DNA from: CAYFZR01 sp046760505 [NCBI: Candidatus Hydrothermarchaeota archaeon]
GTDB lineage: Archaea > CAYFZR01
Assembly: GCA_046760505.1 (NCBI GenBank)
Contig: JBHIEG010000008.1
Coordinates: forward strand, 1-64,000
Direction: 5' to 3'
DNA length: 64,000 nt
Shown: positions 1-64,000 of the stretch, one piece after another
How positions within the stretch are numbered: position 1 is the first letter of the stretch
Layout of the letters: each line of letters opens with the position of its first letter
Notes under the pieces: generated by a model
Told to the model about the DNA's origin: nothing
The model's database searches: none
Seen by the model: only the letters and a program-made list of their open reading frames with translations
Translations under genes and position numbers: made by a program

Positions 1-702
1 ATAGATGCCTTCGTAGTGGTTTGTTCCCCTCATCTTAAGAATTTCCAAGGCTCTTCTCCTCTCGTTTCCTGTTTTGATGTAGTTGAGGATGATCACACCG
101 GAGGCTAAAAATTCTTCAACGTCAAAACTGCTGAACTTTTCGGATCCAACCCCCGATTCCGAGGTAAGTATGGATGTACAACCTGATTTCGTAACGGTCT
201 CATAAAATCCAAGTAGTTCCTGTCTTATATTTGCTTCACCTCTTAACTGAAACACTAAAGCAGAGGTAGTATCGATTACCACTCTCTCTGCATTGATCTC
301 CTCGAATCTTTTACTTATGATGTCCGAAACGGTATCTATTGAAAAATCTCTAGGAAAGAACGCATCCCCCGTGTACTGCGAATCTATAACGTACCTTCCC
401 TCCTCCATTCTGGTTGGAATCACGCTTAGTATTCTCAACTTATCTTTCTTTATGAGGTATTCCAGATTCCAGCCGAATCTGCTACTGTTCGCAATAATAT
501 CAGCGGGTCTTTCTTCGAAACTGATAAAGACGCCGGGTTCATCCCATTGCAGGGCGCCGTAATATAAAAATTGAAGCGAGAAAATGGATTTCCCGGTACC
601 AGGACCTCCGGAAACCAGAATTGTCTTGCCTCTTGGAAAACCACCTTCGATCATCTCGTCTAATCCCATGATACCAGTTTTTACCCTCTTTATCATCCTC
701 AT
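1..702 (-). CDS. KaiC-like RecA-superfamily ATPase (3' part cut off by window edge)
   Basis: The open frame runs off the left edge; 234 codons are visible from an ATG at 702 (a second ATG lies at 696). Residues 32-39 read GGPGTGKS, a Walker A loop, preceded by the KaiC-type opening (TGIMGLDEMIEGG). A catalytic-glutamate segment (ISFEERP) and a Walker B strand (RVVIDTTSAL) follow in the usual KaiC-domain order. Archaeal single-domain KaiC-like proteins are ATPases, generally thought to act in signalling rather than in a clock. Substrate and partner cannot be told from sequence. The 69 bases separating it from the next minus-strand gene could hold its own promoter. The family call is secure, the role is not. 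Confidence 0.85.
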   Translation of the reverse strand, partial: MRMIKRVKTGIMGLDEMIEGGFPRGKTILVSGGPGTGKSIFSLQFLYYGALQWDEPGVFISFEERPADIIANSSRFGWNLEYLIKKDKLRILSVIPTRMEEGRYVIDSQYTGDAFFPRDFSIDTVSDIISKRFEEINAERVVIDTTSALVFQLRGEANIRQELLGFYETVTKSGCTSILTSESGVGSEKFSSFDVEEFLASGVIILNYIKTGNERRRALEILKMRGTNHYEGIY

Positions 703-771
703 CACATCTTAAAATACCTGGTTAAAACTGATACGACGTGAAATAAAGAAATTTCGAAAATGTAATTAAGT

Positions 772-1071
772 TTAAGGGGCGCCTAATCTTTTTATCTCAA
801 ATATCACAGTTCCTCCTTCTGTATAAGGCTCTCCAGGATCGACGCATTGGACATATGCTCTGTCCTTTTGCTTGGAAAGCCCTAACTCAATCGGATTTGC
901 ACCGGTTCTTAAGGCAACAATGTAATGCAGTAAGGGAGCCAACGCATGAGTGCATATAGAATCAGTTTCCTTTAAGTCTATCTCCGGACCTCTGATTATG
1001 ATTTTGTCCCCTAATTTATGGACCGGACACTTTCCCCTAATTTCTATTACGGTGATGCATAAATCATGCAT
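772..1071 (-). CDS. TIGR04076-like small protein
   Basis: A 99-residue protein with CPVHKLGDK near residue 15, a central CTHALAPLLHY segment and a CVDPGEPYTEGGTVIFEI ending. This pattern matches my memory of the small uncharacterised TIGR04076 family of anaerobes. Three cysteines and two histidines could bind metal, but that is only inference. It starts 5 bases after the radical SAM gene and is surely co-transcribed with it. Function is unknown; the pairing suggests a substrate, carrier or regulatory partner of the radical SAM protein. Confidence 0.7.
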   Translation of the reverse strand: MHDLCITVIEIRGKCPVHKLGDKIIIRGPEIDLKETDSICTHALAPLLHYIVALRTGANPIELGLSKQKDRAYVQCVDPGEPYTEGGTVIFEIKRLGAP

Positions 1072-1075
1072 GATA

Positions 1076-2095
1076 TCACCCAGTTATACTTCTGACCAAT
1101 TCGTATTCCTCTATCGTATTAACGAATGTCCCTATGTTGCCGAGTCTCACATTATTTAAAACAGGCTTTACAGAAAAATAAGCAGCAATCATCTCATATA
1201 ATGTCGGGGATCGAAGATTACTCAATTTATATGAAGGAAAAAAGGCTAATATGGTGAAGGGTATGTCCCTATCAACATCCCTCAATATATTTGCTATCTT
1301 CAAGATCTGGTCCTTTTCTACCATACCGGGAATATAAAGTGTAAGCACCTCAAACACAAAATCATTGTCTTTCAGTAAATAGGGAAGTTCAAGTATATTT
1401 TTGTTCGAAACACCTGTCAGTTTTTTATGTATCTCATCATCGAACGCCTTTATGTCAAGCCAAAAAGAATCCACACCGCTTTCTCTTAACCTCTCCAAGT
1501 TTTCTGGGGTCAACCCATATCCATTGGTCTCGATCAGTACCCATATATCATCTATTTCTTTTTTTATCAATTTAGTGCATTCCTCGTAGAATTCAGGTCT
1601 GCAAGTTATATCTCCGCCTGTAAAACCAACTATATTTCTGGCAGGGCCCCATCCTTGCGGACTCCAAACGATTTGCTCGGGATTAAGAGCTTTCGGGCAG
1701 TACTTAGATCTCTCTCCATATATACACCTTCCACAGGATAAACAGAGATCTTGCGCATGAAAAGCGGTTGCTCTATCTCGGGGCTCGTAGTAAGTAATAT
1801 CTTTGCTGTAATCCATCACTGTACTCACAATGTCATCTGGAGAAAGCCATTCACCACTTGCTTTTTGAGAAAATTCACTGGAATGACATTTTAAACAACT
1901 GAAGTTACACCCGCTTTGGTATATAGAAAGGTAGTGCTCGGGTCTGGAGAGATGGGCACCTTTTACTAGTCTATAAACCTTGTTATCAGCGTATCTTAAA
2001 GTGACTTGGCATGCTCTTCCTTTACTTCCATCTATATCAATGGTTAGGCAGCTTCCTCTTTCATATCCTTGTTTTATGAGATGACATTCACTCAT
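1076..2095 (-). CDS. Radical SAM protein with additional Cys4 motif
   Basis: A 339-residue protein with the radical SAM CX3CX2C motif at C63, C67 and C70 and the SAM-binding GGD at 160-162. Between them lies a second cluster, C118-x2-C121-x2-C124-x8-C133, probably an extra [4Fe-4S] site, as in activases of glycyl-radical enzymes. The C-terminal half (LIETNGYG, WLDIKAF) resembles pyruvate formate-lyase-activating-type enzymes. No glycyl radical enzyme is visible in the window, so the substrate is open. The start overlaps the upstream UPF0173 gene by 8 bases, so the two are translationally linked. The N-terminal 55 residues ahead of the SAM domain are unusual and unassigned. Confidence 0.85.
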   Translation of the reverse strand: MSECHLIKQGYERGSCLTIDIDGSKGRACQVTLRYADNKVYRLVKGAHLSRPEHYLSIYQSGCNFSCLKCHSSEFSQKASGEWLSPDDIVSTVMDYSKDITYYEPRDRATAFHAQDLCLSCGRCIYGERSKYCPKALNPEQIVWSPQGWGPARNIVGFTGGDITCRPEFYEECTKLIKKEIDDIWVLIETNGYGLTPENLERLRESGVDSFWLDIKAFDDEIHKKLTGVSNKNILELPYLLKDNDFVFEVLTLYIPGMVEKDQILKIANILRDVDRDIPFTILAFFPSYKLSNLRSPTLYEMIAAYFSVKPVLNNVRLGNIGTFVNTIEEYELVRSITG

Positions 2096-2726
2096 ATTCT
2101 AATACTACTATTTTAGGGACTTCGGGTAATGTTTCTCTCTCCACGATTAGTTTCTTCGTTCTCTCGACCTCTGTCTTGTTTTCAAGAAACTTGTTTAGCG
2201 GCTCAATTGGCAGGGTTACGACTTCTGTTTTATAGTGCATTGGAACGATTATCTTTGGAGTAAGTTGCTCTATTACTTTATCTGCTTCTCTCGCATTTAT
2301 CGTAAAGGTTCCGCCTACAGGTATAAAGAGAACGTCAACTTCTCCGATGTCTCTGATTTGATTTTCATCTAGAATATGCCCGAGATCGCCAAGGTGGCAA
2401 AATCTAACTCCATCAACTTCAAATACGAAAACCGTGTTTTTTCCCCGCATTCTACCTTTTGAATCATCATGAAATGTCTCAATACCCTTAAATTCAATAT
2501 TTTTCGCTTTTTTCTTTCCTTCCCCTTTAATTACGGATGGTTTTCCCTTTAAAACCTTTACTTTGTTGTGATCGAAGTGATCATGGCTTACAAGCGCGAT
2601 ATCTGCTTCCACTTCCGGAGTTCTATATCCGACGTCTTTCTGTGAAAAAGGATCCGTGACAATGCATATACCTTCTCTGTCTGTAATTTTAAAACAAGCA
2701 TGTCCTAACCATTCTATTTCGGCCAT
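2088..2726 (-). CDS. UPF0173 metal-dependent hydrolase (beta-lactamase fold)
   Basis: A 212-residue metallo-beta-lactamase-fold protein. It opens with the family signature WLGHACFKI and carries HxHxDH as H48, H50, D52, H53. Later metal ligands appear as CHLGDLGH and PMHY near the C-terminus. UPF0173 proteins are related to UlaG-type lactonases but have no fixed substrate. A paralogue sits at 63082-63783. It leads the radical SAM/TIGR04076 genes, with an AATATAAAA-like box about 30 bases upstream of the start. Confidence 0.88.
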   Translation of the reverse strand: MAEIEWLGHACFKITDREGICIVTDPFSQKDVGYRTPEVEADIALVSHDHFDHNKVKVLKGKPSVIKGEGKKKAKNIEFKGIETFHDDSKGRMRGKNTVFVFEVDGVRFCHLGDLGHILDENQIRDIGEVDVLFIPVGGTFTINAREADKVIEQLTPKIIVPMHYKTEVVTLPIEPLNKFLENKTEVERTKKLIVERETLPEVPKIVVLEYE

Positions 2727-2760
2727 ATTAAACCCCTAATTTATAATACATTTTATATTT

Positions 2761-3150
2761 TTATATATATCTTGACAGTACTGGTATTTCTGTTTTTTCT
2801 CCCAAAAAAGCCTTTATGGCCAGGAACAAATAAATCGCCGTCCCGGCTATTGCAACAATAAGCCACCCAACTCCTAAAAGAAGCCAAACCAACCATCCAA
2901 GGAGTGGAATCTTAATGAATATCGCTCCAAGTATAGTTAAGATAACATAAACTCCCATCAATATGATGCCGAGTGCAATGCTTTGTCTGGCATGAAATCT
3001 GCAAAAATCGCTTTCTGGTTTTAGGAAATATACAACTATGCCGCCTATTAATCCAAGTGGAAAATATGCAAGGAGTCCGAGCAGTTTTTCGTCCTCAGAT
3101 ACTATAGAATCACCTCCTTGTTCATTATTGGTAATCTGAATATATAACAT
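2761..3150 (-). CDS. DUF4870-like small membrane protein (start uncertain, possibly ATA at 3105)
   Basis: A short integral membrane protein with three hydrophobic helices. The segment FCRFHARQSIALGI is typical of DUF4870/Tic20-like proteins. The listed start is the only canonical ATG. However, the TTATATAT of codons 2-4 looks like a TATA box, and a perfect GGAGGTG (3117-3111) lies inside the frame. That Shine-Dalgarno is followed 5 bases later by ATA at 3105, the last codon before VSEDEKLLG, where homologues typically begin. The real protein may therefore be 114 residues initiated at ATA. Function unknown; 13 bases separate it from the M50 protease gene. Confidence 0.8.
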   Translation of the reverse strand: MLYIQITNNEQGGDSIVSEDEKLLGLLAYFPLGLIGGIVVYFLKPESDFCRFHARQSIALGIILMGVYVILTILGAIFIKIPLLGWLVWLLLGVGWLIVAIAGTAIYLFLAIKAFLGEKTEIPVLSRYI

Positions 3151-3163
3151 TTTATCCCATCGC

Positions 3164-3766
3164 TCAATAAAAGATAAGCAACAAGAACACCATTATTGGA
3201 GTCATAAAGATTGATATTCCCAGAGAATAACCAAATTTAGTCGAATATTCAGAAAAAGAAAGTCTATACGCGATGTGGAATCCATCCGTCTCCTTACTTA
3301 TCAGAGATGATATCAAATAAAACATAAGAGAAACAAAGGCAAAACAACCTAAAAAGCCACTATTAAGAATATTTGAAAAAACATTCGCTAAAATGGAAAA
3401 TAAAAGATTAAATGTAGGACCTGCAGAATATATTTTTAGAATAGTCAGCATGTCTGCATTATCAAACGATTTTTCGTCAAATTCAATGCCGAACCCCTTC
3501 CAAAATAATTTGAAATTCTTGATTTTTACATTTTCGATGGAAGCAACTATAATATGCCCGGCTTCATGAACAAAAAAAGATAGTACAAAGGAGACAAGTA
3601 AATAGAAGAGGGATGCCGAGAAATTTATCGTTTTAAGCATGATTATAAAAATACTTATGGATAAAACGGGAAATATACTCAAGACGTTCAGCAAGCAGAT
3701 TAATCCAAGCAAATTTAAAACAGCATTGTATCTTATCGCCGATCCCGAATAAATTATATATCTCAT
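3164..3766 (-). CDS. M50-type (site-2 protease-like) membrane metalloprotease
   Basis: A 200-residue hydrophobic protein with HEAGH at 67-71 inside a membrane segment, AGPTFNLL at 115-122 and a DG pair at 161-162. These correspond to the HExxH zinc site, the AGPxxN segment and the third ligand of M50 intramembrane proteases. The family cleaves membrane-embedded substrates; none can be named here. The first codons contain ATATATAAT, which is also the likely promoter of the divergent tRNA gene, so a downstream start is possible. No other standard start fits clearly before the first helix. Confidence 0.8.
   Translation of the reverse strand: MRYIIYSGSAIRYNAVLNLLGLICLLNVLSIFPVLSISIFIIMLKTINFSASLFYLLVSFVLSFFVHEAGHIIVASIENVKIKNFKLFWKGFGIEFDEKSFDNADMLTILKIYSAGPTFNLLFSILANVFSNILNSGFLGCFAFVSLMFYLISSLISKETDGFHIAYRLSFSEYSTKFGYSLGISIFMTPIMVFLLLIFY
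3752..3761 (+). promoter_or_regulatory. TATA box of the tRNA-Gln gene
   Basis: An AATTATATAT run lies about 30-40 bases ahead of the mature tRNA 5' end, the expected archaeal distance allowing a short leader. It falls within the first codons of the divergent M50 gene. Because the box is nearly symmetrical it could also fire on the minus strand. Confidence 0.5.
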
Positions 3767-3790
3767 CGATGATATGTGTATTGGATCAGA

Positions 3791-3863
3791 AGCCCGGTGG
3801 TGTAGCGGTCAATCATAGGGGACTCTGGATCCCTTGACGGCGGTTCGAATCCGCCCCGGGCTA
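3791..3863 (+). tRNA. tRNA-Gln (anticodon CTG)
   Basis: Cloverleaf folded by eye: acceptor 3791-3797 pairs with 3856-3862 (7 bp). The anticodon stem 3818-3822 pairs with 3830-3834 around loop CTCTGGA, giving anticodon CTG at 3825-3827. The T stem is GGCGG/CCGCC around TTCGAAT. No CCA is encoded and no intron is visible. A TATA-like AATTATATAT lies about 30 bases upstream. Confidence 0.93.
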
Positions 3864-4139
3864 CTATTTCTTCAGTTTTTGTAACTGGGGAGACGCTCCG
3901 AGTTACAGGATTGCAATGGAAGTGATGAGAAGTGAAGGCGGGTTTTAAAAAGGGAGAATAAAATTCCATCGTTTCTTTTTATTTTAAGTGAAATGCACTA
4001 GGTGTAAAATTTATATGGAGAGATTTGAGGTGGTTAATTACTAAACATATTTTTTAAGATTTTTATAGCAATTTTCTGGGAAATTATAACATATTTATAT
4101 CCAAAATCGAGATATACCAATTGTAACATAGTTTAATTG

Positions 4140-6458
4140 ATGCTGAAGTCAGTAAGGATAATTGTAACTGGAATTGTCCAAGCAGTGGGCTTTAGACCAT
4201 TTATTTATCGAATTGCCAAGAAAAATAAACTCAATGGATTCGTAAGGAACATTGGAAATGCGGTAGAAATCTCTGTTACAGGAGAAGAAGATGATATACA
4301 CTGGTTCATATCGGAAATAAAAAACGATCATCCTCCTCTAGCGGAGATAGATAACATAGTGGTTGAAGAAATTGATAAAAAAGAATTTTTTGAGTTCGAG
4401 ATTGTAGAGAGCAAGCCCAAGTTCCTTGCTACTGATTCAATGATACCATCTGACATTGCGATATGCAATGAATGTTTGAGAGAATTATTCGATCCAAAAG
4501 ACAGGAGATATGGATATCCATTTACCGTTTGCACAAACTGTGGTCCCAGATTCACCATAATAAAGGGAATTCCTTACGATAGAAAATTTACCACTATGGT
4601 TGAATTCCCAATGTGTAAATCTTGCAATGGGGAGTACACAGATCCTTTAGATAGAAGGTATCATGCGGAGCCAATTGCCTGCTGGGATTGCGGTCCTCTT
4701 GTCTTTCTCTTGGACAGTGAGGAGAAAGAGGTATCTCAGGATTTATCAGAGGTTACTAAACTCGTAGATGAGGGGAATATAGTCGCGATCAAGGGAATAG
4801 GAGGCTTTCATATAGCATGCAAGACAAGTGATGACGAAGTCGTTCTAAAATTAAGAAAAAAATTGAACAGAATGGAACAGCCCTTCGCAATTATGGCAAA
4901 GGATTTAGATTCAATAAAAAAATTCGCGGAAATAGATGAAATTGAAAAAAATGAAATAGAATCTATAAGCAGACCTATAGTTGTATTGAATAAGAAAGAT
5001 CCTTTTTTACTATCTGATTACGTTGCCCCGGGATTGCATACAATTGGTGTGATGTTGCCATACTCGGGACTGCACCACTTACTCATGAAAAATACAAGAG
5101 AACTCGCCTGGATCATGACAAGTGCCAATTTTCCCGGTGAACCCATGATCACTAGCCAGGATGAGGCTATAAAAAGGTTAAGTGGAGTAGCAGATTATTT
5201 CCTTGTACATAACAGAGAGATAGCGAACAGATGCGATGATTCCGTAATAAGATTTGTAGATAAGAAGAGGACTTTTTTAAGAAGATCAAGGGGTTTTGTC
5301 CCCAGACAAATTAATTTAGAATTAGAGTTTCCAACCGTGATTGGACTTGGAGCTGAATTAGACGTTACTTTAGCTATTTTAAAGAAAAAAAGGTGTTATC
5401 TATCTCAGCACATAGGAGATACATCTCGTGTTAGCACGCTAGAATTTTTAAAATCTGCCCTAGAACACATGATGAAGATAACAGACGTCAAGGAATACGA
5501 AGCGATTGCATGTGACATGCATCCAAGTTTCAATACCACAAAATATGCGTTTGAGCTCTCCCAAAAGGTTGTTCAGGTTCAACATCACCACGCTCATATA
5601 GTTTCACTTATGGCAGAGAAAAAAGTATCTGAACCATTAATTGGTATTGCATGCGATGGGATGGGTTATGGAACAGACGGAATATGGGGTGGGGAGATAA
5701 TACTCTCAAGTTTAGATGATTTTGAGAGACTTGCTTCTTTAACTCCATATCCATTGATAGGAGGAGATTTAGCGACTAGATACCCTAGCAGGATTCTGCT
5801 TGGAATTTTAAACGATGTTGTTGAGAGAAGTAAAATAGAGAAGTACTTTGAAAGTGTAAATTACACGGGATTTAAGTACGGAAAAAAGGAATTTGAAATC
5901 TGTTTAAGACAGTTAGACAATAATATAAATGTTTTTCAGTCAACAAGTATGGGAAGAGTTTTAGATTCTATTTCTGCTTTATTAAACGTGTGTTTGGTGA
6001 GAACCTACGAGGGAGAACCAGCGATGAAACTGGAGTCTTATGCAAGAAAGGGAGAACCAAAAATTAAGCTACCGATAGAGTTTCGCAAAATTGATGGAAT
6101 AAGAAGACTAGATGTGAGCTTAATTTTAAAGGAGATATTTGAAAGTAAATCAAGACCTAGAGATCTTGCTGCCTCAGCTCAAAAAACACTTGCAGAGGGA
6201 CTTGCTATACTAGCTGGCGAGTTTTCAGAAAAATATGGTTTCGCAGCAGGTATGAGTGGAGGAGTTGCTTACAATGAAAGTATAGTAAGAACTATAAGAG
6301 AATACCTTGAAGAAGAAAGGATAAAGTTCTATACCCACACACTTGTACCTTCTGGAGACGGTGGATTGGCTCTTGGACAATCCGTTGTGGCTGGAGCAAA
6401 GATTCTAAATGAAAAGAATTACATTCTTTCAATGCCTAAATCATCTAGAATCAGTTGA
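4140..6458 (+). CDS. hypF: Carbamoyltransferase HypF
   Basis: HypF makes the CN ligands of the NiFe hydrogenase active site by moving a carbamoyl group from carbamoyl phosphate to HypE. All domains are present in 772 residues. The acylphosphatase domain (1-90) has GIVQAVGFRPF. Two zinc fingers use C109/C112/C131/C134 and C159/C162/C181/C184. A YrdC-like domain spans about 200-375, and a Kae1-like domain follows with an HHHAH metal motif. ATG at 4140 is preferred over the TTG one codon earlier. A TATA-like ATTTATAT lies about 45 bases upstream. The 3' end overlaps the convergent protease gene by 40 bases. Confidence 0.96.
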   Translation: MLKSVRIIVTGIVQAVGFRPFIYRIAKKNKLNGFVRNIGNAVEISVTGEEDDIHWFISEIKNDHPPLAEIDNIVVEEIDKKEFFEFEIVESKPKFLATDSMIPSDIAICNECLRELFDPKDRRYGYPFTVCTNCGPRFTIIKGIPYDRKFTTMVEFPMCKSCNGEYTDPLDRRYHAEPIACWDCGPLVFLLDSEEKEVSQDLSEVTKLVDEGNIVAIKGIGGFHIACKTSDDEVVLKLRKKLNRMEQPFAIMAKDLDSIKKFAEIDEIEKNEIESISRPIVVLNKKDPFLLSDYVAPGLHTIGVMLPYSGLHHLLMKNTRELAWIMTSANFPGEPMITSQDEAIKRLSGVADYFLVHNREIANRCDDSVIRFVDKKRTFLRRSRGFVPRQINLELEFPTVIGLGAELDVTLAILKKKRCYLSQHIGDTSRVSTLEFLKSALEHMMKITDVKEYEAIACDMHPSFNTTKYAFELSQKVVQVQHHHAHIVSLMAEKKVSEPLIGIACDGMGYGTDGIWGGEIILSSLDDFERLASLTPYPLIGGDLATRYPSRILLGILNDVVERSKIEKYFESVNYTGFKYGKKEFEICLRQLDNNINVFQSTSMGRVLDSISALLNVCLVRTYEGEPAMKLESYARKGEPKIKLPIEFRKIDGIRRLDVSLILKEIFESKSRPRDLAASAQKTLAEGLAILAGEFSEKYGFAAGMSGGVAYNESIVRTIREYLEEERIKFYTHTLVPSGDGGLALGQSVVAGAKILNEKNYILSMPKSSRIS

Positions 6459-6886
6459 ATGACCCTTGGAATTGATTCTTCGACTTTTTGCGTGCATTTT
6501 TCATCAAATGTTGTGCAGTCCTCTATCTCTATCGCATAAATAATAATGTCCTCAGGCATTCTTTCTTCCATGAGGATTCTTCCGGTTTCCAAGACAGTTG
6601 GTAAGTCCAAAACATGAGTTGATCTTATATTTTGTGATTTAGGAAGTTCTTGAGGCTTTAGCCTGTAAATTTCCCCAGGCTCTCCTTCTTCAGTCTTTAT
6701 CGCATCTACGATGATGACTCTTTGATAATCGATAATGAAATCAAGTAAATCTAATCCCGCAACGCTTGCTTCACTTACATAAATGTTATCTGGAAGATTT
6801 AATTCCCTCATTTTTCTTATTACATGAATTCCAACACCGTCATCTCTTAGAAGTGGATTTCCTATTCCAAGTATTAAAGTTTTCAT
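6419..6886 (-). CDS. Hydrogenase maturation protease (M52 family)
   Basis: A 155-residue endopeptidase that would clip the C-terminal tail of a NiFe large subunit once nickel is in. It opens GIGNPLLRDDGVG. The nickel-sensing residues of the family appear as D16, D61 and H91. It is the only such protease in the window, while two large subunits (14579-16078 and 17169-18596) both carry tails after their last cysteine motif, so it may serve both. It overlaps hypD by 4 bases. Confidence 0.92.
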   Translation of the reverse strand: MKTLILGIGNPLLRDDGVGIHVIRKMRELNLPDNIYVSEASVAGLDLLDFIIDYQRVIIVDAIKTEEGEPGEIYRLKPQELPKSQNIRSTHVLDLPTVLETGRILMEERMPEDIIIYAIEIEDCTTFDEKCTQKVEESIPRVIQLILDDLGIERM

Positions 6887-7959
6887 GAAACCACTTCGTA
6901 CTTATAGGCTACCTGGCAACTCCCTTCAACTGAGACCATGCATGGGCCTAAAGGAGTTACAGGAGTGCATCTTTCACCAAATAATTTACACTCATGTGGC
7001 TTTTTGTTTCCTCTCAAAATTTCTCCGCAGAGGCATTCTTTATAAAAATGGGGTGCTTCTTGGAACTCTATATCAAATTTTTCCAAAGTATCGTATTTTT
7101 TATATCTTTCTTTAAGTTTAAAAGAAGCATTTGGAATCACAGGAAAACCTCTCCATCTCCGAGATTCTACATCGAATACCTTTTCCATCATTTTTTTTGC
7201 ACGTACATTCCCTTTTTGCCTGACAGATCTCTTGTACTCGTTGAATACAGAGTTGTCTTTTTCCTTAAGCATCTTCAATATCTTTAATATACTAAGTAAA
7301 ACATCGTTTGGCTCAAATCCTGTAATTGCCTGCGGGATCTTGTATTTCTCTGAAATGGGTATGTAAGGTTCAACCCCAATAATAGTAGAGACATGTCCCG
7401 GCTCTATGAGGGCATCTAACTTAATTTCTTCGGTATCAAGTAAAAAATCTATTGCTGGGGGGATTAATCTGTGAGAACATATTATAGAGAAATTTTCTGG
7501 TAAATTTTTCATTAGAATACTTGCTGTAGAAGGAGCAGTGGTCTCAAACCCTATTGCAGAGAATATGACCTCCTCTTTAGAATTTTTTGCCTGTTTCAGT
7601 GCATCTAGTGGCGAATAAACTACTCTTATATCACCGCCCATTCCCCTCGCATTATATAATGACATCTCACTTCCCGGAACCCTTAATAAATCACCGTAAA
7701 CAAATATCCTATTTCCTTCTAAGGCTAGCTTAATCGCAACATCTATTTCTTCTGGAGGTGTTATACAAACAGGACATCCTGGTCCGGCTACAACCTCTAT
7801 GTTTTGCGGAAGCAGTGAGCGTAGACCGAATCTAGCTATAGTATCCTCATGAGTACCGCAAACATGCATTATTCTTACAGAATCAAATTCTTTCGAGAGG
7901 TCATTTATTTTTTCAATAAGCAATCTGCTTATTCTTTCATCTCGGTAATAATCTAGCAT
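6883..7959 (-). CDS. hypD: Hydrogenase assembly Fe-S protein HypD
   Basis: HypD, with HypC, is the scaffold on which the Fe(CN)2CO unit is built. The 358-residue protein shows the redox and iron-binding cysteines of the family: MHVCGTHEDT near residue 35, GPGCPVCITP near 60, and a C-terminal [4Fe-4S] region with CLCGEILRG, CTPVTPLGPCMVS and GSCQ. Length is normal. It abuts hypC (stop and start share one base) and overlaps the protease gene, so hypC-hypD-protease form one transcript. Confidence 0.96.
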   Translation of the reverse strand: MLDYYRDERISRLLIEKINDLSKEFDSVRIMHVCGTHEDTIARFGLRSLLPQNIEVVAGPGCPVCITPPEEIDVAIKLALEGNRIFVYGDLLRVPGSEMSLYNARGMGGDIRVVYSPLDALKQAKNSKEEVIFSAIGFETTAPSTASILMKNLPENFSIICSHRLIPPAIDFLLDTEEIKLDALIEPGHVSTIIGVEPYIPISEKYKIPQAITGFEPNDVLLSILKILKMLKEKDNSVFNEYKRSVRQKGNVRAKKMMEKVFDVESRRWRGFPVIPNASFKLKERYKKYDTLEKFDIEFQEAPHFYKECLCGEILRGNKKPHECKLFGERCTPVTPLGPCMVSVEGSCQVAYKYEVVS

Positions 7960-8177
7960 TATATGGTCTCCAAAAGTTCTTTCCAGAGTTCTAATGAGTC
8001 CAGTGCTTCTTCCTTTGATAAAATCTGAATAGCATAGCCAACGTGAACTATTACATAGTCCCCTGGTTCTACTCTTTCGAGAAGAGAGGTATCAACTTCT
8101 CTTAGCACGCCACCAATATCTACCAATGCCTTATTGTCCCTTATTTCTTTCACCAGTCCGGGTATCGCGAGACACAA
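7959..8177 (-). CDS. hypC: Hydrogenase chaperone HypC (TTG start)
   Basis: HypC carries iron with its ligands from HypD to the large-subunit precursor, using a cysteine directly after the initiator Met. Here the family start MCLAIPG appears as TTG-TGT-CTC-GCG at 8177, so TTG must be the initiator. A longer frame from ATG 8204 would bury that cysteine and is rejected. The protein has 72 residues and the GDYVIVHVGYAIQ segment of the HypC/HupF fold. Confidence 0.95.
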   Translation of the reverse strand: MCLAIPGLVKEIRDNKALVDIGGVLREVDTSLLERVEPGDYVIVHVGYAIQILSKEEALDSLELWKELLETI

Positions 8178-8207
8178 ATATAACAAACCCAAAGAATATG
8201 ACATCGA

Positions 8208-8230
8208 ACCAATATTTATAAGATATTATC
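8208..8230. promoter_or_regulatory. Divergent hypC/hypE promoter region
   Basis: The 67 bases between hypC and hypE hold a single AT block, ATATTTATAAGATATTAT. It offers a TATA-like element on each strand at roughly 20-30 bases from each start. One element may serve both the hypCD-protease operon and hypE. Confidence 0.4.
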
Positions 8231-8244
8231 GAGTAGGTGGGGTT

Positions 8245-9255
8245 ATGAAGATCACCTTAGCTCATGGTTCAGGTGGAGAACTCACAAACAGACTTATTGA
8301 AAGGGTAATAATGAAAAAAATTAAACTCAAAGAATTTAAAGAAGGAATTGGCATCCCTGCCTTGGACGATGGAGCAAGCATACCATTTGATGAGTTTGAT
8401 ATTGTTTTGACAACAGATTCCCATACAGTTAAACCAATATTTTTTCCCGGTGGAGATATAGGAAAACTCTCTGTCTGTGGTACAATCAACGATCTTGCAG
8501 TAATGGGGGCCAAACCCATGGCAATTCTATCTTCTTTTGTTATAGAAGAAGGATTCGAAGTTTCTGATTTAGAAAAGATTCTTTCATCCATGGACAGTGT
8601 TAGCAAGGCTTTAAATGTCCCTATTATTGGTGGAGACACCAAGGTTATGGGAAAGGGAGAATTAGACGAAATAATCATAACAACAACAGGAATAGGTATA
8701 GCAAACAAAAAATCCCTCACTTTGGATTCAAATGTAAGGATCGGGGACAAGATAATTTTATCAGGCACAATAGGAGACCATGGAATAGCTATTTTAACAA
8801 GCAGAGAAGGTTTTGAGGTAGAAGGGGAAATAAAATCCGATCTGAATGAGATTTGGACGATGGTAGAGGGAGTAATTGATAAGGTAAATGCAATGAAAGA
8901 TCCTACCAGAGGTGGGCTTTCAGCTGCATTAATAGACTTTGCATCCAAGTCAAATGTAGGAATAGAAATATTTGAGGATAGAATACCTATAAAGAAAGAA
9001 GTAAAATCTATATGCGAGATGCTGGGATTGAATCCTTATGACCTTACGAATGAAGGCAAAGTGGTTATAGCAGTAAGTCCTGAAAATGCAGATTCCGTTT
9101 TAGAACATCTTAGGTCAACTTATCAAGGAAAAGAAGCACAGATTATTGGCGAAGCAACAGATACCTATGCTGGAAAGGTAATATTGAATACCGTAGTAGG
9201 AGGGAAAAGATTTCTGGAAAGACCAATTGGAGACCCGATTCCCAGGATCTGTTAA
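8245..9255 (+). CDS. hypE: Hydrogenase maturation protein HypE
   Basis: HypE accepts the carbamoyl group from HypF on its C-terminal cysteine and dehydrates it with ATP to a thiocyanate, the CN donor. The 336-residue protein begins MKITLAHGSGGELTNRLI, contains the PurM/SelD-like ATP-binding segments (IPALDDGASIP, GGDTKVMGKG) and ends PRIC with the essential terminal cysteine. The start at 8245 follows an AGGTGG ribosome site; the frame upstream runs into the hypC region and is not used. A T8 run right after the stop looks like its terminator. Confidence 0.96.
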   Translation: MKITLAHGSGGELTNRLIERVIMKKIKLKEFKEGIGIPALDDGASIPFDEFDIVLTTDSHTVKPIFFPGGDIGKLSVCGTINDLAVMGAKPMAILSSFVIEEGFEVSDLEKILSSMDSVSKALNVPIIGGDTKVMGKGELDEIIITTTGIGIANKKSLTLDSNVRIGDKIILSGTIGDHGIAILTSREGFEVEGEIKSDLNEIWTMVEGVIDKVNAMKDPTRGGLSAALIDFASKSNVGIEIFEDRIPIKKEVKSICEMLGLNPYDLTNEGKVVIAVSPENADSVLEHLRSTYQGKEAQIIGEATDTYAGKVILNTVVGGKRFLERPIGDPIPRIC

Positions 9256-9263
9256 TTTTTTTT
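9256..9263 (+). terminator. Poly-T terminator after hypE
   Basis: Eight consecutive T residues start immediately after the hypE stop codon and lie between the convergent ends of hypE and hypA. Archaeal RNA polymerase terminates at such runs without needing a hairpin. Confidence 0.55.
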
Positions 9264-9638
9264 CTATTCTATAGAGTCTTCAACTTCCATGTTGATCTTT
9301 TCGATTATGCATTCGTTTCCTTTTCTTATTTCAGGCATTCCATTGCAAACAGGACACTTTATGTAAATTAACTGGTGAGATTCCTCTTTGTAATCTAAGG
9401 GTCCGGTGTAACCGCAGTTGCATTCGCCTTCTGCTTTTTGCATTTTTATCTTAAAATCCGCCCCCTTAATTATATCATCATCGATCAATGTTTCTAATAA
9501 GAATTTAAGCTGTTCTGGATCTAAAAAGAGCAGCTCTCCTAAATTTAATTCCACTGATATTACTTTATGTGCTTTGTGCTTTTTCGCCTCTTTTTTAATT
9601 TTTTCCAAAATGTTAGATGCAAATGCCAACTCATGCAT
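9264..9638 (-). CDS. hypA: Hydrogenase nickel chaperone HypA
   Basis: HypA binds nickel through its N-terminal MHE (His2) and delivers it to the large subunit. The 124-residue protein begins MHELAFASNILEKI. Its zinc domain reads CNCG then CPVCNG, a CxC/CxxC arrangement. A GGTGG ribosome site precedes the ATG. Its usual partner gene hypB (nickel GTPase) is not beside it nor elsewhere in the window. Confidence 0.95.
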   Translation of the reverse strand: MHELAFASNILEKIKKEAKKHKAHKVISVELNLGELLFLDPEQLKFLLETLIDDDIIKGADFKIKMQKAEGECNCGYTGPLDYKEESHQLIYIKCPVCNGMPEIRKGNECIIEKINMEVEDSIE

Positions 9639-10006
9639 TTATCCACCACTTTCCATATAGAGTTACTTTATAAAAATTAAATATTAAATATAAGTTAGGT
9701 CAAAATTCCAATCTGTTTTTAATTCATATAATTTTTTTAATTTATATAACTCTATTCTATTACACTTTTATTCTATCATAATTTTTTCTTATATAATCCA
9801 TCATTATTGGATATAACTTCGTTATATCTTCTAAATATAATTATTTTTCATTTTAAAGCATTTTAAGAGCAGAAATTGTTATATACCCCTTTTAGTATAT
9901 ATTAATACGTGGAAACAGAGTTTGAGTATATACTAACAAAAACAAAAATACTACTGAATCATAACTGCTTTAGACTATTTTTTCATCTTTCTCCGGAGGT
10001 TTCATA
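9639..10006. other. AT-rich intergenic region between hypA and hdrA
   Basis: This 368-base gap has no credible gene. It is extremely AT-rich with several T runs, holds the divergent promoters of hypA and the hdr-mvh operon, and contains an inverted repeat at 9892-9936. A strong GGAGGT (9995-10000) lies 6 bases before the hdrA ATG. Confidence 0.7.
9892..9936. promoter_or_regulatory. Inverted repeat in the hdrA upstream region (possible operator)
   Basis: TTAGTATATA at 9892-9901 is mirrored exactly by TATATACTAA at 9927-9936, 25 bases apart. The spacing puts the arms about three and a half helical turns apart centre to centre. TATA-like elements overlap both arms, so a protein bound here would control the hdr-mvh operon start. 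Binding is inferred. Confidence 0.4.
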
Positions 10007-11758
10007 ATGGAGCCCAAGATTGGAATTTATATTTGTAGGTGTGAAGGTGAGATCTCTAACGTAGTGGACGTAAGCGCAGTTGCAGATTTTGCAAGACAAT
10101 TGCCTAACGTAGTTTCAGTAAAAGAACTTGAAAGTCTCTGTTCATTTGAGGATCAGGTTTCCATGAAAAGAGATATCCAAAACGGAGTAGTAAATCGAGT
10201 TGTTTTAGCTGCATGTAGTCCCAGAATGTATGAAGTTCCGATTAAACAAGCAATCGAAGAAGCAGGATTGAACGTATATCTCTTCGAGAAGGCCAATATA
10301 AGGGAGCAATGTGCTTGGTCCCATTCAAACGTTCCTGATAAAGCGACTGAGAAAGCAAAGGCATTGGTTGCCAGTGCAGTGGCAAAGGTTAGGAATTCGG
10401 TAGAAAGAGAAGATCGAGAAATCAAAATTTTAGATAGAGCACTTGTGATTGGAGGGGGAGTGGCAGGATTAGAAGCAGCTTTGGATCTAGCAAATCAAGG
10501 ATTCTATACATATTTGGTTGAAAGAGAATCGGAACTTGGGGGAAGAGCATATAAACTGAGTATGACCTTCCCTACAACGAGCTGTGGAATATGCTGCATG
10601 CACTACTGTAAAGAATGCAGATTGACCCCAGGATTAATGGATGTTTACCTAAATCGAAATGTAGATGTTATGACCGACACAGAAGTTATAGGCGTAGACG
10701 GCTACGTTGGAAATTATCAAATAACTGTCAAGAACAGGAAAAGCGGAATGGTTAGAAAATTTGCGGTAGGAACAATTATAGTTGCAACAGGTTCTAAGAT
10801 CTATGATGCACGCAGAATTCCAGAGTATGGATACGGAGAGTACGAGGATGTTCTAACTATTCTAGATCTTGAACGGAGAATAGTTGAGGACAGGCTTAAA
10901 GGAAGAGTTTTAAGCAGACCATCTGACGGTAAAGTGCCAAAGGTTGTTAGTTTTATCCAGTGTGTTGGGTCCAGAGCAGAGAAAGGCGGAAATCCATATT
11001 GCTCATTGGTTTGCTGCAACTATGCATTAGGTCAGGCAAGCACGATTAAAAAAATGTATCCTGATTGTGACGTATACATATTCTACATTGACATAAGAGG
11101 CCCATACCGGGGTATAGAGGAGTTTTACGAAGAAGTTCGAGAGATGGGAGTCAAATTTGTAAGGGGTCGTGTAGCCAGAGTTGAAAAGGTAGGAGATAAA
11201 TTAGTTTTAAGCGCAGAAGATAAAGACCTCGGAGAGCAGGTACAGGTCGAATCAGATCTGGTTATTTTATCGGTTGGTCAAGAGCCTAATGATGGAACTC
11301 CTGAACTGGCCAAGATGCTGAATATTCCCTTAGGCCCTGATGGATTCTTCGAGGACTTAAATCTAGTACTTGAACCCGAAGAGAGAAGAGGAATATATCT
11401 AGCCGGATGTGCACAAGGTCCAAGAGGGATTAGATGGTCTGTTGCAGATGGAAGGATAGCGGCTTCCCATGCAGCAGCACTAATGTCCGAGGGAATTCTA
11501 AGGACTGAGGCCATTGTAGCATTGGTAGATGAAGATTCCTGCGGAGGATGCGGAATCTGCACGAGTGTATGTCCATACAACGTTCCCAAGCTTAAAGAAG
11601 TAAATGGAAGAAGGATTTCTGAGATCGCTCCAGTCTCATGTAATGGATGTGGCGTATGCGCTTCTGCATGTCCATCAGACGCTATCGATATGGAGAGTTA
11701 TCAGGAAAACCAAATACTGGCGCAGATAGAGGCGCTAGCCAAAATGGAGGTTAAATGA
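10007..11758 (+). CDS. hdrA: CoB-CoM heterodisulfide reductase-type subunit HdrA
   Basis: HdrA is the FAD protein that bifurcates electron pairs in Hdr-Mvh complexes. The FAD-binding GGGVAGLEAA is at 149-158, followed by the clustered cysteines C193, C196, C197, C201 and C204. Further conserved segments (FIQCVGSR, CSLVCCNYA) are present. Two ferredoxin-type CX2CX2CX3C motifs lie near 515-525 and 545-555. At 583 residues it is shorter than many methanogen HdrA (about 650), but nothing essential is obviously missing. First gene of a tightly packed hdrA-hdrC-hdrB-mvhD-mvhG-mvhA operon; its stop overlaps hdrC by 4 bases. Confidence 0.95.
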   Translation: MEPKIGIYICRCEGEISNVVDVSAVADFARQLPNVVSVKELESLCSFEDQVSMKRDIQNGVVNRVVLAACSPRMYEVPIKQAIEEAGLNVYLFEKANIREQCAWSHSNVPDKATEKAKALVASAVAKVRNSVEREDREIKILDRALVIGGGVAGLEAALDLANQGFYTYLVERESELGGRAYKLSMTFPTTSCGICCMHYCKECRLTPGLMDVYLNRNVDVMTDTEVIGVDGYVGNYQITVKNRKSGMVRKFAVGTIIVATGSKIYDARRIPEYGYGEYEDVLTILDLERRIVEDRLKGRVLSRPSDGKVPKVVSFIQCVGSRAEKGGNPYCSLVCCNYALGQASTIKKMYPDCDVYIFYIDIRGPYRGIEEFYEEVREMGVKFVRGRVARVEKVGDKLVLSAEDKDLGEQVQVESDLVILSVGQEPNDGTPELAKMLNIPLGPDGFFEDLNLVLEPEERRGIYLAGCAQGPRGIRWSVADGRIAASHAAALMSEGILRTEAIVALVDEDSCGGCGICTSVCPYNVPKLKEVNGRRISEIAPVSCNGCGVCASACPSDAIDMESYQENQILAQIEALAKMEVK

Positions 11759-12291
11759 TGGCGGAAATTAAACTTCCGGTTAGATTAACGGAGAACGATC
11801 CAGGTTTTGTAGATGAAATCGTCAGGGCGGGAGGTCCCTTGGTATACAAATGCCTTCAGTGCGGAAGGTGTGCAGGGGATTGTCCTCTTGGCATAGAACC
11901 CCTCCATCATATTAGAAGACTGATAAAAATGGCTATTTATGGATTGAGAGAAAGAGTACTCTCCGATCCTGGAATCTGGAGATGTACCACCTGTCACACT
12001 TGCTGGGAAAGATGTCCCTTGGAAGTGAATCCTACCGACTTCGTAATCGCTCTCAGGAGGATACTTGCAAGAGAAGGTAATATTCCTGAATCTACAAAGA
12101 AAATTGCGAATAATATCGTAGCCACAGGGCATGCAGTAAATTTAGGAGAAGAACAGAAGAAAATTAGATCCTCTTTAGGCCTTGACCCTGTTCCTCCGAC
12201 CGCATTGTCGAATAAAGAAGCATTGAACGACCTTAAAGCCATTATCAAGAAGACAAAGGCAGATAAACTCATTGGATTCGGAGGTTATTAA
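11755..12291 (+). CDS. hdrC: Heterodisulfide reductase-type subunit HdrC
   Basis: HdrC wires electrons from HdrA to HdrB through two [4Fe-4S] clusters. In 178 residues it has the two motifs CLQCGRCAGDCP and CTTCHTCWERCP. It overlaps hdrA by 4 bases and ends exactly one codon boundary before the hdrB ATG. Standing between hdrA and hdrB, it fits the soluble HdrABC type rather than membrane HdrDE. Confidence 0.95.
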   Translation: MMAEIKLPVRLTENDPGFVDEIVRAGGPLVYKCLQCGRCAGDCPLGIEPLHHIRRLIKMAIYGLRERVLSDPGIWRCTTCHTCWERCPLEVNPTDFVIALRRILAREGNIPESTKKIANNIVATGHAVNLGEEQKKIRSSLGLDPVPPTALSNKEALNDLKAIIKKTKADKLIGFGGY

Positions 12292-13182
12292 ATGACCTAT
12301 GCACTCTTTTTAGGATGCATTGCGCCTTTAAGATATCCAGACATCGAAAAAGCAACTAGAATATCTCTAAAGAATTTGGGAATTGAAATCAAAGATATGG
12401 AAGGCGCTACCTGCTGTCCGGCAGGAGCATCCTTTAACTGTATTGACGAGATTACATCCCTCGCTATATCGGCAAGAAATCTATCTATAGCAGAGGAAAT
12501 GAAATGTGATGTAGTTACGATATGCAGCGGGTGCTTTTCTACTCTTAAAGAAGCAAACAAGAAACTTAGAGAGAATAATGAGAAAAGAAAATTGGTTAAT
12601 GAGGTTCTTGGCGAAATTGGAAGAGCATACAAAGGCAAAACGGAAATAAAACATCTTGTAGAATTATTATATGATGATGTAGGCATCGAAAGGATTAGAG
12701 ATTCAATTAAAAGACCTTTAAACGGTATTAAAATTGCACCACACTACGGATGCCATATACTAAGACCCTCCATATTTCTGGATGTAGACAATCCTGAAAA
12801 GCCCAGAAAGCTTGATGAATTAATCAATGCACTAGGTGCCAAAAGCTTATCATACCAACACAAATTGATGTGCTGCGGGGCAGGAGGAGGGCTCCGCGCA
12901 TATGACCATAATTTTGCAACGAGAATAGTAACCAGAAAATTAAATGCCATCAAAGAAGCTGGAGCCCATGCTATCGTAGACGTTTGTCCTTTCTGCCATC
13001 TTCAATTTGATGTATCTCAAGCAGAACTCAATGAAAAGAAAGGATACGAGTTTAAAATCCCTGTCTTTCATTATACACAATTACTCGCATTAGCCCAAGG
13101 AAATGATCCTAAAGAAATCATTAGCGTTTCAAAAATACCGAGAGAAAATATAATTAATAAAATTAAGGTAGAGGCGAAATGA
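12292..13182 (+). CDS. hdrB: Heterodisulfide reductase-type subunit HdrB
   Basis: HdrB reduces the disulfide substrate at two non-cubane Fe-S clusters bound by CCG domains. The 296-residue protein shows the first set (C9, C41-C42 and a following CSGC) and the second (YGCH, CCGAGGG, CPFC). Whether the substrate is CoM-S-S-CoB or another disulfide cannot be read from sequence, because no mcr or coenzyme M genes are in view. Confidence 0.95.
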   Translation: MTYALFLGCIAPLRYPDIEKATRISLKNLGIEIKDMEGATCCPAGASFNCIDEITSLAISARNLSIAEEMKCDVVTICSGCFSTLKEANKKLRENNEKRKLVNEVLGEIGRAYKGKTEIKHLVELLYDDVGIERIRDSIKRPLNGIKIAPHYGCHILRPSIFLDVDNPEKPRKLDELINALGAKSLSYQHKLMCCGAGGGLRAYDHNFATRIVTRKLNAIKEAGAHAIVDVCPFCHLQFDVSQAELNEKKGYEFKIPVFHYTQLLALAQGNDPKEIISVSKIPRENIINKIKVEAK

Positions 13183-13183
13183 A

Positions 13184-13603
13184 ATGGATGATTTCGAACC
13201 AAATATAATAGGTTTTTTGTGCAGATGGTGTTCTTATGCAGGAGCAGACCTCGCGGGAATAGACAGAATGCACTATCCTCCGAATGTAAGAGTTATCAGA
13301 GTTATGTGTTCAGGAAGAATAGATCCATTATTCGTTTTAGAGGCATTTAGACAGGGTATAGACGGCGTGTTAATAATGGGATGTCATCCGGATGAATGTC
13401 ATCATGTCTCTGGAAATCTCAAGGCACTCAAAAGAGTTACACTCCTAAAAAAATTGATGGAACAACTTGGATTAAATCCAAAAAGGCTGAGGCTTGACTG
13501 GATCTCTGCTTATGAAGGGGGTAAGTTTGCAAAGGTTTCAACTGAAATGGTTCAAGAGATAAAGAAAATAGGTCCAAATCCTTTAAAGGAGGATTTAAGA
13601 TGA
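13184..13603 (+). CDS. mvhD: Hydrogenase iron-sulfur subunit MvhD
   Basis: MvhD carries a [2Fe-2S] cluster and joins hydrogenase to HdrA. The 139-residue protein has the family cysteines in FLCRWCSYAGAD, VMCSGRIDP and GCHPDECHH. Its place between hdrB and mvhG is the classical arrangement. It overlaps mvhG by 4 bases. Confidence 0.95.
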   Translation: MDDFEPNIIGFLCRWCSYAGADLAGIDRMHYPPNVRVIRVMCSGRIDPLFVLEAFRQGIDGVLIMGCHPDECHHVSGNLKALKRVTLLKKLMEQLGLNPKRLRLDWISAYEGGKFAKVSTEMVQEIKKIGPNPLKEDLR

Positions 13604-14586
13604 AAAATTCAGATAATAAACTCAAATTAGCAATAGGTCTTGGTGCTACCTGCTCTGGATGTGATATTGCACTCCTTGACATAAAGGAAAAAATCTTAGG
13701 CCTTCTCGAAATAGCCGACATAATTTTCTGGCCTACTGGAATGGATGGAAAACAAAGAGATCTCGAGAAAATGAGAGATGAGAGCATCGATATCGGAATA
13801 TACCATGGTTCGGTAAGAAATTCTGAAAATGAGGAAATAGCCAAGTTAATCAGAGAAAAATCCAAAATTCTGATAGCTTTTGGATCATGTGCATGCTACG
13901 GTGGAATTCCGGGTCTAGCTAATATATCAAACAAATCTGAAATATTTGAAATAGTTTACAAAAAAACAAAGTCTACTGTAAATCCTGAGTTTGTCACGCC
14001 TCAAAAAAACCTGAGTTTCAATGGAAGAATCCTTAGTTTGCCTGAGTTTTATGATACGGTAAGATCGCTTGATCAAACCGTCGAAGTTGATTACTATCTT
14101 CCTGGTTGTCCTCCTCCTGTTCAGTTAATAGAACTTGCTATTTCCGCTATAGCGAGCGGAGAATTACCTCCTAAAGGATCTGTAATAGCCTCAGATAAAT
14201 CCCTTTGTGAGGAATGTCCAAGGGAAATAGAAGACAAAAAAATCTCCTTTATACATAGAATTTATGAGATAGTTCCAGATCAAAAGAGATGTTTACTAGA
14301 ACAGGGAATTATTTGCTTAGGTCCTGCCACAAGAGGAGGCTGCGAGGCAAAATGTATCAAGGTGAATATGCCTTGCGAGGGATGTCTGGGCCCTTTACCA
14401 AACTTAAAGGATCAAGGAAGCTCTATTTTGAGTGCAATAGCATCTATACTTGCCGTTGAAGATGAAAAACAGTTGGCTGAAGATGAGTTGAAAAAGTTAG
14501 TTGAAAAGATCTTTGATCCCCTGGGTACATTCTATAGATTTACGCTTCCTGTTGCCCCCATTAATAGAAGGGTTGAGGATGGTTGA
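13600..14586 (+). CDS. mvhG: Group 3c NiFe hydrogenase small subunit MvhG
   Basis: Fe-S electron-transfer subunit of the Hdr-linked hydrogenase. The 328-residue protein has the proximal-cluster start GATCSGCDIALLD, GSCACYGG and GCPPP, then further cysteines in CEECP and a C-terminal GGCEAKC/CEGC region for more clusters. No twin-arginine signal is present, as expected for a cytoplasmic group 3 enzyme. It overlaps mvhA. Confidence 0.94.
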   Translation: MKNSDNKLKLAIGLGATCSGCDIALLDIKEKILGLLEIADIIFWPTGMDGKQRDLEKMRDESIDIGIYHGSVRNSENEEIAKLIREKSKILIAFGSCACYGGIPGLANISNKSEIFEIVYKKTKSTVNPEFVTPQKNLSFNGRILSLPEFYDTVRSLDQTVEVDYYLPGCPPPVQLIELAISAIASGELPPKGSVIASDKSLCEECPREIEDKKISFIHRIYEIVPDQKRCLLEQGIICLGPATRGGCEAKCIKVNMPCEGCLGPLPNLKDQGSSILSAIASILAVEDEKQLAEDELKKLVEKIFDPLGTFYRFTLPVAPINRRVEDG

Positions 14587-16078
14587 AATGCCTAAGATAT
14601 TCGATGAGCCTGAGACAATTACTACAAGAAATATAACCATAAAGCCGATTACCCGCTTAGAAGGTCACGGAAAGATCGACATATTCCTAAACGATCAGGG
14701 AAACGTTAGGGACGCATACTTCCAAGTTGTTGAACTACGCGGTTTTGAAAGATTTTGCATAGGAAGACCTGTTGAAGAACTTCCCAGAATAACTCCAAGA
14801 ATATGTGGTGTTTGTCCCGGTCCCCATCACATGGCTTCTACGAAAGCAACTGATGCTGTATTTGGAGCAGAAGTACCAGAGCCGGCAAAGAAGTTAAGGG
14901 AACTTTACTACATGGCTCATATTATTCACAGCCACATAGCGCATTTCTATGTACTTGCTGCTCCTGACTTCATACTGGGTCCTGCAGAAGATCCAAGCAA
15001 AAGAAATATTGTAGGAGTGATAGAAGCAGTAGGAAAAGATACCGTTAACGATGTTATTACGCATAGAGCATATGCACAAAAGATTCAAGAGATAATAGGT
15101 GGTAGAGCAACACATTCTGTTTGCGGCCTGCCAGGGGGAATGTCTAAGGCAATAAGTGAGGAGGAAAGAAAAGAAATCGAAACGATGGCAAGATCTTGCG
15201 TTAACTTCTCGAGAAGATCTATCCAGATTTTTGAAGATTTGGTTCTCGGTAATGATACCTATGTAGATATTATTAAGGGAGACATATACAAGAATCAAAC
15301 ATATTACATGGGTCTTGTTGATGAAGAGAACAGGCTAAACCTGTATGATGGAAAGATAAGAGTTGTTGATCAGAAAGGAAATGAATTCACTAAATTTGAG
15401 GCAAAAGATTATTTGGAACATATCGCCGAGCATGTAGAGCCCTGGACCTATCTAAAGTTTCCATATCTAAAGGCTATCGGATGGAAAGGTCTAATCGATG
15501 GTCAGGAGAGTGGAGTATATAGAGTAGGACCTCTTGCAAGACTTAATGTAGCAGATGAAATTCCAACACCGCTTGCTCAAGAGGAATACGAGAAAATGAT
15601 TGAGATTCTTGGAGGAAAACCTGTTCATGCGACTCTTGCATATCACTGGGCAAGATTGATTGAACTGTTGTATGCAAGTGAGCGGTTGCATGAACTCTCA
15701 GTGGATCCAGAAATAACGAGTAATGATATTAGGGGAAAATTAGGCGAACCGAGCGAAGGAGTAGGCGTAATCGAGGCACCAAGAGGGACACTTTTCCATC
15801 ACTATATCACAGATGAAAGTGGTATCGTAAAAGAAATAAATTTAATAGTTGCGACAGGAAATAATAACGCTGCGATATGCATTTCGGTTAAAAAAGCAGC
15901 AGAATCTCTTATAAGAGACTGGAAGGTTAGTAACGGACTTTTAAATATGATAGAAATGGCTTTTAGAGCCTACGATCCTTGTTTCGCCTGCGCAACTCAT
16001 GCATTAGGTCGCATACCTCTAGATGTTCGGATATATGATAACGAAAAGAGATTGTTCAAAAGACTTACCAACTTTTGA
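14579..16078 (+). CDS. mvhA: Group 3c NiFe hydrogenase large subunit MvhA
   Basis: Catalytic H2-activating subunit. Nickel ligands are C76/C79 in RICGVCPGPHH and C468/C471 in DPCFACATH. A 25-residue tail follows the final His, which the maturation protease at 6419 would remove if this enzyme is processed in the standard way. The ATG at 14579 overlaps the mvhG stop; an ATG at 14588 is an alternative. A longer frame from 14501 lies wholly inside mvhG and is not used. The stop directly abuts the stop of the convergent roadblock gene. Confidence 0.95.
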   Translation: MVEMPKIFDEPETITTRNITIKPITRLEGHGKIDIFLNDQGNVRDAYFQVVELRGFERFCIGRPVEELPRITPRICGVCPGPHHMASTKATDAVFGAEVPEPAKKLRELYYMAHIIHSHIAHFYVLAAPDFILGPAEDPSKRNIVGVIEAVGKDTVNDVITHRAYAQKIQEIIGGRATHSVCGLPGGMSKAISEEERKEIETMARSCVNFSRRSIQIFEDLVLGNDTYVDIIKGDIYKNQTYYMGLVDEENRLNLYDGKIRVVDQKGNEFTKFEAKDYLEHIAEHVEPWTYLKFPYLKAIGWKGLIDGQESGVYRVGPLARLNVADEIPTPLAQEEYEKMIEILGGKPVHATLAYHWARLIELLYASERLHELSVDPEITSNDIRGKLGEPSEGVGVIEAPRGTLFHHYITDESGIVKEINLIVATGNNNAAICISVKKAAESLIRDWKVSNGLLNMIEMAFRAYDPCFACATHALGRIPLDVRIYDNEKRLFKRLTNF

Positions 16079-16423
16079 TTATAACATGCTTTCTAGCTTT
16101 TCCTTGGCATCGTTCATCTCTAGACGTATCAAACCGATATTTACATCTCTGTCAGTGATTACCGCCAGTATGGCTTTTCCTACATCCAGCACGAGAATCT
16201 TACCGTTTTCGGCTTCTATCATTGCTTGAGTTAACTTACCTTGTCCGGTCCTTTCAGCGGACTTTTCCCCAGTACCAAAGATGGCTGCACTCATCGCTCC
16301 AATCATATCTCCATCCATCGATTTTGGGAGTGCATTAGCTATTAGTAAGCCATCCTTTCCAACGATGAGAGAGCCAACTATGCCGTCTACCTTGGTCAAA
16401 TCTGAGAGCACGACATCTATCAT
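16079..16423 (-). CDS. Roadblock/LC7 domain protein
   Basis: A 114-residue protein with the roadblock pattern: IVGSLIVGKDGLLIANALPKSMDGDMIGAMSAAI, then a strand-rich half with KILVLDVGKAILAVITDRDVNIGLIRLEM. Roadblock proteins dimerise and typically regulate small GTPases or act as scaffolds. None is proven here. It is the last gene of the second hydrogenase operon, preceded by a clear GAGGTGAT ribosome site 5 bases behind the unknown-protein gene. Confidence 0.88.
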   Translation of the reverse strand: MIDVVLSDLTKVDGIVGSLIVGKDGLLIANALPKSMDGDMIGAMSAAIFGTGEKSAERTGQGKLTQAMIEAENGKILVLDVGKAILAVITDRDVNIGLIRLEMNDAKEKLESML

Positions 16424-16427
16424 AACA

Positions 16428-16931
16428 TCACCTCATGGCTTCCTCCAGTATCTTATCGATGAACTGTTCATCTGGATCTTTTAGTCTATATTTTTTCATA
16501 AGCGTCTTTCTATCAATTTCGAAGGCTCCAATCAACCTTTCAAAGAATTTTTTACATTCTGTTTTTAGGGAGCCGTTTCTCTGAATGAATGATAACGTTG
16601 TTTTGAAATTGGCTTCTTCAGGATCATATACTATAAATTCAAATTCTTCTTTTACATCTTCTACCAATTTTTCACCTGCAATATCTCCAACCAGTCCTCC
16701 GGCATCGGAATAAAATACTGATAGTGCTCTGCCTTCTTTGAATATTATCCAGACATCTCGATTGATACTTTTTTTAGGGAAAAATATCCGGAGATAACCA
16801 CTAAATTTATCTTTTCTCAGTTTCTTAAGTTTATTCACAAATTCGCAGGGATCGATAATTCTTTCTTCCTCTAATATATGGGATTTACTCATTACCCATG
16901 ATAAGTTTGAGAGATAGTCATTCTTCTTCAT
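16428..16931 (-). CDS. Uncharacterised hydrogenase-operon protein (possibly DUF2226/DUF4388-like)
   Basis: A 167-residue soluble protein I do not firmly recognise. The segment FVNKLKKLRKDKFSGYLRIF followed by VWIIFKEGRALSVFYSD resembles the N-terminal part of DUF2226/DUF4388-type domains, which often accompany roadblock proteins and two-component regulators. It overlaps the ferredoxin gene by 4 bases and precedes the roadblock gene, so it is firmly in the operon. A regulatory or scaffolding role is inference. Confidence 0.55.
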   Translation of the reverse strand: MKKNDYLSNLSWVMSKSHILEEERIIDPCEFVNKLKKLRKDKFSGYLRIFFPKKSINRDVWIIFKEGRALSVFYSDAGGLVGDIAGEKLVEDVKEEFEFIVYDPEEANFKTTLSFIQRNGSLKTECKKFFERLIGAFEIDRKTLMKKYRLKDPDEQFIDKILEEAMR

Positions 16932-17176
16932 CTCATCCTCTCTATCATTTTAATTGCATTTGTATCCCAGTAATATACCTTTACCTCCACTGTTTCATTA
17001 AAGTCTATGGCTTCTGCGGGACATCTATCAATGCAATTCAAACAAATTATGCAGTCTTCCTTCCTCTTTATATCAGGAACATCATCCTCGTTTTTTTCAA
17101 ACACTGTGGTTGGACAAATATCTACGCATATGTTGCATTTTTTACAAAGGTCTTTGTCTATGAAGATTTCAGGCAT
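16928..17176 (-). CDS. 2[4Fe-4S] ferredoxin (hydrogenase-linked)
   Basis: An 82-residue protein with two full cluster motifs: C11, C14, C17, C21 and C42, C45, C48, C52, each last Cys followed by Pro. A basic C-terminal extension (VKVYYWDTNAIKMIERMR) goes beyond a minimal ferredoxin and may dock to the hydrogenase. It overlaps the large-subunit gene by 8 bases. It is the probable electron outlet of this hydrogenase, since no mvhD accompanies it. Confidence 0.92.
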   Translation of the reverse strand: MPEIFIDKDLCKKCNICVDICPTTVFEKNEDDVPDIKRKEDCIICLNCIDRCPAEAIDFNETVEVKVYYWDTNAIKMIERMR

Positions 17177-18596
17177 TATTTACCTCCTTTGAATATCTTT
17201 TAATGTAATGCAAATTCCCCTCGTGGTCAAATATTTCGATTTCACTACAAAATCTGCCTATTCTATGTGTAGCACATGAGAGACAAGGATCATGGGCTCT
17301 GACTGCAATTTCTATTAGATTTAACTTATTTTCATCCACTTTGCCGTCGCTGATTGCTTTTCTAGAAGCGTCTAAAATTGCCTGATTAATCGCCTTGTTG
17401 TTAATCTGCGTAGCCACTATTATATTCGCCCCCTTTATCCTACCCTTTTCATCTATCTCATAATGATGTATTAAAGTACCTCTAGGTGCCTCAACATGAC
17501 CTATTCCCACATTTTTGTACTCTCCTATATCTGCCCTGTATTCTCCATTCAAATCCTCAGATGATAGTTCTAGAGCCTTTTCAGATGCATACAACAACTC
17601 TATGAGCCTAGCATAATGATAAAGTAGAGTTGCGTGAGCCGGTCTCCCATAAGTCTCTCTAAAAATCTCAAGTTCTTCCTGTGCTCTTGGAGTTTCCATT
17701 TTTTCAGTAAGATTTATCCTAGCAAGTGTATTGACTCTAAAAGTGCCATTTTCATAGCCCGCTTTCTTATAGTAGGGGAACTTCATATACGTCCATTTTT
17801 CAGCCCTCTCTGCGATGAATTCAATATAATCTTGAGTCTTGAATTTCTCAATCAAATTGCCTTCAGGATCCATTATACAAAGGTCTCCTTCATAATAATT
17901 CATGCAGCCATTTTTTAGGGTTCCAAGGAAGTATGTTTCAAAGACTGCTAAATTTTCAATTAATTCATTGTACTTCTCAAATATACCTTTTCCTAATTCT
18001 AAAGTGAATTCTGCTAGATCTAAGGATTCTTTTGCGAGTTCTCTAACCTTTAATAAGGTTTTTTCATCTGGTAAATTTGCAACTCCGCCAGGAACAGCTA
18101 CGATTGGATGTATTTGCTGACCGCCGAGTAATTTGTTAATTGTCTGACCATTACTCCTTAATTTAAGGGCTTTTTTTGCCAATTCAGGTTGTTTTTTCGC
18201 AATACCTAAAACATTTCTCTCCTCGCTTGGAGAATCCGGACCCATTATAAAATCAGGTCCAGCCAGAATGAAAAAAGAAAGTGCATGACTGTGAATCATA
18301 TGACCAAGGTACATCAATTCTCTAATTTTTTTTGCTGTTTCAGGGATTTCAACATCAAATAAATCATCCACAGCTTTTGCGCTTGCTAGATGATGGGCTG
18401 AAGGACAAACACCACATATTCTTGGAGTTATTCTCGGCATTTCCTCAACACGATAACCTTCCAAAAATTTTTCAAACCCTCTAAGTTCCATGACTTGGAA
18501 TCTGGCATCGTTTACTTCCCCTTTATCATCTAAGAAGAGAGAAACTTTGGCATGGCCTTCAATTCTTGTTACAGGCTCAATAACAATTTTTTTCAT
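17169..18596 (-). CDS. Second NiFe hydrogenase large subunit (group 3c-like)
   Basis: A 475-residue catalytic subunit with nickel ligands C61/C64 (RICGVCPSAHH) and C438/C441 (DPCLSCATH). A 31-residue tail follows. It is clearly a paralogue of MvhA at 14579-16078 (shared ITPRICGVCP, RGTLIHHY, ARLIELLYASE), but diverged. It overlaps the small-subunit gene by 4 bases. With no Hdr or MvhD genes alongside, its partner is probably the adjacent ferredoxin. Confidence 0.93.
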   Translation of the reverse strand: MKKIVIEPVTRIEGHAKVSLFLDDKGEVNDARFQVMELRGFEKFLEGYRVEEMPRITPRICGVCPSAHHLASAKAVDDLFDVEIPETAKKIRELMYLGHMIHSHALSFFILAGPDFIMGPDSPSEERNVLGIAKKQPELAKKALKLRSNGQTINKLLGGQQIHPIVAVPGGVANLPDEKTLLKVRELAKESLDLAEFTLELGKGIFEKYNELIENLAVFETYFLGTLKNGCMNYYEGDLCIMDPEGNLIEKFKTQDYIEFIAERAEKWTYMKFPYYKKAGYENGTFRVNTLARINLTEKMETPRAQEELEIFRETYGRPAHATLLYHYARLIELLYASEKALELSSEDLNGEYRADIGEYKNVGIGHVEAPRGTLIHHYEIDEKGRIKGANIIVATQINNKAINQAILDASRKAISDGKVDENKLNLIEIAVRAHDPCLSCATHRIGRFCSEIEIFDHEGNLHYIKRYSKEVNNA

Positions 18597-19507
18597 AACT
18601 CCTTCACCATCATTATTCTTGGCTTGGCAAGCATTATTTTTGAAGCAGCTGTAAATGTGTAAGGCATCTTTGAAGCCTCTTTCATGTGGTTAATCACTTC
18701 TTCTAGTTCTATATTTGTTATGGCACTAACTAGTTCAGCTAGAGAATAACCAACATCCTTGAATGGATTTTTCAATATTTTCTCTGATGGTCCATTACAT
18801 CCATTGCAAGGGATACCGTTGCTCGGACATTTTGCATTGCATCCGCCCATTGTAACGGATCCCATGCAGATCAATCCATGGCTTATCAAGCATTTCTCAT
18901 CGGTTATTTTCCCCTCATAACTTCTTCTCAATCTATCTAACTCAACCCTTTCCATGATTCGATTACACTCAGAACAAACGGTTTTTCTTTTTTCTCCTTT
19001 TTTATTCTCTATTACATTAGATATTGCAGTTACTATGTTCTCAGGTGTGGGGGGGCAACCAACTATGTAGAAATCCACATCCACTACTTCATCTAACGTC
19101 TTAACACTTCTTGTTAGTTCTGGCAAACCTTCTTCTTCACTCGGACACACTCCAGTATATTCAGCAGTTACAACGTCCCTATAAACTTTCTTTTTCAATT
19201 CATCAGGAGGATAAAGTCCTCCAAGCGAGAATAAACCTCCATGACAGGCACATGTACCAAATGCAATTAGTGTATCTGCCTTCTCTCTCATTATCTTGGC
19301 TTTTTCTTCGTTTTCTGAATTTCTTATGCACCCACTCACTATGGCAACGTCACACTTAGGAAGTTCTTTTATGTCCATAAGTACTGGAGAATAAACGACT
19401 TCTACCTGTTCTAGGAGAGATAATAGATTTTCATCTAAGTCTAGGATTCCGATCTCGCATCCCCCGCAGATTGCTAACCATTCTGTTGCCAATGTCAATT
19501 TTGACAT
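18593..19507 (-). CDS. Second NiFe hydrogenase small subunit (MvhG-like)
   Basis: A 304-residue Fe-S subunit with AICGGCEIGILD, GTCACHGG, GCPPTPEN and a C-terminal cysteine-rich region (CSECN, GGCNAKC, CNGC). It parallels MvhG almost motif for motif. No signal peptide, so cytoplasmic. It starts at the base following the V4R gene stop, within one operon. Confidence 0.93.
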   Translation of the reverse strand: MSKLTLATEWLAICGGCEIGILDLDENLLSLLEQVEVVYSPVLMDIKELPKCDVAIVSGCIRNSENEEKAKIMREKADTLIAFGTCACHGGLFSLGGLYPPDELKKKVYRDVVTAEYTGVCPSEEEGLPELTRSVKTLDEVVDVDFYIVGCPPTPENIVTAISNVIENKKGEKRKTVCSECNRIMERVELDRLRRSYEGKITDEKCLISHGLICMGSVTMGGCNAKCPSNGIPCNGCNGPSEKILKNPFKDVGYSLAELVSAITNIELEEVINHMKEASKMPYTFTAASKIMLAKPRIMMVKEL

Positions 19508-19981
19508 TTAATCCTCCTCAAAGATCAATTTTTTTAGACAGGCGTTTATTCCCGCCTTCTCAATCTCTAAATCAACTCTTTTCCCTAGAACTACACCAAG
19601 TGCTCCAACAATGTACCCATGAGTCAAATAACAAAGTATCCCTTCTTGTTCAATTCCTTCTCTCATTAGAGTATTCCTGATGGGACAATGTCTGAATACT
19701 AGCTCACAACACAATCTCCCATCTTCGTCGATAAACATATATTCATCTCTTTCACTTCTTTTAAAAAGTTCAATTTCCCATGCACCTTCAAATAGCCTGC
19801 TAATCTCATCAATTGCTTCATTCAGATCTTCTGTTCTTCTAGCCTTAGATGCAAGCTCAATTCCAAGGGATTTTCCCGAATTATAGCTCATTGACTTTGC
19901 CCCAAAGCCGAGAGTATCCTCCAATGACGTAGCAAAACTACCCAAAATCGTCATTAGGAAATGGGTATCTTTTTCTATCAT
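19508..19981 (-). CDS. V4R-domain protein 1 (hydrogenase operon)
   Basis: A 157-residue protein whose C-terminal half has the V4R (4-vinyl reductase) pattern: RHCPIRNTL, then GILCYLTHGYIVGAL. V4R domains bind small hydrophobic ligands or metal via their cysteines and act as sensors. It sits directly ahead of the small subunit and just behind a second V4R gene. The two share layout but differ in sequence, so they may form a heterodimer. Ligand unknown. Confidence 0.78.
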   Translation of the reverse strand: MIEKDTHFLMTILGSFATSLEDTLGFGAKSMSYNSGKSLGIELASKARRTEDLNEAIDEISRLFEGAWEIELFKRSERDEYMFIDEDGRLCCELVFRHCPIRNTLMREGIEQEGILCYLTHGYIVGALGVVLGKRVDLEIEKAGINACLKKLIFEED

Positions 19982-20023
19982 TTTGCTTTACCCCATTTTA
20001 TTTTACCCTTTTTATCCTGCTCT

Positions 20024-20467
20024 TTACTCTACTTTCTTCACACATTTTTCATTAGTCTCAACTATCTTCACATCTCTCTTTTCATTGGTAAGATGGCTCA
20101 ATGTTCCCGCAATGATACCATTTACCAAAAAACAAGGTGCTCCTCCTTTTTCAACACCTCTTTCTTTAAGAGCATTACCAAGCGGGCAGGAATTAATTTT
20201 TAGAGTTATGCTTCCTTCATCTGACTCTATTTGATAGTCTTTTAACCCTATTATATCTAACAACTCTTTTATTTGTTCCAAAATATTTTCTTTAGTTATC
20301 AGTCTTGAATATCTCTCCCCATATCTTTTACTTGATTGATAACAAATTCCCTTGCCACCAGCCCCTATAAGATCCTCTACCGTCTCATCCACTGCTGTTA
20401 TAAGTATTTTAAGTGCCTCATGCATTCTTGCATAATCATCCTCATCAGGAGTTACGTGGAGAATCAC
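20024..20467 (-). CDS. V4R-domain protein 2 (first gene of the hydrogenase operon)
   Basis: A 147-residue protein from a GTG at 20467, with V4R features INSCPLGNAL and GAPCFLVNGIIAGTL. The GTG start is chosen because a TATA box (20498-20506) lies about 30 bases upstream and an AAGGGA site just precedes it; the longer frame to 20566 would include the promoter. It resembles V4R protein 1 in length and cysteine placement. As first gene of the operon it may report redox or ligand state to the hydrogenase. Confidence 0.78.
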   Translation of the reverse strand: MILHVTPDEDDYARMHEALKILITAVDETVEDLIGAGGKGICYQSSKRYGERYSRLITKENILEQIKELLDIIGLKDYQIESDEGSITLKINSCPLGNALKERGVEKGGAPCFLVNGIIAGTLSHLTNEKRDVKIVETNEKCVKKVE

Positions 20468-20497
20468 CGTTATCCCTTTATAATTTAATATAATGAG

Positions 20498-20506
20498 TTT
20501 TATATA
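20498..20506 (-). promoter_or_regulatory. TATA box of the second hydrogenase operon
   Basis: On the minus strand GTATATAAA stands about 30 bases ahead of the GTG at 20467, with an A/T-rich BRE-like stretch before it. A transcript would begin near 20475, leaving a leader of about 10 bases. Confidence 0.55.
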
Positions 20507-20692
20507 CTTTATCTCAACGATTATGGTTAAAATCCTCAAAAATATAGCGCTTATTTTCAATATCAAGAAATAAAATTACAAAGTAGTAATTATTTCCATT
20601 GAAGTATGTGAAATAACATTTAAGAATCAGTAAAAATAAAAACAAAAGATTCAAATTCCATAAAAGTATAGTAAGATGTGCTGGTGAAGGAA

Positions 20693-21400
20693 ATGAAGCA
20701 ATCAAACTTAAATACCGCGGAAGAATGGACTGAGAAGGGATACTCCTTTGAAAAGGATGGCTTGTTTGAAAAAGCAGTTGAATGTTATGATAAAGCGTTA
20801 GAGATCGATTCCAATTATGCAAAGGCATGGAATAATAAGGGAACCTCTCTTTTTACATTGAGAAAGTTTGGAGAAGCAATAAGATGTCTTGACAAGGCCT
20901 TAGAAATAGATCCAGATTATGCTGAGGCATGGAATAATAAAGGGATATGTCTTTTTTCCCTAAGAATGTTCGATGAAGCACTTAAATGCTTTGATAAAGC
21001 GCTGGAAATCGATCCAGAATCGCCAAACGTTTGGTTAAATAAAGGCAATGTCCTGCAAAACATGGGTAAGTACGATCAAGCCATAACATCATACGATATG
21101 GCTCTGAAATTAAATCCAAACTTGAAATGGGCATGGAGCAGTAAGGGATACACCCTCCATGGCATTGGTAATTTGAAGGAGGCAATAATCTGCTACGAAA
21201 AAGCCTTGGAGTTAGATCCCAAGCTTGCTGGAGTATGGAACAACAAGGGACTTGCTCTGAAGGATTTGGGCAGGTTGGAAGAGGCTTTAGAATGCTTCAA
21301 CAATGTTTTAGAGCTTGAACCCTCCCTCACTGTTGCCAAAGCTAATAGAGATATGGTATTAGACCTTATCAAGAAACGAGAAAAATACAGAGTTGATTAA
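20693..21400 (+). CDS. TPR-repeat protein
   Basis: A 235-residue protein made almost entirely of six 34-residue tetratricopeptide repeats, each with the W-N-K-G then A-x-x-(C/S)-Y/F-D-K-A-L-E-(I/L)-(D/N)-P pattern. TPR arrays mediate protein-protein contacts. No signal peptide or membrane segment, so soluble. ATG 20693 follows GGTG at a proper distance; GTG codons at 20678 and 20684 are alternatives. Partner unknown. Its stop lies 2 bases from the convergent ligase stop. Confidence 0.9.
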   Translation: MKQSNLNTAEEWTEKGYSFEKDGLFEKAVECYDKALEIDSNYAKAWNNKGTSLFTLRKFGEAIRCLDKALEIDPDYAEAWNNKGICLFSLRMFDEALKCFDKALEIDPESPNVWLNKGNVLQNMGKYDQAITSYDMALKLNPNLKWAWSSKGYTLHGIGNLKEAIICYEKALELDPKLAGVWNNKGLALKDLGRLEEALECFNNVLELEPSLTVAKANRDMVLDLIKKREKYRVD

Positions 21401-21402
21401 TA

Positions 21403-23175
21403 CTAAGCCTCTTCTTTCCTAACTTCCTCTACTCTCTTCAACTGTGCCCTGTACATCTCAACTATTTCCTCTACGCTCGTTGCTTCATTTGGTCCTTTGT
21501 CTATTCTCCATCTACCGGTAAATCTTGGAAATCTAACTGCAATCCCCGAATCCTCCCTGATTCTTCCAAATGCACATGTGTGAACAGGACTTAGTGTAAG
21601 CTCATCTCCTATTATCTCCATTACCAAATTTGGCTCAAACCAAACATCCGCCTCGAGTTCACTCTCCACGCTTGGATGTTTCTCGTCGATTTTATACGGG
21701 AGAAGCATCTCTGGAATTTTTTCCAGATCATCATCGGTAAAGCCGCTGCCAACCTTACAAACAGTATAAAACTTTTGTTCTTCTCTATCAATGACGCCTG
21801 TTAATAATGCTCCATAAGTACCTGATCTTTTTCCTCTACCTACAAAAGCTCCAACAACAACGACATCTATGGGTTCGATCATCATGGATTGATAAGAACG
21901 TTTTAGTTTGATCCAGAGCCATCCTCTTGCTCCGGCTTGGTAGACTCCGTCCAATGATTTCAGTATAAGTCCTTCACAGCCGGATGCAACTGCAAGTTCA
22001 AAGAAATTTTCAATTTCTTTGGGATCATCTGTAATTAAGGATTTTGCACATCTTATCCGTGTATTTTCTTTAACAATGCTTTTAAGTCTATTTCTTCTAT
22101 CCATGTAACTTTTTTGTGTCAGATCTTCTCCGTCTATGTAGAGTAGATCAAACAGATATAGGCTTATTGGAAATTTTTCCTTTGCCTCCTCAATTCCGTG
22201 TTTCCTTCTTCTGTGCATAAGCTGCTGGAAGGGCAGTAAATCTTCTGTATCAGGATCTACCGCAACACACTCCCCTTCTATAATTGCGTCTCTTGCCGTT
22301 ATATTTTTTTTAATCAGTTCGCTCACGTCAGGGTATTGATTTGTGATATTCTCAAGTCTTCTTGAGAAAAGAGCAATATTGTCTTTATTTTTATGTATCT
22401 GGATCCTCTCCCCATCGTATTTCCATTCACAAGCAGCTTTTCCACCAAGTTTTTCAAGAACCTCTTCTGGCGTAACAAGTCTTTGAGCCATCATCATTCT
22501 TATCGGTCTTCCAACCTTTACATGGTAGTTTCTCATTCCCTCAAGACCTTCTCTTGCTAGGGTCTTGGCTACGTCACCAAGATCCGATGTCAAGTTGTAT
22601 GCCCTCTCAATGAGTTCTCTGTTCGCTTTATCATTGGTATACGCAATCGAAAGTGCATCTAGGATTGTCATATCTGCTATACCAAGTCTTAGTTTTCCTA
22701 GAACTGCTCTTATAATGTATTTTGCCTCTTTTGGCGTTGCATCCGCCAATAAACCGGATAAAAGCCTTATCTTTAAATCTACACTTCCTGGACCCGTCGA
22801 TCTCGCTATCTTATCAAATGTCTCATAAACTTCCTTTACCGTTAAAGGCTTTGCGAAAAGAGTAGACTGCTTTTTACTTTTTGCTAGATGTTCAGCCGTT
22901 AAACCCAGGTCTCCTCTTTTCTTGAGATCCTTCTCTATTTCCTTAGTGCTGACACCAAATGCACCCGATATGGCACGAATAGCAAGTTTCTCTGCGATGC
23001 CCATTTCTAAATCCACGAAATCTGGATAAAGCTTTCCCTGAGTGAGATATGCGACCTTGTCTACAATATCTTCATCGCACTTTTTGAATAAATCTACCAA
23101 GTAATCGGTCATTTCAAGTCTTTTCGTAGTTGACTCTATGTGCTCATATACAGCTACCAACTCTGAATATTTCAA
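21403..23175 (-). CDS. lig: ATP-dependent DNA ligase
   Basis: A 590-residue archaeal replicative-type ligase that seals nicks using ATP. The adenylated lysine is in EWKYDGERIQIHK (about residue 252). An N-terminal DNA-binding domain (to about 225) and a C-terminal OB domain with WIKLKRSY and RFPRF complete the family layout. The TTG at 23175 gives the family opening MKYSELVAVYE and follows AGGTG at good spacing; a GTG at 23184 is the alternative. It diverges from the primase-like gene. Confidence 0.94.
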   Translation of the reverse strand: MKYSELVAVYEHIESTTKRLEMTDYLVDLFKKCDEDIVDKVAYLTQGKLYPDFVDLEMGIAEKLAIRAISGAFGVSTKEIEKDLKKRGDLGLTAEHLAKSKKQSTLFAKPLTVKEVYETFDKIARSTGPGSVDLKIRLLSGLLADATPKEAKYIIRAVLGKLRLGIADMTILDALSIAYTNDKANRELIERAYNLTSDLGDVAKTLAREGLEGMRNYHVKVGRPIRMMMAQRLVTPEEVLEKLGGKAACEWKYDGERIQIHKNKDNIALFSRRLENITNQYPDVSELIKKNITARDAIIEGECVAVDPDTEDLLPFQQLMHRRRKHGIEEAKEKFPISLYLFDLLYIDGEDLTQKSYMDRRNRLKSIVKENTRIRCAKSLITDDPKEIENFFELAVASGCEGLILKSLDGVYQAGARGWLWIKLKRSYQSMMIEPIDVVVVGAFVGRGKRSGTYGALLTGVIDREEQKFYTVCKVGSGFTDDDLEKIPEMLLPYKIDEKHPSVESELEADVWFEPNLVMEIIGDELTLSPVHTCAFGRIREDSGIAVRFPRFTGRWRIDKGPNEATSVEEIVEMYRAQLKRVEEVRKEEA

Positions 23176-23230
23176 ATGGGACACCTAAGAAATATTTTTA
23201 TCAAATTAGGTAATACTCTTTTTGGTTGAC

Positions 23231-24355
23231 ATGGAATTAATAGAAGATCGTGTACTCCTGTTACTCTCGATTAAAGAAAAAGGCAAAAAAATTAGCATTG
23301 ATCACATTGCTGAAAAAGTAATACGCGACGAAAAAAACTGCATAAATGAATCGCAAATAAAAGATGCAATAGATCGTCTTATCTCCAAAGGACTCATCAG
23401 CGAGAGTAACAAAAATTATTATGCAACAGAAAGAGGAATTCAAGAGATAAAAGAGAGAGTAAAATCGATTGGAAATAAACTCAATCTCTCCTATCGTATG
23501 ATTTTAACAGCAAAGGAATATTATCCCCAGATCGCTGATGCAATAATTCCTTTTTTAAAAGAAAGAGCAACAAGTGTTGTAAAGATTTTTAGCGATGAAA
23601 AAGATCCTGTTAATAAAATTAAGCCTTTATTTGTAAGATATGCAAAGTATAAGCCTAAACCAGTAAATATTCAAATAAATAATACCAAAGATTTAATTAA
23701 ATACGTGGAAAGCCACGCGATAGACTTCATACCCTATATACATAGGATTAATACTAAAGATCCTGATTGGTTCGTCTTGGATTTAGATGCTGGTCCCTCC
23801 TTTGATAAACATGAAAGAGGCTTTTACTTAGTTAAATTGACCGCCAAAAAGTTAGTAGAGACTCTAGAAGAATATGAAATATCCTCTTGTATAAAGTTTA
23901 GTGGATCCAGAGGTATCCAAGTATGGTCGAGTCTGGAGAACAGTAAATTGCCCTCAGGAGATATATTCTCGCTTTATAGAAAATTTGCGCAACAAATTCA
24001 GACAAAATTGGAGGAAAAATTACAGGAGTTACCCTCAAAAACCCTTAAAGAGTTCTACGAAATTGTAAAGACAGGAAAACCTATAACCACCTCTACAGTC
24101 GCGAAAAAAGCCGAAAGATCTGATCAAATCTTAATCGACTGGAGCACGATGAAGCCATCCGGCGACGTAAGAGCCCCTTTTAGCCTGCACTATAAAACTA
24201 CCTTGGTTTCTTGCCCAATAGATCCAAAACGCCTGCTCCTGTTTGAATTATCAGAGGCAAGAACTGAAAATGTTGTGGATAATCTGGAGAGGTTAATCGA
24301 CATATTCAAACTGGAAAAATCTGATCCTTCTCAAATCATAAAAGAAGTATCATAA
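23231..24355 (+). CDS. LigD-polymerase-like archaeo-eukaryotic primase with winged-helix N-terminus
   Basis: A 374-residue protein. Residues 1-75 look like a winged helix; 85-345 are an archaeo-eukaryotic primase domain closest in pattern to LigD PolDom (PDWFVLDLDAGPSFD). The catalytic DLD is at 184-186, the motif III aspartate at 303 (ILIDWS), and RAPFSLHYKT follows. Motif II reads SGSRGIQVW, with Gln where the family has His. The ligase gene diverges from it across a 55-base gap. PolDom proteins fill gaps in end-joining repair, but no Ku gene is in view. ATG 23231 is preferred to the TTG at 23222. Confidence 0.82.
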   Translation: MELIEDRVLLLLSIKEKGKKISIDHIAEKVIRDEKNCINESQIKDAIDRLISKGLISESNKNYYATERGIQEIKERVKSIGNKLNLSYRMILTAKEYYPQIADAIIPFLKERATSVVKIFSDEKDPVNKIKPLFVRYAKYKPKPVNIQINNTKDLIKYVESHAIDFIPYIHRINTKDPDWFVLDLDAGPSFDKHERGFYLVKLTAKKLVETLEEYEISSCIKFSGSRGIQVWSSLENSKLPSGDIFSLYRKFAQQIQTKLEEKLQELPSKTLKEFYEIVKTGKPITTSTVAKKAERSDQILIDWSTMKPSGDVRAPFSLHYKTTLVSCPIDPKRLLLFELSEARTENVVDNLERLIDIFKLEKSDPSQIIKEVS

Positions 24356-24376
24356 AAGGTATGATCGGATGATAGA

Positions 24377-26035
24377 ATGAAAGACGTTTTTTTAATCGAA
24401 GTATCCTTTGAAGTGGCGAATATGGTCGGTGGAATTTACTCGGTTCTCGCCTCCAAGTCAATTAAAATGATGGAAAGATTTCCAAATTATTTGGCTATAG
24501 GTTTCTATGATCCATTTAAATCGCCTAATGATTTTATTTCTAAAAAGGCTGAGCCTGAGATAGAATACATTTTGGAAGATTTAAAAAAGGAAGGAATCGT
24601 ACCATATTACGGTCTATGGAAGGGAGGAAATTGTTCACCCTGCATATTGCTCGAAACTAAGAGTTGTGTGAACAATGAAGATATAAAAAACGATATCAAA
24701 AGAAGAAATTGGGAACTCTTTGGAATAGATAGTTTAAACTCACCGTTTACATATGATGAACCAATAGTATGGTCCGAAGCGGCCGGGAAATTAATAGAAT
24801 TGCTTATAAAGACCGATTTTTACAAAGATAAAAAATCAGTCGTTATAGCTCACGAATGGCTATCATCAGGCGTAATATTTAGAAAAAAGGCAAAAAAACT
24901 GGATTATAAAACCATATTCATGGCGCACCAGACCATGCATGGAAGAGAAGATAGCGCACTAGGAATGGAAGTTGCTTCTTTAATCGATGAGGAATTAAGA
25001 AACGGAAAGACTGTGTCTCCAAAAAGAGCCTACGAAATAAACATAGCTGCTAAACACCTTACTGAAAGGGCAGCATCGAGATACGCTGATCTCTTCGTTA
25101 CCGTATCCTATATAACTGCAAAAGAAGCAGAATACTATCTTGGAAAGGCTCCGGACATGGTTTTACCAAATGGTATTGATCTAAAAAGATTCGATAGATT
25201 AGAAAAAAATCTGAACAAAAATAAAATTTTAAGATTCATAAATGCTTTCTTTTATCCCTACTATGATTTGGAGAATATCGATTTAATAGCGCTAACTTCT
25301 GGAAGGTATGAATTCGAGAATAAAGGATTCGACCTTTTTATATCCTCATTAGCTAAGTTAAATGAAGAATTAAAGACTATTGAGGAAGAAAAGATTGTAA
25401 TAGCATTCTTTTTGGTCCCTGCAGCAGTAAAAGGTTTGAATTCCGATGTTGCGAATATTATTGAAAAATATCCAAGCGAAAAACTTCGTGAAACGTACAA
25501 AGGAATGACTCCTAGGTTGAGTACTCATGATTATCTGCAAGAAAATGATCCAATCCTCAATCTTTGCTGGAAACTTGGATTGAGAAATGAAAAAACAGAT
25601 ACGGTTAAAGTTATTGCAATTCCAGATTACATACGAAGAGACAATCCTCCAATACACCTCGATTACTTCGATTTTGTTAGCGCCTGCGATGTCGGGGTCT
25701 TCCCAAGTAAATATGAACCATTTGGTCTTACTCCCCTAGAAACCGCTGCATGTGGATGCATATCCATTACAACTGACCTAGCAGGCTTCGGTGTTGAACT
25801 ACTTTCAATGGAAAAAGGAAAAAGACACGACGGAATATACGTACTTCCAAGGAGAAATAAGAGTTTTGACGAAACTTCAAATATTCTGAAAAATTTTTTA
25901 TTCGAGCTGGCCACGATGCCAGAAAAAGATAAATCTGAATTAAAAAAGAAGTCACGTGAATTAGCAAGCATTTTCTCCTGGGACAGAGTCATTGAAAACT
26001 ACGTGAAGGCAGTTGAGAGAGTTCTTGAGGTTTGA
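24377..26035 (+). CDS. Glycogen synthase (eukaryotic/GT3-like)
   Basis: A 552-residue glycosyltransferase extending alpha-1,4-glucan. The opening LIEVSFEVANMVGGIYSVLASK matches the nucleotide-sugar-binding start of GT3 glycogen synthases, which use UDP-glucose. The C-terminal lobe has PSKYEPFGLTPLETAACGC with the GT-B catalytic glutamates. It suggests polysaccharide storage, in line with ppsA and pgi in the window. It starts 21 bases after the primase-like gene. Donor sugar is not determinable. Confidence 0.88.
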   Translation: MKDVFLIEVSFEVANMVGGIYSVLASKSIKMMERFPNYLAIGFYDPFKSPNDFISKKAEPEIEYILEDLKKEGIVPYYGLWKGGNCSPCILLETKSCVNNEDIKNDIKRRNWELFGIDSLNSPFTYDEPIVWSEAAGKLIELLIKTDFYKDKKSVVIAHEWLSSGVIFRKKAKKLDYKTIFMAHQTMHGREDSALGMEVASLIDEELRNGKTVSPKRAYEINIAAKHLTERAASRYADLFVTVSYITAKEAEYYLGKAPDMVLPNGIDLKRFDRLEKNLNKNKILRFINAFFYPYYDLENIDLIALTSGRYEFENKGFDLFISSLAKLNEELKTIEEEKIVIAFFLVPAAVKGLNSDVANIIEKYPSEKLRETYKGMTPRLSTHDYLQENDPILNLCWKLGLRNEKTDTVKVIAIPDYIRRDNPPIHLDYFDFVSACDVGVFPSKYEPFGLTPLETAACGCISITTDLAGFGVELLSMEKGKRHDGIYVLPRRNKSFDETSNILKNFLFELATMPEKDKSELKKKSRELASIFSWDRVIENYVKAVERVLEV

Positions 26036-26068
26036 TTTATTAAGAATTAAAAATAAAGAGCATTAAAA

Positions 26069-27163
26069 TTACTTAAGCTGATTTAGTCTTTTAATTGCTT
26101 GGATGCTCTCTTTGTCTCCCAATTTACTTTGGACTACGGCTTCCTCTAAAATTTTAATAGCCTTATCATAATCTTCTCTATTAACAGGGAAAGGGACGCC
26201 ATCTTTTCCTCCAAAGGCAAAGCAATACTTCACAGGATCCTTCCAGCTTGGTCTTTCACCGAATATTATCTCTGAAACCAGCGCCAAGCCTCTTATAGTG
26301 GTTGGTCCCACTCCCCTTATTGCGAGAAGATTTTCAAAATTTTCAGGTTGTAATTCATAAATTCTTTCTATCGCGCTCCAATTCATCCTTTCCGGTACCC
26401 TATAAATAGCATTGCTTGCTTCTGCGGTCTTAAAATTTAGAAGAGTTTTTTGGCCTTTTTTCAGAGATTCAAACAATTTTTTTGTGTAAATCGGCTTTTC
26501 TTTGGATATGTCTGTAATGGTAGATCTACAGCCTCTACTTTCCTTTGAAGTTAAGTCCAGAACTCTATCATGAAGAACATCACCAACTATGCCTTCGTGG
26601 GGTTCTTCCACAAAATCTCTGACTTTCTCTGAGATCCAGTGGTATCTCCTAGCCTTTTTCATTTTTACATTTAAACCTTGCTGTATAACCGCCCATTTTC
26701 CTTTTTCGTTAAGGAACATTGAGTGATGATATAGAGGGTACCCTGCTTGTATCGCGGTGTTGTCCACCTTTGCACACATTTTACTTGAATACTTTAGCAT
26801 TTGAAGTGTTTTTTCTCCCAAAGAAAATTCATCTGCTATTTTTTCCAATTCTAAAGGACTTTTCCTTGATTGTTTACCCTTTCCACCAACTCCCTGAATT
26901 CCTAACTCTGTCTCGGTGAATACTGTTTTCAGTACTCCACAGAGTACGGTGGTTGTGCCTGAAGAATTCCAGTCAAATCCCAGAACATTAGATAGTGCCT
27001 GAAAGAAAAAAGGGTCTGCCAGCCTCAGTAAAATTTCATCTGTTCCATGCTCTTCCGCAATTACCGTCATGATTGATTTGCCTAGCTTAATCATTCTCTC
27101 TGTGAGCCAGTCGGGAGCCTTTCCTCCATGCAACTTGAGGTGGGCAATACCACTTCTTCTCAT
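26069..27163 (-). CDS. DUF763 protein
   Basis: A 364-residue protein with the DUF763 opening (MRRSGIAHLKLHGGKAPDWL), VLGFDWNSSGTTTV and YPLYHHSMF. A helix-hairpin-helix-like stretch near residue 280 (LLAIRGVGPTTIRGLALVSE) suggests nucleic-acid contact. DUF763 occurs in archaea and some thermophilic bacteria and is uncharacterised to my knowledge. It starts 50 bases ahead of the end of the plus-strand-facing neighbour, with the small protein gene upstream on the same strand. Confidence 0.88.
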   Translation of the reverse strand: MRRSGIAHLKLHGGKAPDWLTERMIKLGKSIMTVIAEEHGTDEILLRLADPFFFQALSNVLGFDWNSSGTTTVLCGVLKTVFTETELGIQGVGGKGKQSRKSPLELEKIADEFSLGEKTLQMLKYSSKMCAKVDNTAIQAGYPLYHHSMFLNEKGKWAVIQQGLNVKMKKARRYHWISEKVRDFVEEPHEGIVGDVLHDRVLDLTSKESRGCRSTITDISKEKPIYTKKLFESLKKGQKTLLNFKTAEASNAIYRVPERMNWSAIERIYELQPENFENLLAIRGVGPTTIRGLALVSEIIFGERPSWKDPVKYCFAFGGKDGVPFPVNREDYDKAIKILEEAVVQSKLGDKESIQAIKRLNQLK

Positions 27164-27213
27164 CTTATTCTAATTGTCTGTTTTTCTATTCGTATTGATC
27201 CGGTGTACAAAGA

Positions 27214-27498
27214 CTAATCATGTTTCTTTACGTATGTAATGGCACAGCCAGTTTCATCTGCAACTTTTATGATTCTATTGAATGCCTCTTCTTTATCTTT
27301 TCTTGTCAGACCTATAAGGTTAAAACTCATGAGTGAAGTCATTTTTTCTTTTGACCCTCTTCTTAGAGCAGGAATTTCAATTATTATATTCGTTAGATCA
27401 GCGTTTACACCTTTTAAGGCCTCTATGATCTTAAACAATACCTCCCTCTCGATTATGTGCCCTGCCATGCCAACCTCATCAATCGCTCTCTCAACCAT
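27214..27498 (-). CDS. Small uncharacterised archaeal protein
   Basis: A 94-residue protein from ATG 27498, preceded by AGAGGTGA at ideal spacing, which rules out the longer frame to 27549. The sequence (alternating strands and helices, LMSFNLIGLTRKDKEEAFNRIIKVADETGC) fits a ferredoxin/ACT-like fold, but I do not recognise a family. It precedes DUF763 on the same strand by about 50 bases and may be co-transcribed with it. Confidence 0.7.
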   Translation of the reverse strand: MVERAIDEVGMAGHIIEREVLFKIIEALKGVNADLTNIIIEIPALRRGSKEKMTSLMSFNLIGLTRKDKEEAFNRIIKVADETGCAITYVKKHD

Positions 27499-27600
27499 AT
27501 TTTCACCTCTACAAAATTGTTTTCTCTCATACTTAACACTTGCCTGCATAAAGTTAAAATAAATGTTTACTCATATTGTTTGTGAGCAGGTGAACCTCAA

Positions 27601-28869
27601 TTGTCTACTCTTATGTGGGCTGAACTGATTCTTCTTACCGTACTTGTCCTGTTATCAGGATTTTTTTCTGGTTCAGAAACCGCCTTAATCTCATTGAATA
27701 AAATAAGGATTAAATATCTCGTTCAAAAAGGTGAAAAAAGAGCAAAAACTGTTGATGAATTACTTAAACAACCAAACAGGCTTCTTGCAACAATCCTAAT
27801 AGGAAATAATCTGGTAAACGTTGCTGCATCGGCTCTGGCAACCTCTCTAGCAATCCAGTACTTTGGAAACAAAGGCATTGGAATAGCAACCGGAGTTATG
27901 ACCTTGGTCTTGCTTATGTTTGGAGAAATCAGTCCGAAGGCTTTTGCTACCAAAAATGCTGAAAAAGTATCTTTTATCGTATCAAAACCTATTAAGACGC
28001 TTGAATATGTATTTTATCCAGTGATAGAGATTTTGACGAAATTTACCAATTTTATAGTAAGAATTCTTGGAGGAGAGGCAAAAGCATCTCCATTTATTAC
28101 AGAGGAAGAAATCAAAACAATGCTTTACGTGGGAGAAGAAGAGGGTGAAATCGAGCCAGAAGAAAGAGAGATGATCCATAAGATATTTGAATTCGGCGAA
28201 ACTACCGTTAAAGAGGTTTTGGTACCGAGAATGGACATGGTCTGCATAGAGGCAAACCGATCTTTAGAAGAAGCCGTGGACAAAGCCTTGGAACATGGAT
28301 TTTCAAGGTTACCAGTATATGAAGGCACGGTGGATAACATAGTAGGAATCGTTCACATAAAAGACCTCTTCACGCATATAAGGGAAAAACGACAGGTATC
28401 TCTAAAAGAGGTTATGAGACCAACCTACTATGTTCCTGAAACAAAAAAGGTCAGTGATCTCCTGAAAGATCTGCAAAGAAGCAGACAACATATGGCAATA
28501 TGCACAGACGAGTACGGTGGCACGGTAGGGCTGGTCACCATTGAGGATCTCTTAGAGGAGATAGTTGGAGAGATTACGGACGAACATGATCCTAGGATGG
28601 AATTGATTAAGAAAGTAAATGAGAGAACCTACATTGTTAATGGAGCCGTGCCTATTGATGACTTGAACAAATACTTGGGATCAAATTTCCCTGAGGAGAA
28701 TTCTGAAACCATTGGAGGATTCGTATTCCACTGTCTCGGGAAATTACCTAAACCAGGGGATTCCATTGAGTACGATGGATACGAAATATCTGTTCAAAAA
28801 ATAGAAAAAAGGAGAATCGTGCAGGTAAAAATTATCAAGCCTTTAACACCAAGCAACGAAGAAAATTAA
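27601..28869 (+). CDS. CNNM/CorC-type transporter (DUF21-CBS-CBS-CorC)
   Basis: A 422-residue membrane protein. Its N-terminal DUF21 domain (four helices, [15 protein letters not shown] and [14 protein letters not shown]) is followed by two CBS domains (about 200-320) and a C-terminal CorC_HlyC domain (from about 330). Such proteins export or control Mg2+ and related ions. TTG 27601 is chosen because AGGTGA sits 7 bases ahead; ATG 27613 is the alternative. Confidence 0.92.
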
Positions 28870-28958
28870 CCTTAGAATAAAATTCTTCGGCATTCTTTCA
28901 TTCAAAAGCCCAAATTTATCTGGAATAAATATATATGAACAAATGCCACAGTTTATGC

Positions 28959-29345
28959 ATGTCAATATTCAAAAAGATGACCCGTATCCTGAAGAAGGAG
29001 ATAAATTTTCTCTACGTCATTGACTCTCCTGCATGTGTAGAATATTTTAACGATGTATATGATATGTTGGAAAAAAACGATCGTCTTCATGTTCTCGCTT
29101 TGCACAATCCTAGAGATCTAGAGTCAAAAAGCCTTTTCGAAATGCTTAGATCGCTTTCCATTGATCTGCCTAAGGTTAAAAGCTTCAGGATCGTGGAGTG
29201 CAACATATCATTAGCAAGAGTTTATGCCAACGAAATCAAGAAACAATGTAAAAATGAAGATATCAACGTGATAATAATCCCGAAAAAGAGACCTCAAGTT
29301 TATGAAAGGGTCTCCTCCCTCAATATTCCAATCATTACGGTATGA
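28959..29345 (+). CDS. Hypothetical protein, probably leaderless
   Basis: A 128-residue soluble protein with alternating strands and helices and a hydrophobic final strand (LNIPIITV). The layout could be a universal-stress-like or Rossmann-like fold, but no motif confirms this. An AATATATA box at 28926-28933 puts transcription start at about 28957, so the ATG at 28959 is likely used without a leader; the frame from 28935 would begin upstream of the transcript. Confidence 0.6.
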   Translation: MSIFKKMTRILKKEINFLYVIDSPACVEYFNDVYDMLEKNDRLHVLALHNPRDLESKSLFEMLRSLSIDLPKVKSFRIVECNISLARVYANEIKKQCKNEDINVIIIPKKRPQVYERVSSLNIPIITV

Positions 29346-29358
29346 TCTACTTAATGGT

Positions 29359-30627
29359 CTATGCCCTAAAGTACTCTTTCACTATTTTAATGGCACAGTA
29401 TTCTCCACACATTGTGCAAACATCTCGATCATATGGTTCTCTCTGGCTCCTATATTCCCTTGCTTTATAGGGATCTATGGCTACGCTGAACTGTCCTTCC
29501 CAATCCAAATCCATTCTTGCCTTTGCCATCCTTTGATCCAAGTCTCTACCGATCCCCTTTACAATATCTCCAGCGTGGGCCGCAATTTTAGCTGCTATAA
29601 CCCCTTCTTTAACATCTTGTTTGCTCGGAAGGCCTAAATGCTCTGAAGGAGTTACGTAACACAAGAAATCTGCTCCCGATGCCGCTGCAATCGCTCCACC
29701 GATTGCGGAAGTTATATGATCATAACCAGGCGCTATGTCCGTCACGATAGGTCCAAGTACGTAGAATGGGGCGCCTCTACAGATTGATTTTTGAAGTTTT
29801 ACGTGTCCTTCAATCTCATTTAAAGGCATGTGTCCGGGACCCTCTACAATTGTTTGAACACCATACTCCCTTGCTCTCTGGACGAGTTCTCCAAGTATTA
29901 TGAGTTCCTGTATCTGCGGTCTATCCGAAGAATCCGCCAAGCATCCGGGTCTTAAACCATCGCCTAGACTTAACGTTAGGTCGTACTCTTTGGAAATTTC
30001 AAGGAGATAATCATAATTTTTGTACAGGGGATTTTCCTCCTGATTGTGTATTATGTAGGCTGCGAGAAAACTTCCACCCCTGCTCACAATATTGGTTGTC
30101 CTCTTCTGTTTTATAAGTCTCTCCACGGTTTCTTTGGTAACACCGCAATGGACCGTTATGAAGTCTACTCCATCTTTAGCATGCTTCTCTATGGTAGAGA
30201 AGATTGTATCCTCGTCCATATGGATTATTGCTCCTTTTTTCTTTAAGGCGGTAATACCGGCCTGATATATCGGTACAGTTCCCAGAGGAACGTTTAGTCC
30301 AAGCATTTTCTTCCTTATTTTGTCAATGTCCCCTCCAGTGCTAAGATCCATGATTGTGTCAGAGCCATATTCTATTGCTATTCTTGCTTTTTCTATCTCT
30401 AAATCAATATCTTTAAAATCAGGAGAGGTTCCCAGGTTTGCGTTAATCTTAGTTCTTAATCCATGACCTATCCCTATACTCGGAATCTCTCTCGCCACAT
30501 TCTTTGGTATTACCACTTTTCCCTCGTGAACTAATTTAGCAAGTTTCTCAGGGTCTACGCCTTCCTTTTGAGCGACTTCAAAGACCTCCAGAGGTATTTC
30601 GTGTCCTGCTTCTTTCATAATAGTCAA
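29359..30627 (-). CDS. thiC: Phosphomethylpyrimidine synthase ThiC
   Basis: ThiC converts aminoimidazole ribotide to HMP phosphate in thiamine biosynthesis, a SAM radical reaction. Conserved stretches include IEYGSDTIMDLSTGGDI, TVHCGVT, SLGDGLRPGC and EGPGHMP; the cluster motif is CTMCGEYC at the C-terminus. TTG 30627 has AGGTGAT at suitable spacing, and ATG 30618 is an alternative. No thiamine riboswitch is visible: the gene follows the Mut7-C gene by 11 bases. Confidence 0.95.
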   Translation of the reverse strand: MTIMKEAGHEIPLEVFEVAQKEGVDPEKLAKLVHEGKVVIPKNVAREIPSIGIGHGLRTKINANLGTSPDFKDIDLEIEKARIAIEYGSDTIMDLSTGGDIDKIRKKMLGLNVPLGTVPIYQAGITALKKKGAIIHMDEDTIFSTIEKHAKDGVDFITVHCGVTKETVERLIKQKRTTNIVSRGGSFLAAYIIHNQEENPLYKNYDYLLEISKEYDLTLSLGDGLRPGCLADSSDRPQIQELIILGELVQRAREYGVQTIVEGPGHMPLNEIEGHVKLQKSICRGAPFYVLGPIVTDIAPGYDHITSAIGGAIAAASGADFLCYVTPSEHLGLPSKQDVKEGVIAAKIAAHAGDIVKGIGRDLDQRMAKARMDLDWEGQFSVAIDPYKAREYRSQREPYDRDVCTMCGEYCAIKIVKEYFRA

Positions 30628-30638
30628 AAATATCACCT

Positions 30639-31133
30639 TTAAACCATTTTCTTTTGTAGGCTGTTAAGTCTCTCCTCGATTGTTTGCCAGTGCCTACCTT
30701 CCCAATAAACCTTTCCGCAGTTCTCGCATATCCAGAATTCATCGTACTTTCTGATAAGTTTAGTGGTAATTACTCCCTCTTTTACTAGCATCTTCAGTTC
30801 TTTTGGATCGGCACTCCTGATCTCAGAATTGCAGACGCTACATCTAACAATGTTTACCTCAAGGTCCAAGTTATATGTCCTGACAACTTCTTCGAGCTGA
30901 TCCATTACTTTGTCCGAATTTATCAGGAGGGCATCCACATTCTCTTTTCTGGCCTTTTCCACAAGGTCCTTGTCTCTGGAAAGTAATACCCTGCTCTCTT
31001 CCTTGGCAAGGATCACCATGAATTCGTCCTCTGCCTCCTGAAAGTCAAAGTCGTTTACGCTGAGCGTATCATGACCCAAAAGTCTCAGCCAACTAGTCAA
31101 TTTTCCTAGCATTCTGTCTACCAAGAATCTCAA
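30639..31133 (-). CDS. Mut7-C RNase-domain protein with zinc ribbon
   Basis: A 164-residue protein. The N-terminal half ([22 protein letters not shown], then [12 protein letters not shown]) is the PIN-like Mut7-C RNase domain with its acidic residues. The C-terminal half is a zinc ribbon (CSVC and CENC). The family is a predicted RNase of unproven substrate. Its first 41 bases overlap the 3' end of aroC in another frame. The overlap is real because the conserved FLVDRMLG lies inside it. Confidence 0.9.
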
Positions 31134-32235
31134 TAACTGGACTCTCCCAAAATTTGTTTGGATGTATCAGACCACATCTTATCATGTGATCTACCAAGAC
31201 ACAAGCAAACATCGCTTCTCCAACCGGCACTATTCTAGGAGTTATGTTAGGATCATGTCTCCCTTCTACCTTTAATTTTGTGGGCTTCATACTTATAAGA
31301 TCCACGGTCTCTTGAATCTTTCCTATTGATGAGGTAGGTTTTACTGCAAATCTACATACTATAGGCATTCCGGTTGATATCCCTCCCAAGATGCCTCCGC
31401 AGTTATTTGATTTCATTTTTATCTTGCCTTCTTCAATTATAAAGGGATCGTTGAACTCTGATCCCAGCATTCTGCTTGCATCAAAACCTACTCCTATTTC
31501 AATACCTTTTACTGCGCCAATTGACATTATAGCCTTTGCTATATCTGCCTCCAGTTTATCGAAGACCGGTTCTCCCAAACCCGCTGGAACATTTAGAGCT
31601 ATTAACTCAACAATTCCCCCTGAACTGTCTCCTTGTTCATGGATCTCCTTTATCTTTCTTATCATCAGTTTTGATACATAAGGATCTCCGCAGAAGATTT
31701 CGTCTTCTCGGGACTTTCTGATCTGCTCTATGGACAGTTTCCCGACTCTTATCCCTGCTGCTTCTACCACATGTCCTAAAATTTCTATTCCAACAATATT
31801 GAGAATTTTTTTTGCAACTGCTCCGGCAGCAACTCTAGCAACTGTTTCCCTTCCGCTAGCCCTTCCACCCCCTCTGTAATCCAGATGCTCATATTTTAAC
31901 TTATAAGTAAGGTCAGCGTGACCAGGACGGGGTTTGTATTTAATGGGCTCATAGGGAGAGGAATCAACGTCTCTATTCCAGACCAACATTGATATTGGAG
32001 TGCCGATTGTTTTGCCTTCAAAAATTCCTGATAGGATCTCTATTTCATCTTTTTCCTCTCTTTTGGAGGTTATATCGTGCTTTCCAGGTCTCCTTCTATC
32101 AAGTTCCTCCTGGATGTCTTTTGGTTTTATTGGAACTCCAGCAGGGACACCATCTAATACCACGCCAACAGCTTTGCCATGGGATTCTCCCCAGGTGGTA
32201 ATCTTGAATATTTTTCCAAATGTATTTCCGCTCAT
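31093..32235 (-). CDS. aroC: Chorismate synthase
   Basis: AroC turns EPSP into chorismate with reduced FMN as cofactor. The 380-residue protein has all signatures: [51 protein letters not shown] and the C-terminal RHDP. It overlaps aroA by 4 bases, so the last two shikimate steps are translated together. Its product feeds the divergent trp operon. Confidence 0.97.
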
Positions 32236-33512
32236 ATTATCTCGATTTCCATGCCTATATATCTCATAGATTCTACAAAACTTGGGAAAGACACATTAAT
32301 CGATTCCGCCGTGTCTATAACGGTATGACCTTCCGCAACCAAACCTGCTATTGCCAAAGCCATCACTACTCTATGGTCATTGTATCCGTGTAATTCTCTA
32401 CCCTTCAACCTCGAATTCCTTACTATAAGACCATCCGGTCTCTCCTTTATATTTGCACCCATTTTGGATAATTCATTGGCCATGGCACTTATTCTATCAC
32501 TCTCTTTGTATCTTACGTGTTCAGCATTGTATATGGTCGTGGCACCCTTGGCATGGGTCCCGAGTACTGCAAGCGTTGGAACCAAATCCGGTATATACTT
32601 TGCATCAACCGTTAACCCTTTTAAATCTTGCCCTCCGATGACCCGAAATCCAGTTTTAAAGGACTTTATACTAGCACCCATCTCTCTTAGAATTTCAACA
32701 ATTCTATAATCGCCCTGTACGGTGTTTTCAGATAGATTATCTATATAGACATCCGAGTCAATCATAGAGGATGCAGCGAATATATATGAAGAGGATGAAT
32801 AATCTCCCGGTATCCTGTATTTAACGGGTTTAATGGTTTGTTTCCTTATCTCAAACCTATTTTTTTTATATTCTATTTTCACACCCGCTTCTTTCAGTAT
32901 TTCTAAGGTAATCATGACATACGGTAGGGATTTCAATTCTGTAGTTAATTCAATTATGAGTCCATTTTCCAAGAGAGGTCCAAGGAGCAAGAGACCTGAT
33001 ATGAACTGCGAGCTAATATCCCCTCGTATCCTAACATAATTATTCTCAATTTTTCCTCCCTCAATCTTAAGGGGAGCGCATCCATCTCCCTTGAGCGAAG
33101 TGGCCTTGACTCCCAATTGATTTAGTGCATCCAATAATGGTTGATTCGGTCTCCTTCTCACCGATTCATCCCCTGTTAATCTTGCCTTTGTGAGACTCGA
33201 GATAGCGGTTATTAATCTGAGAGTGGTACCCGAATTTGATACATCTATAATCTTAGCTGGCTCTATCAAGTTTCCTCCAGTGCCCTCTATCACATATGTA
33301 TCATTTTCTTCATGAATTTTAGCACCGAGCAATTTGCACGCGTTTATTGTTGCCTTCGTGTCCTCTGAAATGAGAGGAGATTTTATTACCGATGTTCCTT
33401 CTGCTAGTAAGCCAACTATGAACGCTCTGTGAGTGTAACTCTTCGATGGTGGCGCCTCAACTTTTCCGCTCAAGTATTCTGCTGGCCAGCACCTCAATCT
33501 CATTTTCATCAC
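32232..33512 (-). CDS. aroA: 3-phosphoshikimate 1-carboxyvinyltransferase
   Basis: AroA (EPSP synthase) joins PEP to shikimate-3-phosphate. The 426-residue protein has [17 protein letters not shown] near the start, NSGTTLRLI (residues near 90) and a C-terminal [16 protein letters not shown]. The first ATG in frame follows the GTG at 33512 by one codon, and a third start lies 2 codons later. It leads aroA-aroC-Mut7-C-thiC and diverges from trpD across 82 bases. Confidence 0.97.
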
Positions 33513-33554
33513 TTTTTTGCATTAAAGAATATATCTATACACTAGTGCATAAAG

Positions 33555-33564
33555 TTTATATATT
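33555..33564 (+). promoter_or_regulatory. TATA box of the trpDFE operon
   Basis: TTTATATATT stands about 30 bases ahead of the trpD ATG with an AAAG-type BRE before it. The adjoining TGCATAAAGT resembles TGCGTAAAGT ahead of trpG (38039-38048), which may mark a shared site. Confidence 0.5.
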
Positions 33565-33594
33565 CCAGCATTATTATGTCCAAAGGGTGGTTGA

Positions 33595-34644
33595 ATGTTT
33601 GATTCATACTTAAATAAGGTTATTTCGATGGTAAATCTTACACGGCAAGAATCTTATGAAGCAATGAAACATATACTTGATGGCTACATAAGTGATGTAA
33701 GAATAGCATCTTTTTTGACTGCCCTCAATATGAAAGAAGAGAGTGTCGATGAAATAGTTGGATTTGCATCATGTATGAGAGATCACGCAATTAGAATTAA
33801 CCCTAAAGTCGATTTACTTGTAGATACGTGCGGTACGGGTGGAGATAGGGTTAAAACAATTAATGTAAGTACAGCAGCAGCTGTAATACTATCTTCTTGC
33901 GGCGTCTCGGTCGCGAAGCATGGAAATAGAGCGGTAACAAGTAAGGCAGGAAGTGCCGATGTCCTAGAGGCTCTAGGCTTAAATTTAAATCAAGATTATG
34001 CTCAAATAGAGAAATCAATCGAAAAAATTGGAATAGGCTTTATGTTTGCTCCTCATTTTCATCCTTCAATGAAAAGGGTCGCAAGTATAAGAAAGGAACT
34101 GAGAATAAAAACCGTTTTTAACATCCTGGGACCGCTCACAAATCCTGCGAATGCAAACATACAACTGCTAGGTGTTTATTCTGAAGATTTAGTCCATAAA
34201 ATGGCCAACGTTCTTTCCTTTTTGGGATGTGAGAGGGGGCTGGTAGTTCATGGTACTTCCGGGCTAGATGAGATTTCCAATGTGGGAGAAACCGTTATCT
34301 GTGAAATAAACAACGGTAAACTCGATTCTTATAAGATTACGCCTGAGGAGTTTGGTATCAAAGAGGCAAGGTTATCCGATATAGTCGGTGGCAATTCTCT
34401 GGATAATGCAAAATTCATGGTCGATCTCCTCAGAGGATTGAAGAAGGATCCAAGAAAGGATATCATACTCATGAATGCTTCCGGAGCTTTATATGCGGCT
34501 AGAATTGCTAAGGATTTCAAAGAGGGGATTGAAATCGCGAACCAAGCGATTGAAGATGGCTCAGCATTAAAAAAATTAATGAAATTAATTGAGTTTTCCG
34601 GTGGAGATTTGAATAGATTAAAGATCTTTGGGGTGGATATTTGA
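33595..34644 (+). CDS. trpD: Anthranilate phosphoribosyltransferase
   Basis: TrpD adds phosphoribosyl to anthranilate. The 349-residue protein has the PRPP loop GTGGDRVKTINVSTAAA, KHGNRAVTSKAGSAD and the segment NILGPLTNPA. ATG follows GGGTGG. The stop overlaps the TTG start of trpF. First gene of the trpD-F-E run. Confidence 0.97.
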   Translation: MFDSYLNKVISMVNLTRQESYEAMKHILDGYISDVRIASFLTALNMKEESVDEIVGFASCMRDHAIRINPKVDLLVDTCGTGGDRVKTINVSTAAAVILSSCGVSVAKHGNRAVTSKAGSADVLEALGLNLNQDYAQIEKSIEKIGIGFMFAPHFHPSMKRVASIRKELRIKTVFNILGPLTNPANANIQLLGVYSEDLVHKMANVLSFLGCERGLVVHGTSGLDEISNVGETVICEINNGKLDSYKITPEEFGIKEARLSDIVGGNSLDNAKFMVDLLRGLKKDPRKDIILMNASGALYAARIAKDFKEGIEIANQAIEDGSALKKLMKLIEFSGGDLNRLKIFGVDI

Positions 34645-35288
34645 TAGTCAAGATATGCGGAATAACAAACGAAGAGGACGCTGTTTTAGCAGAAGAACTT
34701 GGAGGCGATATAATAGGATTCATAGCGCACGCAAAATCTAAGAGATTAATCGATATCGAAAAAATAGGCGAGATAACAGATGTTCTATCCTCAAAAACTG
34801 CTTTGGTCATGGAAAACCCGAATGAAGAAATTCTGGACAAAGCAGCTAACATAAACGCTGATTTTATTCAGTTACATGGCAATGAAAGCCCTGAATTATG
34901 CCATAAGTTAAAAGAGATGGGATTTGAGACAATAAAAACCGTCCACGTTCCGGTCAAGGCAACCGATATTAACGGTATGTTGATATATTGTTCTCTGTAC
35001 GAATGTTCATTTTTACTGCTAGACACCAAAATTGGAAGAATTTCAGGCGGAACAGGAATTAGACACGACTGGAATCTAAGCAAAAAAATCATAGAAGAAG
35101 TCAAGAAGCCAGTTTTTCTCTCAGGAGGATTAAACCCTGAAAACGTAAAGAAAGCAATCCAAATAACAAAACCCTACGGAGTAGATGTTTCCAGTGGTGT
35201 CGAGTCTGAAATCGGAAGAAAAGACCCTAACCTGCTATATGAATTCATAAAAAACTCAAAGGAAGGTTTTTATGGAATTAAATCATAG
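34641..35288 (+). CDS. trpF: Phosphoribosylanthranilate isomerase
   Basis: TrpF isomerises phosphoribosylanthranilate. The 215-residue TIM barrel starts MIVKICGITNEEDAVLA with the catalytic cysteine in KICGI, has FIQLHGNE, and ends with FLSGGLNPENV and GVDVSSGVE for phosphate binding. TTG initiates, after GGGGTGG within trpD. It overlaps trpE by 17 bases. Confidence 0.96.
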   Translation: MIVKICGITNEEDAVLAEELGGDIIGFIAHAKSKRLIDIEKIGEITDVLSSKTALVMENPNEEILDKAANINADFIQLHGNESPELCHKLKEMGFETIKTVHVPVKATDINGMLIYCSLYECSFLLLDTKIGRISGGTGIRHDWNLSKKIIEEVKKPVFLSGGLNPENVKKAIQITKPYGVDVSSGVESEIGRKDPNLLYEFIKNSKEGFYGIKS

Positions 35289-36759
35289 ATCTTTAAGATA
35301 CAGATCATATGACACAGAAATATCTCCAGTAGACATGTACTTTGCTCTTGATTCAAATAAAAAAACCAACTATTCCTATCTCCTAGAATCGGTTGAAGGA
35401 GAGGAAAGACTGGCAAGATTTTCATTTTTTGGAATCGATCCATCATTCTTTCTGCGAATAGAAGAAAATAAATTATATATAGAACTCTACGATGATGAAT
35501 ACATAGATTTTCTGAACGAAGGGATGAAAAAAGTCTGTGATGATTATCAGCAGGAGGATAACAAATTTTTTGGAAAAATAAAGCAAGATTTCGATGTGCT
35601 TGATACCCTTAGATGTTTCAACCTACGTTTGAGTATAAAAAATCCATTTAATAGACAGTCTTTTTTGGGAGGATTGGTTGGATATGTTTCCTATGACATA
35701 GTAAGAAGATGGGTTGAGTTTAGATCGAGAAAATCCCCACAGCCAGATGCGGAATTCCTTTTCATGGATAATTCGTTCGTCTTCGATCATTCGAAGAGAA
35801 AACTATACTTCTTTACCTTGAAAGATAATTTTTCCGAAGTTGAAAAAATTTTGAAAGAGGCAAAGCCACTGAATAAAATAAAAATTCCTGAAAGATATGA
35901 GAGCAAACCCTACAAAGAAAACATGTCAAAATCGGAGTTTATAGAAACAGTAGAACGTGCAAAGGAGTATATTTACTCGGGCGATATATTTCAGGTTGTT
36001 CTGGCGAGAAAAATATGGATGAAAACAAAAGCAGACCCTTTTTTGGTTTATAGAGTGCTTAGGGAAATAAATCCTTCGCCCTACATGTACTTCATGAAAC
36101 TAAACGATCTATCGATCATAGGATCGAGTCCTGAAACCTTGGTCACCATGTATCAGAATAGAATTACCACGAATCCGATTGCTGGGACAAGACCAAGAGG
36201 GAAAAATGAAGAAGAAGATAGAAAAAACCAAGAGGAAATGTTAAATGACCCTAAAGAACTGGCAGAGCATGTTATGCTCGTGGATTTAGGAAGAAACGAT
36301 ATAGGAAAAGTTTCTAAGCCTGGAACAGTAAGATTAAAGGAATACATGAACGTCTCAAAGTACAGTCACGTTATGCACATCGTTTCTCTTGTTGAAGGAG
36401 AAATGAAGAATGATTCCGACATTTACCTTGGATTCAAGGCAGTTTTCCCAGCGGGCACCGTTTCTGGTGCTCCAAAAATCAGGGCGATGGAGATAATCGA
36501 CGAGTGTGAATATGAGAGAAGAGGGATATATGCCGGAGCATTGGGGTACTTCGCCTTCGATAACAGCGCTGATTTTGCCATAGTTATCAGAACAATAACG
36601 ATGGAAAAAAACGTTGCCAGTGTTTACGCTGGTGCAGGCATTGTAGCGGATTCTATTCCTGAGAACGAATGGTATGAAACTGAAAATAAGGCACTTGCTT
36701 TATTAAGATCTGTTGAAATAGCAGAGAGTTTAGAAAAAGAAAAATTAGTTGGACTTTAA
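35272..36759 (+). CDS. trpE: Anthranilate synthase component I
   Basis: TrpE converts chorismate and ammonia (from TrpG) to anthranilate. The 495-residue protein shows [40 protein letters not shown] and [18 protein letters not shown] in order. The Trp-feedback region near the N-terminus ([18 protein letters not shown]) is intact. Its partner trpG lies 1.3 kb downstream behind an antisense gene, an unusual split. The 3' end overlaps that gene by 15 bases. Confidence 0.97.
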
Positions 36760-37875
36760 CTTTAGAATTTCGTAATTTCTTATCCCGGCGTCAGCGATTT
36801 TCTTTTCTAGCGGCAGTTTTTCATCATCCCTGTACAATCCGTAGTTCTTCAAAGAATGTCCAACATGAGGCGAGATGGCATAAATCAAATCCCTTATCCT
36901 ATTCTTCTTATCAGACTCCAATTCAATTTCTATTCCGTTATCCAAATCCTGAATCAACAGTCTTACCAGATCATCATCTTCTTTTGGCTTTACGTCTTCC
37001 ACGATTTCCAATTTCTCCAGTTTTCCCATCCATATGTAACTCAATTCTATGCTTACTTTCTCGAGATTATCTTGTGTATCTAGTTTTGCGTGGATTACTT
37101 GAGTCTCATTTGGATCAATTTTCTTGATTTCCCATTTCTGGTGATGAGTTTGAAAATCATTCATGGATGGAAGGTCTATTTTTATTTTTACATTTTCTGC
37201 ATGGATTTTACCCATATTGGATATTCTTAACTCCAGTGATAAGAAAGATTTCTCGACATAGGGATATCTCTTGCAGGTGAGAACTAAATTTGGACGCCAT
37301 TTCTCAAGCATACTTATCTTACGTTGCCTTATCTCATGACAGAGGTCTCTTACCTTATCACTCCTTAACGCGACAAAGTAAAAGGCATAAGGTATCCAAT
37401 GATTTTTGATCGCGCAATCCAAAACGAGTTTTCTCTCTTGAGCCCAACCTTCAATAACTGATTCATAAGGTATTGAAATCAGGAGATCATCTGCCTTGAA
37501 TAATAAATGATCTTCTTCCAGTTGGAAATATCCTTTCTTCTTTCCTATCCCTGTTAACAGGTATGCCTGATTTTTGTTGGATTTACCATTAAAATTTCGA
37601 AGAAATTTACGCTTTGCCTCATAGATTACATCACCAACCAGATATGGATCCTCATCTAAGATTAAATAATTGTAAACGATTAACTGGTTGTCTCTAATTG
37701 CAGAGATAGCTATTTCATCATTATTACATCTCACAGAGAGAACTTTGTCATAGTTTATGTGATGGGATGTTAAATGTGAATCAAATAAAATACTATCTCT
37801 CATTAGTTCTAGAATGCCGTCTACATAGTTTAAACCTGAATTGAATCTTACATTATACTTCCCATAAGAAATCAT
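36745..37875 (-). CDS. Multidomain protein: PH-like, Ig-like and C-terminal ubiquitin-like domains
   Basis: A 376-residue soluble protein of no family I can name. The N-terminal part has two strand-rich modules; the second (YFQLEEDHLLFKADDLLISIPYESV, then FVALRSDKVRDLCHEI) reads like a PH/GRAM domain. A middle part (about 200-290, LELRISNMGKIHAENVKIKIDLP) looks like an Ig/CARDB-type beta-sandwich. The last 75 residues end [22 protein letters not shown], the ubiquitin-like beta-grasp pattern, without a terminal Gly-Gly. It lies antisense between trpE and trpG. Domain calls are by pattern only. Confidence 0.65.
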   Translation of the reverse strand: MISYGKYNVRFNSGLNYVDGILELMRDSILFDSHLTSHHINYDKVLSVRCNNDEIAISAIRDNQLIVYNYLILDEDPYLVGDVIYEAKRKFLRNFNGKSNKNQAYLLTGIGKKKGYFQLEEDHLLFKADDLLISIPYESVIEGWAQERKLVLDCAIKNHWIPYAFYFVALRSDKVRDLCHEIRQRKISMLEKWRPNLVLTCKRYPYVEKSFLSLELRISNMGKIHAENVKIKIDLPSMNDFQTHHQKWEIKKIDPNETQVIHAKLDTQDNLEKVSIELSYIWMGKLEKLEIVEDVKPKEDDDLVRLLIQDLDNGIEIELESDKKNRIRDLIYAISPHVGHSLKNYGLYRDDEKLPLEKKIADAGIRNYEILKLKSN

Positions 37876-38047
37876 CGTTTTCTCCTACTTAAGAGTAGTA
37901 AATACAAATATAAAAGATTTTTTAAGACATATGTCAGACTACAATCGATATAAAGAAAAATAAGGAACTATTCCCGGGCAAATTTCAAAAAAATCGAATT
38001 ATTCTCATTTTCGACATCTCATACATTTTGCATCACTCTGCGTAAAG

Positions 38048-38057
38048 TATTTATAAT
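38048..38057 (+). promoter_or_regulatory. TATA box of the trpGCBA operon
   Basis: TATTTATAAT stands about 25-30 bases ahead of the probable transcript start near 38080, with CGTAAAG before it. This gives trpGCBA its own promoter despite the separate trpDFE promoter. Confidence 0.5.
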
Positions 38058-38120
38058 TGTAAAATTCTCTTTGTGGAATTATAGGCATTAGTGACTAAAA
38101 ATATACATCAAAGTGATAAC

Positions 38121-38687
38121 ATGCGCATACTGGTAATAGACAACAAGGACAGTTTTGTATATAACCTCGTAGATTACGTCTCTAGTCTAGGCACCCAAGT
38201 TAAGGTAATAGGTAACAAGTTCGACCTTAAGGTAATCGAAGAATTTCGCCCTGATGGAATAGTGATCTCTCCCGGACCAGGTACTCCAGAGGAAACTGGT
38301 AATGTCATTCCTGCTATTAAGAAATATCCCCACATACCTACGCTTGGCGTTTGCTTAGGCCATCAGGCGATAGCGTTAGCTTTTGGAGGGAAAGTAACTA
38401 GGGGAGAAAAACCTGTTCATGGAAAGGCTTCCTTAATCTACCATGATAGAAAAACGATATACAAGGGTCTCCCAAGTCCTTTTCTCGCGGGCAGATATCA
38501 TTCATTGGTTGCTAAAGAACCCATCCCGAAATGTTTGGAAATTTCCGCCTACACAGAAGATTCAGTTATAATGGGTCTAAGGCACAAGGAGTACCCAATC
38601 GAAGGTGTCCAATTTCATCCTGAGAGCGTTCTTACTCCTCTAGGAAAAAAAATAATTCAAAACTTCTTGGATGCAGTTAAATGTTGA
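38121..38687 (+). CDS. trpG: Anthranilate synthase component II (glutamine amidotransferase)
   Basis: TrpG releases ammonia from glutamine for TrpE. The 188-residue class I amidotransferase starts MRILVIDNKDSFVYNLVDY. The nucleophilic cysteine is in LGVCLGHQAIA, and the His/Glu pair in QFHPESV. ATG 38121 follows AAGTGATA; a GTG at 38091 would add ten residues foreign to the family. Its stop overlaps the trpC start. Confidence 0.96.
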   Translation: MRILVIDNKDSFVYNLVDYVSSLGTQVKVIGNKFDLKVIEEFRPDGIVISPGPGTPEETGNVIPAIKKYPHIPTLGVCLGHQAIALAFGGKVTRGEKPVHGKASLIYHDRKTIYKGLPSPFLAGRYHSLVAKEPIPKCLEISAYTEDSVIMGLRHKEYPIEGVQFHPESVLTPLGKKIIQNFLDAVKC

Positions 38688-39403
38688 TGGAAATAATTAA
38701 GAAAAATTACGAAAGGGAAATAATTGAAAGGGAAATACCCGATAGACCGATGAGAAGTCTTAGAAAATCTATAAAAAAAACCAAACCAGTTAAGAAACCA
38801 ATTATAGCTGAAATCAAGCCGAAAGGGCCCGACGAAAAAAAATCCAGAAAAATAGATGTGGAAAAAACCGCTAAAATGTTTGAGAAATATGCGGCAGGTA
38901 TATCTGTACTTACAGAGCCTTTCTTTTTCGATGGAAATATATTTTATTTAAAAGTGGTACATGACACGGTGAGGCTACCTGTGTTAAGGAAAGATTTCAT
39001 ACTTCGTAAAGACCAAATAAGGGAATCAGCATCCCTCTATGCTGATGCCGTTTTATTAATCACCTCCTGCTTAAAAGAAGAATTGGGTAAAATGCTTGAT
39101 GAATGCGATAAATATGGGCTAGAGGCTTTGGTAGAAGTAAAAAATGAAGAAGAAATAGAATTAGCATTGAATTTTGGCTCTAAGATTATCGGAATCAACA
39201 ACCGTGATTTAAACACGCTGGAAATAGATAAAACAAAAACAATTAGGCTGGCAGGTTTGATTCCAAATAATATTACAAAAATAGGGATGAGCGGATATTC
39301 CAATAAAAAAGAAGTCAATGAAGCCTTAAAACACGTTGATGCCCTGCTAATCGGAAAGAGCATAATGGATAATCCCGATAAATTAAGGGAATTAGTAAGC
39401 TAA
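38687..39403 (+). CDS. trpC: Indole-3-glycerol-phosphate synthase
   Basis: TrpC closes the indole ring. The 238-residue TIM barrel has PIIAEIKPKGP, LRKDFI, ALVEVKNEEE and IIGINNRDLNTLEID, covering the catalytic lysines and glutamate. It is on the short side because the N-terminal arm is small, as in thermophilic archaeal enzymes. ATG 38687 overlaps the trpG stop; 38681 is an alternative. Confidence 0.95.
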   Translation: MEIIKKNYEREIIEREIPDRPMRSLRKSIKKTKPVKKPIIAEIKPKGPDEKKSRKIDVEKTAKMFEKYAAGISVLTEPFFFDGNIFYLKVVHDTVRLPVLRKDFILRKDQIRESASLYADAVLLITSCLKEELGKMLDECDKYGLEALVEVKNEEEIELALNFGSKIIGINNRDLNTLEIDKTKTIRLAGLIPNNITKIGMSGYSNKKEVNEALKHVDALLIGKSIMDNPDKLRELVS

Positions 39404-39434
39404 AGGGAGCTGGTAAGTTAAGGGAGTTGATCCA

Positions 39435-40622
39435 ATGATATTACCTAACGAAAAAGGAAAATATGGCGAGTTCGGGGGGAGATTTGTCCCAGAGATTCTT
39501 ATGCCAGCACTTGAAGAACTCGAGGATGCTTTTAAAAAGTGTATGAATGATGAGGAGTTTTTGAGAAAATTAGAATACTATAACAGAGAATTTGGCGGAA
39601 GACCCACACCACTGTACTTCGCTGAGAATTTAACAAGAGAGGCAGGGGGAGCAAAGATATACTTGAAGAGAGAAGATCTGGTTCACGGGGGAGCCCATAA
39701 ATTAAACAATACTCTGGGCCAGGCTTTACTTGCAAAATACATGGGCAAATCCAGGATAATCGCTGAGACAGGGGCCGGACAACATGGTATTGCAACCGCA
39801 ATGGCATCTACCGCGTTAGGAATAAAATCTGAAATTTATATGGGCGAAGAGGACATGGAAAGGCAGAAACTTAACGTATTCAGAATGCAACTGATAGGGG
39901 CCAAGGTTCATGCTGTTAAAAGCGGGTCAAAAACCTTGAAAGATGCTATAAACGAGGCGATAAGGGATTGGGTAACCAACGTTGAGACTACCTACTATAT
40001 GATTGGCTCCGTGGTCGGTCCTCATCCTTATCCGATGATAGTAAGAGAATTTCAAAGAGCCATCGGAAGGGAAACCAAGGAACAAATTCTGAAAAAAGAA
40101 GGGAGAATGCCGGATGTGATAGTCGCCTGTGTTGGAGGAGGAAGCAATGCAATGGGAATTTTTTACGATTTCACCGAGGAAAACACCAGATTGATCGGTG
40201 TGGAAGCAGGTGGTCTGGGAATAAAAACAGGGAAACATTCCGCCAGCCTGTGCGCTGGAGAATACGGTGAACTTCACGGAGCCCTAACCTATATCCTTCA
40301 GGATGAATACGGGCAGATCCAGATCTCCCACAGCATATCCGCAGGCCTAGACTATCCAGGCGTGGGTCCGGAGCTTTCATATTTGAAGGATATTAAGCGG
40401 GTAGAGACAGTAAATGTACTGGACAACGAAGCACTGAAGGGTTTTCAGCTTTTGTGTAAGACTGAGGGAATATTACCCGCATTAGAACCTGCTCATGCCA
40501 TATACTATGCGTTTAATCTTGCCAAAAATATGGATGAAGACGAAATAATCGTTGTTAACTTATCAGGAAGGGGAGACAAAGATGTGGACACAGTAGCCCA
40601 TGCCTTGGGGGTCTCACTATGA
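39435..40622 (+). CDS. trpB: Tryptophan synthase beta chain (TrpB1 type)
   Basis: TrpB joins indole and serine using PLP. The 395-residue protein has [15 protein letters not shown], the PLP lysine in [21 protein letters not shown] and [11 protein letters not shown], matching the canonical TrpB1 that pairs with TrpA rather than the long TrpB2. It overlaps trpA by 4 bases. Confidence 0.97.
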
Positions 40623-41419
40623 AGGTCTTTGAGGAACTGAAAGAAAGACATGAGGGCGGACTAATAGGCTTCATCACCCTCGGAGACCCGCATCCATCCA
40701 TGACTCTAGATATAGTTAATTCTTTGAATGTAGATCTGATTGAACTGGGAATCCCATTTTCTGATCCAATTGCAGATGGTCCAACCATACAGAAGTCCTC
40801 GCAACGAGCACTAAATGCTTATATGAATCCTGATATGGCTTTTGAGATTGCTGAGGAAATAGAATTGACAAAAGTATTTCTGACGTACTACAACATAATT
40901 TTAAGGCGTGGAATAGAGAAATTTTTCTCTGATTGCGCAAGAGTCAATGTTGATGGAGTTATAATCCCCAACCTACCCATAGAGGAATCTTACGATGTTC
41001 TCAAATATTCAAAAGAATACGATGTAGACCTGATATACTTGGTGGCGCCAACGACAACAAAAGAACGCTTAAAAAAGATCTTAAAGGAGGCAAGAGGGTT
41101 CTTATACCTAGTATCGAGATTTGGCGTGACAGGAGAAAGAGAGGAACTTTCCGATATAACAAGAAATCTCATACATCGGATAAGTGATTCTACTAGGGAG
41201 AATATTCCCCTAGCGGTCGGATTTGGAATATCTAAGCCTCAACACGTTTATGAAGTTATCAAAAGCGGAGCCGATGCCGCCATAGTGGGAAGCGCATTCG
41301 TTAGCGTAATAGAGAGGAATCTGAATGACAAGGAAAATATGCTTGAAGAACTTTCGAACTTGTCAAAATCTTTAAAAGAGGCTGCCGTAAAAGGATACAG
41401 GGATAGAAATAAAAAGTAA
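40619..41419 (+). CDS. trpA: Tryptophan synthase alpha chain
   Basis: TrpA cleaves indole-3-glycerol phosphate to indole, which passes to TrpB. The 266-residue TIM barrel has [19 protein letters not shown] (catalytic Glu and Asp), PNLPIEE and [10 protein letters not shown] with the phosphate site. Last gene of trpGCBA, followed by a hairpin and T run at 41418-41443. Confidence 0.96.
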
Positions 41420-41443
41420 TGCTGAAAAAAGACTAGCATTTTT
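41418..41443 (+). terminator. Hairpin/T-run terminator after trpA
   Basis: AATGCT (41418-41423) pairs with AGCATT (41435-41440) around an 11-base A-rich loop, and a short T run follows. It overlaps the stop codon of the convergent gene at 41433. Confidence 0.4.
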
Positions 41444-42032
41444 CTCCTATTTTTCTTCCGTATTCGATTCCTGCTTTGACTGTTTTGAACAATTTTTCCC
41501 CAAAATCTCCGTAGCTTTCCAATAGAACCTTACTGATTGTTTCTTCATTGATAGATGGGAGAGAAAGAGAAACAGCCATGCCGAACAAGAACATGTTTCG
41601 AACCTTCGGTATATCCTCAATGTCTTTCATTGCCTCGTTTGTATCCACAAGAACAAGTCTAATCTTTTTTTTCTTGGCCTCATCTTTCACATCATTGAGC
41701 CAGTACTTCGATATTGGCGATGATGTATCTATAATTGCACAGCCACCCTCCGTCATCTCCTGAATGGAGTAGGCAGGTCTCCCGACGGGATCAATCATTA
41801 TCAGGGTTTCTGCACCCTCGGTTCTTTCAGTTGTGGCAATGGAAAACTTTTCCTCTCCAGTACCAAGAAACGGGGGAATCAACAATTTTCTCCCTACGGC
41901 TCCACCAGATTGAGGTTGAATTCTTCCAACAAGTTCATATCCTTCTTCTGCCATGACTTTAGCCATTATTTGAGTTATGTGAGTAAAACCACTTCCTTTG
42001 CTTCCAATTACAACTATATCTTTCCTTGACAT
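41433..42032 (-). CDS. 2-oxoacid:ferredoxin oxidoreductase gamma-like subunit (IorB/PorG-type)
   Basis: A 199-residue protein with the gamma-subunit opening VIGSKGSGFTHITQIMAKVMAEEGYELVGRIQPQSGGAVG. This Rossmann-like domain in pyruvate and indolepyruvate oxidoreductases helps form the active site with the thiamine subunits. It ends the four-gene cluster 41433-44738 (gap of 4 bases to the HdrD-like gene). Substrate class is unknown. Confidence 0.82.
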   Translation of the reverse strand: MSRKDIVVIGSKGSGFTHITQIMAKVMAEEGYELVGRIQPQSGGAVGRKLLIPPFLGTGEEKFSIATTERTEGAETLIMIDPVGRPAYSIQEMTEGGCAIIDTSSPISKYWLNDVKDEAKKKKIRLVLVDTNEAMKDIEDIPKVRNMFLFGMAVSLSLPSINEETISKVLLESYGDFGEKLFKTVKAGIEYGRKIGEKC

Positions 42033-42036
42033 ACCA

Positions 42037-43176
42037 TCACTTCCTCAGCACCGTTGGTAAAGCAGTCTCCACAATTTCAGGCAGTGTGATAACATCCATT
42101 TCAACTTGAGCCTCTTTCACTCCATCTCTTAGATTCTTTTTGCAGAGTGGACAGGTGGTAACTATTGTAGTGGCATCAGTCTTCTTTGCCTGCATCACCC
42201 TAAGCCATGCAAGCCCCTTCATAGCCTCTCTCCGATGCAGTCTTAGAGATCCACCACAGCACCTTGTAAACCTCCCTTTTCTCAGCATTTCTTTCAGTCT
42301 CAATTTAGGTATTTTCCTAAGTACTTTCCTTGGTTCTTCAATTACCTTTAAAGGTCCGGTGACCAAGTGGCAGGAGTCATGATAAGTTACAAGCCTATCC
42401 ACGGGATTCTTAAACTCGAATACATTTTCCTCTAGGGCTCTAGCCATGATCTCAGAGTAGTGGAAGACCTCATAACTGGCGTCTCCTACTATGTACCCGT
42501 AGTCATGATCGAGGACCAAGTAACAGGTGGGACATAGAGTAACCACGAAATCAGGCTCATACTTCTCAAGATTTTCCACATTCTTTTTTGCCATTTCATC
42601 CACATCATTGTCGTGCACCCCGGCTCTTATCAAGATGGAGGTGCAACATGCTTCATCTTTAAATGCTTCCACATCCAAACCTATCATTTTCATTGTCTTG
42701 AGAGCAGCGATAGAAGAGTCAATGTCTTCGTAACTCATTACACAACCAGTAAATAGTAATCCCTTTCCGAAAAGATCTTTGCATGCAGAAGTAGATTCCA
42801 AGTCTACTTTTACCTTTTTTACCCAGTCCAGTCTCTTCTCCCTGTCGAAACCATATTTCTTCGGGTACGGATTTCCTCTTTCCATGAGATCATTCTTTAT
42901 TTCCAGGAGTCTTGGAATCGGTTTGTAAGTTCTTACGTCTTCAATCAGAGGAAATCCCGCGATTGCATAGGGGCATGAAACTTCACACGAATTGCAGTTC
43001 ATGCAGTAGGTTATCACTTCGTTCGCCTTCTCGTATTCGCCTATTCGCATATAGGTGTGCATGAGTCTCTTTGGTATGTCCACTGGACAGCGAACCTGGC
43101 ACATGGTGCATCCCACGCACTTTTTATGATATTCCATGATCTGCTCTGGAGTAAGGATTCTGCCTATGATGCTCAT
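42037..43176 (-). CDS. HdrD-like Fe-S protein (two ferredoxin motifs plus two CCG domains)
   Basis: A 379-residue protein with two [4Fe-4S] motifs (CVGCTMCQVRCP and CMNCNSCEVSCP), then two CCG domains (GCVMSYED with CCTSILIRAG, and SCHLVTGP with CCGGSLRLH, plus CPTC and CPLC). This is the HdrD/GlpC-type layout used to pass electrons to a disulfide or quinone-like acceptor. It overlaps the alpha-like gene by 4 bases. In this cluster it likely takes electrons from the thiamine oxidoreductase. Confidence 0.87.
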   Translation of the reverse strand: MSIIGRILTPEQIMEYHKKCVGCTMCQVRCPVDIPKRLMHTYMRIGEYEKANEVITYCMNCNSCEVSCPYAIAGFPLIEDVRTYKPIPRLLEIKNDLMERGNPYPKKYGFDREKRLDWVKKVKVDLESTSACKDLFGKGLLFTGCVMSYEDIDSSIAALKTMKMIGLDVEAFKDEACCTSILIRAGVHDNDVDEMAKKNVENLEKYEPDFVVTLCPTCYLVLDHDYGYIVGDASYEVFHYSEIMARALEENVFEFKNPVDRLVTYHDSCHLVTGPLKVIEEPRKVLRKIPKLRLKEMLRKGRFTRCCGGSLRLHRREAMKGLAWLRVMQAKKTDATTIVTTCPLCKKNLRDGVKEAQVEMDVITLPEIVETALPTVLRK

Positions 43177-44198
43177 ATCACATCCACCTCTAGGAGTTTG
43201 GCGTTAATCTCTTGGAGCGCTCTTTTGGCGCTTCCAACCAGGGGCACATCAGCCATCTCTATGCTTGCTGCCAATGGATCCAAGTTGATAGATATCAGGC
43301 ACTCTGTCTCAAATTTAACCGCAAAAAGGTCCCAAGACATTCCAACCATAAAGGTCACCTCTGCCTCTACAAAAACCCCTGAACTCAGCCCGGTAGATAT
43401 AAAACCCTCTGTTTCTGGAAATTCTGATGCATGTCTAGTGCAGTAAAGACCCACTTCCTTGTTATATTTCTCTTTTAGTATCCTCGCCAGTTCTCTTACC
43501 TCTGTAACTGATTCTTCTCCTAGAACGGATGGCCACCCCGGTAACCCTCTGCGCGCTCTTTCAGCGCCCACTACTCCTTTACCGATGATTATCGCGACGC
43601 TATCAGCCATCTTTAAGTATTCTACCGCCTCTTCGATCCTAGAGGGATCCACATCTCCGGGAACAAAAGGTCGATCCCCTATAACGTTCAAATCTAGACT
43701 AGTTGCTCCCTGCATTGCTAGGTCTTCTGTTATGATTACCGCTACCAGCCTATGTTTGATGATGGTATCCTCAAACGCCTTTTTGATACTGCCAGATAAT
43801 TCAGCAATGCTTCTTGGAACATAAGTGATAACTCCAGATTCCTTTAACACAGTTGGCAGAGAAGCGGTGCACACATAAGATCCTCTCCCGTCTATATCAA
43901 GTCCAACGATAATCACCCCGGGAGTGCCTACCTCTTCTGTTATCAACTGATAAGCCACGTTAACCCCTTTGTCCTTGATAACAGCACAGCCTTTTTTCCC
44001 ACACTGACCTGCTCCAATAATTATGCCAACCGCGTCCGCTTCATTAGAAACAAACAGAACAGGAACGTCAGGTCCTAAGGCTCCATCCATTATCGCATTT
44101 TGAGCGGAATTTAATGGATATCCAGGTAGAAGCGTTACCACATCAGGCTTTATCTCCTTTAAGGTATCCACAATTATGTCGTTTCCAACTTTAAACAT
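43173..44198 (-). CDS. Thiamine-diphosphate oxidoreductase, pyrimidine-binding (alpha-like) subunit
   Basis: A 341-residue protein resembling the N-terminal half of IorA: LLPGYPLNSAQNAIMDG, an NEADAVGIIIGAGQCGKKGCAVIKDKGVN segment with the Glu that activates thiamine, then a C-terminal domain up to 341. The thiamine-binding half is encoded separately next door, whereas IorA is normally one chain. Its ribosome site is GGAGGAAT. The substrate is not known. Confidence 0.8.
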   Translation of the reverse strand: MFKVGNDIIVDTLKEIKPDVVTLLPGYPLNSAQNAIMDGALGPDVPVLFVSNEADAVGIIIGAGQCGKKGCAVIKDKGVNVAYQLITEEVGTPGVIIVGLDIDGRGSYVCTASLPTVLKESGVITYVPRSIAELSGSIKKAFEDTIIKHRLVAVIITEDLAMQGATSLDLNVIGDRPFVPGDVDPSRIEEAVEYLKMADSVAIIIGKGVVGAERARRGLPGWPSVLGEESVTEVRELARILKEKYNKEVGLYCTRHASEFPETEGFISTGLSSGVFVEAEVTFMVGMSWDLFAVKFETECLISINLDPLAASIEMADVPLVGSAKRALQEINAKLLEVDVI

Positions 44199-44210
44199 AA
44201 CATTCCTCCA

Positions 44211-44738
44211 TTATAGCGAAAGACAATTTGCAATGATTAATTTCGTTCCCGGGATCTCTTTTGCATCTTTACATGCTTTTTCTAGTTCTTTATGGTCATA
44301 TACTGCCCTACAGTAAGGTAAATTTAGTGCTTTTCCCAATGCTTCGTAGTTTATTCCTAAAGATGTTGGAGTTATCCGTTGTCCTCCAGTCATGCTCCAA
44401 GAAGAATCGTTTAATACAATTACGGTTAATCTTTTGACTTTATCCGGATTCATGGCAGCGGTGATCAAAGAATTGAAGTGTAATCCAAAGCCACCATCGC
44501 CAACTATACAAAATATTTCCCCTTTAAAATTGTCATTAACTAAACTGTGACCCATTGCCACAGAAAGAGAGCCGCCAAGAGCTCCAGAACCACCGATGTA
44601 TTGTCTTTTGGGTATCCCACACATCAAAGATGCTATTGTATTGTCGCCAAGATCTACACAAACCCCGTCTTCATGATCCATCGCCTCAACCAATCCGACG
44701 AGGATATCGGGCATTTTTTGAAGTTTCTTTGCTTGCAT
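44211..44738 (-). CDS. Thiamine-diphosphate-binding (beta-like) subunit
   Basis: A 175-residue protein with the thiamine-binding motif GDGGFGLHFNSLITAAM and, about 27 residues on, VLNDSSW. It also resembles ComE/sulfopyruvate decarboxylase beta subunits, so decarboxylation without oxidation is an alternative. The neighbouring gamma-like and HdrD-like genes favour an oxidoreductase. A G7 run precedes the ATG as ribosome site. Confidence 0.82.
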   Translation of the reverse strand: MQAKKLQKMPDILVGLVEAMDHEDGVCVDLGDNTIASLMCGIPKRQYIGGSGALGGSLSVAMGHSLVNDNFKGEIFCIVGDGGFGLHFNSLITAAMNPDKVKRLTVIVLNDSSWSMTGGQRITPTSLGINYEALGKALNLPYCRAVYDHKELEKACKDAKEIPGTKLIIANCLSL

Positions 44739-44832
44739 ACATTCCCCCCCTTTGAAGAATGTAACTAAGACTTGGTGATGAAATAAAAAGATTTTCCAAA
44801 AGCCTTATATTCCCATACACCAATCTCGACTC

Positions 44833-45171
44833 ATGGAATGGATCCCGAAGTGGCTGGCAGATGTTTACCTAAAGTTATTCTCAGTATTCGGAACCGAAGA
44901 GTTCTCTACTCAGCTTGCAAAACATCTATTCGAAGATGATCAGGTATTTTTAAAGGCTCTTTCCGAACTGAAAATGAAGGGGTGGATAACACGGGTGAAA
45001 AAAGGGAGATACAAACTGATTGATTTAAAAGAGCTGGTATTTCAAATAACTCCAGAATTATCCATCGAAAACGTGGAAGAAAAGGTCAGAGAACGAAAGA
45101 AAATATCCAATGAATATATGATAAATCTATCATTTGAGATTCACGGGCTAGGGGGCTTGCCATGTACGTAG
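44833..45171 (+). CDS. Winged-helix protein, partner of the nucleotidyltransferase
   Basis: A 112-residue protein with a winged-helix-like stretch (FSTQLAKHLFEDDQVFLKALSELKMKGWITRVKKGRYKL). A CTTATATT box about 25 bases before the ATG (44804-44811) implies leaderless translation. It overlaps the next gene by 10 bases. The pair has the shape of AbiE-type antitoxin/toxin systems, where the winged-helix protein represses the operon, but family membership is not proven. Confidence 0.62.
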   Translation: MEWIPKWLADVYLKLFSVFGTEEFSTQLAKHLFEDDQVFLKALSELKMKGWITRVKKGRYKLIDLKELVFQITPELSIENVEEKVRERKKISNEYMINLSFEIHGLGGLPCT

Positions 45172-45656
45172 AAAAAATTTTATCGATTCTAAAATTATTC
45201 AGAGAAAAGAACATAGACTATGCCCTAGTTGGAGGATTATCCGGCATAATTCACGGAAGCCCCTACACCACTCCAGAGATTGAATTCGTGATATCAACGG
45301 ATCCTAGGAAAATAGAAAAGTATCTTGAAAGACTCGGCTGGAAAAAGGAAAATGATTACTATATTCATAAAACCCTGAAAATACCTCTAAAATTGTACAC
45401 AGACTATAGAGGATTTAATTTAAACAAAAACGTGAAAATAGTCAAGGCTAAGCTAAGGAATAACGAAATAAAGGTTAACTCCCCGGAAGATTATGTGATA
45501 ACTACCGCAAAAGGTGGCTCTCTTGAAGAACTTCATAGAGGTATAGCAGTTCTTATTGCAAACAAAAAATCATTGGACAGAGATTACCTGATCAGAAGAG
45601 CAGGTGAAGAAGGAGTTAAGGAAAGAATCTTGTTCATTTTGAATAAAATTTTGTAG
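45162..45656 (+). CDS. Nucleotidyltransferase-fold protein (altered metal motif)
   Basis: A 164-residue protein with the nucleotidyltransferase opening YALVGGLSGIIHGSPYTTPEIEFVI. The GG is intact, but the two metal-binding acidic residues are Glu-x-Glu (E-I-E) where this fold normally has Asp-x-Asp. Activity may be altered or lost. It is co-transcribed with the winged-helix gene and may be the toxin-like member of the pair. Confidence 0.7.
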   Translation: MYVEKILSILKLFREKNIDYALVGGLSGIIHGSPYTTPEIEFVISTDPRKIEKYLERLGWKKENDYYIHKTLKIPLKLYTDYRGFNLNKNVKIVKAKLRNNEIKVNSPEDYVITTAKGGSLEELHRGIAVLIANKKSLDRDYLIRRAGEEGVKERILFILNKIL

Positions 45657-45703
45657 GATTGATTACACTTATTTGCTTCCAGTAAATTTTGTTCTTAACT
45701 TAA

Positions 45704-46999
45704 TTAACTTGTAACAAGAACCTTTTGAATTCGTACGTAGGGTCCTCCCTCAGAAACCATAAAACCCTTCTCAATACTAGGTCTAAACCTGCATGTATCG
45801 CCAATTGCATCTATTTTTTGAATTTCGCTAACATTTAACTGAATTCTCAAATGCTTTAAAGGAACTCTCTCTTCTCTATCAATTAAATATGCGATCTCTG
45901 GAGTGATCTCAATTCTTCCATCCGTTGTGTCGCTCATGGCTCTAACGATGCCTTCTACATAAAATTTGGATTTTGTTTCTTCGAATATCTCCTCTTCTCT
46001 CCAATCTGAAGGATTTACATAGACATTGCTTATCATTGGTCTCGGCATGCGAACAATGCCATGAGCGTTTCCTGCCTCATCAGAGGTTTTGGCGGTAAGC
46101 CTCGTATGTAATAGGTCAACCTCTCCTTCCTTAATCAGTACCTTTTTCTTTCCTCTGACTCCTTCATCGTCCCATTTAAAGGACCCATATTCGTTTTTTA
46201 AGGTGGGATCATCGATTATTTCCAATTCTTCATTTTCGAAACCAAAAAAAGATCTTCTGTAGACGTCAGCCTCTAAAAAATGGGATATTTCATGAGCCAA
46301 AGCACCTGTCACTTCGCTATCTAGAATAACATCAAATTTACCACTTACCGGCATGATTTTTGCCTTCAACGAAAAATTTATTCTTTCTATCAATTTTTCT
46401 ATGATATCTTCCCATTTTCTATCTTTTACTACCTCAAAACCGCCTATTCCTCCTATTATCTTGGTTGAGTAACCCTGTTTACTCCCATTTTTTAAAATGT
46501 AAATGATAAAATCGGTTGAAGGGGTCTTTTCTCTCACATTCGTGCCCTCTGAGGTGATAAGATGAGAATCTATGCATCTGTGAGAAAGAATTAACTCAGT
46601 GCGAAAATCGCCTGAGAGTTTGTCTCTTATATTACCCTCAATTCCTCTCAGAAAATCGATGGATTCCTCTACGTTAAACTTGATTTTCTGTGGATGTGTG
46701 TAACTTCCCTCCTCAGGCTGTACGGGAATTAATTCCGTAACTTTTTTAATTTCGTTTGCCTGCTTTAATGCAATCCTAGAAACCTTCTTTATGTTCTCTA
46801 CATCGAGTTTGTCTGTACTGGCGATGCTATAGCCATTTTTTAAGGCTCTCAACACTGCTTTCTCAAAATATGATTCGTTGAAATCAAATGATTCGTTTCT
46901 AAGTGATACTTCGACTTCTCTTTGTTTCAAAATTCTGATATCCGCATACTTTGCCTGGGACATGTCCTCTAATACGCCTAATATATCTCTCTCTTCCAT
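45704..46999 (-). CDS. tldD: TldD/PmbA-family metalloprotease
   Basis: A 431-residue protein of the TldD family, which trims peptides and in archaea is widespread. The catalytic region reads ALAHEISHFLEADVYRR, an HExxH; the usual TldD motif is HExxxH (one residue longer). EGV/GDTCRFRPSI-type C-terminal segments are present. ATG 46999 is chosen because an ATATTTATT box (about 47028-47037) lies at promoter distance; the TTG at 47020 is less likely. It stands alone, diverging from pgi. Confidence 0.85.
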   Translation of the reverse strand: MEERDILGVLEDMSQAKYADIRILKQREVEVSLRNESFDFNESYFEKAVLRALKNGYSIASTDKLDVENIKKVSRIALKQANEIKKVTELIPVQPEEGSYTHPQKIKFNVEESIDFLRGIEGNIRDKLSGDFRTELILSHRCIDSHLITSEGTNVREKTPSTDFIIYILKNGSKQGYSTKIIGGIGGFEVVKDRKWEDIIEKLIERINFSLKAKIMPVSGKFDVILDSEVTGALAHEISHFLEADVYRRSFFGFENEELEIIDDPTLKNEYGSFKWDDEGVRGKKKVLIKEGEVDLLHTRLTAKTSDEAGNAHGIVRMPRPMISNVYVNPSDWREEEIFEETKSKFYVEGIVRAMSDTTDGRIEITPEIAYLIDREERVPLKHLRIQLNVSEIQKIDAIGDTCRFRPSIEKGFMVSEGGPYVRIQKVLVTS

Positions 47000-47088
47000 A
47001 TTCCAATTTATTATAAGCAAAGAATAAATATTTGCTCAGACGAAAGTTACTAACAATTCAGAAATAAGGATAGAAAGGAGAGATTGGG

Positions 47089-47649
47089 ATGAAACCCTTT
47101 TCAATAAAAATGAATTTAGAAAATGGAAATTTAGAAGAATACAGAAAAAAAATCGTTAGAAGATTAAGCGACATGAAAGGGTTTTACATTGATCAAGAGA
47201 AGGAAAAAAGAGAACTTTCAAAAGATCCTGTAATATACGAAGTTTACGAAGTTTCAACTCCTAGCGAGGCGGGTCAGCTTTCTTATGGGGTTACAATACT
47301 CTATCCTGGTAAAATAGGAGAGGAGTACTATATGACCAAGGGACACTTTCACGAGAAGGAAAGCACAGGTGAAATTTACATAGGTATTTCAGGAAGCGGA
47401 ATTTTGTTGATGGAAACAAAAGATGGAGATCATCACTTCATTGAAATGAGGAGAGGAACAATAGCCTATGTTCCTCCTAACTGGGCACACAGGTCAATAA
47501 ACACAGGGAAGGAGATGCTCACTTTTCTAGCCATCTATCCTTCAGATGCTGGTCACGATTACGGTACCATCGAAAAAAAAGGATTTAGGAAGGTAGTTAT
47601 TGAGGTAGACGGAAAAGCAAAGATAATGGACAACCCAAGATACCAGTGA
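47089..47649 (+). CDS. pgi: Cupin-type glucose-6-phosphate isomerase
   Basis: A 186-residue archaeal Pgi of the cupin type, interconverting glucose-6- and fructose-6-phosphate. The metal ligands appear as H86, H88, E95 (GHFHEKESTGE) and H134 (PNWAHRSIN). Length is that of archaeal cPGI rather than the 550-residue bacterial form. A GGAGAG site precedes the ATG. With ppsA and glycogen synthase it supports gluconeogenesis. Confidence 0.94.
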   Translation: MKPFSIKMNLENGNLEEYRKKIVRRLSDMKGFYIDQEKEKRELSKDPVIYEVYEVSTPSEAGQLSYGVTILYPGKIGEEYYMTKGHFHEKESTGEIYIGISGSGILLMETKDGDHHFIEMRRGTIAYVPPNWAHRSINTGKEMLTFLAIYPSDAGHDYGTIEKKGFRKVVIEVDGKAKIMDNPRYQ

Positions 47650-47660
47650 GTTTATATACA

Positions 47661-48011
47661 CTAGCATGTGAGATGAAGAGCGGCAACTACTTTCTTTGAT
47701 TTTGAAAGATCGTTGAAAATTTTGCATGCCTTTTCGGTTCTTTCTTTAATTAGTTCAATCCCCTTATTTTTTAAGTAATCCTCGACTTCCGGCAAAACTT
47801 TCATTACTCCAGAATGTCCGGTACCAACTATCAAAACATCTGGCTTTTCGCTTAAAGCCTCTTCTAAATCTTCTATTGATAATTGGTGACCAGATTTTCT
47901 CCACCAATTATCCAGAATTCTGTCTCCGAGAATGATTACATCTCTAGTATAACTTCTTCCTTTAATTATAATTTTACCAAATTCGTATGAATCGATCATT
48001 TTTTCTAACAT
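47661..48011 (-). CDS. MTH938-like domain protein
   Basis: A 116-residue protein with FGKIIIKGRSYTRDVIILGDRI and PDVLIVGTGHSGVMKVLPEVEDYLKNKGIELI, the MTH938/NDUFAF3-like pattern. Archaeal members are uncharacterised; a eukaryotic relative helps assemble respiratory complex I. It follows the DUF473 gene by 6 bases on the same strand. Confidence 0.88.
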   Translation of the reverse strand: MLEKMIDSYEFGKIIIKGRSYTRDVIILGDRILDNWWRKSGHQLSIEDLEEALSEKPDVLIVGTGHSGVMKVLPEVEDYLKNKGIELIKERTEKACKIFNDLSKSKKVVAALHLTC

Positions 48012-48017
48012 AGGGAT

Positions 48018-48404
48018 TTATCCGGCTCGATAGTGTTCTATTCTCTCTCTCACCTGAACAATTAACTCCCTTCCAAAACCGCGATCCTCAATTCCTATTA
48101 CTCGACCGTTTCCCATGATCTCTAATTGCACCCTGCCCACAATTGTTTCGCACTCTTCATATATGTCGTACTGAATGATTCTCTGCACGCTCAATTGTTT
48201 GGATCTAACCCTTGCGATATATCCCTCGTCACCTCTCTTGAGATCTTCCTTAGATTTGGCTGTTATGAACAGGAGGTCTCCTACATTTATATCCATCAAA
48301 GCGTTTAGATTATGAATACTCTTTATTTCCAGCGTTCTGATTCTATCGTGCAACAGGTCTCGAAGAACTTTTGGAGAAATAGAGGTCAAAGCATAAATTT
48401 TCAT
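48018..48404 (-). CDS. DUF473 protein
   Basis: A 128-residue protein matching the archaeal DUF473 family, with IYALTSISPKVLRDLL and VGDLLFITAKSKEDLKRGDEGYIARV. Function is unknown. It lies between the PAC2 and MTH938-like genes in one minus-strand run, 9 bases from the first. Confidence 0.85.
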   Translation of the reverse strand: MKIYALTSISPKVLRDLLHDRIRTLEIKSIHNLNALMDINVGDLLFITAKSKEDLKRGDEGYIARVRSKQLSVQRIIQYDIYEECETIVGRVQLEIMGNGRVIGIEDRGFGRELIVQVRERIEHYRAG

Positions 48405-48413
48405 AGGATCACC

Positions 48414-49133
48414 TCACAAATACATCACTGACGGTGGTCTCTCCCTTTCCTCAGCTGTTTTCATTTGCTGACTTAGATTGTGCATGTATTCTTCGAATTT
48501 CTCGGCTTCTTCAAGAAGGGGTTCCGTTCTTATTTCTAAACCAAGTAGTCTGTTCAAAGCTTTTACCATTTCTGCTGCTGATCTCGGATCAGGTGCTACA
48601 CCTTCCGTCTCAGACAATATGCACACAGAAAAGAGATTTTTGTTATAGCAATCCAATAATATTTGTCCCGAAATTCCCGTTATGCCCCCTCGTTCCATTA
48701 AGGGTATATTTGTTTTTTTAAGTATTTCTAAACTGTCTGAAGTTCCTGCAACACCAAATACATTTCTTTCTTCTTTTCTACCGGCAGCTATTCCGGCCAG
48801 AGTTACAACCAGTTTTGGATTGTACTGAGAAATCCAATCGACTATTGAACTTGATGTATCAAATACTGCTTGGGGAGGTATAAATATGTCAGAATACAGT
48901 ATAAAAAGATCCTCGGAGGCGTAAATGCGAACCGGAGGTCTAACGATACCTTTCTCCAGAACAGCAATCGGAGCAAAGTGTGGGGATTTTACATACGCCA
49001 CATATTCCATATTTAGTTCATTTATTATGTGATATGCTGCAATACTCCCTACCAAGCCTACTCCTGGGAAACCCTCTACTACGGTTGGTTCTTTGACGTA
49101 GAACTCGGCTACCTCCACTACCTTGGTTTCCAT
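48414..49133 (-). CDS. PAC2-family proteasome assembly chaperone (PbaB-like)
   Basis: A 239-residue PAC2-fold protein with FPGVGLVGSIAAYHIINELNMEYVA. Its C-terminus reads VMYL, so the last three residues Met-Tyr-Leu form an HbYX motif, the tail that docks into proteasome alpha-ring pockets. This fits PbaB-type archaeal chaperones. A hydrophilic tail from about 205 precedes it. The HbYX reading is mine; no proteasome genes are in the window. Confidence 0.85.
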   Translation of the reverse strand: METKVVEVAEFYVKEPTVVEGFPGVGLVGSIAAYHIINELNMEYVAYVKSPHFAPIAVLEKGIVRPPVRIYASEDLFILYSDIFIPPQAVFDTSSSIVDWISQYNPKLVVTLAGIAAGRKEERNVFGVAGTSDSLEILKKTNIPLMERGGITGISGQILLDCYNKNLFSVCILSETEGVAPDPRSAAEMVKALNRLLGLEIRTEPLLEEAEKFEEYMHNLSQQMKTAEERERPPSVMYL

Positions 49134-49179
49134 GGTAACACCTCGTTTAGATTTTATTAAAAAATAAAATGTATGTGAT

Positions 49180-49563
49180 TTATAAAGATCTCGATCTCCT
49201 AAATTTTTTCAGGTAAAAATAGGATCCCTTGTAATTTATTAATTCTCCTTGACAGTATTCTCCAGAGATCGGTCTTATAAGCATATCTGCACGTACTTTT
49301 TTCGCAACATTCTCGATGTATGGTACTAACTCCATTGGCGGTCTTATCGAATAAATTAATTCTGAACCTTCGTATATACTCAAATCTGGCTCAATTATGT
49401 TGTCTATTATAACATCAAAATCTTCACTCACCGCATTGATATCCGTGGCAACTACCCTTAAACCCCGCTCCCTTAAAGATCTGGCTATTTTTGTATAGTT
49501 TCCCAGTCCTACCTCAACTACCTTGGTATAATTTTCGGAAATATAATCTATGATTCCTTTCAT
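49180..49563 (-). CDS. UPF0146 family protein
   Basis: A 127-residue protein with VVEVGLGNYTKIARSLRERGLRVVATDIN, a Rossmann-like methyltransferase-type start, and SIRPPMELVPYIENVAKKV typical of UPF0146. Function is unknown; the missing rest of a methyltransferase core argues against normal activity. It follows ppsA by 8 bases. Confidence 0.85.
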   Translation of the reverse strand: MKGIIDYISENYTKVVEVGLGNYTKIARSLRERGLRVVATDINAVSEDFDVIIDNIIEPDLSIYEGSELIYSIRPPMELVPYIENVAKKVRADMLIRPISGEYCQGELINYKGSYFYLKKFRRSRSL

Positions 49564-49571
49564 ATTGAGAT

Positions 49572-51995
49572 TTACCTTTTTTCTTCTGTAAATCTCCAGA
49601 AGAATACTTCGTCCATAAAGTGCTTACCTATTTTCGGTCTCTGTGTTATTCCACCTGTTAAGGCTTCCATCTGAATTTTCTTCTCAATCATTGATACCAT
49701 CTTTCTGGCAGAAATAACCGAGTCCGGATTGACGGAAATTGATGTGGCGCCCATTCTTATCAAGAATTCGAGATAATCAGGGTATACACTTGGTGCCTGT
49801 CCGCAAATAGACGTTGTCACACCGTATTTCTTGCAGACCGTTATTGTATAAGCCAGAGCCCTCAGAACGGATAGATCTCTTTCATCGTATATTTCCTGAA
49901 CTGCCTCATCGTTTCTATCAACACCGAGGATTAACATGGTTAGATCATTCGTACCGAAACTGATTCCATCCACACCCGCCTTGCAGAACTCCTCTATTAA
50001 GAATACACTGCTTGGCACCTCAACCATGATCCAGAGCTGGAAATCTGGATCTACCCTGTTATCAAGCCCTTCTTCCCTCATTATTTCAACTACTTTGTTG
50101 AATACATCGACCTTTCTTACGAAAGGAAGCATAACCCATACGTTTGTTAATCCAAACTCTTCCCTTACCTTTCTGATCGCCCTGAGTTCCAGTCTGAATA
50201 TATCATGTTCCTTCAGATATCTGTGCTGACCTCTATAACCTATCATCGGATTGGGTCCTACGTGTCCAGCCTCGAGTTCGTATTTCTCTCCTCCAGGCAT
50301 CTCCAAGAACTCGTCGGGCTTAAAATCCAAGAACCTGTAAACAACGGGCTTTGGATAGAAGGCCTCCGCTACCTGTCTTATGCCTTCAGCAAACCTTTCT
50401 ATCATGACGCTTTCTCCGCCCTCTTCGATCAGGAGTCTCGGATGTTTGCCAATGCTAAGCATCAAGTGTTCCGCTCTGAGCAGACCGACGCCATCAGGCT
50501 CCGAGTCTCTTGCCACCTTTTCAGCGATTTCAGGGATTGAGAGATTTACATAAACCTTCGTAGCAGTTGTAGGCTGTACAAGTCCTACCGGTATAGCCTT
50601 AGCCACCGCTTCCTCCTCAATCAGTTCCTCAATGCGACCTCTGTATACTACACCCGTAGTTCCATCTACCGTTACCTCTCCAACTCCATCTAAAACTTCT
50701 GTTCCATTTCCTGTACCCACTATGCATGGTATACCCAACTCCCTGCTTACTATAGCCGCGTGACATGTTTTTCCTCCAGAATTCGTAACAATGGCCGCAG
50801 ATTTTTTCATAGCAGGTACCCAATCAGGCGTGGTCATTTCTGTAACTATTACATCTCCTTCTTTTACTTGTCCAATATCCTTCACATCCAATATTACCTT
50901 TACAGGACCTGAACCTATTCCAGGGCTTACTCCTAGCCCTTTTAATAAAATTTCTCTCTCACCAGAAACAGGTTCCACTTTCTCTACCTCTTTTTCCTCC
51001 TTAACTTCAACCTTTGAATATATGGTCTCCGGTCTTGACTGTAAGATATATATGTTGTTGTTTTGATCTATAGCCCACTCTATGTCCTGGGGCACGCCGT
51101 AGTGATCTTCTATCTGTTTTCCATATTTTGCTATGGTTATCACTTCTTCATCTGTTAATGAAGGTTTCTCCTGTTTATCGTCCTCTACAGGGATGTGTTT
51201 CGTCTCTCCCGTAGCAGGATCCATCTGGAATTGAGTAGTCTTTTTTGCTATATCCTTTTTAAGTATTTTTAGTGTATTTTTATCCACCAAAAATTCATCA
51301 GGAGTGATTTTACCGCTTACTATTGCCTCCCCTAAACCCCAACCTGAATTTATGAGAATTTTATCTCTCTCACCAGTAGTCGGTTCTAGGGTAAACATTA
51401 CCCCTGCGCTCCTAGAGTTTACCATTTGCTGAACCGCCACGCTTATCAAGACGTCCTCATGTCTGAAGCCTTTTTCAACCCTGTACATAGTTGCCCTGGG
51501 TGTGAACAATGACCCCCAGCACTTTTGCACCTTCTCTAAAAGATCCTCCCCTGTTACATTCAGATAGGTATCCTGCTGACCAGCAAAACTTGCCCCAGGT
51601 AAATCCTCTGCTGTGGCGCTGGATCTTACCGCAACAAGCAAGTTTTTATCCTTGGTCTTTTTTCTTAATTCCTCATAGGCTTTTACTATAGCCTCTTTTA
51701 TTTCATCTGGCATTGGTGTAGTTTCAATAATCTCTCTAGCCTTTCCAGCGGCCTTGTTCAGTTCATCTAGGTCCGTTATGTCGGCTTCCTCAATGGTTCG
51801 ATAAATTTCCTCGCCGATTCCTGTCTTCTTTATAAAGTATTCAAAGGCTTTTGCGGTTACAGCAAAGCCAGGAGGCACAGGAACCTTTATTTTTGCGGAT
51901 AGTTCTCCCAAGTTGGCACACTTGCCACCAACTAAAGGTATATCCTCTTTGGTCAGGTCTTCAAGCCATTTTATAAAATCCTTTTTTTGGGTAAT
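49572..51995 (-). CDS. ppsA: Phosphoenolpyruvate synthase (non-canonical ATT or ATA start)
   Basis: PpsA makes PEP from pyruvate, ATP and water. From ATT 51995 the protein has 807 residues. It shows the nucleotide domain (LVGGKCANLGEL), the phosphohistidine in GGKTCHAAIVSRELGIPC, and the C-terminal PEP domain with DFKPDEF and TICKKYG-type segments. Between the in-frame TAA (52022) and TTG 51911 there is no ATG, GTG or TTG. A start at that TTG would delete the conserved GGKCANLG, so initiation must be at ATT 51995 or ATA 52001, behind AGGAGGGGG. Confidence 0.9.
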   Translation of the reverse strand: MTQKKDFIKWLEDLTKEDIPLVGGKCANLGELSAKIKVPVPPGFAVTAKAFEYFIKKTGIGEEIYRTIEEADITDLDELNKAAGKAREIIETTPMPDEIKEAIVKAYEELRKKTKDKNLLVAVRSSATAEDLPGASFAGQQDTYLNVTGEDLLEKVQKCWGSLFTPRATMYRVEKGFRHEDVLISVAVQQMVNSRSAGVMFTLEPTTGERDKILINSGWGLGEAIVSGKITPDEFLVDKNTLKILKKDIAKKTTQFQMDPATGETKHIPVEDDKQEKPSLTDEEVITIAKYGKQIEDHYGVPQDIEWAIDQNNNIYILQSRPETIYSKVEVKEEKEVEKVEPVSGEREILLKGLGVSPGIGSGPVKVILDVKDIGQVKEGDVIVTEMTTPDWVPAMKKSAAIVTNSGGKTCHAAIVSRELGIPCIVGTGNGTEVLDGVGEVTVDGTTGVVYRGRIEELIEEEAVAKAIPVGLVQPTTATKVYVNLSIPEIAEKVARDSEPDGVGLLRAEHLMLSIGKHPRLLIEEGGESVMIERFAEGIRQVAEAFYPKPVVYRFLDFKPDEFLEMPGGEKYELEAGHVGPNPMIGYRGQHRYLKEHDIFRLELRAIRKVREEFGLTNVWVMLPFVRKVDVFNKVVEIMREEGLDNRVDPDFQLWIMVEVPSSVFLIEEFCKAGVDGISFGTNDLTMLILGVDRNDEAVQEIYDERDLSVLRALAYTITVCKKYGVTTSICGQAPSVYPDYLEFLIRMGATSISVNPDSVISARKMVSMIEKKIQMEALTGGITQRPKIGKHFMDEVFFWRFTEEKR

Positions 51996-52143
51996 CTGTA
52001 TCCCCCTCCTCTTGTAAGGTTAACTGCTGAGATTAAGAAATGTGTTGAAATATATAAATCTATTTACTTTTATTTACTGTACAACATTATACACTGAGAT
52101 CAATTTCGCTGGTTATTTATACTCCTTCCCTAGAGGATTTAGC

Positions 52144-52869
52144 ATGGAAGAAAAGAGGATGCCGATATGGGAACACTTGGAGGAACTGAGGAGAAGGATC
52201 TTAATATCTGCCGGAGCCGTACTGTTATTTGCAATAATAACATTTCCTCTCACAGATGATCTTTTAGAACAATTAAAGAATGCTTTCCTCTCCAACAATC
52301 CTGCGTTTCCAGGGGGCATAGACCTCGTTGTACTCGCCCCGATGGAGGCGATATTCGTGAGATTCAAGATGGCTGTAGTTTTGGGTCTCGCTCTAGCCCT
52401 GCCTGTTATCATGTACGAGGGTTTTAAGTTTATCGCGCCAGGACTCTATCCAAAGGAGAAAAGGTTCATATTGAGTATATCTCTGTTTTGGCTTTTCTTG
52501 AGTTTATTCGGTCTAGCATTTGCAATTTTTCTCGTAATTCCATTGACCTTTAAATTTATTTTAAGGTTTGCGCTTCCTTTTGCGACGCCCGAACTAAGGC
52601 TTGAATACTTCGTGACCTTCATACTATACACTGCGCTGGGTTGCATAGCGATAGCCCAGTTACCTCTCGTTATGGGTGCTATATCATACTTAGGATTCGT
52701 GACACCTCAGCAACTTAAATCCTACAGGAGGTACGCGATAGTAATACTCGCAATAATAACCGCAATAGTGACCCCGGATCCAACCGGGATTACCATGATC
52801 TTTGAACTTATCCCCCTTTTATTTTTGTATGAAGTTGGCATACAGGTAGCCAAAATTGCCAGGAGGTGA
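52144..52869 (+). CDS. tatC: Sec-independent protein translocase TatC
   Basis: A 241-residue membrane protein, the receptor of the twin-arginine pathway. It opens MPIWEHLEELRRRILISAG, has six hydrophobic helices and the conserved YPKEKRF loop after PGLY. AGAGGAT precedes ATG 52144; the longer frame to 52042 adds a tail foreign to TatC and is not used. No tatA is seen in the window. First of a closely packed plus-strand group. Confidence 0.93.
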   Translation: MEEKRMPIWEHLEELRRRILISAGAVLLFAIITFPLTDDLLEQLKNAFLSNNPAFPGGIDLVVLAPMEAIFVRFKMAVVLGLALALPVIMYEGFKFIAPGLYPKEKRFILSISLFWLFLSLFGLAFAIFLVIPLTFKFILRFALPFATPELRLEYFVTFILYTALGCIAIAQLPLVMGAISYLGFVTPQQLKSYRRYAIVILAIITAIVTPDPTGITMIFELIPLLFLYEVGIQVAKIARR

Positions 52870-52873
52870 TTCA

Positions 52874-53401
52874 TTGGACGTTATTGAGGCAATTAAAGAG
52901 AGAAGAAGCGTGAGAGAATTTACCGATGATGATGTGAGCGATGAAATCGTTAGAGAAATACTTGATTGTGCAAGATGGGCTCCATCTGGGATAAACAATC
53001 AGGCTTGGAGATTTATCGTTATAAAGAATAATGAAACAAAAGAAAAACTCTCAAAACTCACCCACTATGGGCGTATTATTAGAGAGTCAAAAGTCTGTAT
53101 AGCTGTTTTCCTAGATCTCAATGTTATGTATGACAGGACAAAGGATGTTCAATCAATCGGCGCCTGTATCCAAAATATGTTATTGGCGGTACATGCACTC
53201 GGTTTGGGAGCGGTATGGCTTGGAGAAATATTAAAGAACAAAGAAAAGGTTAGGGAGATTCTGGAAGCCCCAGAATTTTATGAACTCATGGCAGTGGTTG
53301 CATTGGGCTATCCGAAACCTAAAAAAAGGACTTCGAGTAGAAAGGATCTAAGTGAAATTACTTACTCAGAAACCTATGGAAACAAATTTGAGGTAGGTTA
53401 A
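52874..53401 (+). CDS. Nitroreductase-family flavoprotein
   Basis: A 175-residue FMN protein with MDVIEAIKERRSVREF and ARWAPSGINNQAWRFIV at the start and GLGAVWLGE later, the FMN-binding pattern. TTG 52874 is chosen because GGAGGTGAT sits at exact spacing; the frame upstream from 52856 would include the tatC end. Physiological substrate is unknown. It is co-transcribed with tatC. Confidence 0.88.
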   Translation: MDVIEAIKERRSVREFTDDDVSDEIVREILDCARWAPSGINNQAWRFIVIKNNETKEKLSKLTHYGRIIRESKVCIAVFLDLNVMYDRTKDVQSIGACIQNMLLAVHALGLGAVWLGEILKNKEKVREILEAPEFYELMAVVALGYPKPKKRTSSRKDLSEITYSETYGNKFEVG

Positions 53402-53403
53402 CC

Positions 53404-54546
53404 TTGAGGGAAGAGGGGAAATCCAAAGCAGAGATATTTAAAGAGTTGGAAAAATACAGGGACCTAGATTACAGATATGAAAATGGAAGAATACTGAGTT
53501 CCATGTGTACAATTCCTCACGAAATTGCGAAAGAAGTCTTCATGAATTTTTTTGAAACAAATCTTGGAGATCCTGGTCTCTTTTCAGGAACGAATTATAT
53601 AGAAAAAGAAGTAATATCAGCATTGGGCTCCTTACTTGGAAAAAACAAGGCATGCGGATACCTGGTCTCAGGGGGCACCGAAGCAAACATGATGGCGATG
53701 AGGGTAGCAAGGAATCTGAAGGGAATTGAGAGGCCGGAGGTAATTATACCTGAAAGCGCCCATTTCTCATTCGACAAGGCAGGAGACGTATTAGGAATTA
53801 ATATGCGTAAAGTTCCTCTAGATGGTAATTTTAGGGCAGATTTGGAAGCAGTAGAGAATTCTATAGGGAAGAACACCATAGCCATAGTCGGAGTGGCAGG
53901 TACAACTGAATTTGGAGTTATCGATCCGGTGGAAGAACTTGCAAAGTTATCCCTAGATTACGATTTGTTTTTACACATAGATGCCGCATTTGGAGGTTTC
54001 GTAATACCTTTCCTTAAAGAGATGGGATATAATCTTCCGGATTTTGATTTTTCAATAAATGGAGTCGATTCTATTACAATAGATCCTCACAAAATGGGTT
54101 TGGCTCCCATCCCAAGTGGAGGAATACTTTTTAGTGACCCTAAGGTACTAAAATATCTTGAAGTAGAAACCCCCTACTTAACTGAGCCCAAGCAATTTAC
54201 AATGGTTGGAACACGTCCCGGAGCATCTGCGGCCGCGACATGGGCTGTCTTGAATTTACTCGGTAGGAAAGGGTACAGGGAAATAGTAAAAAACTGCATG
54301 GAACTCACATATTACCTAGCGGATGGTATAAAAAAGCTCGGACTTAAATTACCTGTTGAGCCCACTCTAAACGTGCTCGCATTTCATGTTGAGGATCTCG
54401 ATGGTGTGATTAAAAGATTAAAAAAGGAGGGATGGATCGTATCTAGAACCAGGAAACCACCCTGTATAAGAATTGTCATAATGCCCCACGTAAAAAAAGA
54501 ACATATAGACGATTTTTTGGAGACATTAGAAAAAATTCTGGGATAA
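53404..54546 (+). CDS. mfnA: Tyrosine/aspartate decarboxylase MfnA
   Basis: PLP decarboxylase of archaea that makes tyramine for methanofuran, or beta-alanine for coenzyme A. The 380-residue protein has [30 protein letters not shown] and the PLP lysine in [20 protein letters not shown] 53404 follows AGGTAGG. Which substrate prevails cannot be told from sequence. Confidence 0.9.
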
Positions 54547-54548
54547 TT

Positions 54549-55106
54549 ATGCTGGAAAAATTAAAGGAGAGTTTGAAAAACATACCCGTGATAAAAAAAG
54601 GTGAATATGAATATTTCGTCCATCCGATAACAGATGGCATACCCCTAGTGGAGCCCGAGGTGCTTAGAGAGGCTTCAACATACATAATAAATACGGTTGA
54701 CCTGAACGTGGATAAAATACTCACAATAGAAGCCATGGGTATACATCTGGCTACAACCCTATCTCTCATGACAGATCTGCCATTGGTGATAGTTAGAAAA
54801 AGGAAATATGGTCTCGCAGGAGAAGTGGCTGTTCATCAAGTGACTGGATACAGTAAGGGAGAACTGTACATAAATGGTGTAATGGAAGGAGATCGTATTT
54901 TGATTGTTGATGATGTAATAAGCACGGGTGGCACATTAACCTCAGTTATATCCGCATTAAAACAAATAGGAGCGATTATCACGGACGTTATAACCGTATT
55001 CGAGAGAGGAGAAGGAGTAAGAGAAGTGAAAAAATCTACAGGAATAGATGTCAAGACATTAATCAGAATTGATGTGAAGGACGGTAAAGTTACACTTATT
55101 GAGTAG
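54549..55106 (+). CDS. hpt: Hypoxanthine/guanine-type phosphoribosyltransferase (Hpt)
   Basis: A 185-residue archaeal purine salvage enzyme. The PRPP loop is [20 protein letters not shown] follows mfnA by 2 bases. It lacks the N-terminal winged helix of GfcR-type regulators, so an enzyme is likelier than a regulator. It overlaps the start region of the next frame. Confidence 0.86.
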
Positions 55107-55125
55107 TCAACTGTTTAGGGAAAAA

Positions 55126-55875
55126 ATGAAAATAACCATACTTGGTAGTGGATCTACACATGGAACGCCAAAAATAAACTGTCAGTGCAAAAATTGTATT
55201 AGTGGTTTAAAACGCCTTAGATCCGGATTCATTGTTGAAACAGGGGATAAAAATATTCTTGTAGATCCAAATCCTGATATCCGGTTCCAGTTACTTGAGT
55301 ACCCAAAAATGCCAGATGCGATAATCGCTACCCATATGCACTTTGATCATATTGGCGGTCTTGGAGATATTATCGGTGAAAAAATACCTCTTTATGCCAC
55401 CAAGGATGTTTTGGATTATTTGCTAGGATATTTTGGATACATGATAGAGGAGAACAGAATCGATCCAAATCCCATCAAGATCTTTCAGAAATTCAACATA
55501 GGGGATGTAGAGGTAAAACTCTTTCCTGTGATCCATACATCAAGCCCTCTAACGTCAGTGGGCATAAAAATTTATGATGGTTCTGAGTTTGTGTATTCAG
55601 GGGACACAGGTTATAAGTTGGACGAAGAATCACTGTACACCATGAAAAAGGCTGATTTACTTCTCATAGAGGCAACATTTTATAAAGAACATTTTCCAAC
55701 AATCCATCTCCGTTTAGAAGATACCATAAGGCTTACTAAAGAATTAGATCCTGAAAAAGCAATATTTACACATATTAGCCACAAAAATCTCTCCCAATAT
55801 GATTTAGAGAAATATGTCGGACTCATATTCGACAATGTTTTGATTGCCAGAGACTTTATGCAAGTGGAGGTATAA
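55126..55875 (+). CDS. MBL-fold hydrolase (PhnP-like)
   Basis: A 249-residue metallo-beta-lactamase-fold enzyme starting MKITILGSGSTHGTPKINC. CQCKNC near residue 16 resembles the zinc-binding cysteines of PhnP, and THMHFDHIGG is the metal site. It could cleave cyclic phosphates or act on RNA; substrate unknown. ATG 55126 follows TTTAGGGA; an earlier TTG at 55099 is an alternative. Confidence 0.85.
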   Translation: MKITILGSGSTHGTPKINCQCKNCISGLKRLRSGFIVETGDKNILVDPNPDIRFQLLEYPKMPDAIIATHMHFDHIGGLGDIIGEKIPLYATKDVLDYLLGYFGYMIEENRIDPNPIKIFQKFNIGDVEVKLFPVIHTSSPLTSVGIKIYDGSEFVYSGDTGYKLDEESLYTMKKADLLLIEATFYKEHFPTIHLRLEDTIRLTKELDPEKAIFTHISHKNLSQYDLEKYVGLIFDNVLIARDFMQVEV

Positions 55876-55877
55876 CC

Positions 55878-56870
55878 ATGATATCTGATCAAGACATCAA
55901 AAACATCTGCGAACTCGTTAAGAACTACAGATCGATTTTCCTACAGCTTCCGGAAGGTTTAAAGAGGAAAGGTCCGGAAATAGCTAAAAAATTGAATGAT
56001 CTGGGGAAAGATGTTATAATCTCTGGAGATTCATGCTACGGTGCATGCGATCTGAGAATCAACGATGCAAAAATCTCAGGTGTAGATGCCATATTGCACA
56101 TAGGTCATGTAAACATGGGACTGGATTGTGAGGTGCCCGTAATCTTCTACGAATTGGATTTAAAGTTAGATACTAGAATCGCTGAATTAATTGAGAAAAA
56201 AATGAATAAGCTTGACAAAAAGAGAGTTGCGCTCATATCAAATGTTCAGCACGTTAAATCCCTTCCTCTTATTAAGAAAAAATTGGAGGATAGAGGTATT
56301 TCTGTTTATATACCAAGCGCGAGAGGACACGAAAAAATAGTATACGATGGTCAGGTTCTCGGCTGTTATTACAGGCATGTCGAGAAAATTTTGGATAGAA
56401 TAGATTGCATATTCTACGTTGGCACAGGAAACTTCCATCCGCTTGGAGTTTCTCTCTCAACTGATAAACCTGTATACTCAATCGACCCCTATACATCAAA
56501 GATTACATCTATGGATGAGTTAAAAGAAAAAATTCTGAGAAAAAGATGGGGCAGAATCGTAAGTGCGATGGATGCAAACTCATTCGGTATTATAGTGAGC
56601 AGCAAACCCGGACAATTCCGGCTTGAATACGCTAAACATATATGTGAAAGGTTGAAAAAGAAAGGAAAGGACGCATACATCATACTTATGGATGATATCA
56701 ACAACTCGAAACTAATTTTCAACTTAGATGCTTACGTGGTAGTCGCCTGTCCCAGAATCGTGATAGACGATGCCGAGACATTTAAGTATCCTGTATTAAG
56801 TCCAACAGAGCTTGAAATTTCATTAAATAACGAAAAATGGAACGAATATCGTTTTAATCATCACGAATGA
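55878..56870 (+). CDS. dph2: Diphthamide biosynthesis protein Dph2
   Basis: Dph2 moves the aminocarboxypropyl group of SAM to a histidine of elongation factor 2, using a [4Fe-4S] cluster. The 330-residue protein shows the three cluster cysteines in GDSCYGACDLR, GQVLGCYYRHVEK and VVACPRIVID. GGAGG-type ribosome site precedes ATG. The first archaeal step uses a Dph2 homodimer, so one gene suffices. Confidence 0.93.
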   Translation: MISDQDIKNICELVKNYRSIFLQLPEGLKRKGPEIAKKLNDLGKDVIISGDSCYGACDLRINDAKISGVDAILHIGHVNMGLDCEVPVIFYELDLKLDTRIAELIEKKMNKLDKKRVALISNVQHVKSLPLIKKKLEDRGISVYIPSARGHEKIVYDGQVLGCYYRHVEKILDRIDCIFYVGTGNFHPLGVSLSTDKPVYSIDPYTSKITSMDELKEKILRKRWGRIVSAMDANSFGIIVSSKPGQFRLEYAKHICERLKKKGKDAYIILMDDINNSKLIFNLDAYVVVACPRIVIDDAETFKYPVLSPTELEISLNNEKWNEYRFNHHE

Positions 56871-56912
56871 TTAATTTAAAAATCGAAAAACAAAAAATTC
56901 CGGGAAGATTGC

Positions 56913-58538
56913 ATGAAGCCGATGGGATACTCAGGAAAAATTGCAAGGATAGATTTGACGAGAGAAAATGTAAAGGTCCAAGAAATAGATAGTGAAACCG
57001 CCTACAACTTTATTGGAGGAAACGGCTTTGCTGTCAAGATCCTTTATGAAGAATTAATACCAAATACAGATCCTCTTTCTCCTGAGAATTTGATTTCAAT
57101 TTTTACTGGACCTGTGAATGGAACAAGGGTGCCGATGGCAAGCAAGTATTGCCTGGCATCAAAGTCCCCTTTAACAAGCACATTCTTCGACTCATACTCC
57201 GGAGGAGACTTCGGTCCTGAATTAAAGAGAGCAGGCTATGATGGAATCTTAATAAAGGGCAGGGCAAAGGAGCCAAAAATAATTGTAATAGAAGATGAGA
57301 GCATAGAAATACTTTCAACAGACTACTGGGGTCTCGACACCTATGAAACTCAGGATTCTATTAAGAAAGATTTTGGAGATTTCAAAAGTATCTGCATCGG
57401 TATAGCGGGAGAAAACCTTGTAAAGTATGCTAATGTGGTATCAAAGAACAGATTTTTTGGAAGAGGGGGTTTGGGCTCGGTTTTTGGTTCAAAAAACCTC
57501 AAAGCAATTCTTGCAAGGGGAGACAGAGAGATTTATGTAGCCGATTACGAAGAAATATCCAGTATCAATGAAGAGTTCAAAGAAAAAATCTCGGAATTAG
57601 AAGGATTGAAAAAGTACGGAACCCCAATGCTCGTAGAGTATCTCAATGAGAGGAACTTACTTCCCACCAATAATTGGAAGAATTTCAAACTGAAAGACTT
57701 TGAAGAAATTTCTGGGGATGAATTCAAGAATTTAAAAATAAAAACTAGATCCTGCCCCATGTGTCCTATAGCCTGTGGTAAAACCGTAAAAATTGATGAA
57801 ATAATTTGTGATGGTCCAGAATATGAAACAATTTATGCATTTGGATCTTTATTGAACAATCTATCCAAAAAATCGATATTAAGCGCGAATCATCTGTGCA
57901 ACAGATATGGAATTGACACCATATCCTGTGGTGTTACCATAGCATGTTACTATGAATTCGCTGGAAAAGAGGAGCCTATTGAGGATCTAATTGAGAAAAT
58001 TGCCTTCAGAAATGAAATAGGTGATATTCTAGCAGAAGGTTCAAAGATTTTTTCGGAAAAGAAAGACTGCAGAGAATATGCAATGCAAGTTGGGGGTCTA
58101 GAGTTGCCGGGGCACTCTCCAACGCTTTTAAGCATAGCACTGGGATACCTTACATCGGTTAGAGGATCGAGTCACCACGATTTTAGACCCACGGTAGAAT
58201 ATGTGGGCTTGCTAAAAGATCTTTCTCCTGAGGAAATCGTGTTCGCAGTAAAAAGATCTCAGTATGCGGGAGCCATTAGAGATTCAATGGTTATATGTTC
58301 ATTCGCGGAAAGAGCATACGGACACTTTGTAGGAGACATCCATGCTCGCATACTGAACGCGGTAACAGGATTCTCATACAAAGCAATTGATTTGGAAAGA
58401 ATCGGCAAGAAAATATACAATCTTGAAATATCTTTTAACAGAAGAGAAAAATTGGAAGAAAAAAGCATTCCTGAAAGAATAAACGTTGATCGAGAAATTT
58501 TAAATGCGATGATAAGATACTACTACTCCAAGGACTAA
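56913..58538 (+). CDS. Aldehyde ferredoxin oxidoreductase (tungsten AOR family)
   Basis: AOR oxidises aldehydes to acids, passing electrons to ferredoxin. The 541-residue protein has the pterin region (GGNGFAVKILYEELIP, FDSYSGGDFGPELKRAGYDGI) and Fe-S cysteines in RSCPMCPIACGKT with a distal Cys in MVICSFAERAYG. It is shorter than classical AOR (about 600), with losses mainly in the C-terminal third. Substrate is not identifiable. Confidence 0.9.
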   Translation: MKPMGYSGKIARIDLTRENVKVQEIDSETAYNFIGGNGFAVKILYEELIPNTDPLSPENLISIFTGPVNGTRVPMASKYCLASKSPLTSTFFDSYSGGDFGPELKRAGYDGILIKGRAKEPKIIVIEDESIEILSTDYWGLDTYETQDSIKKDFGDFKSICIGIAGENLVKYANVVSKNRFFGRGGLGSVFGSKNLKAILARGDREIYVADYEEISSINEEFKEKISELEGLKKYGTPMLVEYLNERNLLPTNNWKNFKLKDFEEISGDEFKNLKIKTRSCPMCPIACGKTVKIDEIICDGPEYETIYAFGSLLNNLSKKSILSANHLCNRYGIDTISCGVTIACYYEFAGKEEPIEDLIEKIAFRNEIGDILAEGSKIFSEKKDCREYAMQVGGLELPGHSPTLLSIALGYLTSVRGSSHHDFRPTVEYVGLLKDLSPEEIVFAVKRSQYAGAIRDSMVICSFAERAYGHFVGDIHARILNAVTGFSYKAIDLERIGKKIYNLEISFNRREKLEEKSIPERINVDREILNAMIRYYYSKD

Positions 58539-58540
58539 CC

Positions 58541-59575
58541 ATGTCTATCCTTCACGTTGGAATTTTTGGTAGCTATAATCACGGGAAAACAACCATAGCA
58601 AAAAAACTATCCCAAAGGGAAGGCACAGCAACAGATATAGCATTTTATAGTTTCAGGATGGGAGAAAGAACTGTTGAACTGGTAGACGTCCCTGGAGATC
58701 CCGAAAAGATCCAGCCTGCTCTCCAGGTTGCAAGCATAATAGATGCTGGAATTCTTGTGATATCAGCGGTAGATGGTTTAACCGCAATGACTGGAGAACA
58801 CATACTGATATTGGATTCTCTGAACATAGATCTTGGCGTCATAGCGCTGACGAAAGTAGACCTCTGTGACTCTTCCACGCTCAAAAAATTAGAAAGGGGA
58901 ATCGAAGATATGGTCAGGGGAACTTCACTAGAAAGATTTCCCATGATAGAAACATCCACAGTAATAAACACGGGATTTGAGGAGATAAAAAACGAGTTAC
59001 TGAAAATTGAGACGCCTGAAAGAAAAGATGGGCCTTTTAAAATGCCTGTTGACCATGCTTTTGAAGTAAAAGCAAATACAGTCGCTACTGGAACAATAAA
59101 AAGGGGAAAAGTAGGTGTACACAAGACTGTTCAGGCTCTACCGCTGGAAAAAGAGATTTTTATAAGATCAATTCAATCTTACGGAGTTGAATTAAACGAG
59201 GCAAAGGCCGGTGACAGGGTTGGAATAGGTTTTAAAGAAATAAATCCCTGGGAGATTCCCAGAGGAACAGTTTTATGCGAGCCGGAATCTTTGAGCGTCT
59301 CCAAAGAAATAAAATGCAATTTGAGGGTCTTTGACTTCTATAAAGGGAGTGTAGAAAATGGTCAGAGACTCCATCTTTCCATAGGACTTCAATTTATCCC
59401 GGTCATCGTAAAATTGAAGGAAGAAATCAAGCCGGGTAAAGAAGCTGAGATTGAACTGCAAGCAGAAAAACCCGTTGTAACCGAGATAGGTGAGCCATTA
59501 TTCCTAACCAGACCTGAACTCCCATTCGGTCAGCTAAGAATTTGTGGCTATGGAAAAGTTATAGATCTAGGTTGA
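58541..59575 (+). CDS. SelB-like (aSelBL-type) translational GTPase paralogue
   Basis: A 344-residue EF-Tu/SelB-like protein. The P-loop is GSYNHGKT at 10-17, then ELVDVPGDPEK (DxPG-type), and TKVDL instead of the canonical NKxD. After the GTPase half (to about 175) come EF-Tu-like beta-barrels. It is close to the archaeal SelB-like family, divergent from true SelB and of unknown substrate tRNA. The gene follows AOR by 2 bases; its end overlaps the convergent regulator by 9. Confidence 0.75.
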   Translation: MSILHVGIFGSYNHGKTTIAKKLSQREGTATDIAFYSFRMGERTVELVDVPGDPEKIQPALQVASIIDAGILVISAVDGLTAMTGEHILILDSLNIDLGVIALTKVDLCDSSTLKKLERGIEDMVRGTSLERFPMIETSTVINTGFEEIKNELLKIETPERKDGPFKMPVDHAFEVKANTVATGTIKRGKVGVHKTVQALPLEKEIFIRSIQSYGVELNEAKAGDRVGIGFKEINPWEIPRGTVLCEPESLSVSKEIKCNLRVFDFYKGSVENGQRLHLSIGLQFIPVIVKLKEEIKPGKEAEIELQAEKPVVTEIGEPLFLTRPELPFGQLRICGYGKVIDLG

Positions 59576-60178
59576 TTTTCTTAAATTCATTAGATTTACC
59601 TTTCTCCAAATGAAAATCAGTAATAGGGCAAACAACGCCCCGAATACAAACCATATAAATATGTTAGGTTCTATATGCCTCACTATCATGGCTTTTTCCT
59701 CCATCACTGGCGCTTTTGCTGCTCTCTCTGCTTCAATTGCGAACTGTGGCTCTATTCCATATGTAAAGCGATAATAGAGTTTCTGAAATATGTAACCAAC
59801 GAAAGATGCACTCAGTAAAAAGTAAATTGCAAATAAAGCTTGTTTCAAAAAAATTCTCGTTTTTTCTTCTCCTACGGGAGTAATAATGATGAATTTATTT
59901 GTAGGTTCATATATCTTTATTTCCCTGCCCTTCTTGCTGTATTTTATATCCTTAACCTTTATTAAACCGCTTTCCAAAAGCCTCTCTATGTTGTAGTGCA
60001 AGGTGGGCAATCCGATTTCAAGTTTCTCAGAGATCTCTGTCAGGGATAGAGGCTCCTTGCACAATAGTTCCAAGATCTTTCTTGATGTAACATTTGCAAG
60101 GGTTTGAGAGATCTTCTTTGCATTGTCATCCGTCATCGGCAGTATTACAAGTCTCTCTTCGGGTTTCTCCTCATACAT
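59567..60178 (-). CDS. Membrane-anchored ArsR-type HTH regulator
   Basis: A 203-residue protein. Residues 25-75 form a winged helix (RKILELLCKEPLSLTEISEKLEIGLPTLHYNIERLLESGLI). Two transmembrane segments follow, near 110-130 and 170-190, separated by a short loop. Such proteins sense membrane or outside signals and bind DNA at the inner face. It diverges from the UPF0182 gene, its natural candidate target. Confidence 0.85.
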   Translation of the reverse strand: MYEEKPEERLVILPMTDDNAKKISQTLANVTSRKILELLCKEPLSLTEISEKLEIGLPTLHYNIERLLESGLIKVKDIKYSKKGREIKIYEPTNKFIIITPVGEEKTRIFLKQALFAIYFLLSASFVGYIFQKLYYRFTYGIEPQFAIEAERAAKAPVMEEKAMIVRHIEPNIFIWFVFGALFALLLIFIWRKVNLMNLRKST

Positions 60179-60317
60179 AAAAATCTAACTTAAAATGTCC
60201 TTCAAGAGATTATAAGATTTGCCATTGCTTCAATCCATTTTGAACATATAACCCAGGTATTAAAGATTACGATATCAAACAAATAATTCATATACAAGTC
60301 GAGAGATTTATTATGAG

Positions 60318-62972
60318 ATGAAAGCATTCAACATCTTCAAACATTTAACAATTATCTCACCACTATTAGGTGTAATATTCATAATTTCTTTCATCAAGAT
60401 ATATCCCGAATGGCTCTGGTTTTCTTCGGTAAACTATTCTTCTGTTTACTGGACAATCCTTTCGACGAAGTTAGCCATTGCGATTATCGTTGCCACATTT
60501 TTCTTTACTTTCATCTCGATAAACTTTTATCTTATGGATAGGGCGATGAAAAAATACGAAATCCCCGAAATAACTGACAAAAAAAGTAGCAAAATGATTT
60601 ACGCCGGAATAGGTGTTTTTAGCCTGATCGTAGGAATCATTGCCTCATCCGCTTGGAAAACTGCTCTTCTCTATTTTAATCAGGTTCCGTTCGGAGTCAG
60701 TGACCCTCTTTTTAACCGGGATATCGGCTTCTACATTTTTTCCCTCCCTTTCTACTGGTTTGCTTGGAATCTCCTCTTTTACAGCGCTGTATGCTCTCTT
60801 GCAATTGTTTTTCTGGTTCCCTTTTACAATCAGAGGATTCCTTTTGAATATCTGCCCGAACAAACCCCCGAGTTAATGGTTAATCACTACATCTTGGGGG
60901 GTCTCGTCTTTTTATTGCTGGCACTCAGATTCTACCTAAACCGTTATGAAATCCTTTATTCTACAAGCGGAGTTGTTTTTGGTGCTGGTTACACGGATGT
61001 ACATATAAAACTCCCGGTTCTAACTCTGCTCACAGTTACGTGTATATTCGGAGCAATCTGTATATTTTTGGGCTCCAGATTCAGGAGAAAAACTCTTCCA
61101 CTAATTGGAGTGTTGCCACTCCTCATTATTTTTATTCTCGGTCTCTTAATACTCCCCGGAGTCGTGCAAAAATTTAAGGTAGAGCCCAATGAACTTGCAT
61201 TGGAATCTCCCTACATCGAAAACAACATAAAGTACACAAATCTTGCTTACGGCCTTGATAAGGTTAGAGAAAAACCTTTTCCGGCGACAGCAAATCTAAC
61301 CTTAGAAGATATCGAGAAAAACAAGGGTACGATAGAAAACATAAGGCTCTGGGATCATAGACCTCTAAAGGCAACTTATGGCCAGATACAGGAAATAAGG
61401 CTCTACTACGAATTTCATGATATTGACATAGACAGATACGAAATAGACGGAAATTACAGGCAGGTTGTTCTCTCTGCAAGGGAACTCCTACCAGAGAAAT
61501 TAGATCCAAGAGCAAGAACATGGGTAAATCAGCACTCTGTTTTCACTCACGGCTACGGAGTCGTTATGAGTCCTATAAATATAGCAACCGAGGAAGGGTT
61601 ACCTGAGTTAATAATAAGAGATATTCCACCGGTCTCAAGAACAGATGACGTAAAACTCAAAAGACCTGAGATATACTACGGTGAAAGAACCGACGATTAT
61701 GTAATTGTCAGAGGAAATATCAAGGAGTTCGACTACCCCAAGGGAGAAGAAAACGTATACACTACTTATGGAGGAAAAGGCGGAGTAAAATTTGGCTCTT
61801 TCTTTAAAAAACTAGCCATGACTCTCAGATTCGGTGATTTTGAACTCTTCATAAGTGAATACATCACCCCAGAAAGCAGAATCATGTTCTACAGAAACAT
61901 CAGGGAGAGAACATCCGAGATAGCTCCGTATCTAATGTATGATCGCGACCCCTACGTTGTAATTTCGGAGGGAAAAATCTACTGGATCATAGACGCCTAT
62001 ACGGTAACAGATAGATATCCATATTCAGAGCTTAATGGAAGAATAAACTACATAAGAAACTCAGTAAAGGCCGTAATTGATGCATACAATGGTAACGTAA
62101 CATTCTACATCGTAGACACAAATGATCCCATAATAAAAACCTACTCTAGAATGTTCCCAGATACATTCAAATCCTTCGATGAAATGCCTGATGAGATTAA
62201 AAAACATATCAGGTATCCAGAAGACCTTTTCTCAATTCAAGTGGAGATGTACGGCTCATATCACATGAAAGATCCTCAGGTTTTTTACAACAAAGAAGAC
62301 ATGTGGATCATACCCAAGGAAGTATACGAAGAGAAAGCGCAAACAATGACTCCATACTACATAATCATGAAACTGCCTGAGGAAAAGAGAGAAGAGTTTT
62401 TGCTCATGATACCCTACACTCCTCTCAAGAAGGACAACATGATTGCATGGATAGGAGCCAGATGCGATCCACCTAAATACGGTGAACTGGTTTTATTCAG
62501 GTTTCCAAAGGGAGAATTGATATACGGTCCATTTCAAATTGAGGCTAGAATTGATCAAGATCCTGAGATTTCCAAGCAGATATCCCTGTGGAGTCAGAGA
62601 GGTTCTAGGGTGATAAGGGGCAATTTACTTGCTATACCCATAGAAAAATCCATCATTTATGTGGAGCCCCTGTACATAAGATCCGAAAAAGGAGAACTTC
62701 CAGAGCTTAAAAGAGTAATTCTTTCTTTCGCCATGAAGGTTGTTATGGAAGAAAACTTAGCAGAAGCCTTGAACAAGATGTTTGGAAAAAGAGTAGCCAC
62801 GAAGGAAATATCTGAAGCCTTTACAATAAAAGAAATGGTTGCAAAAGCTCTTTACCACTTTAATAAGGCTGAAGAGTACTTGAAAAAAGGCAACTGGACG
62901 GGCTACGGAGAAGAACTCGGAAAAACCAAGGAGATGCTCGCAACCTTAAACGCAACACTAGGCAAATCTTAA
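60318..62972 (+). CDS. UPF0182 membrane protein
   Basis: An 884-residue protein of the UPF0182 family. About seven hydrophobic helices fill residues 10-290. A large soluble domain (from about 300 to 830) follows, rich in the family motifs WVNQHSVFTHGYGVVMSPIN and GDFELFISEYITPESRIMFYRNI. A short C-terminal helical part follows. Function is unknown. An ATTCATATAC box about 25-30 bases upstream may be its promoter. Confidence 0.92.
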   Translation: MKAFNIFKHLTIISPLLGVIFIISFIKIYPEWLWFSSVNYSSVYWTILSTKLAIAIIVATFFFTFISINFYLMDRAMKKYEIPEITDKKSSKMIYAGIGVFSLIVGIIASSAWKTALLYFNQVPFGVSDPLFNRDIGFYIFSLPFYWFAWNLLFYSAVCSLAIVFLVPFYNQRIPFEYLPEQTPELMVNHYILGGLVFLLLALRFYLNRYEILYSTSGVVFGAGYTDVHIKLPVLTLLTVTCIFGAICIFLGSRFRRKTLPLIGVLPLLIIFILGLLILPGVVQKFKVEPNELALESPYIENNIKYTNLAYGLDKVREKPFPATANLTLEDIEKNKGTIENIRLWDHRPLKATYGQIQEIRLYYEFHDIDIDRYEIDGNYRQVVLSARELLPEKLDPRARTWVNQHSVFTHGYGVVMSPINIATEEGLPELIIRDIPPVSRTDDVKLKRPEIYYGERTDDYVIVRGNIKEFDYPKGEENVYTTYGGKGGVKFGSFFKKLAMTLRFGDFELFISEYITPESRIMFYRNIRERTSEIAPYLMYDRDPYVVISEGKIYWIIDAYTVTDRYPYSELNGRINYIRNSVKAVIDAYNGNVTFYIVDTNDPIIKTYSRMFPDTFKSFDEMPDEIKKHIRYPEDLFSIQVEMYGSYHMKDPQVFYNKEDMWIIPKEVYEEKAQTMTPYYIIMKLPEEKREEFLLMIPYTPLKKDNMIAWIGARCDPPKYGELVLFRFPKGELIYGPFQIEARIDQDPEISKQISLWSQRGSRVIRGNLLAIPIEKSIIYVEPLYIRSEKGELPELKRVILSFAMKVVMEENLAEALNKMFGKRVATKEISEAFTIKEMVAKALYHFNKAEEYLKKGNWTGYGEELGKTKEMLATLNATLGKS

Positions 62973-63081
62973 GTATTGCAAATATAATTGTAATATACAT
63001 TTGGAAGATTATAAGTATGGCTTCCTGCCTATAGTCGTAGAGCGAGCAATATATTATCACAATAGTTTTTGGGGTGGAGAG

Positions 63082-63783
63082 ATGGTCAAGATCCAGTGGT
63101 TGGGACATGCGGGTTTTAGGATATCGAACAAAACCACGATCATCATAGATCCTTTCCTAACCGGCAATCCCAAAGCAAGAGTGAGTTTAGAAGAAATAGA
63201 CAGGGCAGACATCGTATGTGTTACACATGGACACGGAGATCATTTAGGTGATTCAATAGAAATTGCAAAAAGGCACAACTCCACGCTCGTTGGCATCTAT
63301 GAGGTAGCGGTTTTTGCAAACAAGAAGGGGATAGAGAAGGTAGAACCCATGAATATCGGGGGAACCATACGTATCGATGACATAGAAATAACCATGACGG
63401 AGGCTAAACATTCCTCTGATATAGTTGACGCAAATCTTCCGGGAGGACATTCATGCGGTTTTGTAATCACTATTGATGATTTAAGAATCTATCATGCCGG
63501 TGATACATCCCTCTTCTCTGACATGCAGCTGATTGGTGAGGTATACAAACCTGATGTAGCCCTGCTACCTATAGGAGACAGATTCACGATGGGACCGAGG
63601 GAAGCGGCAATGGCCTCGGAACTGATAAGACCGAAGGTTGTAATACCAATGCACTACAATACCTTTCCGCTGATAACACAAGATCCAGAACATTTCTCTC
63701 GCTGTGTAAAATCTTTGGTACCCGAAGTAGAGGTGGTACTACTCGCACCAGGAGAAACTTATTCCGTAAAGAAGAAAGATTAG
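63082..63783 (+). CDS. UPF0173 metal-dependent hydrolase, second paralogue
   Basis: A 233-residue protein starting MVKIQWLGHAGFRI, with the metal motif THGHGDHLGD and PMHYNTFPLI near the C-terminus. It is a paralogue of the protein at 2088-2726 but with a longer insertion. ATG 63082 follows GGGGTGGAG; the longer frame to 63001 lacks family support. Substrate unknown. Confidence 0.9.
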   Translation: MVKIQWLGHAGFRISNKTTIIIDPFLTGNPKARVSLEEIDRADIVCVTHGHGDHLGDSIEIAKRHNSTLVGIYEVAVFANKKGIEKVEPMNIGGTIRIDDIEITMTEAKHSSDIVDANLPGGHSCGFVITIDDLRIYHAGDTSLFSDMQLIGEVYKPDVALLPIGDRFTMGPREAAMASELIRPKVVIPMHYNTFPLITQDPEHFSRCVKSLVPEVEVVLLAPGETYSVKKKD

Positions 63784-63855
63784 TTTCCCTACTGATCTCT
63801 AGTTACCTATAGTTATTGCCCCGTCCTTTTATCGAAATTTCGGCATATGTTACAA

Positions 63856-64000
63856 TTAGATTATTTTTTCCAGAAGTATTTTTGGATTCTCAACTACCAC
63901 TTCATAGGCTTCCTTCTCACCCAATCCGCTTCCCATAGCTACATTCATCGCGATATCGTGATCTATTAGATCCTCCGGAGAATGAGCATCGGTGTTCACC
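63856..64000 (-). CDS. PHP-domain protein (3' end only)
   Basis: Forty-seven codons of an open frame run off the right edge. They read TDAHSPEDLID, then MGSGLGEKEAYEVVVENPKILLEKII before the stop. This is the C-terminal end of a PHP-domain protein, with the metal-binding Asp-x-His and the NPKxLL tail. Such domains are phosphoesterases (histidinol-phosphatase/polymerase type). The full gene lies beyond the window. Confidence 0.75.
   Translation of the reverse strand, partial: VNTDAHSPEDLIDHDIAMNVAMGSGLGEKEAYEVVVENPKILLEKII

What the first reader, a model, noticed from the sequence alone, without database searches (positions are those of the whole stretch)
16079..20506. Seven-gene hydrogenase operon with sensory-type partners
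The minus-strand run V4R-V4R-small-large-ferredoxin-unknown-roadblock is joined by overlaps of a few bases or tiny gaps and starts from one TATA box. It encodes an Mvh-like NiFe hydrogenase without MvhD or Hdr genes. V4R proteins bind small ligands or metal; roadblock proteins regulate or scaffold. A hydrogenase whose output is a dedicated ferredoxin and whose genes travel with two sensor domains suggests H2-linked signalling or a gated H2:ferredoxin enzyme. I know of no described system of this exact make-up.
Basis: partly seen in the sequence, partly recalled or inferred. Interest (0 to 1): 0.72.

Follow-up and report, generated by a model that had tools for sequence, protein, structure and literature searches.

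The report
Mvh-type hydrogenase with sensor-fold companions
An archaeal DNA stretch carries a second, rewired copy of a well-known hydrogen enzyme, packed in one operon with its own small ferredoxin and with proteins of ligand-sensor and scaffold types, which hints that hydrogen-ferredoxin traffic there is switched on and off by a cell signal.

Summary
Seven minus-strand genes (16079-20467; gaps 42, 0, -4, -8, -4, +4 nt) encode two V4R-like proteins, MvhG- and MvhA-like hydrogenase subunits, a two-cluster ferredoxin, a DUF2226-like protein and a roadblock protein. The two large subunits are deep paralogs (45% identical), sisters inside the Mvh clade of a sparse tree. The odd copy keeps the NiFe ligands, 12 of 12 small-subunit cysteines and a C-terminal extension, so it looks like a working enzyme rather than a classical sensor hydrogenase. 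It departs from the published group 3c L2 motif (AHDPC, not AYDPC), and its small-subunit tail has diverged. My reading: an Mvh-derived, MvhD-free H2:ferredoxin oxidoreductase whose activity or assembly is controlled by a V4R pair and a roadblock/DUF2226 module. The enzyme core is fairly well supported; the control part is inference. Conservation in other archaea could not be tested: no whole genome is held for this window, and the single genome scan returned six bacterial relatives. The literature searches made show no description of this make-up.

The parts
20498..20510 (-). AAAGTATATAAAA, TATA-box-like stretch about 36 nt before the probable first start codon
   Evidence: sequence read; position against the GTG start; chance in this AT-rich stretch was not assessed
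20024..20467 (-). V4R-like protein 1, 147 aa, GTG start (the ORF list gives a longer TTG start at 20566)
   Evidence: V4R 16.2 bits, below cut-off 31; structural rows MopR/DmpR/TRAPP; GxxxG pair in 'GIIAG'
19508..19981 (-). V4R-like protein 2, 157 aa, paralog of protein 1
   Evidence: 27% identity, E 3e-12; no Pfam match of its own; both GxxxG pairs present ('GKSLG', 'GYIVG')
18593..19507 (-). hydrogenase small subunit, MvhG-like, 304 aa
   Evidence: 12 Cys invariant against three MvhG sequences, tail diverged
17169..18596 (-). hydrogenase large subunit, MvhA-like, 475 aa
16928..17176 (-). ferredoxin with two CxxCxxCxxxC motifs, 82 aa
16428..16931 (-). DUF2226-like protein, 167 aa
   Evidence: 25.8 bits against cut-off 22, residues 87-166 only; fold unresolved
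16079..16423 (-). roadblock/LC7 protein, 114 aa
10007..16078 (+). neighbouring HdrA-HdrC-HdrB-MvhD-MvhG-MvhA operon, tail to tail with the above
4137..9638 (.). hydrogenase maturation genes hypF (+), maturation protease (-), hypD (-), hypE (+), hypA (-); hypB and hypC were not looked for

Best explanation
This is a second, Mvh-derived [NiFe]-hydrogenase uncoupled from the MvhD-Hdr bifurcating machine. Electrons run between the NiFe site, three [4Fe-4S] clusters of the small subunit and a dedicated two-cluster ferredoxin encoded next to it. It probably runs mainly from reduced ferredoxin to H2 when ferredoxin is in excess, and the reverse at high H2. The two V4R-like proteins probably form a heterodimer that binds a small hydrophobic ligand or a metal. 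With the roadblock and DUF2226-like proteins they would gate, assemble or place the enzyme. Shown by sequence: gene content and order, presence of the catalytic and cluster cysteines, paralogy. Inferred: ferredoxin as partner, direction, V4R heterodimer, gating.
For: Large and small subunits match MvhA/MvhG best, and the large subunit falls in the Mvh clade (96/99 with 13 rows, 100/99 with 12). L1 RICGVCPSAH, L2 DPCLSCATH, a 31-aa C-terminal extension and 12 Cys invariant across four MvhG-type sequences are kept. The operon carries a ferredoxin and no MvhD. The small subunit is 118/232 identical to 5odc MvhG up to the last of these Cys but only 10/52 after it; the neighbouring MvhG, which has an MvhD gene beside it, shows 104/235 and 19/58. 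Against 9sw2 the tails are 11/53 and 26/59. The window also encodes possibly ferredoxin-linked enzymes: an AFOR-family protein and a POR-gamma/TPP-like cluster. Ligand-binding companions near soluble NiFe genes have precedent: annotated cyclic-nucleotide-binding or CBS genes in 3 of the 5 plasmid loci that I opened (not in 23, which is a cytochrome b type, nor in 65).
Against: The tail difference is not significant against 5odc (p 0.13), only against 9sw2 (p 0.0097), and columns are not independent. Nothing shows that the ferredoxin docks on this small subunit. In the mvh operon of methanogens MvhB, a polyferredoxin, binds HdrA instead (PMC12350162, passages), so the position after the large-subunit gene does not prove contact. 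No relative of the operon was found elsewhere, though no archaeal genome set could be searched. The V4R assignment rests on a low-confidence model and a sub-threshold Pfam score.
Confidence: 0.42

Rival explanations
1. It is an Mvh isoenzyme that plugs into the neighbouring operon's MvhD and HdrABC, differing only in regulation; the ferredoxin is the acceptor of HdrA.
For: A complete Hdr-MvhD set lies 0 bp away. Small-subunit identity to 5odc MvhG up to the last cluster Cys is as high as the neighbour's (118/232 against 104/235, p 0.17). [quoted passage not shown]
Against: Tail after the last Cys pair diverged in this copy, with a short inserted stretch; L2 motif AHDPC; large-subunit paralogs only 45% identical.
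Confidence: 0.2
2. The V4R pair and the DUF2226/roadblock proteins are assembly or maturation factors (metal or cofactor carriers), not regulators.
For: Three Cys are invariant between the two V4R-like proteins. V4R/TRAPPC3 relatives bind Zn through Cys (PMC10933270, section 12). The large subunit has a C-terminal extension of the kind removed in maturation.
Against: General hyp genes and a maturation protease are already nearby. The roles described for V4R domains in PMC2253512 (section 3) are ligand binding and signalling.
Confidence: 0.18
3. It is an H2 sensor: the hydrogenase reports H2 to the V4R/roadblock proteins.
For: Sensor-type domains in the same run.
Against: C-terminal extension of 31 aa and all 12 Cys retained; classical regulatory hydrogenases lack the extension (recalled) and are histidine kinase-linked (HydDB group 2b, PMC5037454, passages). 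No kinase or GTPase domain was found in the seven proteins. A ferredoxin is included.
Confidence: 0.1
4. The V4R, DUF2226-like and roadblock genes share only the transcript and act elsewhere (for example in a GTPase or trafficking module).
For: V4R and roadblock proteins occur in archaea without any hydrogenase link being described (Ignicoccus: PMC2614490, PMC3149612; Asgard: PMC10933270; passages). Runs of this size are usual in this window (5 runs of 5 or more genes).
Against: Overlaps of -4 and -8 nt and a 0-nt junction bind hydrogenase and companion genes on both sides.
Confidence: 0.1

Closest known systems
MvhAGD-HdrABC (group 3c [NiFe]-hydrogenase with heterodisulfide reductase; 5odc and 9sw2 series)
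   Same: Large and small subunits with the same cysteines; small-large order followed by a ferredoxin-type gene
   Different: No MvhD or Hdr genes in the operon, a two-motif ferredoxin in place of polyferredoxin MvhB, four extra V4R/DUF2226/roadblock genes, L2 reads AHDPC, small-subunit tail diverged
HydABCSL and HoxFUYH soluble hydrogenases (7t2r, 5xf9)
   Same: Cytosolic two-subunit NiFe core; ligand-binding-domain genes sit beside some such genes
   Different: No flavin diaphorase subunits here; the small subunit is long and MvhG-like; the tree separates them
Regulatory [NiFe]-hydrogenases, group 2b (RH/HupUV)
   Same: Hydrogenase together with sensor-type proteins
   Different: C-terminal extension present, no kinase domain in the run, group 3c lineage
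V4R/TRAPP-Bet3 proteins and roadblock proteins of Asgard archaea and Ignicoccus
   Same: Likely fold of the V4R-like protein and the roadblock family
   Different: In the passages seen those are not described with a hydrogenase

Membership tests
Group 3c [NiFe]-hydrogenase (MvhA) | L1 motif ICGxCxxxH (PMC6085437) | tested here: met
   RICGVCPSAH at residue 59
Group 3c [NiFe]-hydrogenase (MvhA) | L2 motif AYDPCccCATH (PMC6085437) | tested here: not met
   AHDPCLSCATH; the neighbour MvhA reads AYDPCFACATH
Group 3c [NiFe]-hydrogenase (MvhA) | Falls in the MvhA clade | tested here: met
   5-row Mvh clade 96/99 (13 rows) and 100/99 (12 rows); sampling sparse, only three Mvh rows from outside the window
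Vhu/Mvh subunits (NCBIfam VhuA, VhuG) | Curated score cut-off | tested here: not met
   VhuA 428.7 of 800, VhuG 232.5 of 450; the neighbouring MvhA/MvhG are below too (436.4 and 210.3), so this does not set the odd copy apart
MvhAGD-HdrABC complex | MvhD and HdrABC encoded with it | tested here: not met
   None among the seven genes; present in the neighbouring operon on the other strand
MvhAGD-HdrABC complex | Physical docking of the small subunit on MvhD | not testable with these tools
   No complex prediction; tail divergence is indirect
MvhB polyferredoxin | Twelve [4Fe-4S] clusters (PMC12350162) | tested here: not met
   Two CxxCxxCxxxC motifs in 82 aa
V4R domain (PF02830) | Pfam gathering score of 31 bits | tested here: not met
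   16.2 bits for protein 1, no hit for protein 2
V4R/TRAPP-Bet3 fold | Structural match to solved V4R/Bet3 domains | tested here: inconclusive
   Rows 1-26 of 50 are V4R sensors, TRAPP or BcsD, best Z 8.7, but model pLDDT is 44.6, the tool warns that 7 to 8 is a usual best Z, and Foldseek alone gave no hit at E <= 0.001
V4R/TRAPP-Bet3 fold | Gly pairs separated by three residues in helices 2 and 5 (PMC2253512) | tested here: inconclusive
   By eye: GKSLG and GYIVG in protein 2; GIIAG in protein 1, whose first pair reads S/G
Roadblock/LC7 (PF03259) | Gathering score of 23 bits | tested here: met
   65.2 bits; solved relatives 7yh1, 7f8m
Regulatory hydrogenase (group 2b) | No C-terminal extension on the large subunit (recalled) | tested here: not met
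   31 aa after the last ligand His
Conserved operon type | Same gene order in other archaea | not tested
   No genome held for the window; genome scan found 6 relatives, all in records titled as bacteria

The most novel reading that the evidence does not exclude
The operon encodes a ligand- or GTPase-gated hydrogenase: a V4R heterodimer of the TRAPP Bet3/Trs33 kind together with a roadblock platform, parts from which eukaryotic GTPase-control complexes are built, switches or positions an Mvh-derived H2:ferredoxin enzyme. That would be an archaeal link between redox metabolism and a proto-trafficking/GTPase module.
Probability: 0.1. Interest if true: 0.82.

Novelty: new variant of a known kind. 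Interest (0 to 1): 0.5.

Why it matters
Soluble [NiFe]-hydrogenases that use ferredoxin alone, without flavin bifurcation or a membrane, are hardly documented (general knowledge, not searched). If this one is real, a group 3c-type large subunit in an archaeal genome cannot be read automatically as H2-driven bifurcation; gene context (mvhD or not) and the L2 motif would have to be checked. Operon partners of the V4R and roadblock type would also give a concrete, testable function for two archaeal protein families, of which V4R is proposed as the ancestor of a eukaryotic trafficking part (PMC2253512, section 3).

Tried and rejected
Conservation search. The window's genome is not held. The single genome-contig scan with the large subunit gave 18 stretches and 6 relatives, all bacterial by record title. 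I looked at the ORFs of 2 of those 6 loci, L001 and L003, by eye: Hox-type operons with diaphorase-like genes. Three viral-contig scans found no relative. Plasmid tblastn with the large subunit: 132 records, 26 covering at least 80%. I opened 5 of the 30 listed; none shows a gene annotated as V4R or roadblock, but that annotation is incomplete. Small subunit: 17 records, none covering 80%. V4R protein 2: 8 records, best E about 1, chance level.

Structure. Two jobs, both low confidence (pLDDT 44.6 and 43.0). Foldseek gave no hit at E <= 0.001 for either, and its top rows for the V4R model were designed proteins. VIA-align rows for the DUF2226-like model stay below Z 5 and are dropped. Sequence searches of the PDB with the V4R pair (alignment A1) and with the DUF2226-like protein gave nothing up to E 10.

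Considered and dropped. A PATAN/DUF4388-like N-terminus of the DUF2226-like protein (by eye only; no Pfam support). A classical H2 sensor (see rivals). The sigma-70 promoter scan (19 found against 15.2 expected) and terminator scan (1 against 2.5) are uninformative for an archaeon. Composition: the operon genes have 34-44% GC, the neighbour operon 38-43%, window 39%; I draw nothing from it.

Literature. Ten searches ran. bear on V4R or roadblock together with hydrogenases or archaea; the others on Mvh variants, DUF2226 or the MvhG-MvhD interface. No title or abstract start listed describes a hydrogenase with V4R and roadblock genes. The listings (20 of 756; 12 of 73) are capped. Papers listed that hold these words and that I did not open: PMC12316311, PMC5847659 and PMC10892978. 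I saw passages of 13 papers and, of two of these, one whole section (PMC2253512 section 3, PMC10933270 section 12); none in full. Most subscription papers are not held. A paper I recalled on minimal and hybrid archaeal hydrogenases was not among the two results.
Full report
What is there. The minus strand carries seven genes from 20467 down to 16079: V4R-like 1 (147 aa, GTG), V4R-like 2 (157), hydrogenase small subunit (304), large subunit (475), ferredoxin (82), DUF2226-like (167) and roadblock (114), with gaps 42, 0, -4, -8, -4 and +4 nt. A TATATAAA stretch lies about 36 nt before the first start; I did not assess its chance in this AT-rich DNA. Such runs are common in this window: five same-strand runs of five or more genes (gaps up to 50 nt) among the 66 ORFs that I took as genes by eye. 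The operon form is therefore ordinary; the content is not.

On the plus strand, 10007-16078, lie HdrA, HdrC, HdrB, MvhD, MvhG and MvhA. Its last stop codon ends at 16078 and the roadblock stop begins at 16079. Hyp genes and a maturation protease lie just beyond (4137-9638). So the locus holds a canonical bifurcating-type set plus a second NiFe core in a different setting. Having two group 3c enzymes is not itself new: HydDB lists two for a bathyarchaeon (PMC5037454, passages).

What the second enzyme is. Best NCBIfam matches are VhuA (428.7 bits, cut-off 800) and VhuG (232.5, cut-off 450); the neighbour's subunits score alike (436.4 and 210.3) and are below the cut-offs too. Best solved relatives are Mvh subunits. 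Identity of the large subunit is 44.9% to its neighbour and 43-47% to three solved Mvh sequences. In a 13-row tree both window large subunits lie in a five-row Mvh clade (96/99) and are sisters (96/94); without the long outgroup row the values are 100/99 and 97/95. In a nine-row small-subunit tree the pair is supported only at 86/88. With three Mvh rows from outside the window this shows an old split inside the Mvh lineage, not its exact place.

Does it look active? L1 and L2 cysteines, the final His and a 31-residue C-terminal extension are present, and 12 cysteines are invariant across this and three other MvhG-type small subunits, the number needed for the three [4Fe-4S] clusters of MvhG (cluster count from PMC5861303, passages). 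Classical sensor hydrogenases lack the extension (recalled). L2 reads AHDPC where the published group 3c filter asks for AYDPC (PMC6085437, passages); the neighbour has AYDPC.

Is it wired differently? Up to the last of those cysteines the small subunit is 118/232 identical to 5odc MvhG, as good as the neighbour (104/235; p 0.17). After it the identity is 10/52 against 19/58, and versus 9sw2 MvhG 11/53 against 26/59. Fisher p values for the tails are 0.13 and 0.0097, on columns that are not independent. There is also a short insertion after the last cysteine pair. That MvhD takes electrons from this end of MvhG is my inference from the subunit order given in PMC9012536 and PMC5861303 (passages). 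A loosened tail in exactly the copy without mvhD is suggestive, not proof. The ferredoxin gene sits directly after the large-subunit gene, where mvhB sits in methanogens (recalled order), but MvhB binds HdrA (PMC12350162, passages), so position alone does not show the partner. Among solved chains the ferredoxin is nearest to polyferredoxins of the FwdF/FmdF and MvhB types.

The companions. V4R is not reached by Pfam's own cut-off (16.2 of 31 bits; nothing for protein 2). The two proteins are homologous, carry three of the four Gly pairs looked for by eye (PMC2253512, section 3), and a weak model of protein 1 gives V4R sensors (7), TRAPP (11) and BcsD (8) as its first 26 of 50 VIA-align rows, best Z 8.7 with 94 residues at 3.1 A. 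Plain Foldseek on the same model put designed proteins first with no hit at E <= 0.001. I take V4R-like as likely, about 80% (judgement). Three cysteines are invariant between the pair. Roadblock is firm. The DUF2226-like protein stays unresolved.

How it most likely works. Ferredoxin reduced by oxidoreductases of the cell (an AFOR-family gene at 56913 and a POR/TPP-like cluster at 41433-44738 are in the window) passes electrons to the small subunit and on to protons, or the reverse at high H2. The V4R pair senses a hydrophobic ligand or metal and, with the roadblock and DUF2226-like proteins, sets activity, assembly or place. The presence of the catalytic core is shown by sequence; partner, direction and control are inferred. 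Precedent for ligand-binding partners near soluble NiFe genes: cyclic-nucleotide-binding or CBS genes in 3 of the 5 plasmid loci I opened (none in 23, a cytochrome b type, nor in 65).

What could not be tested. Whether the arrangement recurs in other archaea, and whether the proteins touch. The organism is archaeal by gene content (TrpE-arch above its cut-off; HdrB TIGR03288 above its cut-off; DUF2226, described as conserved in archaea); I could not place it further.

Verdict. Real, unusual and not described in the listings of the ten searches made; a new variant of the Mvh kind whose special claim (gating) is unproven. Interest 0.5.

Noticed in passing
window 41433-44738 (-): Four-gene cluster: POR-gamma-like, an HdrD/TfrB-like iron-sulfur protein, a protein with a weak TPP-enzyme central-domain hit (24.1 bits, cut-off 30.4), and a TPP-enzyme C-terminal-domain protein; looks like a 2-oxoacid oxidoreductase with an Hdr-like subunit.
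   Followed up: partly
window 58541-59575 (+): SelB-like GTPase of 344 aa (TIGR00475 164 bits, below cut-off 242; archaeal SelB domain III present) beside an AFOR-family gene at 56913-58538.
   Followed up: no
window 21403-24355: A 593-aa ORF that looks by eye like an archaeal ATP-dependent DNA ligase (not searched) lies back to back with a LigD-type primase-polymerase gene (PF21686), as in archaeal end-joining sets (recalled).
   Followed up: no
window 20678-21400 (+): A TPR-repeat protein gene diverges from the hydrogenase operon, with about 210 nt between the two starts.
   Followed up: no
L010 1290-3956: Acaryochloris plasmid Hox locus with two CBS-domain genes, a polymer-forming cytoskeletal protein and a hypothetical protein between a small-subunit-like 'oxidoreductase' gene and the large-subunit gene.
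   Followed up: no
window 10007-11758 (+): HdrA is 583 aa, shorter than the 650 aa given as usual for methanogens (PMC9012536, passages).
   Followed up: no
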